A stretch of DNA of 64,000 bases, taken from positions 20,723,208 to 20,787,207 of the forward strand of contig NC_089323.1 of NCBI RefSeq assembly GCF_036669915.1. Reading direction: 5' to 3'. The DNA is from Pocillopora verrucosa (taxonomy: Eukaryota > Cnidaria > Anthozoa > Scleractinia > Pocilloporidae). Positions within the stretch are counted from its first letter, which is position 1. Each line of letters starts with the position of its first letter. This document shows, piece after piece, positions 1 to 64,000 of this stretch. The notes beneath the pieces were generated by a model. It was not told where the DNA came from and did not search any database. It saw only the letters and a program-made list of their open reading frames with translations. The translations under genes and the position numbers were made by a program.

Positions 1-2115
1 GCTGTCTTCGAATTCTGTATTAATTTACTTGTAAAGTCATTTACGTCTCTCTCGTGTCATAGGATACAATTGGCCTCAGTGTGGTTTGTGTTCTTATTTC
101 CTCTTTATGCCGGGGGAGCTCTAAATCATGTCGAAAACAGACATAATCGTATGCAGGACAGAATCTGCAGCTGTTTCATTTATCACAGATGAACTTTCTC
201 AAATCAACAGAGCGCGTATAACTACTGTTAATCCGGGCGGCCATTGTCCTGAGTAGAATCCACGTTAATTAAATCGTAGAACCTTCATGCTACGTGCATA
301 CGCGTCATTTCGTATCACATGAAAAGTCATAAGATTACAGTAATAATACCAGCAGTACCAAGCAGAAGTGAACACAGACGTACCTTGTAAACAGTACGAC
401 CTTTCAAAACAATGCAGGGAACAAGGGCAACCCGCTTATTCTGTTGGCAGGTATGTTAATCGCACTCAAATCAGAAACACAATCAACACGAATATATTAC
501 GTGAACTCTATCAGGTGTAACAAACCTTGTTCTATCGCGTGGTTTAGGTGTTTACAAACAGCATTTACAGGATGTTTTAAACCTTCCAATTATACAAAAG
601 ATCTTAATGAAATGTCCAACCGAGCCTTTAACCCTTTTTTTATTTAGCAGCAGCGAAAATGTTACTTGATTTTGTAGAAATATAAATATGCCTCACATAT
701 ATCTGGCACTTAAAACGAAGGAATTATGACTGTGAATCGACTACCCTGCTTTCCCTTGGCACGAAGAGTTTTCAAACCTCTTCTTATTTGCACTATCCTC
801 ACAGAGAAATATTCTGTTCAAGCATTTTGTGCATGCTGACGTGTAAGAAGCCTTGACGATTTGAACGGTTCGTGACTCCAAGTTACACCGTGCGTGCACA
901 AAGAGCTATTAGAAAGTAATTAATTGGGAATTGTTGAACACAGGACAATGTACGAAAATAATTAAGTTTACGGCTATGTCATTATCTTTCTTGCGGAAAC
1001 CCGTTTCCAAATGTGTACGGAGGAATCGAAGGTAAAAGGGTGAAGTAAGGCAATCAGTTCCTTTTACGCTTACTCTGCTTAATTTTGTGCGAGTTTGTGA
1101 GTCTCTATCGCCACTTTGTTTTTCTTGCAATCTTCCTTACATATTTATCAGACTAATTAGATTGACAGACTGTTATTACATGCTATTTTTTCGGTTGGAA
1201 GATAACATAACCCGGAAACTGATCTTCTGACTGCCAAAACCCTCCGTCGTGACGTAATAAATAGAGAAAGAGCAAGAAATCAGTCTTTGATTAACCAATA
1301 GAACGTAACGGCGAATAACCGCTGAAATATACGTAAACCATATGTATTGTTGTCGATATAGTAACCTTTATGAGATGATGTCAGCTTGATGAAATCTGAA
1401 TAATGTACCTTACTATGAGCCCAGTAATGGGCTCCTGACCTTACACATTATTAACCGGCTGGATGTTTTGATAGGAGTGCTCTCCGTGAAGACGTGGGCA
1501 AAAGACGCAGTGACGCAATAGCACATGCTTCTACATGTAAGAACTGTTAAATCCTTTTTTGTCGGTAATGAATTTGTAACAAAATTAGAAACAGTCATTA
1601 AAGGCAACCAGCACATAATTATGCACAAAATTGAAATATCGCCTGTAGTCATTGTTATGCGTGATGAAAAATCACCACCATAAAAGACACATTGTTATAA
1701 TTTTGTTAAGGTAGATAAACGATTTGTACCGATTAATAAAACTGAGATAACAGAGCATTTTTTTAACATTGTACTCGAGAAACAAAGCAAACAAAATTAA
1801 ATAAAGAGGCTAACTTGAGGTATCTCAAGAAACGTAACCCGACAAGGGCTACGTTTCCTGAAAGCCTGAACTTCTATAATCAACAGAACTTCTTTCTTCC
1901 TGAAAGCCTGAACTTCTATAATCAACATGAGGAGTCATAATCCCCTGTCCAATCCAGGGCAGGGCAATGAATGTAAGCTCTTTTTTTTTTAATTTTAAGA
2001 CAATATAGCAAGATCAGGAAATGGGAGCGACAAAATATTGTTCGGAGAAAAACAAAAAACAAAAAAAACCCAATGACTGAACACTTTAATGATCGCGTAA
2101 TCGTGTTTATTGTAG
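1..2115. other. 5' flank or intron, no gene recognised
   Basis: No convincing exon was found. The SRCR exon downstream begins in phase 1, so at least one upstream coding exon (signal peptide) must lie here or left of the window. I tested short ATG-to-GT candidates and none gave a hydrophobic leader ending in phase 1. A 31-bp direct repeat is present at 1855-1885 and 1897-1927. A TGACGT motif near 1251 is followed by an AT-rich ATAAATA stretch; this could be a promoter, but that is speculative. Confidence 0.4.
1855..1927. repeat. Short direct repeat
   Basis: A 31-bp sequence beginning TTCCTGAAAGCCTGAAC occurs twice, at 1855-1885 and 1897-1927, with an 11-bp spacer. It looks like a local slippage duplication. 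Confidence 0.8.
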
Positions 2116-5100
2116 TGCGTTTGGTCCAAGGACGGACTGCAAGAGATGGCCGAGTTGAAGTACGTCGTTCCGGCGCCTGGGGTTCAGTGTGTGGCGAACT
2201 GTGGGACTTGGTGGATGCTAATGTTCTTTGCCGACTGTTGGGCTACAATGAAGCCTTAGCATATTACCAAAATATCACTTTCAAGCAGAGCAATAATACA
2301 TTGTGGCTAACTGACGTACAATGCGTTGGAAATGAGAGTTCTCTTTTTCATTGTGTTAACTCTGGCTGGGGAAAACGCACTTGCAATGAAGGTCTTGCTG
2401 CTGGAGCAACGTGTTCTGATAGAAGCTGGGGTGAGTTTTGTTGCTGCTGTTGGTAAGTTGTCAGTATTTTTAGGTCAAATAATTATTTTATGTGATAAGA
2501 GAGGTCTCCATTTTCTTGACCACGTCACGCTTTTTCTGATTGGCTGAGCGTCGAGTATTTAGAACTACTTGATTGCAGCTCATCTTAAAGTGTTCGACAA
2601 GTTTGACCCAATACCTGAGAGTATTGATGCTGTAATATACAATTCTAATCAGCATCTTGATTTTTTTTCCTTTTTGTCATAAATCAAGGAATGTGGAAAA
2701 CAATTTGCGCAGTTATCATAATTGATTACAGTGAAGTGTCGAAAGGTGCCGAAAATGTAACCTACACAAACAGACTCTCGTCTGTTCTCATGTATTCTTG
2801 TCACTAAACTACAACAGCGAATTTGTATCTTGCAGGCATCTCGTTGGCAATACCACAGTATGTTTCAAGCACACTGGACTCTCTTACAATAAAGTGCAGC
2901 ATACCTGACGTGACAGATATAACGTACACAATACAAATATGGTCGAACACAACTGACAAATGGTATGATACTAAATGCCGCCGACGAAGCAATGTAGTTG
3001 GATCGTGCGTTGTCAAGGTACCCAAGGCCATAATAACTCTTACTGGTCTGAGCCCCGGGCACATATACTACCTACGACTTGTTTCTCCTTATCTGGTGTA
3101 TAGTCAGGTATCGGAGTCAATGGCTACGAAGGAATTAGGTAAGGTTTCGTTTGACTTTCAGTTGAGAAAGTGAGGGAAAAAACCCTCCAAGTAGTCCTAT
3201 TCCATTCAATACAACCTCAACTCTTCGTAATTTGGTACTCACACATATCGAAAAATACTCAACATCAGTAACTAATGGTCAAATATCGCAATCTTCCGCC
3301 TCCCAAATCGAATCAGATTTGATCACAGGTGGACACTTTATGTCATCATTATTTGCACTTCGAGTATGTGTATCATGGATTTAATTTTTCCCTTCTTGAG
3401 GTGATCCGAGTGTACCACGATTTGTCTCAAGCTCCGATAGATCTATCACATTAGTTTGGAAGCCAACTCCCACTGAGTTCACAAACTACTCAGTGGAAGC
3501 AAAATGCTGTGGAGAAACTACATGGAAAGCGGTGGAATGTGTGGAAAAATTAACTGATACAGGATGTACTGTTAGTAATAACACAGCAACTGTTATTGCT
3601 CTCAAGAAAGATCAGGATTATCGTTTCAGGGTGTTGGCGCTTTACAAGAGTTGGAAAAGCACACCGAGTGCATCAAGTGAAGCAATGAGGATAAAATCAA
3701 ACGGTAATATACTTTTCTTATTATATCAAGAGGGCTAACACTCGACAACAACTTAATTGTAACCTAAACATATCCTCGTGAACTCGCTGATTGAACAACT
3801 ATATTAAACCAATGTTTATAAGAGGTTGATTCCCCATACCTCGTGCGGGAAATTGGATTATTTAAAAGCCTGAAACAGCTTGTCTCATCACTGAATTGGT
3901 GTGTTCTTGACCAGTGATGTTTCATCCTAAAGCAGTTAACAACTGATGAAGCTAATAAAAAATATAAATGGTTAGAGACGTCGTAAACTCTGCTGTCATG
4001 CACCACCGTAGTTAGAACAGAAAGGCAGGAACGTACTCTGAGGTCGACACCGAATGCATACGACGTGGGAGGGTGTGGTCCCCTGCCGAGTTTTAGAGTG
4101 AGTAACACTATTCAAATTTAGACACATAATTTTTATTGCAAAAGATACTTAAAATTCCTATCATTTACTTTTTTTTTATGATAACAAAGAATACAAAAAT
4201 ACTCCTGCCCTTATCTTACAAGGCCCTGAATTGACATTCTCAATGAAACAAGCAAGCCGGCGAACAGTGTATTTGTATGAAAGTGTCACATCCCAACGAA
4301 CAATAAAATTTTCTCAATTAATTTCCGTTTTAGTGCTTCTTCTTTTACATTATTTAGCCTCAACGTAATTGTTTTACGTTTTGTTGCCTAGATGATCCGT
4401 ACAGAATTTGGATTGGTTCCATGAAACAAGAATGTGTAGCTTCGAAAATAGGTGATAAAATAACTTTGTTTTGTCACGCTTCCGTTGACGAACCGACCAA
4501 TTACAAATGGACAAAGGGGCAATCTATTCTTAATAGCAGTGGAAATGGAGTTTTAAATGTGACGGTTTCTTCACTTGCTGACTTTGGAATATATACGTGT
4601 CAAGTAACCACATCAGACGATGTAAAGCAGTACAATATCACTATCTGTCAGATACGGGTACTGAAAGAGGCAGCTACTAAAGGTAACTGAACCTAGTCTC
4701 CCAAAATATACTGAGGTTCACATCAATAAGAGTAGAAACTCAGATGTAACGAAGTACGGAGAAGTAATACCATGACCTTATCGCTTGGCAAAGACTAACA
4801 TTGTCGCCATCAACAATTGATGGCCTGACCTACTATTGATAGTACACTTTCCGTTGGGGTTAAAAATCATAGCCCTGATGAAGAAACACATGACAATTTG
4901 TTTCCTTCTAAATAAAGATGAAACCCTGAGGAACAAGGAAATTTGACTTTCCTCAAACTGAAAGCTTGTCGTGATTAGTTGGTTTCATGGTCCCTAATGT
5001 AGAAAACTTCAAAGTTTTCGTTTCTTCCTATAGAGAAGTGTAAAAACTTCCCACTGACCTCCTCAACGATTGTGATAATGCCTTTATCATTGCACTTTTT

Positions 5101-5515
5101 CTTTTGGTTAAAACTCCCCTCACGACAAGAGGTGTGGGCGTTTTCAGCTATTCTTTAAGTTTCCAAATTAAGACAAGATTAGATCGACCAAACATTCTCT
5201 CAGGAAGAGACTTCTTAACTTCACGCCTAGTTAAACTAATCTCAATACCTTGCGCTCAAGTTTTTCTTTAACACCATCGTTTTTTTTTCCCTTGCAGATA
5301 CTAAAAACGGAACAGTTATAGCTATAATCACCACTTGTTTTATCTGCTTCGGAATATTTATAATTGTTCTAATACTCTTAAAAATGGCGCAGATATATCG
5401 ACGAAGGAAAAAACAGTTGAAGGAAACAAACCGCGAGGAGATGGCCATGCTGAATTACAGACAAAAATCAGTCAGAAATAACAACGAAGCTGACGAGCTC
5501 GACTTTAATAGCTGA
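2116..5515 (+). CDS. SRCR-FN3-FN3-Ig transmembrane receptor-like protein (5' end missing)
   Basis: I join five exons: 2116-2430, 2836-3138, 3401-3703, 4392-4682 and 5298-5515. All four introns are phase 1 with GT/AG ends. Exon 1 is an SRCR domain (starts RLVQGR; GRVEV, GSVCGELWD, CRLLGY, LTDVQC, GNESSLFHC, cysteine-rich end). Exons 2 and 3 each encode one fibronectin type III-like domain (YYLRLVSP and YRFRVLALY strands near their ends). Exon 4 is an Ig domain with the C...W...YTC pattern (ITLFCHA, YKWTKG, GIYTCQV). Exon 5 encodes a transmembrane helix (about 25 hydrophobic residues ending VLILL), a basic stop-transfer stretch (YRRRKKQ) and a tail of about 40 residues ending DFNS. About 476 residues are visible; the signal peptide exon was not found. 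The layout suggests a cell-surface adhesion or recognition receptor. The ligand is unknown, and no clear ITAM or ITIM is seen in the tail. Confidence 0.82.
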
Positions 5516-6833
5516 GCTCCTACAAGTTACTAATGTAAATACGTTAACCACAGTTGATGGAATGACCGCCGTTTCTGCAAATTTTCGCGCTGCTGAAAAA
5601 ATCGTACATTTTACACTCTATAGATATTATCTCGTCTGCACTTTGAGGTTATTGAAGGAGCCAATGATACTAAAGCTTGTGCTAAGTGCAAACGAGCGAA
5701 AAGGCGGGCGCGCTAAAAAATGGCGGGTATCAGACAAAGTAAAAACTGCATCCCGCATGCGCTGTTTGTCGCTTGTCCTCTCTTTCGTTCGGCCGCTAAC
5801 AGGTTGGCGGAACTCAGAAAATTTTGTCGGCAGCCAGTTTTCTTCCTTCAACTGGCTAGCGAAAATGGTTTTGGTAAAATTAAGTACTGTGTACGTCCAT
5901 GTTTAACCTCGTTTCATGAATAGAACTGGTATTTCTTTTGTTCTCTGTCAGATACGTTATTCACCACAGTGTTCTTGAACACACATAGGCTTAAAAGTTA
6001 TCAGTAGCGTACATGTGGTTCTTTTGCCCCATATGATCAGATCAAACCAGCCCTAAATTTTACCTCTTAGAACAGAGAATGCGCTTTAGTATAATGCTTT
6101 ATACCATTGAGAAACAAAGATAGCAACTAACTGATGACTACATTGATTTTTACCTCGGAGAGGCAACGCTCCACCAACGAGAGATTAAAAATTGTCTTTA
6201 AATAGCTTTGATGGCGTTTTCTAAGTACAGTTTCATAAGTTATCGGTGTCCTTGCGGTTTATTTTATTTATTCATTTATTTATTTATGTCTCTTTGTTTG
6301 TGGTCCGTGACATGGATTACATTTTTCGTCCCAGAAATTAAGGAAATAATTGGGTTTTGATAAAGTCTGTATTTATGTTTCTTATCCCCCTTCTGCTTTC
6401 GCAATAGCATCATCAAACCCTTCAAGAGTACGTGCATGTGTTCATATATACATGTAAGTCGTGTCAAAGATGACATTTCCACAGTTTCAAAGAAGCAAAA
6501 AGAATGAAATCTAGGTGTGAGCTATATGTGGTCGTTTGTGCGTGAAGAAATATTTTAAGTGCCTAGCATAGCGTGACAGACAGATTCGACCAAGTCACTA
6601 TTTTCCTGATCCCAGCAAATGCTTTTGAGTTTAATTTTTTTTAGAGAATATGAATACTCTACTAGAGTGCGACGGGTACTGAAAGGTTGTCTATTGGCTT
6701 GCTAGTAATGACGTATGTCAAGGGGATGACGTGACTGGCTTCCATAAATAAAATGTTAATGATTACTAAGCCTCTCTTCGATTTAATGAGAAAATCCATT
6801 TGCACTCAGACTTTGCTTAGCTACTACTGCAGA
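5516..6833. other. Intergenic region between the SRCR/Ig gene and the CUB gene
   Basis: It contains the 3' UTR of the upstream gene and then sequence without a supportable exon. Near 6711-6770 two TGACGT motifs (CRE-like) lie ahead of an AT-rich ATAAATAAAA stretch, just upstream of a possible first exon at 6834. A promoter there is plausible but not proven. Confidence 0.4.
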
Positions 6834-6870
6834 ATGATGTCGAAATGGGTAGCAATGATGGTTTATACAG
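6834..6870 (+). CDS. Possible alternative first coding exon of the CUB gene
   Basis: It begins ATGATG, encodes 12 codons (MMSKWVAMMVYT plus one base) and ends at a good donor (CAG/gtgagt) in phase 1. That phase is compatible with the small exon at 8715. The hydrophobicity is modest. The exon at 8439 has the same phase and a better signal-peptide profile, so this is either an alternative start or chance. Confidence 0.3.
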
Positions 6871-8438
6871 GTGAGTTTAGAAGGTAGTATGTTGACGATA
6901 GTAACGAAGGAATTTTTACTGGTGAAGCTTATGTAAATATGACTTCTTAGAGACGTAAGACACTGAATAATGATTGCAAACGGTTAGACTTGTATTCAAA
7001 CAAAAGTTAGCAAAGCATCACGCGATGGCTTCTCGAATTCACGTCCTCCACATCGGAGGACAGGAATAAGAATAAGGGAACTTCATGACCGAGTTGTTGT
7101 TATTGCTTAAAATTGTAAGAGGATTCAAGTACACATGCTATAACTTCATCATAATATTATTCATGACATATCAACCTAAATCATGAGCCTAGGAGGTTCG
7201 AAATCATCTGTCGGTCGATTGTCTATTTTTGGCCTTTGGTCAGCTTAAACCATGCAGTTGCAACCATTCACGATTTAGAAGGCCTAAGATAACACGGCTA
7301 TGGTTTAAAAATTAGTTCATGCATTTGGTAAACACAGATGAACTTGTTATGTTTAGTCGGGTGCCATTCCCTATGAATTCATGCTTGACTGAGTATTTTA
7401 TGACGTAAATTCAATAATTCAAAAGCATCAGCAGTTTGACATCTGCAGGAAACAGAAGTAGATTTGAAATAAAATATTGAAACATTATGCATTGCTGCTC
7501 CAAGTAGATCAACGAAGTTAGATTTATTTGATTGCTAGTCGCCAACTGTTCGACGAAAATTCCTGCTTGTCAACTGAAAAACTTCCTAGGAAAGACCATG
7601 TTGTTTGACTGGGGAATTCTGTTGCATTACTGTTATGCTGGTTGGCCTTTTTTTCATAAACGTAGTACAAACATAATTTTTTGATAAAAAGATATGGGCA
7701 TTGCTAGATTCAAAGAAAACTGGTAAAAAACAAATTATAGAGGCATCGGTCATTCCAGCTGTCGAGTAGAAGTACTTCATTAAGCCGTCTTCTTTGTAAT
7801 TATTTTATCATGTGGTCATTCGAAAAGTAAATGGATAATCTTTTAGATTCGAGAGAACGTTTTATTTCTAAATCGCTTTCATATTCTTCTCCTCTCACGA
7901 AGTTTTGAAACATTTATGTAAAATTGTACAGTGATGCTCACTTATTTTCCTCGTGAAGCTTCCCCACAGAAACAAAAAGGCGCTGTACTGTTTCATTTTC
8001 TGCTATTTTTTATTTAATTCTTGAAAAATCTACGTTATTAACTGCATTTGAAAGTTAAGTTTTATTTAGATATAGAAGAAAATGTATTGTGTCCTAGCCA
8101 CAGATTAATATCCGTTCCTTTTTCTGTTATTGCAAAAAAGCGCAATAAGGTACCAGATTGTATGAACAGTCCATGAACTATTGTAGTGATGGCTTTACGT
8201 TTACCACCAAACAAAGGAAAAATGAAGACATGTCGGTTGACAGATGAAAGGTGTCTCCTATCTCTCAGACGTATACTTATTACAATATGCTAATCATAGT
8301 TTCTGACATGTGAAAGTCCTATTCTTGATATAGTGAAAACTTATCAAAATATATTGCATTGCCGCAAAAATCATCTGATTTCCCACCTCCACTTTTAAAC
8401 ATTACTATCCTCTAATAGACCGCCAGACCCATACATAT

Positions 8439-11400
8439 ATGATGAAATTTATTTATGACACATTAGCACTGGTCATGTACCTGTTGGGTAAGTCCTCAAG
8501 TTATCATCCTTCTCAGTTTACATTTAATTTGTGTCTTAGGTTCTATTTCACCCAATCACCTTTTTGTTTTTTGCTGGCTGCTCATTTACTCGTAAACTAT
8601 CAATTTGCCCAAAGTCAAGCTTCCCTCACTTAAGTATAGAAAGTCGACCTAACTGAAGCCCTATTCGCTGATCGGGTACTCTTGTTTGTTTGTTTTTTTA
8701 ATCATAAATTGCAGTTCTTATCCAATGGAAACGGACCTATGGTGGCGTTTTAGGTGAGCTAAAGTTTGACTTCAGAATTCGCAAAGCTAAATCGAAACGT
8801 ACACATCCTCAAGTCGTAACTGAGTGATGTGCTCGAGCAGCTGTTCAAAGTAAGAGAAAGCAAAAATATATCTCTATACCTCCATGGAGACCAGACAAAT
8901 AGAAGAAGAAACCTTGGATATTTTCCAAGAGTGAATTCTCTTTAGTTTGAGGATGAGAGCAAAAGCTGCGTTAAAAGCTCCTCGTTTTAATTTAATTTAA
9001 TTTAATAAATACTTATTCGGCGCAAATATCTATATGAATATATTCAGATGCGCCTTACAAGTTACATCTTCCACCCATCCCACCCCAGGGGAGGACATCC
9101 ACCTCACAGTAATCTCGTGCGTGGGAAATTAACGTCTCCTACCCCAACCCTGCAGGAGACGGGGCCTACTGTTTTACGTCCTATGGATTACGGTTTTACG
9201 TCCTATCCGAGAAGACGTTTTATGTGTTTGTGTCTCAAAAAGACATTTCGTTATCGCAAAGTCATAGCCTGGTTTGCTGCAGAATTAATGTCGCGACCGG
9301 AAGAGGAAAAGATTGTCAATAGTGAGACAATATTTGTATTTTACTGAACTCTTACGTTGATAAATTTAAAAGCCTCCTTTGATGCTCGGTCAAGTCTTCA
9401 TAGTCTCATGAAAAAGGTTTTTGTTCTTTTTTTATTTGTTTTACGATATATTTTCAATCATTATTCAGACACCTTTACTGAAATTTTGCTTTATTTTGTA
9501 TCTGTATGACAATTGGCAAAGATTGCACTCCTACCATGTCTAATAGATCAGTGTGGTTGTCAAGCACAAACTCATCGGTGAACATTTCAAGTCCTACAGC
9601 ATCTTTTTTAACCTCGTCGGTTTATTGTTCGTGGAAAGCGTTCGTTCCCTTAGGATACCAGATTAAAGTTCACTTCAGTTCCTTCAACATAACAAACAGT
9701 TCGAACTGTTTTAAGGCGTCTGTAGAAATAGCCGAAGTGCGAGACGATGTTCACAAAGTCCTAGGTCGATATTGCGGAAAAATACCTAATGACGTCTTCT
9801 CTACGTACAACTTGAACACTCTCACGGTAACATACACTGCATCAATTGAGCCTGGGCAGACACATCAAGGATTTTATGCCTCATTAATGCTGGTGTCACC
9901 AGGTAAGAAAAATAATAAGAAACCACTAAGGGAGGTGATTTTGTTTGCAAACATTTCATATAATTCTGATGCAGCCTGCGCATAATCAGTTGAGTTTTTT
10001 TACATATATCTCTGACTAGCACGATGGATAAGAATTTTAAACCTTTCCCGTGGCATGATGTAGCCACTAAGGAGTTCTTCTATGAGTCACATTTCTTCTT
10101 CAGTATGTTTTTGTTGTTAGTCAACACACAGCCAATTAAAGCACACAATGTGTTTGTTGGTTCTTAGAGTCACTTAATTTTTCCACCAACAACGAGACGA
10201 CGCCCAATTGTTAATTTGAACTTGGCTGTAACAATTTGCTCTTTTTTGGTACAGACTTAGGATAAGGAACTGAATTGGAAATTGCAACCCTAAACAATGT
10301 TGATCTTAATCTATACCAATTTTTTGTGAGAGAGAGGCGGATTAGATTGAAATTTATTTTTTAGACGCTTAACTGTATTTCCTGTTTATCTCTTCAACTT
10401 ACGATGTAAGCGGATTGTAGCCAAGAACATGACCCCGATGCAAACAATAACATAATGAGGAGCGGCACAAATGGCACCATTCAAAGCCCTCTTAATACAT
10501 TGTCTCACAACATCGATACGAAATGCCGCTGGACTATAACAGTACCCAGCGGTCACCGTATCAAGCTTAACTTCAGCGTGTTCCACCTGGGGGAAATCGC
10601 AGGGCAGGATACTTGCGATGGAGTTGATTACGTGGATGTGCGAGATAGCTACAATGATAATGACCCACCCTATGGAAAGTTCTGTGGAAGTAATAAACCT
10701 TCTACAATATATTCAGTCGGACCAAGGATCGTCGTAACGTTCATATCAGACGGGAAGAAACCTTTACGGAGGTTCTCCGCTAAGTTTGAAGCAATTTCCG
10801 GAGGTAGGTTGAACTTAGACATATCTTTAGGCATAGCTTTCTATCTCACACACTGACATAACGAAGGGGGCTAGAATTTGAAGTTGATCTGTGCCTAATG
10901 ACACGGCATCTGCCTGCCTTACAGCAAAATCGTCACAAAAGTCCCCACTTAGGTAATTTCTGACGTTGGAGTGACATGGGAACGAATTAGACAAGAATTA
11001 ATATTCTGATGGCACGTAGAAGAAGTTCGCCTAGCATTATGGAAGTTTCGGATTATTTAAGTGTTTCGCTGGAAAATTAAGCCATTCTAGGTCTGTCAGT
11101 CTTTGGTTTGACCACTTTCTTTTTGTATTTGTTATAATTTTGGTATTCCAACTCCTTGTAAAATGTCTTTACAATCACTGATTTTTCTTTATGATTAGTG
11201 GTGCAACCAGGTTAGTTTACCCTTTCCTAGTGGTATCGCGCTTCTGCTTTAGATCAGGACTACGTTTCCACGCATTTTTTTGCCACATCTGGCAAAAAAA
11301 AGCGTGGAAACGTGATTTTTTAGTGGTTTTTAGGATAAGCGTAGCACAGCTTTTTTTTTTTTATAGAACCCCTCGTTTCTGGGTGCACATGTTAAGATTA

Positions 11401-13822
11401 CACTGCTAACTGCAGAATCGTTTCCTATTGCTAAGGGGAGCAGCCTGTTTAGACGTGTTTGAAATTATTATTTTTTTCTTTCAGTTGTAAGCACTGCTTA
11501 CAGCTGAATCGTTAACGGCCTAACTCATCAAGCGTCACTCATTCGAAATCCCAAGGGGAAATCAAATGAAACTCTTTTTGTTTTAGGTGTATGTACCCCC
11601 AACAACAGAATCATTCAACTTAACCTGACCCAAAATTCAGTGGGGCGTTTATCGTCACCAGATTACCCTCTCCAATTACCTTCTGTCAGCTCGTGTTTTT
11701 GGCGACTGAAGGCACCCGATGGCTACTGTGTTAAGCTTTCTTTCACTTCGCTGAATATTAAAGGAGAATGTGAAGAAGAGGGTCATCGAGAAGAGCTAAT
11801 GCGAGTCGATGATTACTTCACCACCGACTTTGGCAGTGTTACTTCTTTTTGGGGTCACTTTTGCAAAGATGTCCAACCGCAAGTGATATACTCAACACGA
11901 AATGAACTCCAAATTTTTTTCACTTCTAACTATTCAAATGGAAAGGATTACAGTAGTGATAAGCCAGTGGATCCCAACTCGGCCACCGGCTTTTATGGAA
12001 CTTACCAAGTTACTCCGCAAGGTAAATAAAATTTTAGCCTTTCCAAATACTTAAGAAACAGAGAGATTTGCCTTTGTGTATCATATTAATTCACATAGAT
12101 GGTTAGCTGCTGATACCTCTTGTGGCTGTTACTTCTTGGTGGTTTTTCAATTGGTCAACAATTAGTTCAGGCATGAAGTGCGGTGAGCGCACATATCGCA
12201 AGTATGCCTTGGTGCATGCATTTGTGGATTCTTTCTTGAAGTGCAGAATTTTACTTTTGAAATTTAACCTCACTTCCCTGTTAGTGTTACCTTTCATCAT
12301 CATCATTATTATTATAATTACGACCATATCAAATTGTGTTTGTGAACGATGTACATAAGAGTATATGGCCAGATATGTTTTTATAGTATGTAGCAAAAAA
12401 GGGCGGTCATCACAAGGAGGTTTTCGTTTATCACGGCTAAAATCAACAAAATTGAGACAAGACGTCTCCATATTGAAAACTTTGCCAACAAAGAAAATAT
12501 ATATGTTTTAGATATCGGACAACAAAGAGCTTCAGTAACATTTACATATAGAATATTCGGACCTTGTTAATATGAAATTAGTTCCATTTCCAACCTAGAC
12601 TACAAGCAGTCCTTCCAATTCGGCGAAGTCCGTCGCGCAAGTCCAAAAAAATCAGTTGAAAAAAAATTGAAGCTAGCTCGGAGAGCTCTTGAGTAATGTC
12701 GATGGGCCGCGAGAGTTGCATGAGTGAGGCGCTCGAAAAGCTTGTTGACGGATTTCCGGCTGATAGCCAATCATCTTTTTGCGTTGTGAGCGCGATGCAG
12801 AATTCAAACTCTTGGGCCTAGTGTGTAGTCCCTACTTTTCGAGCGCCTCACTCATGCATGGAGTCACTACAAGAGCTCCCTGTGGTTTTTCCAATGATTT
12901 TTTCGACTCGCGCGCCGGACTTCGCCGTAAAGGAGGGACTGCTCGTAATCTATATCCAACCTGAATTGAAACGTACAGGGAATATATGACTTACTGAAGT
13001 TTTTTCCTAATTTTTGTCAGGTCATACAAGCCGTTGTCGAACTGATTTAAACAAGGAAAATTTCGTTACATTGAAAGGTAGCAGAGGTTCTCTGGTAAGC
13101 CCAGGGTATCCAAATTCCTATCCTATAATTACTTGTACCTGGCGTCTTGTCGTTCCGGATGGTCATATTCTAGAAATGGACGTACAAGATTTTGAAATGT
13201 CTTGCAATGGAAAGAGCAAACTGCAAGTCGGCCGGGAGGTCTTCTGTGGTTCCAAAAAACCTCAAGGCCTTTTGACATCTGATTCCGACTTAACCGTGAG
13301 GATGGTTGTAACAGAGTCGCAAAATAACCGCGGCTTTCGTGCGGAGTTTGTAACAAAAGAGAAAGGTAATTACCAGTGATATTTCGTATGATTTTGGCTT
13401 TCGTGCGGAGTTTGCAACAAAAATAAAAGGTAATTACCAGTAATCTTTCGTATGATTTTTCTTTCAGAAATTTATATCCTGTCTTATAAACTTTGCTGAA
13501 ATACTCTCAGTTATAGACAAAAATCATATTTTGTAAAGGAACAAACTAATTTTTGCCATAATCGGAATCAACTGTAGAAGAGTAACTTTTAACTTACAGC
13601 TACACTGTAAGGTGATTCACCTGTTTTCTTACCTCTGTAGAAGTAGACGCGGCATCGATCGTTCCGTGGATAGTGGTTCCAATCATTGTTGTGGCGATTT
13701 GCGTGACAATGGTGGTAATATGGAGAAGGAAGACAGCAGCTGAGCGTGACCGCCGAGGGTCTTCATTCAAAGCCAGTATAATAAAGCGGATGAGAACACA
13801 GTCAACCAACAGTCAGTTTTAA
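8439..13822 (+). CDS. Four-CUB-domain single-pass membrane protein
   Basis: Exons: 8439-8487 (start, hydrophobic leader MMKFIYDTLALVMYLL), 8715-8753, 9522-9902 (CUB1), 10411-10803 (CUB2), 11587-12021 (CUB3), 13021-13365 (CUB4) and 13641-13822 (transmembrane helix and tail). Every intron is phase 1 and the sum is an unbroken 607-codon frame, which supports the model. The CUB exons show the family marks: a cysteine near the start, G.I.SP or GSLVSPGYPN, C.W.I.VP.G, an acidic strand before FCG (GKFCGS, REVFCGSKKP) and closing F.A.F strands. The last exon encodes about 20 hydrophobic residues (IVPWIVVPIIVVAICV), a basic stop (WRRKTAAERDRR) and a 30-residue tail ending NSQF. CUB domains are extracellular, often calcium-dependent binding modules. 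The role here is probably adhesion, scavenging or recognition, without an enzymatic domain. The first two exons are less certain than the rest. Confidence 0.8.
9903..10410. other. Intron of CUB gene
   Basis: Donor GTAAGA follows CUB1 and the acceptor before 10411 ends GTAAG. Nothing else is recognised within. Confidence 0.6.
11263..11312. repeat. Perfect-looking hairpin (inverted repeat)
   Basis: Two arms of about 23 bases (CGTTTCCACGC followed by a T run and TGCCA) pair across a four-base loop with one mismatch. It lies in the intron between CUB2 and CUB3. It may be a remnant of a short inverted-repeat transposon, or a fold-back in the pre-mRNA. Confidence 0.7.
12590..12962. mobile_element. 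Fold-back MITE with long terminal inverted repeats
   Basis: The left end (12597 onward, AGACTACAAGCAGTCC then TCGGCGAAGTCCG) is matched in reverse by the right end near 12900-12955 (CGGACTTCGCCG, GGGACTGCTCGTAATCT). Arms run about 60 bp with scattered mismatches. A second, perfect inner pair (ATGAGTGAGGCGCTCGAAAAG and its complement) lies near 12719-12739 and 12836-12856. A 7-bp direct repeat, CCAACCT, flanks the element at 12590-12596 and 12956-12962 and fits a target-site duplication. No transposase is encoded. It sits in the intron before CUB4. Confidence 0.75.
13332..13460 (+). repeat. 64-bp tandem duplication spanning a splice donor
   Basis: Unit 1 (13332-13395) covers the last codons of CUB4, its donor (AAAG/gtaatt) and the start of the intron. 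Unit 2 (13396-13460) repeats it with a few substitutions, so a second donor lies 64-65 bp downstream. In-frame reading past the first donor meets a TGA within six codons (GNYQ then stop). Use of the second donor or intron retention would therefore give a soluble product without the membrane helix. Confidence 0.8.
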
Positions 13823-16800
13823 ACTAAATGAAATACACAATGTGAACAAAACAGTTTAAATGCCGAAGAATCATGATATGTGCGGCTGACCAAGTGGTAA
13901 CCGAAAAGAACGAAGTGCGCCATTTTCACGAATAAGCCTTTGAAGCATAGTGGTCCTGGCTTCACTGGAAAAGAATGTAGTTGGTTTAGCTAGGATAATG
14001 AAGTGCACAGCCTTTAGTGGAAACCATGCATGAATTAAGAGTAAAAGAGAAAATATTTCCAGGTCCCGCCAAACTTCTTGTAAGTGGGTTTTCACTGCCC
14101 ATGTATATAATGTACAATTTTGGAAGTTCCTCTTAAAATCAGATATTCTCTTTAAAATCAAAATATATGGATTAATAAAATTGAATCAAAACGGTCATAA
14201 GAAATTGTAGGTAAAAAGTTGTTTCCACTTTTTCGTTTTCGTTTGTTTCCAGCCACAGGAAGCTAATTACTCGACGCACATGCAATAGAGTTGTAAAAGC
14301 AGTAAATGTTACAGGCGATACCTGTTAGTATAGTACCACTGTGCTCTGTTTTAGTGTTTCCCAGTTCGTCCGTGTCAACTGAGAAACATCCCGACCTCTC
14401 TCTCTTAGCAGTTAACAACAAAAGGTTGTAAAAAACCTGTCACAAAAGCAAAAATATTTTCAAACAGAAGCTGGAGGGAGTGAGAAGGTACCTGGGCACA
14501 ACGGCTATAACTGAAACTTATGAGACGTTGTACTTGCAAAACTGAAACTGAGAATTAAATATCAACGAAAAAACCTACACAAATGTTCCTACCCAAAGAA
14601 AAATTACGCGGAAAGGAATTAAGGTTGGTGGAAAGAATTTGAAAACAAGAGAGAAGATGTCCGTACAATGTACAAATGTAACTGAGAATGCACCAATGAA
14701 ATAACCGGGAGAGCGCCCACAGTATTTAGCAGAGGGTGCGGCAAAAAAGGTAATTAATAAAATCGCAGAGAGCAATATTTTCCGTAGTATTCTTCGCAGC
14801 GCGTTACGTGATGACCAAACAACTGCTGCGAAGGAAACTATTCACTGTGTCGATTTTGATACATGTGATATTATTTCCTCTTTGTGAAATATCAACATCT
14901 TTAATGCATTTGTGATCAAGTTCTGGCTGTTGGAAACGCTCGAAACTGACGGCGCACAAAAATAAAAATTCGTGTAAAACTTTGATTTAAAAGGCAGTGT
15001 AAATACCCGGTAAATATCAGCACTCACTTTCTAACAAAAAAAACCAACTAGTTGATATTCTCTCGCTCTCTAGTCAATTTTTTTTGCAGCTACAGTGTGA
15101 AAAAATGTGATGGATTCCTTTGTCTTTAAAATGGGTTCCTTCATTTTAGTCAGTGGTTCAAATTTATCTGAACATCGCTTTTTGTAGATTTTCTGTAGGA
15201 GCATCGTGAAAAATACCCTTTCTCACAAATAATTTAGATTTATTTCGTTTTTAGTTTAGTTCTGTTGAAAGAAACGCTCAGTTGCTTACTATGACGTGAA
15301 GGTGTTCAGCACGAATGCCGAAATAAGAATAGACAGGTGTAATTTGTTCAGTTTCTCTGTAAATCACTGAGCTCTCGGGACAAAAAGTTCAGCATTCGGC
15401 TTTGAATTGTGTCATTGTCTTTTAACCGTTTGACTTAGAACAGTATGATCCATTAACTAATCTTCCCTCAAAGCTGAAAGAAAACACTTCATAACAAGTA
15501 GTGTTTACAGTTCTCTGGTCGAATGATGGAGGAAATGTAGACAAAATTATTTGTTTAGACCGTGTCAAAAACTTTTATCTTATGTATTTGCTCAGTGTTT
15601 AGATAATTTCATTTGGACAACGTTAAAAATATGCGACATAATCGAAGTAAAATATGGGATTTTTTTTAGCAATTGTTTGTTATTTGCTCACAGAGCGATA
15701 CGCGAAAAACTCGCGAACGTTTTCCGTTTCTCAGAGCGAATATATACAATTCAGCGAATTCTGCCTAAATCGGAACATGGAGAAGGGACCAACCATCCAA
15801 TCTGTAATTTTAGCGAAATTTTTGCTGCAGTTGAATTATTAAAAAAAAATCTGTTTACCTTCCCATTTGCGAAAACGTGTATTGATGTGTTCACCAAACA
15901 CTCCATATAAGAACACGAACAGTTTCTCCTGTAGGCAATTTTCTCTCTTGTCGATGTTCATCTGCTTGCGATCAAAAATCTAACTAAGATTCTCGCTATT
16001 TTCTCAGTGTTGTTTGTCGCAGCAAAATTTTCACCTTCTACGCCTAGATATTGAAATCACAATAAGTACCTTGGTCAGATTTCATGATTCCCAAATATGG
16101 CAGTGGCGATCCGCGTTTAAGGGAGCAGCAGACGGGCTTTTGGCGGGAAAAAAATCTATCAGTGAAAATCCCGATAAGATACACAAAATAAAAGCAATTT
16201 ACATCGGAGTTACGCAAGAGATCAATAATATCTCAGAAAGGCGAGGTAGGTTTAGAAAAATATACGGTACGCGACCCTTCCAAGATGTAAATCAGACGAG
16301 GGATTTCAGAAAAGACTTGAAAGAAACCCGTAAGATTTTTGAAATAGTGATCTCAGAGAACGCACCTAAAAGTAGTTGAATTCGCCTCTGTTCTCTTGAA
16401 ATGCTTCGTTAACATCGATTTAGTCGGAGGAGGAGGGGGGGGGGGGGTCAAGTAACAGCGATGTACCGATGTCCCGTCTAAAAGCAGAAACAATACCTGT
16501 ATTCGCTTGATTCCACCAAAATCATGACACGCTTTGTCAGTCTTGACGAGATAGACCCTTTTAATTTCTTTTTTCCCCATAACTGACCAATGAAAGGTAG
16601 AAATCCGAAGCAACAACATCGTGAGATCAACGATGAAATATTTCATTCATTGTATATGTACTTGACTGCGCTGAAGAGCCAAAACCTCTATTACGACAGG
16701 TTGTTGTTGGTTGAAGAATAATATATCCCGAGAATATAAAATTATCTGATTCCTCCATCTATAAACTAACGGTTAACCTGTTCCTGGCAATTAGTTGGTA

Positions 16801-17216
16801 AAGGGGCGTGATAAAAAGCGAAGAGCGAATAAACGAGGGAGGTCTGGAACAGATCGTGATCAGGATAATGGTTGGAAGCAGTCTCTTACAGTTTGCCCCG
16901 CAGAAATTATAACTGCCTTGTTTACCAGTTGAGCGCCAAGAATAGGCTATAACATACATGAATGAAACCTTCGAGGTTAAGTAACGTACAGTTCCATTAT
17001 GTTGCGATGGATTGATTGAAGATTTTGCGTATAAAATATCAGAAAAGAAGACGAGTTTAAAACGAGAATCTCTACTAAGTAACACACGCTGGATAAAGTC
17101 GTCGTGTCGTGGGATTCACTTGTTAATTCTTAAAGTTGCTTTGGTAATAGGTATGAATGACAGAAGCATTTCCGAGTCGAACAAAAGGGTCAACAGAAGT
17201 CCTGAGGTTTTAGGTT
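13823..17216. other. Intergenic region, no supported gene
   Basis: A possible polyadenylation signal (AATAAA) near 14174 follows the CUB gene. Open frames at 15551-15910 (119 codons) and 16014-16379 (121 codons) have no recognisable domain and no splice-phase support. A run of G lies at about 16433-16447. The stretch before 17217 would include the 3' UTR of the - strand gene. Confidence 0.45.
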
Positions 17217-20200
17217 TCAAGTTGCCATGGTAATGAAAAGAAGCAGGGCAAAACAAACAGTACTGGTTAGGACAACGAGGAATCCAAAGGTCATGTAAAG
17301 TAGTCCTGCAAAAGTGAAAAAAAAAGGTTATGACGAGAGAAGCGGTACCAACGCAGGAGACGAGACCTATCATAGCTTTCGACGTTCGTCTTGCGCAATT
17401 GTATACAAATCATTGGTAAGTGACAAGGACGACCCATCGTACGCGCCGTAGGATCTTACCTTTCTTACTCTTTTGGCACCTAATGTAGATCTCAAGTGCA
17501 ACAACTGCTACCAGGCCGACGCAGAAAAAGGTCATGAGATAAACTCCGACTTCAGCGTTTAAATGAGGCAGGCGAAGGCCGAGGAATATGTTGGCCACTA
17601 AAAACCGACATAAATAAGAATGTCAGTATAATTATTAGTGCCTACTGATAACAAAGGTTAAGAAAATGACTTATTTTCTATCAAAACTCACCCGCAAGAA
17701 TAAATGCAGAGATGCCAACACTACGATGGCACCAGTTGAAAATCCATCGACTGTGCGCAAGAACAGAAAAATGTAATAAGTCCACCGTCACACTTTGGCG
17801 ACCAATTTTTTCGAAATTGTTCTTAAACTAAATTGAGTTTACAGCACGATATATTTCCTTACTTCTCAGTTGCTGGTTTAGGCCTCATGATCGCCATAAT
17901 GGGCTGTGCACAGACAAGAAGAGTGATAATGACCCCTAGTACAGAGTGTGCCACATCTGCCTGATGATTAATACACGATAAAATCAGTTAAGGGTTGATA
18001 GAGATATTACCTAGCCCTAAAGTACAAAAGAAATATCTCAGTCTTTTGTTTCTCCCAACTGGAAGGCGTAACAAAATGAAAGAGAACTGACTTTTAGCAA
18101 AAAGGTTATTGCCTGCTAACTACTACAGGCATAGGTTCAGAAACTTAATTAGAGTATAGAACTTTGATGCCTACTTAGCATGAGTAAATGAACCTAAAGA
18201 TGTCACATACAGATTAAAGCACTACGTTAAACCAACAGTGACAGTTTTTTCCTTACTTCAGACCAGCCTTCGACGTGAGCAAAAACCAGCACAAAACCGA
18301 CTAGAGTGAAAATCAAACAGCTTACAGTCAGTGCCCTGTGAACCTAAAAGAAACAGGTGAATTACCCAAAGACAGAAATAAAATCAAGCTGTCTAAGAGA
18401 CTGTCCACTAAATGATCGCTAGTTATTTATGTGTTAACATTCCGCTTGGGGGGTTTGCTCAGTCAAGAGGGAACGAAAAATTTAACTTTTGAACTACATC
18501 ATTCTACTATATATGCAACTAAACCATCCCCATTATGCGGCCCTTCACAAAACTATCACCGTACGCAAAATTTCTGACAAACTCAGCAAAGTGGGATGGT
18601 GGTCATTTCAGTGTATATTTCCTTACTGTTGCCTCGATGAAAAGTTGGCAAGATTACCTGGAACCACTTCTTAAGTCCAAATAGTTTTCCCCAGGCGTCC
18701 TTCATATAACGCGCGGCAAACATAGCCAGAGTTGCAAACCCAACCCAGGCCACCACCATTAGCGAGCCTAAATATCAATAAAGAGTAAAACATTAGTAAG
18801 AGCTTAGTACGCAGACTCCCCTAAAGTATTAAAAGTACTCATTGAGCCTACATTGGGAAGTTAATAACTGTCATTTGAGATGAGAGAAATCCCCCCCTCC
18901 CCTTGCCTCTACTTGTTGGGATATAAAATTTCCGAGTCCTATGAAACACCTGACGAACGATAAGAAGTAAGCAGAGACAAAAAGGAATCATCCTATTTTT
19001 GTATAACCTTTCACAGCTAAATATCAAACTCTAGTTACCGTGAGCTTTCAGTAGCTTGTTGTCCGTAGTCTTACTCTCGAGCGCGGTGTTCAGTTTACAA
19101 ACATCGACTTTACTTGTGCTGGGTGACCTGTGAGTGTGCCGGATAAGTATACCACCTGAAGATAATAAATAAGAAAATACAGTTATGATAAACGGCAGTG
19201 AGAATACACCAGGTAGGTCTTACGCTGATTGAATCGCTGATGAGAAATATTTCCCAACGTACCATTCACATCACCACGAGCGTAAATTAAGAACACTTCT
19301 TGGTCCAATCCTAACATGCCATTTGCTGTTTTATTTCGAGAAAATCTGAGAAAACATTAAAAAGAAAGTGTTTTAAAGTAAGTATTCAACTTAAATGCTA
19401 CCAAAGATTCAGACATTTTCATAACTTTCTGAAAAGAATGTCAAAGGATTATACGTTTTAAGTTTTTTTCGATTACATTTTCACAACTAACCAATGACAG
19501 TACCCACCTACACTTAATGACTCCGTCTTCATACGCACCAGAGATCACCATAAGGCCTGCAGGAGTCTGGTTTAAACCAAAAGGTTTAGTTACACAGCTT
19601 GCGCACAAAATGTAATAAGTAAAAAGGTTTTAAGACTAGAGATGGACGAAAAACAGACTTAAGATAAAACAAAGTTGGAATTGAACTCGCAAGATGGGCT
19701 TTCCTTCTCTCTTTCCATTTTAAGTAAAGTGTACAGGATTCGAAAAAAAAAACAAAAACAAAAACACATGCACACACATATGGCCACGTTCAGTCTCATT
19801 CGAAACCTGACCATACATATATATTTTAAACCCTGGTCTAAACGCACAAATCTTTCTCACCGGTTTGGTTTGAACTGGGTTGTCATGGCCAGTCAGGCTA
19901 TAGTGCTCCGTGGCTACAGTGTCATCATTTAAGCGAGAGCAGATAATAGTATCTGTACCGTCCTGAAGCAAATGTAAAGGAATGGGTAATGATTTCACAA
20001 AGGCAATTGCCACTGTCGATGAAGCTTTCATCTACGCAAAGGCGTTCTAATTTACCATTTTGCTCTCTTTGTTGAATCCGATGGCGACCCAACCAGTCTT
20101 CGCACTTAACTCAAATTTGACGTCATTCTTGTCTTCGCAAGGTTCGAATGTGACAAGATAGTCACAGGTGCTGCTAGATGTACAGTCTGTGGGCTCCGAG

Positions 20201-23200
20201 TAACAACTCTTTGTTTGGCCACATTGAGAAGTTAAAAACTGAAAGAGAAAGTAAAACGTAGGAATACCGTCAGCGCGGGCAGACAATTTGGCCGAAACAG
20301 CTGATAGTTCGTGAAATCTGGGGCTAATAGCGATTTGACACCATTTCTTGACTCTTTAAAGAACTGGTCAGCGAAGAAAAAGCGAAGAATTATGTCAGTC
20401 TACAAATTTGCCTTCTGTTTCATACTTACCTCAAGTTCACCTTCGGGGGTGGGTGCTGGTGCTGTTTTACGCCCGTTTTTCAGCACGGCAGGTTGGGTAA
20501 CATTCACCAGTTCTAGGGAAAATGTCGCATTTTCTCTATGATACGAAAGAGCTCCTGTGTTACCTAAAAAAACAAACAAACAAACAAACAGTCAAACAAA
20601 CAAACACAAAACGGGTATGAGTTTAAAGTGAAAAAATGCAAAATTCACAAAAATTAAGCAAAAAAAAATGTATTCTTTCCAAACGACACTGTCTTTTAAA
20701 AAGTGCATTGTTTAGGTTTGTGCAAAATTGCCCTCGGTTGGCCAGGCTCATTATCTACTAGAGAAAGCAACTTTTTCAGCAGAACGTAAACGAATATAAT
20801 CTTCGTTTAGATGATAAAAGAAAATGTGATTAAGGATACTTACTGACTTTACCCCAAGCAAATACAAAAAACCAGCTCTTGGTTAAATTTTTCATCCTTG
20901 GATCAGTGGGTGAAATTTTGCGAACAAACCTACCAATAGATATGTAAGTACATTGTCACTTTGTTAAAAATAACTCGAAGAAGTGCGCCCGTCAATTGTT
21001 TCTTTGAAGAAATTATTTTGTACTAACTGGCCGTTGTGATTACTTTGGTTTTGGTTTTACTACTCCTCATTAGGAATGCATTTTGATGTACAAGCATGAC
21101 ATATACAGCGATTCCTGAGACCGTAATTACTTACTTGCAAGTAACTGTTCCATTTTCGTACACTCCCATATCGCGAATTATGTCCGTAGAGTTTTCCTAA
21201 CGATAACAATAATGATAATCAGTTCTAAGTGAAACCGAAATACTTAACGAGCGATGTCAGTATGGGAATACATATGTCGATCCTTACCAAGTCAGTCCTG
21301 ATTGGCTGATTGTAATCTAAGTGATAGTGTCTAATTTCTACAGCGTTATTGGATGAAGTTGAACAAGTAATGGAGTCCGTTTGGTCCTGAAACGAAAATG
21401 ACCATAAGGAAACTTCAGTTTGGCTAGCATGAAGCATAAGCATGAGACGCAGTAAGCTAAAGGTCAATATGGAAACTGCCAAGTTGTTAAAAACATTTAT
21501 GTCTGTTATCTCACACTAACATGAAAATTATACTTATGGTGTGAGTTCAACATACTCGAAAACTTTCGTTTATGTTGATGTGTATCAGAGAACTGTTAGA
21601 AAACTTGAAAATGCTCAAGCTTCACCTGACATGCAAACTACTGTTAACTGTATACTATAATTTCACCGTACCATTTTCTGCTTGGAATTGAATCCGATAG
21701 AAACGTAGCCATGTTTTCCACTCATCTCAAATGTAACATTTTCTCCTTTTGTTTCATAGGTGACCAAGAATTCGCAGTTTGAACTATCTGTGCAGTCTGT
21801 GGGCTCAGAATAACAACCTTTTTGGCTGCCGCAACCATTTTTCGTTATCTAAAGAACACAATAACAAATGATTGTCGAATGATCTTCAACAGGATAGAAA
21901 ATGCAACAAGTATACCGCTCCAACATGGGAACCGAAAGTGAGAATTTATCATGACGAAAATTATTCCCCTTATAAATAGATAACATGGCACGAATAACAT
22001 ATAAAGTAAATTTCAAGTCAGCGTTATTCGTTGTTATATAATCCATATCCTTCAACAAAAACAAATAACAGCCCGTTTTATTTACGCAAAGGGAAAGGGC
22101 GATTAAGCCGCGGAAGGCTTGGGGCGACTTCGCGAGCCATCGTCAAATGCACCCTGACAGAGCCGCCAGTTATACAAGCTAGTTATTGTTCTAAGTCACA
22201 TTTTTCTGTCTTTCCCGCTTGTGAGATGTCAAAATACGGAATTATTGTCTGGTACAGATTTCTCATGCGACTTATTTTGGAGAAGAGTCAGATACAACCA
22301 ACACTCAGTGTTACCTCAAAGCCAGGCTGTATCACTGGTGGCTGTTGTGGGTCCAATGCAGGGCCACTGACAGTCACAGACTGAACACCAACCCAAAAAC
22401 TGGTGTAATTTTCGACGAAGGTGCCCCTGAATCGAAGAAAATAAGGTTTAAAGGAGTTTCTTTCGCTTAAGATTGAAAAATTGAATGTATGTAATCAGAG
22501 ATGATGCCCCCCTTTTTGTAAACAAAACGGTGTTCATCGACAGTAGTAAAATGACTTGGATCCGTCTTCTAGCCTACGCCAGTATAAATATACTGAAATT
22601 GTTGCTAACCAAAATGTGATATTTCCAACGCTCTCTGCTGGTGCTTTCCAGGTAAATTCAAGCGTATAAAAGGCGGTAATCTGTGGTGGTCTGGAACGTT
22701 GGTGTGTCACTGTGTTCTGTTAACAAAAGAGAAATAAATGAAAAGTGAGGGATATTCAGGATAATCGAATTGCTCATCATTGTGATTGTGGATACAGAAA
22801 GTAAAGAGAGAGCAAACAGAAGAGTCCAAGATAACGGTCACTGAGAAGGGGAGCAAAGATGAAATCAAAAGCTGGTTACCTGTGGCTCTCCACCGGAACA
22901 CCACATATAGGTTTGGTTCGGGGACAGGTTCCCCTGAAAGGTACCAGCAGGTCTTGAATCCCCTGCAGCACGCGCCTGAAGTATGAACCCCTTCCACAGA
23001 GATAGAGAAAAAGAGACGTTATGACAAGACTTTATGACACAGAGGACTTAACGTTGCTAACAAAAGGGAGAATGATATGGGTCGGTAAGAAAAAACTCAG
23101 AGAAAATGAAACTATTTTTCACCATGATGACCTCAATAAAAACCCTAGGCTCACCTTAAAACCCTTGGTACCATTTACCGTTACAGTCAGCTGACCATCT

Positions 23201-23433
23201 CGTGTATAGCTATCATTACTCACGTGGATTCTGTATGGATTTGTGTTGGGCGGTTGAGGGGGAGTGGGTAAGGCCGGGGGTGGCTGAGTAAAATGGTACG
23301 CAAAAAGGCTTTCGCAAACTGTGATTGGCACATGTGTTGGGTACCCAATGCAAGTCATCAGTTGAGACGTGAACACTGCCAGGAGTCTGGAAAACAACTT
23401 CAAACGACAGATACACATGAGTAAGCAGGTCAA
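17217..23433 (-). CDS. FRRS1: Ferric-chelate reductase 1-like protein, Reeler-DOMON-DOMON-cytochrome b561 (paralog 3)
   Basis: Exons in + coordinates, in gene order: 23155-23433, 22880-22975, 22610-22716, 22315-22426 (Reeler); 21672-21848, 21288-21386, 21135-21196, 20844-20929, 20430-20563 (DOMON1); 20056-20238, 19861-19962, 19508-19566, 19263-19345, 19039-19155 (DOMON2); 18658-18767, 18257-18343, 17863-17960, 17692-17750, 17460-17597, 17217-17305 (cytochrome b561). The sum is 758 codons plus stop with consistent phases. Signs: an N-terminal leader (MCICRLKLFSRLLAVF), a Reeler strand (LEFTWKAP), two DOMON starts (KGCYSEPTDC, KSCYSEPTDC; VSIGFN, VAIGFN), and membrane helices with histidines in VHRAL, DVAHSV and CHRSV that suit heme ligation. 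FRRS1-family proteins move electrons across membranes to ferric iron. Human FRRS1 has one DOMON; this has two. The protein ends with a membrane helix (TMAT) and lacks the His-rich tail of the paralogs in the duplicated block. The start could be Met at 23433 or 23418. Confidence 0.88.
20571..20606. repeat. (CAAA)n microsatellite
   Basis: A short imperfect tract in an intron of the - strand FRRS1-like gene. Confidence 0.85.
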
Positions 23434-24732
23434 TTGTTATTACGTAAAATGAAAAAGTAAGTCTCGACATTGCACTGACTTTTCATGCACAGCAAACTTT
23501 TGCACTGTCATTACAATCGAAGGTGCGAAAAACGACCGTTTTCACCTAAAAAAATTTTGAAACAACATTTTGAGAAGTTGCAACATTCTATGACAAAACT
23601 AAACGGAAATTTGAAAGAGCCCTTCAATCCTCTCTATTTTCCGATAGAGGCGTGTTCAGAGTCAGCTTACATAGGTTTATTCTGGTAATTTAAGTACAAC
23701 GCTTATTCCAAATTGAGCCAAACGAGAAAATCAGCGAGTATTTTACGGGGAATTTGCCTATCCTAACAATCCATCATTAGTAGGACATGCATAGTGCGAA
23801 GCAAACTAGCATTATTTTTTAACGAAGGGGTAGGTTTCTTAATAAACTGTGATGCTGGGTTGGTGAGAGAGTATAACAGGGTAATGAAGTGTTATCAACT
23901 GAGTTGATAACGTGACTTGGCCGCCGTAAAGAGTTTTAAAGCTAGCGTTTCGAGCGTTAGCCCTTCGTTAGGTAATGAGTTTTGCAAAGTCATGAAAGAA
24001 TCTTAAGCATGATTGCACACAGAGCACTTACGGTCACAGTGCTGTTCAAGATAGCAAGATAGTGGTTCCCTCACGAACCAAATAGCTAACTCTACTATAA
24101 TAATGTTTGTGAGTCTAGAAATCACGTAAATGTTTCAACTACGATGCAAAAAAATTTTCATATATCTGTTGTTCTGAAGTTTACGCGTCACTGAACTCCC
24201 CCTTGTGAATAACAACAGATGATGGTCTTACAGGCTTATGAGCCTTATTGTAAGTGTCGTGGTTCCCCTACCAAACTCAGGGAAAACTGCAACCTGCGTT
24301 TGACTCCTTAGATCATCCGTGTTATTACAATTATTATTATGTCGTTTCTTTTCTTCTTGTTTCTATTTCAAATATGGGCACTTCGGTTCTGTCCTGCTTT
24401 GTTCACGATCGAGTCAATGATTAAGATCATTTCAGTTTTGGATAATCGCTTACCACTTTGTCAAACATGTTGCGCGTTTTTTGCAAAATTCTTTCCGAGC
24501 GGTTCCTTTGCTTCTTGATGTGCAGCACTGATTCGAGCGCGCGACAAGTCCTGATCACAACGACCGGTGCTTCTTGAAACAATGGGGTTTAATGATATTC
24601 GAGACCGGGAAAACAGGTTAATGCACAGTCACGCTTATTAAACCAATCAAGTTGATCATCTTTGTTAAGATTGTTACAAAACACTGAATAAAATAAAGCT
24701 CACGGAATTGTAAGACGATTTTATGATGAATC
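23434..24732. other. 5' flank of the FRRS1-like gene
   Basis: No coding exon was found. The 23876-23975 part is an interspersed repeat (separate entry). A promoter of the - strand gene must lie here, but I see no decisive motif. Confidence 0.4.
23876..23975 (+). repeat. Interspersed repeat with GCGTTAGCCCTT core
   Basis: It contains TATCAACTGAGTTGATAAC, then GCCGCCGTAAAG, then GAGCGTTAGCCCTTCGT. A second, diverged copy sits at about 58655-58752. I recall this family as common in coral genomes (from memory, not searched). Confidence 0.65.
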
Positions 24733-24936
24733 TTAAACTCTCACGAGTGACCAAGACAGGACTTCTCCTTACAATAGCAATGCAACATTAAGCACATGTG
24801 ATGAAAATCAAGAAAAAAATCATTAATGGGGTTATTTGTTGACCCCATGCCAAATTCTCCATACTAACATCATAAGAACTGTATGGCATACTGTAAGGAG
24901 AATAACTTATGAGATCTTGGAAGTGAAAGAGTTAAC
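24733..24936 (-). mobile_element. MITE family 1, reverse copy
   Basis: A reverse-oriented copy of the roughly 200-bp element whose ends read CCTTTAACTCCCAAGATCT and GGGAGTTAAAGGG. Its interior matches the other copies (TGCCATACAGTTCTTATGAT type, here complemented). It lies just left of the tandem duplication. Confidence 0.7.
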
Positions 24937-25123
24937 GTGTGCCTCTGGTCTAGGCCTTGTCAATGTTAATTTCACTATTTCGTTCTCGATTTTTATACCA
25001 AGCTTATATGTAGTCTGGGACGTGTCTTTAAACTGCTATTTTCATTTTGGTACATTATATTAGCCGACGCTTTTTTTATCCAGTTAGTATCAATTTTACC
25101 CTTTTTCCACACCTTTAAATTTA

Positions 25124-27410
25124 GGATGAGAGCGCCCCTGAATTTGAACATTATATAACTGGCAAATAGCAGAGTTTTAGTTCTGATGTCATCTTAGAGT
25201 CAAAACACTTCTTCCCTCAGAATGTTTGCACACTTGATCCTAACATTACGTTGTCGACTCGTTACATTTTGACTTAAATTTGCTCTCTGTTTCATGGCAA
25301 GTTCCCCACAGCTCTGTGGGTTGAGCATTGGACCGCGAAACCGCGGTACCAGATAGGGCGCAGATCCCGTCCTGGAGAACTTGCTGTTTTTTTTTTTTTT
25401 TAATTTTTTTAATTTCATTTTAGAGTTTTTTTTCCCTTTTTTTTCGGTGATTGTTTCCATTCTCTATGTTATACCAAGCCTATAAATAGTCTGGGATGTA
25501 TTTGTATACCGGTTTTTTCTCATTAGCCAACGTTTTTTTCACCCACTTTCAGGCAAGTTTATCTCTCGAGTGTCGGGATTTACTGATATTTTCGCAGTTT
25601 TTCTTTAATTGTAAATACTGTACGTTATTTGGCAATGCTCCTTTGGTCGTACAGGAAGTTGTCTAAATTTTTATAAGTTGTTTTAACCACAAAAGGTTTA
25701 TCAATCATCAGTCACGTGGTGCAGACTGCACTGAAGTCTCGTAACTGTCGCTACAGTAACAAGAAACTTCACCGGGCTACACAAGGGCGAATATCAAGTC
25801 GTTCCCAGATATCACACCCTTCAGTTCTCCCCTTAATCATAACAATTACAATTTACTCAAATGTGATTGGTGCTTTAGCTGCTTTATTCTTCACGAATCA
25901 TTCTGCACAGTTTTAATTGGACAATGTAATCAGACAGTTGGCTGTAATCGAGCAGTTGAAATTTCGAATCATGCTCAGTCCTTTCAGCCAAATCCACCAA
26001 TCACAGAATTGATCACAACCACAGCAACAACCACTTATCCTAAAAAAATGGTGAAATTTCCAAAGTTGAATTTTTCACTTAGACTTTGTCTCTACCACAG
26101 ATATTTGTCCTAAAGTTATTGTTGTTTTCGGAAATTGTAAAGGTTATGATTAATTGGTAACAGGATTTTTGTCTTCCAATTCTGTCTGTTATAATACTCG
26201 TAATTGACAAATCGTTAATCACTCGTGTGATTACGGACCGAATTGGACTCCACTCGGTCCTATTACCATTATAAATCACATAGTTGACTTGAAACAGTCA
26301 AGCTCTCAATGAGCAAGAGTGTGTCAGCCAGAGACTTCTCTGGAGAGATTGTAAAAACATGGTGTAAAACAATTGGAAATAGGGCTTTGAAATGAGCCAA
26401 GACCTCTATAGGAAACCCTTTCTCAAACATACGACTGTTTTATTTACGATAAATCATCGTTAAAATGTCTAAATATTTGCTAGAGTTTAAATCATTCAAA
26501 TATATCAGCGTTATGCTTACTATTACCTAAAGGAAACATCTTCCGAACACTTTTTACTAGTCTATATATCTCTTCATAAACGTATGACCTCTACCACCTC
26601 ATCTGTTAATAACTTTTTACTCTTATTAACATTTCACCTAAAAAAAAATACAGCTACATCCTGATAAAAAAGTGATATTCGCAGAAAATAAATAAGACAG
26701 TGTACAGATATAACCTTATTAAAAAGAAATAGGCTGACAAAAAGTTCACTATCAACTAGTTCTTATACGACTGATGTGGTACCACTTCAGTTCATAAGTT
26801 GATCATTATGCCGTCAACTGTAATATCTGCACCCTCCGCTTGAGGAATTTTGTTGCATTGACCTGCAAAGAGAGAAAGAGCTGCCTTAGAGGAACTATAA
26901 AAACAACTTTAAGTAGAAGAACACCTAAAAAGAGTATAAGCAGGATTCTCTGGAGGGGTGGGGACAGGGTCAGTTCGACACTAGCGACCCAATGGCATTT
27001 GAGGGTAAACCAGGATGTAAGATTATCATAAATTATCACCTTTTTTCTAAATAAGTTGAGGGAAAGGGGCGGGGATCTTGCACTTTTGGCAAAGAAGGAA
27101 TGGGAGGGAAGGGGAGGGAGTCATATGTACCCTGAGACCTTAAAGGTAACTTCCTTTTCAATTTAATTGAATGCAGATTTGGGCAAACATCACATATAAA
27201 AGAATAAATAAAAGAAATACAGATGATAAACGATGGATGAGATTTAAAGGACTGTACAAGAAGAAAATGAAAAGTTTTAGTTGAATGTTTTCAGGAAGAA
27301 AATTCAGATAGATTCTTTCTACAAGTCTCCGCACTTTCAACTTAGGGATTGATTGGTCCGCATGTTGAAATAATAGCACACCCTTATAAACTCACTCCTT
27401 GACTTTTAAT
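25124..27410. other. 3' flank of FRRS1-like A, non-coding
   Basis: No exon is supported. It is matched throughout by 43518-45812. It contains a tRNA-like SINE fragment near 25303-25400 and AT-rich sequence. Confidence 0.6.
25303..25400 (+). mobile_element. tRNA-derived SINE fragment or tRNA relic (copy A)
   Basis: The stretch GCTCTGTGGGTTGAGCATTG resembles a tRNA D-arm/A-box region. It is followed by an anticodon-stem-like GACCGCGAAACCGCGG and a degraded B-box (GGGCGCAGATCCCG), then a T-rich tail. The pairing is poor, so it is not a working tRNA. The counterpart is at 43703-43800. Confidence 0.45.
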
Positions 27411-30400
27411 TTAGCTGTCGTGATCATGTTCGTGAGATTCTCCGTCAGCGATTGCAATCAGCACCAAAAGTGCAATCACAACACCAACTGAAACAAGAAC
27501 CGTAAAGGCGAACAGAAACTTGCGTTTATTTACAGCCTGCAAAAAGGAAAAAAAGCAGCAACAGGTGAGAACCGAAAGAAAACATCCACAGAGAGTATTA
27601 CCCTATTTGCACACAAAGCTTGGACGACTGGAAGAGAAGGAAATTAAGAATTTTTCCTTCAGCAGGAGTTCACAAAGAACGCATTTTACGTCACCTATAT
27701 CGCTGATCATAATGCACTGGCTTCATTTAACCTTTCACTCCCAAAATCTCATTAGTATTTGTCCTCACTGTCTGTCATACAATTCTTATGGTGTTTGTTT
27801 GGAGAATTTGATATTGGATCAATAAATAATCCCCAAATAAGTATTTTTCTTTGTTAACATCACTTGTAATTGTAAGGAGACATGCTGTTTTAGCACACAT
27901 GTAGTTTAAGGGTTAAGGCATGAAAGCGTTTAAATTCGTTAAACTTCCTCGGGACCAGAATTAAGCATAGCAAAAGATACAACAAGACAAGATATAATGA
28001 AACGAATTTTCATACCGGAACGCCAGGGGGCTGCAATTCAACATTACCATCTGTCATTCAAAAAGACGTAAAAATACAACAAGAGTCACGTAACTAGCTC
28101 ACACGAAGGAGATTAGAATCAATCGAAAATGGCCAAAAGAATAGTAAGTTCTTTTACTGAAGAATATGACCATTTTTGAACGCTTTAATCTCACTTTGAA
28201 AGAATTCCTTAAAATAGTGTATAAAATCTAGACACTGACTGATCTTGACGGGCAGTTCTGATTGATACTTAGCTTCCTTACTACACAAGTAATCACCTTC
28301 TTTCCCTCCCGACGGACCGACGTTGAAAGATGCTCCGCCACGCGACGTCGTCAAAGTATCGTAAATGTCGTAAGCAACCACAAGAATCAAAGCCACACAA
28401 TAGGCGACCATGGGGTACAAGGCGGGGTCACCTAGCCTTGAGTGAGGAAGGCGAAGACCAAAGAACACAGTCACCACTGTGAAGTTTAACAAAGAAAAGT
28501 TTAAGACGTATTATATAAATAAAAATAAGGGGTTAGTATCTAAAGAAATTGCTGAAAACCATCAGTGTAAATTGGAGATAATTTCAGCCACTAATCTGTT
28601 TGACAGTTCAGTGATCTCTAAAGTGCGTGACTTTGTATGAAGTTTAAAAGAAAGTCGCAAACGTTTCCCGCACAGTATCATCTTTCTTTAACTCCTGAGA
28701 TCTGCTTTGCGATTCTCCCATCTACTGAGTTAGTTTCCATTTTCTATATTAATTAATCAAGGGAATCTGGTGTCACAGTGTATCGTTAATATAACAAGGA
28801 GTTACCAGTTTTTCAGTTCAAGAAGCTAAAGAGCTGCGCCAGTGATCATTCTAAAGTTATTTTGATTCAAAAGACTCCTTACCAGCCAGGATCAGTGCAG
28901 ACAGCCCCACACCACGATGGGCCCAGTTGAAGATGTAGCGTCTAAAGAAAAGCAACACCAACAATAAGGAACATAAACACTGAGGATACATAAGCGAAAA
29001 GAAAGAAAAAAAAATACTCTCCAAACATACTTTTCTTCTCCGGGGTGGGGTCTGAATACTGCCATAATTGGTTGAATAACAGCGAGTACCAGTACAAATA
29101 TACCAGTGATTGGATGAGCGCCAGCTTCCTGTGAGTAAAAGAAAAAAGAGGGCTGGGAACTATCTATCCATGTAGCCAATCGATAGGCCTAGTACAAGCC
29201 TAGCCTCTTGTTCAATCAACAATCCACCTCTAGAAAACTCTAGACTAGCGCTGTGCACCGGGGATATGACGTAAATTGACGGTGTCACTGGTTAACTGGT
29301 TGTGATTGGCTGAGGCGTCACGCAGATTAGGAAGACAATGATAATGATGCATTTATATAGCGGATTCTCCATATGAATATTTTTTAATGCACATATATCA
29401 TTTACATCATTTACATCAGTTTTTAGAGGACTGTGGCTAGACTGCTTAAGGCAGTTAACAAAATTTTTTAAAGGAAATTTCACTTTGCGAGAAGTGCGTG
29501 GGTTCTCTAATGTCCCCAGCTAACCAATATAGAGAAGATACAGGATACGAAGATTTAGTCCTACCTTGGTCCAGCGACCAGCATGAACAAAGATGAGGAT
29601 AACTCCAAGAATAGTAAGCACAACTGTCAAGGCCATTAACAATCGGTGAAGCTGAGAGATAACAATCAAAATATGGACCAATGTCAGTATCTGAGCGACA
29701 ACGGACCTATCCCTCCCCTGACATAACAACAGTCAATTAATAACAAGTTAGGGTTCATGTTGGGTTTGGGGAGAGGTAGGTGCGTAGTTGCTTAGATACT
29801 GGAATTTATCCAAAATATTTCACTTTTCCAGCAAACCCGTAAAAACTTTCTGTAAGTTTATCTTTCATTATCATCAGCGAATGAGAAACTAACTCCGAGC
29901 TGTTATATCCCCAAATAACAAATCAACACGATACTTAGAATAAAAAGTGAAGTACGGTGCTCCTCCCGTAAACGTAATTACCGACAAGTGTTTTGATAAA
30001 ACTGTGTTTGAAAGAATAAAAGTCTTACCGTAAACCACATTTTGGTACCAAGTAGAACCCTCTGGCCAAACAACACCTTCATGTGACGAGCAATGAACAT
30101 TCCAATCGATGCAAAGCCAATCCACGCAATAACCATCAAACAGCCTGTGAGAAATAAGGGGTCAAGACTGAAAATACTTTCTCATTTTGCACACTATTGT
30201 TTAAAATTGGACGGTAGTGTCTAAAATGGGATACTAACGTCTAAAATTGGACACTAGTGTCTAAAATCGGACACTTGTGTCTAGAATCGGACATTAGTTT
30301 CTAAGATCAGACACTAGTGTAGGAATCATCTGATAACGTTGAAGTTTGCGGTTAAGTCATTGGTTCTCAAAATGATTAAAGCTAGACATATTATACTTTT

Positions 30401-33400
30401 GTTTTACCGTGTTAGGAATTTTCCAAATATCTTTTGTTAATAATTGACGTGTTGCGCGTAATGTATAGCACCATGAAATCGGTCGTCGATTGTTCGAGAT
30501 TTATCAGGTTTAAAATAAATATTAGATTAATTAGACTATTGTGAATTTTTCCCAAAAATGGTTTCTTTGAATGAACTTCGTTTTAACCACAGTATCAGCT
30601 CTCTTACCATGAACCTGTACCAATGTAATGCTCTTCTCTGCTGCAACAAGCTCTCCCTTTGCACAGACGTCCACTTTCTGAGGGCTGGTTTTTGGAGTTG
30701 TGGAGTGTATGCCTATCTTGTCTCCACCTGTTTATTAAGAAAAGCATCAATATCAGTATCTGAGAAACTGCACATCTACCCCCCCCCCCAACCCAACTGC
30801 AGGCAACCGATAAGAAGTTAGGCTTTATCTTGAGTTTGGGGAGGAGTAAGTGCGCAGTTGCTCAGACACTGACATTGATCCAAAAACCGTTCACACTGTC
30901 AAACAATGAATACATATTTACTATTAAAAAAAAATCACTTACTCATAGGGCCGCTTGCATACACAAGATGCCATGTCTTCGTAAGATCCACCATCTTGTC
31001 ATCTTTCTTCTTCCTTTTAAAGCTATTTTAAATAACGACAACCGTGTTTTATTATCTCTCATTTCTAGAAAGGGAAGAATTTCTACCTAATTTCTTGTAG
31101 TATTTCTTCCTCTGGTGTTTTCATATCATTAAAAAGTTAGAGGAAAACGGAACTAAGCACAAACGACAAAATAACCCTACCCCACCCCTGACACTCTGGA
31201 TCCGAGGCTTCCTGGCCTCGGTTTAGGGAGGAGACTCCAATGGCTTAGGATCAAGATGTCCAGATTCGAACCTTGACTGGTTCATCATGTTGTGATTTTG
31301 AGCCATAATTTACATTCTCAGTGCCTCTTTAAGCTCAAGGACAAAAATAGGAGTCCATGAAAGTTAAGGAAAACTTGTAGGTTTGATCCACTTGTGATAC
31401 TCTCGCAGATGGAATGGGACTTACCGACAGGCAACAACTCCATCTTTTGATTCAGCAAGAGTTACAATAATAGAGGCGGGTGTCTGGAATACAAAAATAC
31501 GTCAATTATCACACATATAATCGAAACTCGCAAAAACTCAGTTTATCTGCGCGTTTTCATCTCTATACTCATTATTTCATGTTGTGATCCATACAAGCTA
31601 TATCTAAACTGGTAACCTGGTAAAAATACCGCTGGGCAGTTGAGGATGCCAGGTACTTACAGGGGTGGTCTTCGTAGGTCTACCGTACCCTTGGTCGGCC
31701 ATATAATGTTCTACAGTGACATTATTCTTGACTTCAGCGCATATTAAGGCATCGGTGCCATCCTAAAAACAAGCAAATAACAAGCAGTGCTGTCAACGAT
31801 TTGATCATTACCACCAGAACAGAAATGGCTCTTTTTCATTGCGTGACAGAATGATGTTCCACAGTGATTGTCGTGGGGGTTAGGACCAGTTAACCCTTTA
31901 ACTCCCAAGATCTCATTAGTAATTCTCTGACATACTATTCTTATAATGTTAGTTCTGAAAATTTGTTATTGGATTAACTAATAATTGAAATTTTTCTTGA
32001 TCCTCAACACTTTTCTGTTTCATATTGTATTGATATGGTAGGGAGGAGTTCTGTCTTGGTCACTCATGGGAGTTAAAGGGTTACAGAGATTACCGAAGTA
32101 AGTAAGAGGAAAGGTAGAAATTAAACAGGAACCTTCACTGGGTAGTATGCAGCCTGAACTGCAGATCACTTGTTTAATCAAGTCATGACTAAGGTCATAC
32201 TTCCTTCTGATTGGTTGAATTTTTTGCCAATCACAGAGCACTGTGTAGCAAAACCAGACTAATCCCAGTGGTCAGTCAATAGCTGCCTTGGATACTTAGC
32301 AAATTCAATTGTGCCAACATATTGTGACATCATAATGTGACATATAAATCTGACAAAGCACTGTGGTTAGAAGAAGAAACAATAATGTTACCTTGACTCA
32401 TGAGTTTAATGTGACATATAAATCTGACAAAGCACTGTAGTTAGAATAAGAAACAATAATGTAACCTTGACTCATGAGTTTAACGTGACATATAAATCTG
32501 ACAAAGCACTGTGGTTAGAATAAGAAACAATAATGTTACCATGACACATGAGTTTAAAATTTCAATAACTACAATTTATTTTTCTCACCATCTTGTTCTT
32601 TTCACTGTTAAAACCAATGGCCCCCCATTGTTTCTTGGTGCTAAGCTCAAATTCCACTGACTCACACTGGTCCCCCTCTGGTTTTATGGTCACAAGATAT
32701 TCACAGTCTTTGCTGGACTTGCAATTTGCAGGCTCAGAATAGCAGCTCTTTGTCTTCCCGCATCCATCTTTGGTTATCTTTTGTGACTAGAACACGAGAG
32801 TAAAACCCTTGTGAATGACACTCTGCAAGGCCAGATGGGCAGGTTCACTCATTTGGCTCATAGCGGTCAGCGGTCATCATGGCGGGAAGAAGCAAAATTT
32901 TTAGTTCGCCTATACTTTGGTTTCTTTTTGGCTTTTCTCTGTACATATTGGCATGTTCAAGTGGCAAAGATGCACACATCGGATTAGATATGCGCCTCGT
33001 CAAAGTAAACAAGCAAAGCTGGGATAATCATTGGTTTTTGAAACCGATATCATCCATTTTGTTTCGACTCAATATCCGCCATATTGGATTCGTGTGGAAA
33101 GCTCGAGTCAGATTCAGGAATTCGAGAGTCAACTACTACAGCAACTCCGATGCAAGCTTCAACTTTGAATATTTACAACTATGTGGCGACATATGTCCTA
33201 ACCCGGGGCCTGCTTCCCCTCTGTTTGATGCACTTCACGTGGTGAGAGACAATGGAAAGCAAGGAGTATCCATCGGTCACTCGAACGTGCGAGGCCTCCG
33301 TAAGAACCTCCCCGAAGTGAAAATACTTTTACAGCATACCAACCTGGATATCCTAACCATTTCTGAAACGCATCTGACACAAGATATAAGCGATAACGAA

Positions 33401-36400
33401 GTAAACATCGATGGATACCGAATTCTGAGAAGAGATAGGTCACACAAAGTAGGAGGCGGAGTCGCTATTTACTTTAACATTAGCCTAGATTGTGTACGTA
33501 TATCCAAATATGACAACGACGGCATTGAAGCTCTCTGGATTGAATTGAAAGCTCACTCGCAAAGATTACTTGTGGGTTGTGTATATAGACCTCCTGACGT
33601 TACATCTTTCTTTGATGAATTCAACCAAGTATTGAGTACAATTTGGATGTCTCGCAGGAATGTTGTGATCGCTGGTGACTTCAATTCAGATCAGCTTGCT
33701 ACTAATGGAAATGGTGCGAAATTCAAACGCATCTTACAATCTTATAACTTTTGTAACATCATAAAAGCACCCACAAGAACCTCAGCACATTCTAACACTT
33801 TGATCGATCTGATTTTGACTATCAATACCTCAAAGGTCTCAAAGTCTGATGTGATTGAGTATTGCATAGCTGATCACAAATTCATCTACGTTATCTACAA
33901 GCTGAAGATCAGGAATCCAAAGCCTTTTATTAAATATGTCCACAACTTCAAGAACGTGTTGGAAAACCCGAAAGACTTCAAACATGACCTGGAAAGTGCT
34001 CCCTGGTGGGTCTGTTCCACCTTTGAGGACTTGGATGACATCACTTGGGCTTGGAATTGCATGTATAATGTTATTGCAAGCAGTCACATTCCCTTACGTA
34101 AAGCCAAGGTTAGAAAAAATTCACTACCTTGGATGAACAGTGAGATCCGGAAAGAGATGAATAAGAGATATAAACTTCTGAAAGCCTGTGATGGCACACC
34201 CGCTACTAATAAACTCTGGGTTGATTACAAATCCTCTAGGAACAAAGTATCTAAGATGCTACGACGTGCTGAAGCTCAATATTGGAAAAAGAAATTTACA
34301 GAGACCAAGGACTCAAAATCTTTCTGGAAAACTGTGAACGAGGCCACTGGAAAACCTAAGAATAAACATATTGGCCCCCTCAGAGATGCTGAAAATAAGG
34401 AAATCACAAATGACTACGAGAAAGCTGAACTGATTAACTCTTACTTCATAAATATTGGCAAGGAACTAGCTGAAAAATTCCCCGAAGCTGATGAACCCCA
34501 TCAATTCATGTACAGAGTTACCCCCACTGTGCAGGTCTTGGAGGTCAACATCAACAAACTCAAAACTGATATCAAGACAATTAAAATTAACAAAGCATCT
34601 GGTCCTGATGGCATCTCTTCTCGTAGCTTAGCTATTGCAGGAACATCCGCCCTAGAGGGCATTGTAACTGTTTTCAAGAGCAGCATGGCTCAGTCCAGCT
34701 TCCCTAACACATGGAAGATTGCAAAAGTTAATGCAATCTTTAAAAAAGGAAACCCAGCAGATGCTTCAAATTATAGGCCAATATCACTTTTAAGTATCCC
34801 CAGCAAGCTGCTCGAAAGCCAGATCTGCAACATAATTGATACCCATCTGAACAGCTGTGGCATAAAAAGCTGTAAACAGTGGGGGTTTAGCAAGGGACTA
34901 TCGACTGAAGGAATGCTTACCTCTATGACTGAAGGATGGAAGACAGCAATTGACAATGGTCTGACAGTTGGAGCAGTCTTTATTGACTTCCAGAAAGCTT
35001 TTGACACTGTCCCCCATTATATTTTATCGCATAAACTACACGCCATTGGAATATCAGGATCTCTTCATGAATGGCTAATGAGCTATCTTACTGATAGATG
35101 TCAATTTGCTGAAGTTAATAATTGCAGGTCGGTCACTGACTATGTGCGATATGGAGTCCCTCAAGGCTCGCTTCTTGGCCCCCGGCTCTACACCATATAT
35201 GTTAATGATCTCCCTGACCACATCGACTCGGGAGATCTATACATGTATGCAGATGACACTACAGTTTACTGTATTGGACCAAATGTTGACCAGGTTATGT
35301 TGTCACTAAATAAATCATTGGAGCAAGTTCTCCTGTGGAGCATTAAGAATCAGCTAACCATCCACCCAATTAAAACTGAAGCAATGATACTAAGTAAAAC
35401 CTCTTTTGTTGGGCCTATACCTCCCCTCCACTTTAACACTGGCCATATCGACCTGGTTAATTACACCACTTGTCTTGGAGTTAAAATTGACAATAAGCTG
35501 ACATGGTCTGTGCACATTGACTCAGTGAAGAAATCTTTTACGCAGAAGGTTGGAGCGTTGAAGAGAATGAGAATCCTTCCGAAGAAGGTTCTCGAGGAAA
35601 TATACTTTAAAACAATTATCCCCAGTGTAACGTATGGAATTTCGGTATGGGGAAATTGTTCTCCTTCCGCACTGAACTCTCTAAACCATATTCATGCAAG
35701 AGCAGCTCGTATTGTGAATAACCTCGACTCAACGATGGCAGATGACACATGTCTCATGAAATCCGACTGGCTGCCCATCTCTTACTTCTATAAAAAATCT
35801 GTACTGTTTCTCTTGCACAAAGTATATTTTGGAACAACGACCCAGTCGATATGTGAACTGTTTTCTAAAAGAGTTTCTTCTAGATCTTCTCGTGTTCCTA
35901 ACCAATTTAATGTCATTAGATTTAGATCAGAGACCGGCAGGAACTCCCTACGATACAGAGGTCCTGTTATTTGGAATTTTGTAAATAGATTAGTTAAAGT
36001 ACCTGAAAGTTTTTATTCTTTTAAACAAATTTTACGTAAACATGTTAAGACTATTGACAATTTTTCATTTGAGAAAGAGGCAACAGTAGTTGCCAACAGA
36101 AAGGACCATTTCATTTACTTTTAGATTTATATGTTAGTCTTAGTGAACACCATTTTATTTGTATATAGTAGTTCTAAGTTATTATTGCAATTTTTATATA
36201 TATGTAATTCTTAATATTTAGTATAGTAGGTCCACATCAGCCCTTTGGCTGCCTTTCACACAACCTACTTATCAAATAAAGAATGTATGTATGTATGTAT
36301 GTATGTAAGCTCATTCCTAAGGTTCTTCCCCTCCCTATATTAGCTGGGCCCATTTTTTGATCATTGGGCTCACCTGAAAGCTCTCTGTTGAAGTCCCACT

Positions 36401-38110
36401 GGTGACATCCTCTGCTAGTGGACCATGAACCACAGGAGAAGAAACTTTTTCCCAGAAAGTGGAATAGCTCTGAACAATGGTTGCACTGTATATAGAAAAT
36501 AAATAACACATGAAAATCTACAAAAGGCAGGGACTGCATATTTAAACATTGGCTGCTGCATATCTCAAATATTTCCTGTAGGAACTCTGTCTATGCAATT
36601 ATAACTATAAAGTGCCTTGCACAAAGGGTTCAGTACATTTCAACTTCCAACAAAACACTTACAATAATGCAACAATCAATTCAAAGCTTCAACATCCCCC
36701 CTCATGCATTCCACAAACATTTGATTGTCCTTCGTGCCCAGCCTGTGGGGTGGGGAATTTGAACCAGAAGTATTTAGTATCAAGTCTTTCCAGTTGTATC
36801 TTTTAATATGGAGGTACTTAAAGGAAAAGAGTTGACTTTTGCAAGCAGATGGCCCTGAGGAGGAAAGGTCTACAAGGTCCAGGTTTTAGGTTTCACCAAA
36901 TAATTGACCATCAAATCTGACACTTGGGAAGGACATTAAACTCAATTTTGGCCCTTAAGAATGGGTTTTTGTTAAACCAATTTTCAAAAGTTCAAATGCT
37001 TGAGTTCAAATAGACTGACACATTACATTCCACAGCCAACCCCCCTTCCCACCCCTCATGTTAACAAGTTTAAGCTACATATTATGACCTTCAAAAAAAC
37101 GTATATGTTACTGACATGAAGCTGATGTTCCCTGCACTCTTTTCAGGAGCCATCCAAGTGAACTGAAGTGAATTCAAGTTCTTAGCTGGGTTAGGATTTT
37201 TATGACCAACTGTGTCCTAAATATGAGCAGAAAAAAAACAATAGTTTCCTCTGCCAAGACACCTATAGTGCTTATTATCTTAAAAAGAATTTGAAATAAG
37301 TATGCAATACCTTACCTTTGATTCATCTCCAGAACAGTCAAGAGAAGCTGTATCTGCAAGAAAAATAAAAATATGTCCGCTTGTCCACCAATGCTTCCAA
37401 AAAAAAGAAAAGGTATAATTGCCATTCTTTCACCAAAGATTGGCCAGAAATGTTCTATCCTTCATCAGCCAGGACTCCTGTTTCCTTTTTTTGTTTGTTT
37501 GCAAGAACAGTTAAAGAGATAGTACTTGTGTCCAATTTGATGTCCCAGGGATGTCAGCAGAAGAAGGAGAAGTCCTATATAAGTGTTTTACTGGGATTTT
37601 TTTGGCATTCAAGTTTCGACGTTATAAACAATTTCTTCCCTGGTTGAGAAAGACCTAGGAACCCCTTATTTTCACCTTAAATTCATAGAAGACAAAGAAA
37701 AAGTTACTTTCTCAGATGTCTCATTCTCATAAACTGTCTTGAATTATGTGCGAGAAGTAGAAGAAGAAGTTTAGAGAATACATACAACTTGGAATTTGAG
37801 TAAATGTTCCTACTGGCCGAGGAATCGAGCTTTCAGTCCCCTGTGCATTTAAAATGAATCCCTTAAAAGGCTGTGATCCTGAGATGATCACTGTCAGGTT
37901 GTCTCCAGGGTTATACAAAAGTGAGGACACAGAGATGTTATAAGGAGGCAGTCCTTGTTGTGCCACAGCCCTTTTGTGGTGAGGGAACTTATTCTCGCAG
38001 GCACTCAATGGAGGACCTTTAGAGAATCCAAACACGGTTGAGACACTGAGGAGCAACAGCTGAGCTGCGACCTGAAATAGATTAAACGAAAAAGTTCTTG
38101 CGAACATCAT
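27411..38110 (-). CDS. FRRS1: FRRS1-like protein A: Reeler, single DOMON, cytochrome b561, His-rich tail
   Basis: Exons in + coordinates, in gene order: 37786-38110, 37316-37353, 37116-37216, 36374-36485 (Reeler); 32589-32786, 31661-31762, 31425-31483, 30943-31022, 30608-30727 (DOMON); 30029-30144, 29565-29651, 29031-29128, 28883-28941, 28282-28476, 28016-28050, 27411-27536 (cytochrome b561 and tail). All phases agree; the sum is 616 codons plus stop. The leader (FNLFQVAAQLLLLSVSTVFG) looks like a signal peptide. The DOMON starts CGKTKSCYSEPANC and ends its first half GAIGFN. Membrane histidines occur in LHRLLM, VHAGRW, GAHPITG and WAHRGVG. The C-terminus is SHEHDHDS, a possible metal-binding tail. 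Expected role: transmembrane electron transfer and ferric reduction. Paralog B has an extra DOMON; here the intron after the Reeler holds an oppositely oriented LINE. Expression is not shown by sequence. The DOMON exon could instead begin at 32777, giving 613 aa. Confidence 0.86.
27727..27916 (+). mobile_element. MITE family 1 copy
   Basis: It starts AACCTTTCACTCCCAAAATC and ends AGTTTAAGGGTTAAG. The same element sits at the matching place in copy B (46130-46318), so it predates the duplication. Confidence 0.7.
30190..30322. repeat. 20-bp minisatellite, short allele (copy A)
   Basis: About six units of the form GTCTAAAATCGGACACTAGT, in an intron of FRRS1-like A. The copy B counterpart is about three times longer. 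Confidence 0.85.
31891..32083 (+). mobile_element. MITE family 1 copy
   Basis: Full-length looking, with terminal inverted repeats TTAACCCTTTAACTCCCA and TGGGAGTTAAAGGGTTA. It is in the intron between the first two DOMON exons of FRRS1-like A; the matching copy is at 50980-51173. Confidence 0.78.
32335..32556. repeat. Three tandem 74-bp units
   Basis: Units at 32335-32408, 32409-32482 and 32483-32556 differ at only a few bases. Copy B has a single unit near 51414-51487, so the expansion happened in A after the duplication (or contracted in B). Confidence 0.85.
32879..36124 (+). CDS. LINE polyprotein: hydrophobic leader, 2A-like motif, AP endonuclease, reverse transcriptase
   Basis: 1081 codons, uninterrupted. 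Residues 11-26 are hydrophobic (PILWFLFGFSLYILAC), like a signal or anchor. Residues 103-111 read GDICPNPGP, matching the 2A consensus that causes a peptide bond to be skipped before the last proline. Then follow an APE-type endonuclease with SETH (E163), GDFNSD (266-271) and ADHK (D332, H333), and a reverse transcriptase with SGPDGI, NYRPISLL, FIDFQKAFDTV, GVPQGSLLGP and YADD (790-793). All key catalytic motifs are present, so the element may be young. No separate ORF1 was seen. 2A-like sequences are known at the N-termini of some CR1/L2-group elements in invertebrates; the exact clade here needs a tree. Confidence 0.93.
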   Translation: MAGRSKIFSSPILWFLFGFSLYILACSSGKDAHIGLDMRLVKVNKQSWDNHWFLKPISSILFRLNIRHIGFVWKARVRFRNSRVNYYSNSDASFNFEYLQLCGDICPNPGPASPLFDALHVVRDNGKQGVSIGHSNVRGLRKNLPEVKILLQHTNLDILTISETHLTQDISDNEVNIDGYRILRRDRSHKVGGGVAIYFNISLDCVRISKYDNDGIEALWIELKAHSQRLLVGCVYRPPDVTSFFDEFNQVLSTIWMSRRNVVIAGDFNSDQLATNGNGAKFKRILQSYNFCNIIKAPTRTSAHSNTLIDLILTINTSKVSKSDVIEYCIADHKFIYVIYKLKIRNPKPFIKYVHNFKNVLENPKDFKHDLESAPWWVCSTFEDLDDITWAWNCMYNVIASSHIPLRKAKVRKNSLPWMNSEIRKEMNKRYKLLKACDGTPATNKLWVDYKSSRNKVSKMLRRAEAQYWKKKFTETKDSKSFWKTVNEATGKPKNKHIGPLRDAENKEITNDYEKAELINSYFINIGKELAEKFPEADEPHQFMYRVTPTVQVLEVNINKLKTDIKTIKINKASGPDGISSRSLAIAGTSALEGIVTVFKSSMAQSSFPNTWKIAKVNAIFKKGNPADASNYRPISLLSIPSKLLESQICNIIDTHLNSCGIKSCKQWGFSKGLSTEGMLTSMTEGWKTAIDNGLTVGAVFIDFQKAFDTVPHYILSHKLHAIGISGSLHEWLMSYLTDRCQFAEVNNCRSVTDYVRYGVPQGSLLGPRLYTIYVNDLPDHIDSGDLYMYADDTTVYCIGPNVDQVMLSLNKSLEQVLLWSIKNQLTIHPIKTEAMILSKTSFVGPIPPLHFNTGHIDLVNYTTCLGVKIDNKLTWSVHIDSVKKSFTQKVGALKRMRILPKKVLEEIYFKTIIPSVTYGISVWGNCSPSALNSLNHIHARAARIVNNLDSTMADDTCLMKSDWLPISYFYKKSVLFLLHKVYFGTTTQSICELFSKRVSSRSSRVPNQFNVIRFRSETGRNSLRYRGPVIWNFVNRLVKVPESFYSFKQILRKHVKTIDNFSFEKEATVVANRKDHFIYF
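33185..33211 (+). other. 2A-like ribosome-skipping motif in the LINE ORF
   Basis: It encodes GDICPNPGP, which fits D-(V/I)-x-x-N-P-G-P. It lies about 18 residues before the endonuclease fold, so skipping would release a roughly 110-residue leader and start the enzyme at proline 111. Confidence 0.8.
37786..38110 (-). CDS. Signal peptide and Reeler exon 1 of FRRS1-like A
   Basis: Two start codons in a row (38108-38110, 38105-38107) precede a leader conserved with copy B from FNLFQV onward. The second Met is the one shared with B. An acceptor-like CAG at 38072 could alternatively begin the exon after a 5' intron. Conserved cysteine-bearing Reeler sequence follows (SACENKFPHH, QPFKGFILNA). Confidence 0.7.
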
Positions 38111-39823
38111 GGTTTATTTGAACATTGCTTTTTTACCTTTACCCTTACAAGTACGCTGAAATGCAGGTGGGTTTGAAGATTTAGACCTACCCAATGACGT
38201 TAGGCAGTAATTATGAAATTGATTTGACATTGGAGAAAAGAAGTTCCTAAGGATCTTGAAATAATATTCATGTTAAAAATCTTGTTACTTAGATTTGGAA
38301 CAAAAATGAAGAAAATACACTATCTTAGCTATATGGTTTAGCATGTGTCTCTGTAAGATTGTCTTTTCTGATATAATGCATTTAAATCAGCACCAAAAAA
38401 GTTAAAAAAAGAGTTAAAGCAATTATGATGTATTTATAGAGTGTTGCTATGAAAATAACATAATCAGTGTTTTGTTTAAACAGTAACCTCATGGTGTACA
38501 TCTTTGTAGACATGACATCCTTTTTTAATGCCAAGAAATTAAAATTTAAATCCAGAACCATTTAGTGGATGACCTCCAGAAAGTGAGATGTATGAGTTCA
38601 GCATGATAACTAAAAAAAAGATACATTTCTCAGAATACATACCTACAAAACACATACTACCACATTGAAAATTCGCATCAGGTTTTCACCCAACGATAAA
38701 AATCGGAAACCAATATGCATCTGAAGTGCCGATTTTTTTAAAATCCAGTATTTAAAGTGAAAAAAAAAACAAACAAAAAAAAACACGGGAACTGTTGACT
38801 TCATCTTCCAACGCCTTTGAAAAACGTTTGGTAAAGTAGACAGAAGCCCTTAAGCCATCGATATAACGAATATAAAATATGTTGGCCTCTATTCTTTGTT
38901 ACAACAACATTGACAATACCATTGGTTCTTAATGTAAACAATTGGAACGGATGATTGATTACCTGCGCTAAGAAATCTTTATTAAAAGATGTTTTCCAAT
39001 GTTTTTCCCTCTTTCCATTTTTCATAAGGCGAAATATCAGCAATTAAATCCCGAAACACTGACATATCTCACCTATGAAAATGCCCGCGTTTTGATGTCA
39101 AACTAAACCTATCTCATATTGCATAAACTTCTGAACTGAGTTGCCGCCCAGCTAGATGTTTTAGTGACTCAAGGTTCTATCACCGATAAATCCAAAAACT
39201 AAAAAAGACACCTTTACCAAGGCGCAATAAAGTTATTGTTGATTCAGAATACGTTAACTTTGTTTCGGCTTCAAGTTTAGTGCGGGGATTACTGAAAGTA
39301 ATTGAGTTACGTAAGTGTATAGAATGCAACAGCTGCAGCGAGGTCGAAGGTAGAATGTTTGTTGTCATTCGGATGTGATCGAGATAGCATTGCTCCTCTG
39401 AGTATAATCATCAAAATCTACGGCAACATGCGACAGAGATATGACACTAAACCCATAAGAACGAAGACAAACCTAGTAAAAAAGTTTGATTTCAACTTAG
39501 ACGACGGTAACATACAGCAAATATTCCAGTTAACTTACACATGACATCGAGCATGTCGCATCAGAAAAATTCGCTCGGAAAAAATAATTTTCAATTATTA
39601 TCTACAATAATTAGAATTAAAATCACCTGTAACTCGAAAATCATAGTGGTTTTCCGCCTCAGATATTTCCTTGAGAGAAATTTTACAAGTGGCTGCCGAT
39701 TACCAATGGTCTCACACAAGTGGGCAGTCACGCAGCAACCTGGAAAGCGTGACGCTTGAATATCTTAGGCTTCCCACCCCTCCTCAAATCTTGCATTTTC
39801 CCCATACATTCATAGATTTTAAA
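38111..39823. other. Shared 5' region between FRRS1-like A (-) and PSMG3-A (+)
   Basis: A head-to-head arrangement, 1.7 kb apart, repeated in copy B (55558-57099). The best A/B match is in the last few hundred bases before PSMG3. No coding exon is seen. Confidence 0.5.
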
Positions 39824-41638
39824 ATGGCCGGTCAGACTGTGAAAACCCGTCAGGTAAAAGTGCCTTTTTCGTGAATCACAAGTTCTGCAGCGTGGTTTTT
39901 TTGATAATTATCTTACTTTCTAGACTGCGGCAATTATCGAAGGAACCCACACAGAAGTGTTTTGTTCTGCCTATCAGGACAGAATCTTTTTGATCGTTTC
40001 ACAGTTTGAGAATATTGGAACTTTGGTGAGTGTTGTTGTCTTAAGTTTTTGTTACTTTTTTTCTTTGATAGCTGTTTCTGATGATTGGATGATTGAGTGA
40101 TGATTTACACCAAGATATCTGAGCGTAAATTAGAATCATTTCAACCATTGTATTAAAAACAATTTTGAGCTTCATGTGATCTTTAGCTGATATGTATTGT
40201 TACATTATCCATAAAACGTTTCACTCCTAAGATCTCATTAGTAATCTTCCTTATTGTCTTGCTTAATTTTTTATATCGTTGGAGAATTTTGTTTTGGATC
40301 AACTAATAAACCCCTAGTTGATATTTTCCTGTATTCCCATCACTTGTCTGCTAGGTTTTGTATTGATCTTGTTAGGAGAAATTATGTTTTGGTTGCCCAA
40401 TGGGAGTTAAAGGGTTGACAGGAAGTTGTTCGAGGATATTTGCTGGTGTTGTTAATCACTTCAAACGGTTTGATGGGCTTCTTTGGATGTGAAGTTGCAG
40501 CAGGTTCCCTTTAAGCTCCTCATAATCCTTTTGTCATTGAGAACCTAAAAGCTTTGAGTTTGTTAATTTGCATAAACCTAGTTTCTTTAAAAATCATCTG
40601 TTCAATGAACATCCTTGCAGGTTAGTGTAAATAGGATGTCTCCAACAGAGAGCTCATCAAGTTCTATACTGTTGTCTAGTTCTGCAGAAACTCCATCAAT
40701 CTCAGAGGTGGTCAAATGCATCTTCTCTGAGGGATATGAACTCATTGCTAAGTAAGTAGATGGTAAAAATTTAGGAAATTTTCAATTACAGAACACAGTA
40801 AATTTACTGGTAACAAGTACCAAATTCACTGAGCTATCATACAAGGAAATGTTTAAGACTTCATAAACTTAGCACATTTTCTTTTAGCCTGTAGAGCAGA
40901 GGTAATTTTGTTAGGAAAAATTATGGCCCCCTTCTTTTAATTTAATTATAGCAGAAGGCTGTGGAGAGAAAGAATATTGTACCAAGGGGGTGGGCAACAG
41001 TCTAAAATAAGGAGAGGGGTAAGATTGGGGGAGTGAAGATTTTCACCTTTCCTGCCCCCCCTCCCCTCATCACCTCTATCTCCAAATCAAACATGGCTGG
41101 TGGAATAAATGATTGCAAGCTTCCTAATGTTAATTCACCCTTATAAGATGCCTGCACTGCAAGCTAGTTTTCTTTATGAGTATGTCTATGTCTACCAGGC
41201 CTTAAAAGCTGTTAATACTGGAGGGGAAAAAAGGAACAAGAAAAGACTGTGCAAAAAGTAACATTTTCATGCCCACTAAATTAAAAGGCTAGTAAATGCA
41301 GTGGTCTACCTTGTGTAGTATTTTAAGGTGTATGAAGAGATTCACTCTAAATGTTGTCAATGAGTGGAAAATTATTTATGATTACAACAGGTTTTTGATA
41401 GGATGGACTGTTACTGACAGAGGGTTAATATCACTTCATTCATTGACTTACGTTTGTATTTAATTTTGAACATGTTATTACATTGCAGGAAATCTGGCAT
41501 GTTTATGCTAAACAGATTGGAGCCCTTATAAATAAGCATGCCAGCAAACCAGTTCTTTTGGGTATTGCCCTCAAGAAACATTCACCACAGATACTACAGC
41601 AGATTTTAAAACTGCTTGAAACAAATAGAGTCTGGTGA
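39824..41638 (+). pseudogene. PSMG3: PSMG3-A, proteasome assembly chaperone 3 copy with damaged exon 3
   Basis: Exon 1 39824-39853 (MAGQTVKTRQ), exon 2 39924-40025 (starts TAAIIEGTHTEV, ends IGTL) and exon 4 41489-41638 (EIWHVYAKQI ... TNRVW, stop) are intact. Exon 3 starts normally at 40621 (VSVNRMSPTESS), but at about 40658 it lacks 60 bp present in copy B (57940-57999). The loss removes 17 codons, including the ILMGSDE end, and the splice donor. Read on, the frame stops at 40753-40755. A strong cryptic donor (GTAAGT at 40752) would join exon 4 out of frame. It is therefore probably non-functional, or makes a truncated product. Confidence 0.85.
40216..40417 (+). mobile_element. MITE family 1 copy
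   Basis: In intron 2 of PSMG3-A. It starts TTTCACTCCTAAGATCTC and ends GGGAGTTAAAGGGTT. The matching copy is at 57490-57699. Confidence 0.7.
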
Positions 41639-42467
41639 TAAAGAATACCTGTCTTAAACAAAAAATGTACAGACTCCTACACAACAATCATTATTGCAAT
41701 CGTTTACAAATGAGTCTGATAAACCTATGGACAGTGAAAAGTTCAAATTTCAAGCTTCTTACTCCATGACATAGCTGTGAGTATCAAAACAAGAGCATAC
41801 AATGCAGAGAAGCCCATAATCATTGATTTTGGAGCCTTTGAATCCAACCATTATCAACTGTCATTCCTTTTTAATATTTGTTTTTTTTTTAAGTTTCATC
41901 TTATATATGTGAAGCACTTTTTCTTCATGAAAATACATAATACAAGTAATAACCAAAAATGTTTTGTTAAATCAGTTAACAATTTGATGTATATTTAGAG
42001 ATCTTTTGCTTTTTCCTCCCATCTGTATAACTATTCAAACTAGTGCTTCTCTTTCTTCCTGTGAACATTATAAAACACTATCAGTTGAGCCTGATTGCAG
42101 CGAGTTGAGGAAGTCATTGCTGCACTATGAACCAAATGTCAGTTGTAATCTTTCAATGAATAGCTTCTAAACTTGGATGTATTTGACAAAACAAACTACA
42201 GATAATATGTTTTTACTGTTTTGTACACAATTTACAATCCAGGTCTTTGGTTATTTAACATTACCACTATTTAGACCACAAGTTTTGTGAAATTAGACAA
42301 ACTTTTCTTCAAACCAACCCTTGTAAAGTGTGGGTCTACCAGAGTAATGGTTGTAGCTTTTGTACAAATGATGACAACCTTGAGGGGGGCACTGCATCAC
42401 ACTCAGATGAACCACCCTGCATGACTGCCATTCCCAGATGGAAGGTGTCAGAAGCTCTGTTCACCCC
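41639..42467. other. Convergent 3' region between PSMG3-A and the RAD17-A relic
   Basis: Non-coding, collinear with 59082-59913. No exon recognised. Confidence 0.6.
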
Positions 42468-43041
42468 TTAGTCTTCATCATCTAAATCTTCTATGACATC
42501 ATCATCATCTCGAGGCATCTCAGAGGTTCCTTGTGAATCACACTCTTCACCCATGGCCAGGCACTTATTAGCTCCCTGGGTGCTATTCCCATTTGGTTGG
42601 GAACTAACAAGGATTTCATCATCATTATCACTATTCATACCACAGTCTTTTTCATCAAGCATATCTGTGCCACCCCTACAAATAAAAAACCTGAAAAACT
42701 TTATTTTTTTTGAAATGGAAAAGTTGGCATCTGAACCACAATCATTATGGAAAACTGTAAAATTTACATTATTGGACATTACCTTTATGTTAACCTTCTG
42801 TGCAAAAGGAAATGTGATCTGTAATTAGAAAATTAAAAAACTTCAAAATGATCTACTGCAATAACTAAAATTCTTAATGTGATGCAGGAAAAATCTCTGG
42901 AAACCTCATCATTGATCCCAGCGATCTCACCTTTTGAAGAGGAGAACTGGAGACCATTGATGGCTGTGTGAATGTCTCCTCCACTGTTCTGAGCAAAGAG
43001 CTGAACATTATCTTTAACTGGAATCTCAAATGTTTTTTATT
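42468..43041 (-). pseudogene. RAD17: RAD17-A relic, two exons with internal deletion and frameshift
   Basis: The last exon (42468-42675) is preserved with its acceptor: it reads GGTDMLDEKDCG and ends VIEDLDDED, stop. Next to it, homology jumps at about 42783 to sequence matching B near 62840. About 2.6 kb is missing, which held the seven coding exons mapped in B between 60243 and 62775. The other surviving exon (42931-43041, counterpart of 62984-63095) lacks one base in a T run, which shifts its frame. Everything 5' of this is absent from copy A. Confidence 0.88.
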
Positions 43042-43203
43042 CTGCCAAAAAGGGAATATAAATAATGTAGAAATTTAGAAACTGAAATCTTACCAAGTGA
43101 ATGATCTTTTCAATAATTAGCAACTCTTGACCTTTTTGTGGTTTTCTCACCTTTAGACTTTTTACATCAACTAAGGATTATAGCAGGGGAGGAGGGAAAA
43201 TGA

Positions 43204-43300
43204 ACCCTTAACCTCCCATAAGTGACCAACACAGCATTTCTCTCTACAATATCACCATAATATGAAGCAGAAGTGTTGAGAATGAAGGAGAAAAATCATT
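43204..43300 (-). mobile_element. MITE family 1, half copy (reverse) at the end of duplication copy A
   Basis: It matches the first half of the reverse copy at 63258-63456 and stops at AAAATCATT, where the forward element begins. Confidence 0.65.
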
Positions 43301-43517
43301 TACCCTTTAACTCCCAGATCAAATTTGTAATTCTCTTTACTGTCAATCATACAATAATAATTATTCTTATAATATTAGTTCAGAGAATTTACCGGTAGTA
43401 TTGGATCAACTACCCATCCCCAAATTGATATTTTTCTTTGTTCTTATCACTTATCTGCTTGCTATTGTATTTATATTGTAAGGAGAAATTCTGTCTGGGT
43501 GACTCGTGGGAGTTAAA
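43301..43517 (+). mobile_element. MITE family 1, forward copy forming the A/B junction
   Basis: It starts ACCCTTTAACTCCCAGATC and ends GGGAGTTAAAGG. Copy B of the duplication begins directly after it. It has no counterpart at the same place left of copy A or right of copy B. Confidence 0.75.
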
Positions 43518-45812
43518 GGAGGAGAGTGCCCCTGAATTTGAAAATTATGTCACTGGCAAACAGCAGAGTTTTAGTTCTGATGTCATCTTAGAGTCAAAAC
43601 ACTTCTTCCCTCAGAATGTTTGCACACTTGATCCTAACATTATATTGTTGACTCGATACAAATTGACTTAAATTTGCTCTCAATTTCATGGCAATTTTCC
43701 TGCAGCTCTGTGGGTTGAGCATTGTACTATGAAACTGTGGTCGCAGACTAGGTGCAGATCCTGTCCAAGGGAACTTGCTGTTTTTTTTTTGTTTTTTTTT
43801 TTTAAATTTCATTTTAAAGCTTTTCTTCCTTTTTTTTTTTTGGTGATTGCTTTCTTTCTTTATGTTATACCAAGCCTATAAATAGTCTGGGATGTATTTG
43901 TATATAGGTTTTTTCTCATTACCCAATGTTTTTTTTACCCACTTTCTTGCAAGTTTATTCCTTGAGTGTTGGGATTTACTGATATTTTCACAGTTTTTCT
44001 TTAATTGTAAATACTTACTGTGCGTCATGTGGTAATGCTCCTTTGATTGTACAGGAAGTTGTCTAAATTTTTATAAGTTGTTTTAACCAAGGAGGGGTTT
44101 CTCAATCATTAGTCATGTGGTGCAGACTGCACTAGTCTCGTCACTGTTGCTATAGTATCATGAAATTTCACCAAGCTACACTGCAAGGGTGAATATCAAG
44201 GCATTTCCAGGTATCACACCCTTCAGTTCTCCCCTTGATCATAACCATTACAATTTACTCAAATGTGATTGGTGCTTTAGCTGCTTTATTTTTCACGAAT
44301 CATTCTGCAGTTGTAATTACACAATGTAATCAGACAGTTGGCTATAATCAGGCAGTTGAAATTTCGAATCATGCTCAGTCCTTTCAGCCAAATCTACCAA
44401 TCATAGAATTGATCACAATAACTACAGCAACAACCACTTATCCTGAAAAAATTGGGGAATTTCCAAAGTTGAGGAATTTTTTACTTAGACTTTGTCTCTA
44501 CCACAGATATTTGTCCTAAATGTATTTGTTGTTTTTGGAAATTGTGAAGGTTATGATTAATTGGTAACACAATTTTTGTCTTCCAATTCTGTCTGTTATA
44601 ATTCTCATGATTGACAAGTCGTCCGATTTTGTTAATCACTTGTATGATTACAGACCGAATTGGAGTCCACTCGGTCCTATTACCATTATGAATCACATAG
44701 TTGACTTGAAACAGTCAAGCTCTCAATGAGCAAGAGTGTGTCAGCCAGAGACTTCTTTGGAGAGATTGTAAAAACATGGTGTAAAACAATTGCAAATAGG
44801 GCTTTGAACTGAGCCAAGACCTCTATAGGAAACCCTTTCTCAAACATATGACTGTTTTATTTACGATAAATCATCGTTAAAATGTCTAAATATTTGCTAG
44901 AGTTTAAATCATTCAAATATATCAGCATTATGCATACTATTACCTAGAGGAAAATCTTCTGAACACTTTTTACTAGTCTATATATTTCTTCATAAACGTA
45001 TGACCTCTACCACCTCATCCATTAATAACTGTTTGCTCTTATAAACATTTCACCTAAAAAAAAAAGAAAGCTACATCCTGATGAAAAAGTGATGTTCACA
45101 GAAAATAAATGAGACAGTATACAGATGTAACCTTATTAAAAAGATAAATGGGCTACCAAAAATGTTCACTATCAACTATCAACTAGTTCTTATACGATAG
45201 TTTTGGTACCACTTCAGTTCATAGGTTGATCATTCCTCTGATTGAGGAATTTTGTTGCGTCAACCTGCAAAGAGAGAAAGAGGTGATTTAAAGGAACTAT
45301 GAAAACAACTTTAAGTAGAAGAACACCTAAAAAGAGTATAAGCAGGATTCTCTGGAGGGGTGGGGACAGGGTCAGTTCGACACTAGTGACCCAATGGCAT
45401 TTGAGGATAAACCAGGATGTAAGATTATCATAAATTATCACCTTTTTTCTAGACAAGTAGTGGGAAAGAGACAGGGATCTTGCACTTCCAGCAAAGAAGG
45501 AACGGGAGGGAAGGGGAGGGAGTTATATGTACCCTGAGACCTTAAAGGTAACTTCCTCTTTCATTTTATTGAATGCAGATTTGGACAAACATCAAATACA
45601 AAAGAATAAATAAAAGAAATACAGATGATAAACAATGGATGAGATTTAAAGGACTGTACAAGAAGAAAATGAAAAATTTCAGTTTAATGATTTCAGGAAG
45701 AAAATTCAGATAGATTCTTTCTACAAGTCTCCACGCTTTCAACCTAGGGATTGATTGTTTCGCATATTGAAATAATAGCACACCCTTATAAACTCACTCC
45801 TTGACTTTTAAT
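43518..45812. other. 3' flank of FRRS1-like B, non-coding
   Basis: Collinear with 25124-27410. It includes the second tRNA-like fragment (43703-43800) and AT-rich sequence. No exon supported. Confidence 0.6.
43703..43800 (+). mobile_element. tRNA-derived SINE fragment (copy B)
   Basis: It shares GCTCTGTGGGTTGAGCATTG with copy A, but the anticodon-stem-like part has diverged. It is followed by a long T run. Confidence 0.42.
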
Positions 45813-48800
45813 TTAGCTGTCGTGATCATGTTCGTGAGATTCCCTGTCAGCGATTGCAATCAGCACCAAAAGTGCAATCACAACACCAACTGAAACAAGA
45901 ACCGTAAAGGCAAACAGAAATTTGCGTTCATTTACAGTCTGCAAAAGGAAGAAAAAGTAACAACAGGTGAGAACCGAAAGAAAACATCCACAGAGAGTAA
46001 TACCCTATTTGCACACAAAGCTTGGACAACTGGAAGAGAAGGAAATTAAGAATTTCTACTTCAGCAGGAGTTCCTAAAGAACGCATTTTACGTCACCTAT
46101 ATCGCTGATCATAATGCACTGACGTCATTTAACCTTTCACTCCCAAAATCTCATTAGTATTTCTCCTCACTGTCTGTCATACAATTCTTATGGTGTTTGT
46201 TTGGAGAATTTGGTATTAGATCAATTAATAATCCCCATATAAATATTTTTCTATGTTCTCATCACTAGTAATTGTAAGAAGACATTCTGTCTTGGTCATA
46301 CATGGAGTTAACAGGTTAGGGTATGAAAGCGTTTAAATTTGTTAAATCGCCTTCAACAAACTTTACTTGTTTCTTCCTCAGGACCAGAATTAAGCACAAC
46401 AAAAGACACAACTGAACAAGATATACTGAAATGAATTTTTTATACCGGAATGTCAGGGGGCTGCAATTCAACATCTTCAGCTGTCATTAAAATAAACAAA
46501 AAGATACAACAAGAGTCATGTGACTAGCATATATGGAATTGACAGACCAAAAGTATTGAATATGACTGAACTCCATTAACCATTAGTGTGCATTTCGAGA
46601 GTTTACATTTGTGTTACATGGGCACTGTTTCGTATCTTTAGTGTGATGATAACAGTCGATAGTCATTCAGTCACGTGAGGGAGATTAGAATCAATCAAAA
46701 ATGGCCAAAAGAATGGTAAGTTTACAGAAGAATATGACCTTTTTTGTATGCTTTCATCTAACTTTGAAACATTTCCTTAAAATAGTGTATAAAATCTAGA
46801 CACTGACTGATCTTGCCAGACAGTTCTGATTAATAACAGAGTTCTCCCAATAAATTAACAAGTCAGCTGGATGATCAGTTCTGATTAAAACTCAGTTTCC
46901 TAACTCCACAAGTAATCACCTTCTTTCCCTCCCGATGGAACGACACTGAAAAATGCTTCGCCCTGTGGTGTTGACAAAGTATCATAGATGTCGTAAGCAA
47001 CCACAAGAGTCAAAGCCACACAGTAGGCGACCATGGGGTACAGGGCGGAGTCACCTAGCCCTGAATCAGGAAGGCGAAGACCAAAGAACACAGTCACCAC
47101 TGTGAAGTTTAACAAAGAGAAGTTTAAGATGTATTATAAAAATTAGTGGTTAGTATCTAAAGAAATTTTCCAAAACCATCAGCGGGAATTGCAGATAATA
47201 TCAGCCTCTAATTTGTTTGACAGTTCAGTGATCTCTAAAGTGTATGACTTTGTGTGATGTTTCAAAGAAAGTTGCAAACATTTTCCACACAGTATCATCT
47301 TCCTTTAACTTCTAAGATCTGCTTTGCGATTCTCCCATCTACTGGGCTAGTTTCCATTTTCTATATAAACTAATCAAGGGAATCTGGTGTCACAGTGTAT
47401 TGTTAGTGTAACAAGGAGTAACCAGTTTTTCAGCTCAAGGAGCGAAAGAGCTAAGCCAGTGATCATTCTAAAGCGATATTGATTCAAAAGACTCCTTACC
47501 AGCCAGGATTAGTGCGGACAGCCCCACACCACGATGAGCCCAGTTGAAGATGTAGCGTCTAAAGAAAAGCAACACCAACAATAAGGAACATGAACACTGA
47601 GGATACATAAGAGAAAAGAGAGAAAAAAATATTCTCCAAACATACTTTTCTTCTCCAGGGTGGGGTCTGAATACTGCCATAATTGGTTGAATAACAGCAA
47701 GCACCAGTACAAATATACCAGTGATTGGATGAGCACCAGCTTCCTGTGAGTAAAAGGAAAAAAGAAGGCTGGGAACTATCTATCCATGTAGCCAATCGAT
47801 AGGCCTAATACAAGCCTAGCCTCTTGTTCTGTCAACAATCCACCTCTAGAAAACTCTTGACTTGTGCTTTGTGCCGGGATATGATGTAAATTGATGTTGT
47901 CACTGGTTAAGTGGTTGTGATTGGCTGAGGTGTCACGCAGGTCAAAGAGATAATAATAATAATGCATATGAATATGCCCTAATGCGCATATATCATTTAC
48001 ATCAGTTTTTAGAGGACTGTGGCCAGACTGCTTAAGGCAGTTAACAATATTTTTTAAAGGAAATTTCACTTTGCGAGAAGTGCGTGGGTTCCCTAATGTC
48101 CCCAGCTAACCATTATGGAGAAGATACAGGATATGAAGATTTAGTCCTACCTTGGTCCAGCGACCAGCATGAACAAAGATGATGATAACTCCAAGGATAG
48201 TTAGCACAACTGTCAAGACCATTAACAATCGGTGAAGCTGAGAAATGACAATCAAAATGTGGATCAATGTCAGTATCTGAGCGGCTATACGCACCTACAC
48301 CTTCCACTGACCCAACAACAGTCAATTTATAACAAGTTATGGCTCATGTTGAGTTTGGGGAGGGGTAGGTGCGTAGTTGCTTAGATACTGACATTTATCC
48401 AAAATATTTCACTCTTCCAGTGAACCTGTAAAAACTTTCTGTAGGTTTATCTTTCATTATCATAAGCAAATGAGAAACTAACTCCGAGCTGTTATATCCC
48501 CAACTAACAAATCAACACGATACTTGGAATAAAAAGTGAAATACAGTGCTCCTCCCATAAATGAAATTATCGACAAGTGTTTTGATAAAACTGTGTTTGA
48601 AAGAATAAAAGTCTTACCGTAAACCACATTTTGGTACCAAGCAGAACCCTCTGGCCAAACAACACCTTCATGTGACGAGCAATGAACATTCCAATCGATG
48701 CAAAGCCGATCCATGCAATAACCATTAAACAGCCTGTGAGAAATAGAAAGTCAAGACTGAAAATACTTTCTCATTTTGCACACTATTGTTTAAAATCGGA

Positions 48801-51800
48801 TGGTGGTGTCTAAAATGGGATACTGATGTATAAAATTGGACACTAGTGTCTAAAATTGAACACTAGTGTCTAAAATCGGACAATAGCATCTAAAATCAGA
48901 CACAAGTGTTTAAAATCGGACACTAGTGTCTAAAATCGGATACTAGTGTCTAAAATTGAACACTTGTGTCTAAAATCAGACACTATTGTCTAAAATCAGA
49001 CACTATTGTCTAAAATCAGACAACAGTGTCTAAGATCAGACATTTGTGTCAAAATTGGACACTTAAGTCCAAAATTGGACACTAGTGTCTAAAATCGGAC
49101 ACTTGTGTCTAGATTCAGACATTAGTTTCTAAGATCAGACACTAGTGTAGGAACCGTCTGATAACGTTGAAGTTTGCAGTTAAGTCATTGGTTCTCAAAT
49201 TATTCAAGCTAGTCATATTAGACTTTTGCTTTACCATGTTAGGAATTTTCCAAATATCTTTTGTAAATAATTGACATGTTGCATGTAATGTATAGCACCA
49301 TGAAATTGGTTCTCGATTGTTTGAGATTTATCAGGTTTAAAAAAACTCTTAGATTAATTAGACTATTGTGAATTTTTCCCAAAAATGGTTTCTTTGGATG
49401 AACTTTGTTTTGACCACAATATCAGCTCTCTTACCATGAACCTGTACCAATGTAATGCTCTCCTCTGCTGCAACAAGCTCTCCGATTGCACTGACGTCCA
49501 CTTTCTGAGGGCTGGTTTTTGGAGTTGTGGAGTGTATGCCTATCTTGTCTCCACCTGTTTATTAAGAAAAGCATCAATATCAGTATCTGAGAAACTGCAC
49601 ATCTAACCCCCCCCCCACCAACCCAACTGCAGTCAACTGATAAGAAGTTAGGCTTTATCTTGAGTTAGGGGAGGAGTAAGTGCGCAGTTGCTCAGATACT
49701 GACATTGATCCAAAAACTGTTCACACTGTCAAATAATGAATACATATTTACCATTAAAAAACATCACTTACTCATAGGGCCACTTGCATACACAAGATGC
49801 CATGTCTTTGTAAGATCCACCATTTTGTCATCTTTCTTCTTCCTTTTAAAGCTATTATAAATAATGACAACCGTGTTTTATCTCTCTTTTCTAGAAAGGG
49901 AAGAATTTCTACCCAATTTCTTGCAGTATTTCTTCCTCTGGTGTTTTCATATCATTAGAAAGTTAGAGGAAAATGGAACTGTGCACAAGTGACAAAATAA
50001 CCCTACCCCACCCCTGACACTCTGGATTCAAGGTTTCCTGGTCTCAGTTTAGGGAAGAGACTCCAATGGCTCAGGATCAAGAAGTCCAGATTCTAACCTT
50101 GACGGGTTCATTGTGTTGTCATTTTGAGCCATAATTGACATTCTCAGTGCCTCTTTATGCTCAAGGACAAAAATTGGTGTCCATGAATGTTAAGGGAAAC
50201 TTGAAGGTTTGATCCACTTGTGATACTCTTGCAGATGGAATGAGACTTACCGACAGGCAACAACTCCACCTTTTGATTCAGCAAGAGTTGCAATAATAGA
50301 AGTGGGAGTCTGAAATACAAAAATATGTCAATCATCACACACTTAATTGAAACTCGCTAAAATTCAGTTAATCAGTGCATTTTCAACTCTATACTCATTA
50401 TTTCATGTGGTGATTCATACAAGCTATATCTAATTATATAGTAAACTCAGTTATGCACATATTCTGATTGGTTCTCACTTATGATCTATTAGAGGACAGA
50501 CGTATAAATGATGTCATCATTAAAACTTTTTTCTGTATATTTTAATTCTTTATTATATAAAACAAATAGATTCCAAGTTGCCATGTGTCTGTTCAGTAAT
50601 AGATCACAGATGACGTCAAAATGTGGTAAGAACAAAAAAGTGGCACATGAGGCGCAGCTGAGTATGTCACTGATGTTCAACTTGGAATCTATTTGTTAAA
50701 CTGGTAACCAGGTAAAAATACCACTGGACAGTCGAGGATGCCAGGTACTTACAGGGGTGGTCTTTGTAGGTCTACCATACCCTTGGTCGGCCATATAATG
50801 TTCTACAGTGACTTTGTCATTGACTTCAGCGCAGATTAAGGCATCGGTGCCATCCTGAAAACAAGTAAATAACAAACAGTGCTGTCAACAATTTGATTAT
50901 TATCACCAGAACAGAAATGGCTTTTTCATTGCATGACAGAATGATATTCTGCAGTGTTTTTGTGGGGGTTAGGACCAGTTAGCCCTTTAACTCCCAAGAT
51001 CTCATTTAGTAATTCTCTGACATACAATTCTTATGATGTTAGTTCTGAAAATTTGTTATTGGATTAACTAATAATTGAAATTTTTCTTGATCCCCAACAC
51101 TTTTCTGTTTCATATTGTATTGATATGGTAGGGAGGAGTTCTGTCTTGGTCACTCATGGGAGTTAGAGGGTTACAGAGATTACCGAAGTAAGTAAGAGGA
51201 AAGGTAGAAATTAAACAGGAACCTTCACTGGGTAGTATGCAGCCTGAACTGCAGATCACTTGTTTAATCAAGTTATGACTGGGGTCATACTTCCTTCTGA
51301 TTAGTTGAGTTTTTTTGCCAATCACAATCAGTTTGTATTCCCAGAAGTCAATCAATGGCTGCCTTGGATACTTAGCACATGAAATTTTGCCAACATATTG
51401 TGACGTCTTAACATGACGTATAAATCTGACAAAGCACTGTGGCTAGAAAAAGAAACAATAATGTTACCTTAAATCACAAGCTTAACATTTCAATAACTAC
51501 AATAATTTTTTTCTCACCATCTTGTTCTTTTCATTGTTAAAACCAATGGCCACCCATTGTTTCTTAGCGCTAAGCTCAAATTCCACTTCGCCTGACTCTC
51601 CCTGGTCCCCCGTGGGTTTCATGGTCACAAGATAATCACAGTCTTTGCTAGACTTGCAGTTTGCAGGCTCAGAATAGCAGCTCTTTGTCTTCCTGCACCC
51701 ATCTTTGGTTATCTTTAGTAACAAGAACATGAGAGCAAAACATTTATGAATGACACTCATGGTTTACTTGTGAGTTAAGTCATTTACATACGGTTCTTCA

Positions 51801-54800
51801 ATTTTCCTCTTTATTCCAACAAAGATAAAAAGTATTAAAGAAAGGAGAAAAGGGTCAAATGTGAACTTAATGATTGAACATCTTACTGTAGCTTCAGCCT
51901 GACTTTTTTCATCTTTAAGAACTGCATTGACACCAAGGTCCACCATATCAGCTGTGACAGATTGATTGGCACGGTGATACTGTGCACTGCCAGACAAACC
52001 TGATTATACAAGGATCAATGTTAGCAACTGTGCATCAACCCCTTCCCTCAACCAACATTAACTCTACCTTGTCATCAGTTGACTGTTGTTGGGTTATTGA
52101 CATTGATCCTTATACAAATGCTTTAGTTTAAATGATATACTGTGCGCAAACATATGAAAGTAATACTTGAATCAGCAATGAAGTCGCACAGGTAAATAGC
52201 TTCTTTTTCATTAATTTAATTTTCTTAATAAGTGAGTAGGGTTTGGCATTCCCAATAATTTTATTGATTCATATCGACTGGCTTTTCAAATTCAACCAAA
52301 ACTACAATGCTCTCATACATTACAGCAACAAAATGGTTAATAATTCAAGCAGTAAGTAAAACTTGATTCTCTACACGTTCTGGATGGAAAAAGATATTAT
52401 AAGAAACTGTAAATAAAGGTATATTGCACATTTCCCTGAAAGATAAATAAATATTTTTAGAGTAGATCCCAGAAAGCATTGAAGACACAGATATTAACAG
52501 AGTTCACAACCACTCTCAAAGTGGGTGGTGAGGGTCTGGGAAGAAGTGACAAGGAAAAGAGTGACTTCTTCCTCCACTCTCCCTCCTTTGCCCCCCCCCC
52601 CCTCCTTCATCTGTTTTTCCCTCAATTGCCTTTCTTTTCAAATCATTCCCACAAAATTAGTTCCTTGAAGAGGTTGCTGAGATGTCAAATAGAGAACTCT
52701 ATTGTAAGAGTGATGGTACGTACTTGTTTTACCCCAGGAGAAGAGCAGATACCATTTCTTGGTTAGATCTCTAAAGTAGACTGCATTTGAGGTAAGTTTA
52801 CGAGTGACCCTGAGGTAGAGAGACAGAAGAGAAATTGTTAACTTGAAAAGAGAAATAAAAAGTAAAACTCATTTGAAAAATCTTTGAGAATCCATCCCTT
52901 TATTACAATTTTTTCTTTTTTCAGCATCAACACTAAGGTTGTTTCCAACATATTTCCATGACAGTAGCCAAAGACGTTCATCAGTCAAAGGGTAAGGAAC
53001 AGTGGGATCTCATGAGCATTTGATGGGTTAAGAGGATGGCACAAGTTTTCTAAACCAATCAGAGAGCAAAGTAAAGAAAGACAAAGCAATGAAAATTGCT
53101 CTGTTTGTTACTAAGACTTGTCAGCAGCCTTTTTTACCAACCTGCACTTTATCCCACCATCCTCATAAACTATCTTGTCAAAGGTGACGTCAGAGTTACC
53201 AGTCTGAGAGAGAAATTATCTTATGAAGGATCTTATCACCCAATATGTTCTACTAATTATGAGGATGACACTGTCATGCTATAAAGAAATAGCCAGATAT
53301 TCCTCACCAGGTCCTGTCGGACAACACTGTGACCAATAGAATAGAAATGACGAAATTCTGCCAAATTAGTTGCCATGGTAGTGCACATTATGGAGTCCAT
53401 CTTATCCTTAAGAAGGAGAACAACAAAAAAAGACAAAATTTGTTGCCTGAGAAAATGTATGAACATAAAAGATCATGAAAACATGCAAATAAGCTGAATT
53501 TTCTATGGTGTTTCCTCTTACCATTAGCTTATTTTCATTAAAAGCAACTGCCACCCAGCGCTCTTTAGCACTCATGTCTATGATAACATTTCTTCCAGAA
53601 ACATTGTAAGTGAAAAGATAGGTACAGTCTCCACTTCCAGCGCAGTTTGATGGTAAGGAGTAACACCCTTTGGTCTCTCCACATCCCTTTTTGTCAATCT
53701 ACAATGTAAAATGGTTCCAGAACAAAGGGTCATGGAAATAAGGCTTCATGATAGAAAACCATACATTTGCTGGGCCCATTTTTTGATAGCCTCACCTGAA
53801 AGCTCTCTGTTGAAGTCCCTCTAGTGACATTCTCCACTGGCGGACCGTGAACAACAGGTGAAGTAACTTTTTCCCAGAAAGTGGAATAGTTCTGAACGAT
53901 GGTTGCGCTATATATAGAAAATAAATAACATGTGAAAGTCTGCAAAAGGCAGCAGGGACCTCATATTTAAACATATTTCCTGAAGGAACTCTGTCTACAC
54001 AGTTAAACTGTGGAGTGCCTTGCACAAGGGGCTTAGTGTAACAAAACGCTTACAATAATGCAACAATCAATTCAAAGCTTCAACATTTCCATTTGGGCAA
54101 CCCACATACATTTGATTGTCCTTCATGCCTGGACAGTGGGGTGGAAAATTTGAACCTTGCCTGGGTGGGGTGGGGAATTTGAACCAAAAGTATCAAGTCT
54201 TTCCAGGGGAACACACATTTTATCTTTTAATATGGAGGTGCTTAAAGAAAAAGAGTTCACTTTCACAAGCAGATGGAGGAGGAAAGGAGGAGGAGGTCTA
54301 CAGGGTCTAAGTTTTAGGTTTCACCAAATAATTGACCATCAAATCTAGCACTTGGGAAAGGACATTTGAACTCAATTTTGGCCTTAGGGTGGGTTTTTGA
54401 TAAACTCCCAGGTGGAGGAAGGTGGAAACGTCAAATTGACCAACATATTACATTTCACAACCACCCCCGATTCCCCACCCCACCCCCAACCCCCCCATTT
54501 CAACATGTTAAGCTTAATATTATGACATTTAAAACAAACATATATGTTACTAACATGAAGCTGATGTTCCCTGCGCTCTTTTCAGGAGCCATCCAAGTGA
54601 ACTGAAGTGAATTCAAATTCTTAGCTGGCTTAGGATTGTTATGACCAACTGTGTTCTAAATATAAGCAAAAAAGAGAAACCAACAACAAGACATCTATAA
54701 CGTTTATTGACTATAAAAGAATTTGAAATAAATATGCAGTACCTTACCTTTGGATTACCTCCAGAACAGTAAAAATAAGCTGTATCTACAAGAGGAAAAA

Positions 54801-55557
54801 AACATGTCTGCTTGTCCATTAACACTTCCAAAAAAAAAGAAAAGGTATGACCACCATTCTTTCACCAAAGATCATCCAGAAATGTTGTATCCTTTGTCAG
54901 CCAGGGACTCCTGTTTCCTTTCTTTGTTTGTTTGCAAGAATAGTTAAGGAGAAAGTACTTGGGTCTAATTTGATGTCCTAGGGGTGTCAGCAGAATTCTC
55001 CAATGGGGGGGGGGGGAGTCCCATACAAGGGTTGTACTGGGAATTTTGGGGCATTCAAGTTTCAGTGTTGTAAAAAATTAACAATCTTCCATGGTAGAAG
55101 AAAACTTAGAAACCCCTTATTTTCATCTTAAGTTCATGGTAAAAAAGAAAAAGTTACTTTCTTGGATGTCTTGTTCCCATGAACTGTCTTGAATTATACG
55201 CAAGAAGTAAAAGAAGCAGTTTAGAGAATACATACAATTTGGAATTTGAGTAAATGTTCCTACTGGCCAAGGAATTGAACCTTTAGTCCCCTGTGCATTC
55301 AAAATGAATCCTGTAAAAGGCTGTGATCCTGAGATGGTCACTGTCAGGTTGTCTCCGGGGCTGTACAAGAGTGTGGATACATTGATGTTATAGGGAGGCA
55401 GTCCTTGTTGTGCCGGGGCATGTTTGTGGTGAGGGAACTTACTCTCACAGGTACTCAATGGAGGACCTTTAGAAAATCCCAACACAGTTGAGACACTAAG
55501 GAGCAGCAGCTGAGCTGTGACCTGAAATAGATTAAAAGAAAAAGTTTTTGCAAACAT
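45813..55557 (-). CDS. FRRS1: FRRS1-like protein B: Reeler, two DOMONs, cytochrome b561, His-rich tail
   Basis: Exons in + coordinates, in gene order: 55236-55557, 54748-54785, 54555-54655, 53796-53907 (Reeler); 53522-53698, 53308-53406, 53142-53203, 52724-52809, 51887-51999 (DOMON1); 51518-51712, 50753-50854, 50251-50309, 49772-49851, 49435-49554 (DOMON2); 48618-48733, 48151-48237, 47646-47743, 47500-47558, 46905-47099, 46446-46480, 45813-45938 (cytochrome b561 and tail). The sum is 793 codons plus stop, with no phase conflict. Two donors are GTTAGG/GTTGGT types. The leader is MFAKTFSFNLFQV. DOMON1 begins IDKKGCGETKGCYSLP and DOMON2 ITKDGCRKTKSCYSEP. Membrane histidines match paralog A. The tail is SHEHDHDS. 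Expected role: electron transfer through two hemes in the membrane to reduce ferric iron outside or in vesicles. The DOMON modules are bounded by phase-0 introns, so one module can be removed without a frameshift. Confidence 0.9.
46130..46318 (+). mobile_element. MITE family 1 copy
   Basis: Counterpart of 27727-27916. It starts AACCTTTCACTCCCAAAATC; the right end is degraded. Confidence 0.68.
48780..49150. repeat. 20-bp minisatellite, long allele (copy B)
   Basis: About 18 imperfect units of GTCTAAAATCGGACACTAGT in an intron of FRRS1-like B, against about six in copy A. The units differ from one another, so the array is not freshly expanded. Confidence 0.87.
50980..51173 (+). mobile_element. 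MITE family 1 copy
   Basis: Counterpart of 31891-32083, with ends GCCCTTTAACTCCCAAGATC and GGGAGTTAGAGGG. Confidence 0.75.
51759..53769 (-). other. Segment of copy B missing from copy A (DOMON1 exons)
   Basis: It lies between GAATGACACTC (ends 51758) and CTGGGCCCATTTTT (starts 53770). It contains all five DOMON1 exons (537 coding bases, 179 codons) and nothing of the Reeler or DOMON2 coding sequence. In copy A its place is taken by the LINE. Confidence 0.9.
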
Positions 55558-57099
55558 CACAGTTTTTTTAAACAATGCTTTTTTTACCTTTACTTTTTTC
55601 AGGTACACTAAGAAGGTGATTTAGACCTACCCAAGGACATAAGGTAATAATGAAATTGATTAGATGCTTGAGACAAGAGGTTGTTAAATCTTGTTGCTTA
55701 GATTTGGAACATAAATGAAGAAAACACATTATCTTAGCTACAATGTTGAGTGTGTGCCTTTGTAAAATTGTGTTTTCCAATCTAATGCATTTTGATCAGC
55801 GCAAAAAAAGAATCAAAATTATTGACTTGCCTGTTAATATAATTGAAATTCATTCACGGTGATTAAATTCATAACTTGACTCTGTGGTGGGAATACATTA
55901 TAATTGTATTTGACATGCAATGTTTATTTGCAAATGTTACAATAAATAGGTTGAGCTAATGGTTCGCAAAGTGCAAATAATAGAGATTCCAAACTGGAAT
56001 TCTTCCAGTTTTACCGTCTTAATAATGATCATCTTAACTTAAACCTCATTTCTTTCAAGTCGGTCCCACTTTCCTTTGCAATTTCAAGGGTGACAGCATT
56101 TTCTGGAGAAATCCACTATTTTAATGCCAAGCAATACAAAGTTAAATCCAGAACATTTAGTGGATGGCGTCCAGAGAGTGGGATGTATGAGTTAAGCATT
56201 TAAAATGCCCACGTCCTAACGTCAAACTAACCTTATCTCATATTACAAAGGTTGTCGCACAGCTTGATGTTTTATTGACTCAGTGTTCTATCACGGATGA
56301 ATCGATAAAGATTTTCAGAATAGTTTAAAGTAGAGAGAGAACTTAACGGTAGACTGAGGATCCACCCTTTAAAAAATTTTGAGTCCTCTACGCACATAGG
56401 AAACTAAGTACTTAAAAAGGCGCCTTTGCTAAGGTACTTACGTCAACATCGGCTTATTATCAGTTACTGGGGCAAACGAATAATTATTCTTGATTCAGAA
56501 TACGTTAACTTGGTTCCGGCTTCAAGTTCAATGCAGGGATTACTGAAATTAATTGAGTTACGTAAGTGAATGGAACGCAACAACCGCAGCGAGGCCGAAG
56601 GTAGACAATATTTGTTGTCATTCGAATGTAATCGAGATGATATTACTCCTCTTAGTATAATTATCAAAATCTACGGTAACATGCGACAGAGATATGACAC
56701 TGAAGCTCATAAGAATGAAGACAAACCTATTAAAAAAGTTTGATTTCAATTTAGACAACAGTAACATACAGCAAATATTCCAGTTAACGTACACATGACA
56801 TCGAGGTATTGTGCATTTGATCATCAGCGAGCATGTCGCATCAGAAAAATTCGCTTGGAAAAATTATTTTCAATTGTTATCAACAATAATTAGAATTAAA
56901 ATCACCTGTAACACGAAAATCATAGTGGTTTTCCGCCACGGATATTTCCTTAGCGAAATTTTACAAGTGGCTGCCGACTATCGAGGTCTCACACAAGTGA
57001 GCAGTCACGCAGCAACCTGGAAAGCGTGACGCTTGATCTCTTAGGCTTCCCACTCCTCCTCAAACCTTACATTTTCCCCATACTTTAGTAGATTTCAAA
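55558..57099. other. Head-to-head 5' region of FRRS1-like B (-) and PSMG3-B (+)
   Basis: About 1.5 kb, largely collinear with 38111-39823 but with local gaps. The part nearest PSMG3 is best conserved between copies and may hold the PSMG3 promoter. No exon supported. Confidence 0.5.
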
Positions 57100-59081
57100 A
57101 TGGCTGCACAGGCTGTGAAAACCCGTCAGGTAATAGTACCTTTTTCGTGAATCACAAGTTCTGCAGCGTGGTTTTTTGATAATTATCTTACTTTCTAGAC
57201 TGCGGCAATTATCGAAGGAACCCACACAGAAGTGTTTTGTTCTGCTTATCAGGACAGAATCTTTTTGATCGTTTCACAGTTTGAGAAGATTGGAACGTTG
57301 GTGAGTGTTGGTGTCTAAGTTTTTGTTACATTTTTTCTTTGATAGCTGTTTCGGTGATTGCATGATTGAGTGATGATTTACACCAAGATCTCTGAGCGTA
57401 AATTAGAATAATTTCAACCATCGTATCAAAAACAATTTTGAGCTTCATGTGATCTTTGGCTGATATGTATTGTGACATTATCCATAACACGTTTTCACTC
57501 CTAAGATCTCATTTGTAATCTTCCTTTTTGTCTTGCTTAAATTTTTATCATGTATGGTTGGAGAATTTTGTTTTGGATCAACTAATAAACCCCTAGTTGA
57601 TGTTTTCCTGTATTTTCATCACTTGTCTGCTAGGTTTTGTATTGATATTTTCAGGTGAAATTTTGTTTTGGTTGCCCATGGGAGTTATTAAAAGGGTTGA
57701 CAGGAGGTTGTTCGAACATATTTGCTGGTGTTGTTAATCATTTCAAACGGTCTGATGGGCTTCTTTGGATGTGAAGTTGCATCAGGTTCCCAATAGGCTC
57801 CTCGTAATCCTTTTGTCATTGAGAACTTAAAGCTTTGAGTATGTTAATTTGCATAAACTAAGTTCCTTCAAAAATCATCTGTGCATTGAACACCCTTGCA
57901 GGTTAGTGTAAATAGGATGTCTCCAACAGAGAGCTCATCCAAAAGAGAGGCACAGACATTCAACACAAGAATACTCATGGGCAGTGATGAGGTTTGTTCA
58001 AGTTCTATACTGTTGTCTAGTTCTGCGTAAACTCCATCAATCTCAGAGGTGATCAAATGCATCTTCTCCATGGGATATGAACTCATTGCTAAGTAAGTAG
58101 ATGGCAAGAATTTAGGAAATTATCAACTACAGAACACAGTAAATTTACTGGTGACCAGTACCAAATTCACTGAGCTATCATGCAGGGAAATGTGTAAGAC
58201 TTCATAATCTTAGCAGGTTTTCTTTAAGCCTGCAGAGCAGGCATAAGCAGGCATAAGCAGGCAAAGGTAATCAAGTGCTCAGTATTTTGTTAGGGAAAAT
58301 TATGGCCCCCTTCTTTTAATTAAATGACAAAAGAAGGCTGTGGAGAGAAAGAAAATTGCACCAGGGGTAAGATTGGGGAAGTGAAGATTTTCACCTTTCC
58401 TGCCCCCCCCCCCCCCCCTCCCCTCATTACCTTTATCTCCAAATCAAACATGGCTGGTTGAATAAATGATTGCAAGCTTCTTAACATTAATTCACCCTTA
58501 TAAGATGCCTGCACTGCAGGCTAGTTTTCTTTATGAGTATGTCTGTTCTCCAGACCAGGCCTTAAAGCTGTTAATCCTGAAGGAAAAAAAAGGAACAAGA
58601 AAAGACTGCAAAAAAGTAACATTTTCATGCCCACTAAATTAATTAATAAGCTAATAAATATAATGGGTAATTTAGTGTTAACAACTGAGTTGAAAACGTA
58701 AATTAGCCACCGTAAAGGGTAAAAAAGCTAAACTTTTGAGCGTTAGCCCTTACCTTTGTAGTCTTTTAAGGTGTATGAAGAGATTCACTCTAAATACTGT
58801 CAATGAGTGGAAAATTATTCATGATTACAACAGGTTTTTGAGAGGATGGACTGTTACTGACAGAAGGTTAATATCACTTCATTCATTGACTTATGTTTGT
58901 ATTTATTTTTTAACATGTTATTACATTGCAGGAAATCTGGCATGTTTATGCTAAACAGATCGGAGCCCTTATAACTGAGCATGCCAGCAAACCAGTTCTT
59001 TTGGGTATTGCCCTCAAGAAACATTCACCACAGATACTACAGCAGATTTTAAAACTGCTTGAAACAAATAGAGTCTGGTGA
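57100..59081 (+). CDS. PSMG3: Proteasome assembly chaperone 3 (intact copy)
   Basis: Exons: 57100-57129 (MAAQAVKTRQ), 57199-57300, 57902-57991 and 58932-59081. All introns are phase 0; the sum is 123 codons plus stop. That is the length of human PSMG3 (122 aa). Family marks: THTEVFCSAYQDRIFLIVSQ, F.KIGTLVSV, NTRILMGSDE, IWHVYAKQI, KPVLLGIALK and a C-terminal VW. PSMG3 pairs with PSMG4 in the cytosol to help assemble the alpha ring of the 20S proteasome and leaves before the mature particle forms. The donor of exon 3 (GAG/gtttgt) is weak, but the resulting junction SDE-EIW agrees with the human order. It is convergent with RAD17, which ends 0.8 kb downstream. Confidence 0.93.
57490..57699 (+). 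mobile_element. MITE family 1 copy
   Basis: Counterpart of 40216-40417, in intron 2 of PSMG3-B. Confidence 0.7.
58655..58752 (+). repeat. Interspersed repeat with GCGTTAGCCCTT core (second copy)
   Basis: It carries AACTGAGTTGAAAACG, CACCGTAAAGGG and GAGCGTTAGCCCTT. It is absent from the matching point of copy A (near 41300), so it either inserted after the duplication or was lost in A. Confidence 0.6.
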
Positions 59082-59913
59082 TAAAGTTTACCTGTCTTAG
59101 ACAGGAAATGTACAGACTCCTACACAACAATAATTATTGCAATTATTTACAAATGAGTCTGATAAATTTCTGGACAGTGAAAAGTTTAAATCTCAAGCTT
59201 GTTACTCCATGATATAGCTGTGAGTATCAAAACAAGAGCATACAATGCAGAAAAGCCCATAATCATTGATTTTGGAGCCTTTGAATCCAACCATTAATCG
59301 TCATTCACTTTTAATATATATATTTTTAAAGTTTCATCTTATGTGAAGCACTTTTTCTTCATGTAAATACATAATACGACTAATAACTCAAAGGAAAATG
59401 TTTTGTTAAATTAGGTAATAATTTGATGTTTATTTACAGATCTTTTGCTTTCTTCTGCCATCTGTATAACTTTCAAATTAATGCTTCTCTTTCTTCCTTT
59501 GGACATTATAAAACACTATAAGTTGAGCCTGAGGGCAGCAAGTTGAGGAAGTCAGTGCTGCACTATGAACCAAATGGCAGTTGTAATCTTTCAATGAATA
59601 GCTTCTAAACTTGGATGTATTTGACAAAACAAACTACAGATAATCTGTTTTTATGTTTTTGTACACAATTTACAATGTTCTCCTTTTAGATCCAGGTCTT
59701 ACTTCTGGTAATTTAATATTACTACCATTTAGACCACAAGTTGTGTGAAATTAGACAAACTTTACTTCAAACTAACCCTTGTAAAGATTGGGTCTACCAT
59801 AATCATGGCTATAGCTTTTGTACAAATGATGACAACCTTAAGGGGGGCACTGCATAACACTCAGATGAACCACCCTGCATGAGTGGAAGGTGTCAGAAGC
59901 TCTTTTAAACCCT
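59082..59913. other. Convergent 3' region between PSMG3-B and RAD17
   Basis: 3' UTR and spacer sequence, collinear with 41639-42467. No exon recognised. Confidence 0.6.
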
Positions 59914-62900
59914 TTAAAAGTCTTCATCATCAAAATCTTCTATAACATCATCATCATCTCGAGGCATCTCAGAGGTTCCTTGTGAATCACACTCTTCACC
60001 CATGGCCAGGCACTTATTAGCTCCCTGGGTGCCACTCCCATTTGGTTGGGAACTAACATGGACTTCGTCATCATTATCACTATTCATACCACAGTCTTTT
60101 TCATCAAGCATATCTGTGCCACCCCTACAAATAAAAAAACCGAAAAAATATATTGTTTTTGGAAGTGAAAAGTTGGCATCTGAACCACAATCAGTATGAA
60201 ATTTATCTGCTTGCTTCTACGTAGTTCATTATTGGACATTACCTGAATGGATGCTTAGATTTTCTGAAATTGCTGATAGCTTGCAAGAAGGCAATTTGTC
60301 CTAAACACAAGAAAGATTAACAATTCAGTTAACTGAGAGTGAATGGAACCTTAACCATCCCAGAATTCTGATGAGGTTTTAGGTTTGTCACAAGGAGGAG
60401 GAAGAAGAATAATAAATAAAGACATAGTCAAATTCATAAAAATGATAAATAAACAAAATAGTTCATATTGTAACAAACCAGGTGTCCGCAGGGGAACATC
60501 AGTGATGGCCAAGTATGGAAGGACCTCTGTTTGCAGAACTAATGATGGACAGTGGTAATCTTAGGAAGTCAACAAAATTATCGCTGTCAACCAAAATAAC
60601 ACTTCTTTATTTGGGGTTAGCAAGATTCTAGATCTCAACCCTACTACTTCCCTCCCCTTCATTAACAATATTGCCTACTTGTTGGTTGACAAGTCCCCTT
60701 TGGCCACAGCAAAATGATTTAGTGATGACAGCACAAGTCTCACCTCTGAAGAGATCTTGTGCAGTGTTAACACCATCCCGCATCTGAAAGTAATTCAGTA
60801 TCACACTACCATCATCATCATCAGTACCAATTAAAAATAAACATCTCAATCTTAGTTCTGTGAGAGGGTCATTTAAACCCATATTAAAGTATGCAACATT
60901 TTATAGTTTTCAATGGATTTTGTACAACATACTTTTTTAAGTGACTGTATTGTCATAAGTTTAAATTAAATGTATAAATTATGGAAGGGGGAAGGGGCAT
61001 AACTATGCTATTGCTAGTATGTTTTCATCAATATTTTTATTTCCCTGTTAACTCACATAAAGAAGCAATTTGAACCTCCACTTTTATCCTGAAATAATTT
61101 ACCTTCTTATTGACCTCAAACAACTGTGGTTTATGAAGTGGTCTCCATCCTCTCCCTGACCCACTAGAACTTGATGATGTCCCTGCTGATCTGCTGTTAA
61201 ATATCAACCCTCTTGCTGCCAGACATGAGCTGTACTCCTTCATGGAGGACTGAAACTGTGATATTATTACGAGGACTTTTTAGCATTTGTTTGACACGAC
61301 AGCCCCTTTGTGAACAAAGTTTATTATCCAGATAAACAATTGCAATGGCCCTCTGCAACTTGAAGGAAGCTACTCCTATGGTCCACGAATCGTGTAATCA
61401 AGTAATTTTTTTTTCAATCACGTTGGGTATCAACAGATGAAAAATAAAATGAGAGATCTTTACCATCCATTCTTTAGTCATGTAGTCTGCTTCACTGAAA
61501 TGTTCACTAATATTCACCTAAGAATCATAGACAGAAAAAAGATCAAAATTATATGAAAGTATGTTGCAATGGTAGGTGGACAATACAAATCAAAATGACT
61601 TCTTTTACAAATAATTTCGATCAATTTTAAGCCCAAATTTATATATAAACACTGTGTTGTTACATTAAATGGGTTGAATGGAGTTCTGAGGTATTAAGCA
61701 ACAACTGTATATAATGCTATACCTGTACATGTTACTTAAACTGTTATTAAAGAAGAGAGCTGTAAATGATTTAAGTACTAGAAATATTCAATGGGACATT
61801 CTTTACCTACCACATCATCAATATTAGCAGAGAATTCCAAATAATTCTGATGAAGGTAGAGATTAAAAAATTCACTTGAGAGATGTGTTTTCTCCAACAC
61901 TTCCTGCATAAAAAAGGAAACAGGCCACTTATTACCCTGGATAAGAATATCGAAAATAATTGTTGACATTTGTCTTTTGGGGTTATTCATATTAGGTGAT
62001 ACACATTTTGAAAAAAAAAGCTTGCTCATAAATCTATTCTGAGGGTATTTATATATTCCTCCTTACTAAAAAAAGATATTACCCTTCTCATGAGGACTTT
62101 ATGATTTACTGTTATTATAATTAGTTTTTAAGTTCTGAATTTTTTAAGGGATAGAGTGCTTATTAACAATATAAGCTCTGAAAATCCAACATGACAACAA
62201 CATAAAATAAATATTTGAAAATAATTTTCATACTACCTCTGGACAGAACAAAAGCTGGTTTCTGGCATGATGTGACAGGTGAGATGGAAGCAAGTCTGAG
62301 TCGGAAAGTGTTGGATCTCCTTTACAAAAAAAAAAATCAATGTTTAGAGTCTTTTTACACACTACCTTCAGGAACCAAAATTACTATCATTTCTAAAACA
62401 TAACATGAAACATGTTTATTATAAATATCACAGTTTTTTATGCACTGCTTTTCAGGTACTCCCCTTTGCATCTACCAACAGGCAGAGAATTTTAATGCAA
62501 CATAAATAACTCACTTTTACAATACAGTATTTTCCCTAGAGCTCTGAAGAGGAACAAAGCTGAGTCTCTTCCACCAATAGCAGTGACTGCTTCTGATTCA
62601 AGGTTATTTCTTGTCTCTTTTCCATAGAGAAGACATTTAGAGGATAGCTGAACTGATTCTGAAGTGTTCATCTTGTTTGGCAGTGAACTACTTGTTTTCT
62701 TTAATTTTGACTTGTTTGGTTTTCTGTCATCTTTCTTTGTCACATTAGACCCCTTTTGGGTGGTGCGTGATTTATCTGTGACAGTTGAATTTCAGATCAA
62801 AGGTTATAACTTGGAAAAAATTTGAAGATTATCATGTTTTATGGTAACTTTCCGTGCAAAAGGAAATGTGATCTGTAATTAGAAAATTAAAAAATTCAAA

Positions 62901-64000
62901 ATGATCTACTGCAATTACTAAAATTCTTAATGTGACACAGGGAAAATCTCTGGAAACCTCATCATTGATCCCAGCAATCTCACCTTTTGAAGAGGAGAAC
63001 TGGAGACCATTGATAGCTGTGCGAATGTCTCCTCCACTGTTCTGAGCCAAGAGCTGAACAGTATCTTTAACTAGAATCTCAAATGTTGTTTTATTCTGCT
63101 AAAAAGGGAATATAAATAATGTAGAAATTTAGAAACTGAAATCTTACCAAGTGAATGATCTTTTCAATAATTAGCAACTCTTGACCTTTTTGTGGTTTTC
63201 TTTATCTTTAGACTTTTTGCATCAACTAAGGATTATAGCGGGGGAAGAGGGAAAATGAACCCTTAACCTCCCATAAGTGACCAACACAGCATTTCTCCCT
63301 ACAATAGCACTATAATATCAAGTGGAAAAGTATTGAGAATGAAGGGAAAAATCATTAAGGGAATTATCAACTGATCAAATGCCAAATTCTCTACACTAAC
63401 ATCAAAAGAACTGTATGGCAGATAGTAAGAAGAATTACTAAAAAGATCTTGGGATGAACTGATAAATAGGAGAGGTGTCTTATTTACCAGTTGAGCTTCA
63501 GTTGATATTATTCTGTTCAAGGCTTTCACCAAGCTGGTCTGTGCGATTGGGTTGAAGCTGTTAGTGACAAATTTAATGTAGTGTTTAGTAGAATATAATC
63601 TAACTATGAAACAAGGCAAGTCTACATATATGAACGTTGAACACCTTACGTTAGTTACAATACTTTTACCTGATGTTGTGAATCTTCAGTTTTTCCTGAA
63701 CATCTTTGGGAAGTAATTTGTGAACATTTGAATCACCATGGTGGCTGTCAGAGATGACAAATACTATAGGAACTTGCCCTCTCTGTTTATATGTGCTGTT
63801 GAGCAGTTAGAAACATGATCATGATAAAATATTACATCCCACATATATCTGTCAGTTTACCATTCCCCACTAAAATTTGAAAAACAACACTGACTTCTTT
63901 CATATATTTGTGATGCATAAAGGGAAACCTTTTCAGATTGATTCAGAGTAGTCTAAAAACCAATTATTTCTGTCACTATAACTTCATCCTAGTCAAAATT
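59914..64000 (-). CDS. RAD17: RAD17 checkpoint clamp loader, C-terminal part (runs off right edge)
   Basis: Exons in gene order (+ coordinates): 63670-63795, 63488-63557, 62984-63095, 62515-62775, 62237-62319, 61811-61903, 61464-61517, 61103-61249, 60744-60783, 60243-60300 and 59914-60124. Phases agree throughout. Marks shared with human RAD17: VPIVFVISDS, FNPIAQTSLVKALNRI, GGDIRTAINGLQFSSSK, FLFRALGKILYCKR, LLPSHLSHH, FNLYLHQNY, RPLHKPQ, QIAFLQAI, and an acidic C-terminus (VIEDFDDEDF). RAD17 with RFC2-5 loads the 9-1-1 clamp at DNA damage and supports ATR signalling in the nucleus. The Walker A/ATPase half is right of the window. Between NKK (61103) and MRDG (60783) I did not find the roughly 30-residue helical segment that the human protein has there; the exon may be diverged, missed or lost. 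Confidence 0.9.
63258..63456 (-). mobile_element. MITE family 1, reverse copy at the end of duplication copy B
   Basis: It starts AACCCTTAACCTCCCATAAG and ends AAAAAGATCTTGGGA. It is in a RAD17 intron. The A/B match stops about half-way through it. Confidence 0.68.

Follow-up and report, generated by a model that had tools for sequence, protein, structure and literature searches.

Comparison of three FRRS1-like genes in a 64,000-nt stretch of the Pocillopora verrucosa genome (hereafter, the window) supports a two-DOMON layout as the older state and the loss of exactly one DOMON module, apparently in frame, from one of two tandem copies. A LINE lies in the same intron of that copy, and we consider it probable that the two changes were separate events: a frame-neutral deletion of the module and a recent intronic insertion of the transposon. 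We infer both their independence and their order from the structure of the locus and from its comparison with the rest of the genome.

Self-comparison of the window revealed tandem copies A (25.1-43.3 kb) and B (43.5-63.4 kb), within which splice models built from sequence only place FRRS1-like genes on the reverse strand at 28154..38107 (A; 14 coding exons, 604 codons plus stop) and 46900..55557 (B; 19 coding exons, 741 codons plus stop). The count of 16 exons and 616 codons given for A in a first-pass annotation is thus revised. A third paralog, C, occupies 17410..23364 on the same strand, with 19 modelled exons and two DOMON modules; the 5' end of its model is incomplete. A Pfam scan, covering A and B, found the Reeler domain in both copies (2.1e-27 and 8.8e-27, respectively), DOMON in one stretch of A (5.3e-16) and in two stretches of B (1.2e-32), and a cytochrome b561 core for which both copies barely exceed the cutoff of 23 bits (23.6 in A and 24.7 in B). 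The layouts first annotated, with one DOMON in A and two in B and C, agree with these gene models and, for A and B, with Pfam. B and C each carry five DOMON1 and five DOMON2 exons, and A carries the DOMON2 set only; the two DOMONs of C come from its gene model. By splice model and Pfam, the five DOMON1 exons of B lie at 51887..53698 (reverse strand: 53698-53522, 53406-53308, 53203-53142, 52809-52724, and 51999-51887), and the Reeler-DOMON1 and DOMON1-DOMON2 junctions are both phase 0 in the model. In A, the last Reeler exon (36374..36485, reverse strand) has the donor CAG|GTGAGC, and the first DOMON2 exon (32589..32786, reverse strand) has its acceptor at 32786 or 32777; as the first-pass annotation had proposed, these are usable splice signals, and both are phase 0 in the model.

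The direction of change cannot be set from A and B alone, which leaves room for the reading that B gained its second DOMON and that A retains an older single-DOMON state. C, however, holds both modules in the same order, in an exon structure that matches that of B. Moreover, in an alignment of the five DOMON sequences, DOMON1 of B paired with DOMON1 of C, and DOMON2 with DOMON2, in 1994 of 2000 bootstraps (the other two pairings were obtained in 4 and 2), and a FastTree of the same sequences gave the same split. This like-with-like pairing implies that the two-module state is older than the divergence of C from A/B, and therefore that DOMON1 was lost by A, in keeping with the earlier claim that two DOMONs are the older state. 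On the basis of this pairing we rejected B as the derived copy, and we find a gain by B scarcely credible.

We also searched the genome (353 Mb, 52 contigs) with the piece of B that is missing from A. Among the 40 of 797 candidates that were scored, no close copy other than B itself was found (a weaker one could be missed at this depth); the 39 non-B matches span about 58-93 bp each, all to one stretch of the query. A transfer of A's DOMON1 elsewhere was rejected on these grounds, as the 40 candidates scored gave only such short matches to a single stretch besides B. A genome search with the Reeler matched only A and B (three candidates) and missed C; since further FRRS1-like genes could be missed in the same way, a gene total cannot be stated. 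Clusters of DOMON-encoding exons were seen on two other contigs (C9:7.84-7.97 Mb and C2:7.17-7.18 Mb), which suggests tandem families of DOMON proteins.

Plain comparison of A with B leaves about 25-30 bp unexplained between the tail of the LINE and the clear right-hand homology. Their match is B 51776-51815, which adjoins the lost piece on its DOMON2 side, and this places the deletion joint outside the LINE. The native intron tract of A, 36306..36342 (of which the first 1-3 bases may be LINE tail and the last ones may belong to the right-hand side), aligns to B 51776-51815 and contains the joint. Split alignment of both flanks scored 73, versus 41 with the right flank alone; it located the joint at about 36332-36338 and the missing piece of B at about 51815..53763 (reverse strand), that is, about 1949 bp that hold all five DOMON1 exons. 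The LINE tail is then separated from the joint by 24-33 bp of native intron, and on this alignment neither end of the predicted deletion is at or inside the LINE. When the tract was compared with B, none of 39927 random windows (72 bp, both strands, locus and query excluded) scored as high. With six choices of the tract ends, 0, 69, 50, 22, 0, and 0 windows of 30000 scored equally well, where the value of 22 belongs to the strictly unassigned 24 bp (36309-36332). If the locus was kept among the windows, 2 to 9 of 5000 did as well, depending on the scoring scheme. The tract is short and its alignment gapped, and cruder tests were less discriminating: against the whole 2-kb piece, 76 of 200 shuffles scored equally well, and for a shorter query 17 to 56 of 1000 shuffles and 1 to 18 of 1000 random windows did so. 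The 17 bp at B 51759-51775 are without clear counterpart in A. A genome search with the joined flanks matched only A's two flanks, B, and contig C9, and no empty site was found. Repeat-driven misassembly was rejected as the source of the deletion, given that the joint would lie outside the LINE, in sequence matching only A and B in that search.

The LINE is a full-length non-LTR retrotransposon (32862..36305, forward strand), antisense to A, with an (ATGT)n tail and a 3' end at 36305-36308. In the whole-genome search, its 5' piece had 10 other copies and its 3' piece 39 other matches, 19 of which cover at least 380 of 446 bases; the ends shared among these copies delimit it at about 32862 on the left and 36305-36308 on the right, and comparison with the 10 other copies shows it to be complete at both ends. 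Its open frame (32870..36121, forward strand) encodes endonuclease and reverse transcriptase domains (Pfam Exo_endo_phos_2, 5.8e-10; RVT_1, 4.2e-29), as in APE-type non-LTR retrotransposons. Some members of that group reportedly carry 2A-like peptides, and near the N terminus of the frame (window positions 32864-36121) we noted GDICPNPGP, which we take to resemble a 2A (StopGo) motif. The element is practically unmutated. It is 100% identical to one other copy (L060) across 3447 bp, and 5 of the 10 copies fetched show no mismatch to it (one of them with one gap), the worst having five mismatches in about 3.4 kb. Given a dS of 0.19 between A and B (541 codons), this near-zero divergence indicates that the LINE inserted far more recently than A and B duplicated.

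To the left of the LINE, clear homology to B stops at 32823 and is followed by a filler of 38 bp (32824..32861), 33 bp of which (32828-32860) are identical to C9:9374947-9374979; weaker relatives of parts of this stretch are dispersed in the genome. The filler also has a weak match in B immediately to the right of the left breakpoint, equalled by 180 of 5000 random windows. By reading, short fillers were recognized at 3 of 10 other LINE copies, one of them based on only a 5-bp repeat. For human L1, a published account describes both template jumping and full-length insertions with extra bases at their 5' ends (PMC2912911). A 6-bp direct repeat, GCTCAT, is found at both ends of A's LINE and could be a target-site duplication; the test is ambiguous because one copy of the repeat is at the end of the filler, which matches C9. 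Six or more bases are common to both sides in 5 of 11 LINE copies, including A's, and in 1 of 110 cross pairs.

We propose that, after the tandem duplication, A would have lost about 1949 bp extending from the DOMON1-DOMON2 intron into the Reeler-DOMON1 intron, and with them all five DOMON1 exons. The joint would lie in unique sequence where no more than a few bases are shared, as expected of end joining. Phase-0 introns flank the DOMON1 module, so that the frame would have been kept while two half-introns were fused into one. Separately and very recently, the LINE would have entered in antisense orientation at a distance of 24-33 bp from the joint, with the 38-bp filler at its 5' end, lengthening the fused intron of A while removing no coding exons. 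The first-pass annotation had instead claimed that the LINE replaces 2011 bp of B (51759-53769), either because its insertion deleted the piece or through a later deletion anchored in the element. The LINE and the gap do coincide in a simple BLAST comparison. Nevertheless, the missing piece is shorter, at about B 51815-53763, the LINE is complete, and what separates its tail from the joint is native intron. The window tests of the native tract and the split alignment led us to discard replacement of the module by the LINE, and we regard both a direct exchange for the 2011 bp and a deletion ending inside the element as very improbable.

More weight has to be given to the closeness of the two features, which makes one complex event possible: by our own estimate, the chance of a LINE landing within about 35 bp of the joint is about 0.7% in a 10-kb gene. 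In such an event the LINE would have opened the intron, the 33-bp filler would have been copied from C9, and repair would have dropped the 1949 bp, leaving an island of native sequence. The distance of only 24-33 bp, the filler adjoining the 5' end of the LINE, and the want of a clear counterpart of B 51759-51775 at the left side of the LINE in A are all in its favor. Target-primed reverse transcription, however, normally leaves the flank at the 3' end of a LINE intact, and here the deletion lies beyond that very end; furthermore, no end of the deletion coincides with an end of the element. Insertion-mediated deletion has been described for human and chimpanzee L1, and A resembles those cases in combining a LINE and a deletion in one intron, but differs from them in that 24-33 bp of native sequence, on the 3' side of the LINE, stand between the element and the joint. 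We therefore hold a single complex event to be unlikely, although it is the most serious competitor of two separate events. That such an event was recent, inserting the LINE with its filler, removing exactly one phase-0 module across a native island of about 30 bp, and leaving one- and two-DOMON alleles of A that may still segregate in the species, is a slightly slimmer prospect. The LINE has accumulated practically no mutations, so individuals of the species can be typed for it and for the deletion independently.

Copy A appears to be intact. We excluded a visibly disabled gene on account of its open modelled frame, its usable splice sites, and a dN/dS of 0.27 with B (541 codons), and the first-pass claim that one module was lost in frame from a protein that is otherwise unbroken is borne out by this frame, the phase-0 junctions, and the Pfam domains. 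Lineage-specific residue changes number 15 in A and 11 in B over 509 sites (28 changes could not be polarized); those in the Reeler lean to A, with 9 versus 3 in B. A Met occupies the same alignment column in all five DOMON sequences, and a His does so in four of the five, including DOMON2 of A; in DOMON2 of C, a His is one column off. These two residues are the predicted heme ligands in DOMONs of the CG8399 type, for which a route of electrons has been suggested that leads from ascorbate in the cytosol via b561 to the heme of DOMON (PMC10691727). Since the DOMON2 retained by A is the one next to the membrane, a one-DOMON protein can plausibly still pass electrons to heme. The product of A, which we would expect to be expressed and active, is thus likely to have remained functional as a transmembrane reductase with a single DOMON, and B would have one further predicted heme site outside. 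The LINE adds five AATAAA or ATTAAA hexamers on the gene strand to the intron of A, a putative risk to its transcript.

The order of Reeler, DOMON, and cytochrome b561 in A and B is that of FRRS1, SDR2, and Drosophila CG8399 (CYBDOM), and the candidate ligands Met and His stand close to the sites where heme binding is predicted in these proteins. The difference is that B and C have two DOMONs, and that the single DOMON of A would be due to secondary loss. Vertebrate FRRS1 has one DOMON; the convergence of A with it, proposed in the first-pass annotation, holds for the domain count and for nothing beyond it. Our search of the literature on FRRS1/DOMON proteins and LINE-linked exon loss, judged by titles, returned nothing on this locus. 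In insects, family members with one DOMON and with two are both on record, two DOMONs being reported in the aphid A. pisum and in 19 of 888 CYBDOM hits (PMC10691727). Since such relatives are already described, the loss in A makes a neat illustration but is not surprising. It shows cleanly how a tandem duplicate can shed an entire exon module without cost to the reading frame, and it cautions against assuming that a transposon found in a gap is what produced the gap.

Smaller differences between the copies were observed as well. The modelled C termini diverge, B ending at a TAG and A continuing for about 40 codons (28154-28300 versus 46900-47000). A carries about three tandem copies of a unit of about 74 bp just downstream of its first DOMON2 exon (32333-32557), and B has one (51408-51486). 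Conversely, B contains a local tandem-repeat array at 48776-49148, the counterpart of which in A, near 30187-30320, is shorter.
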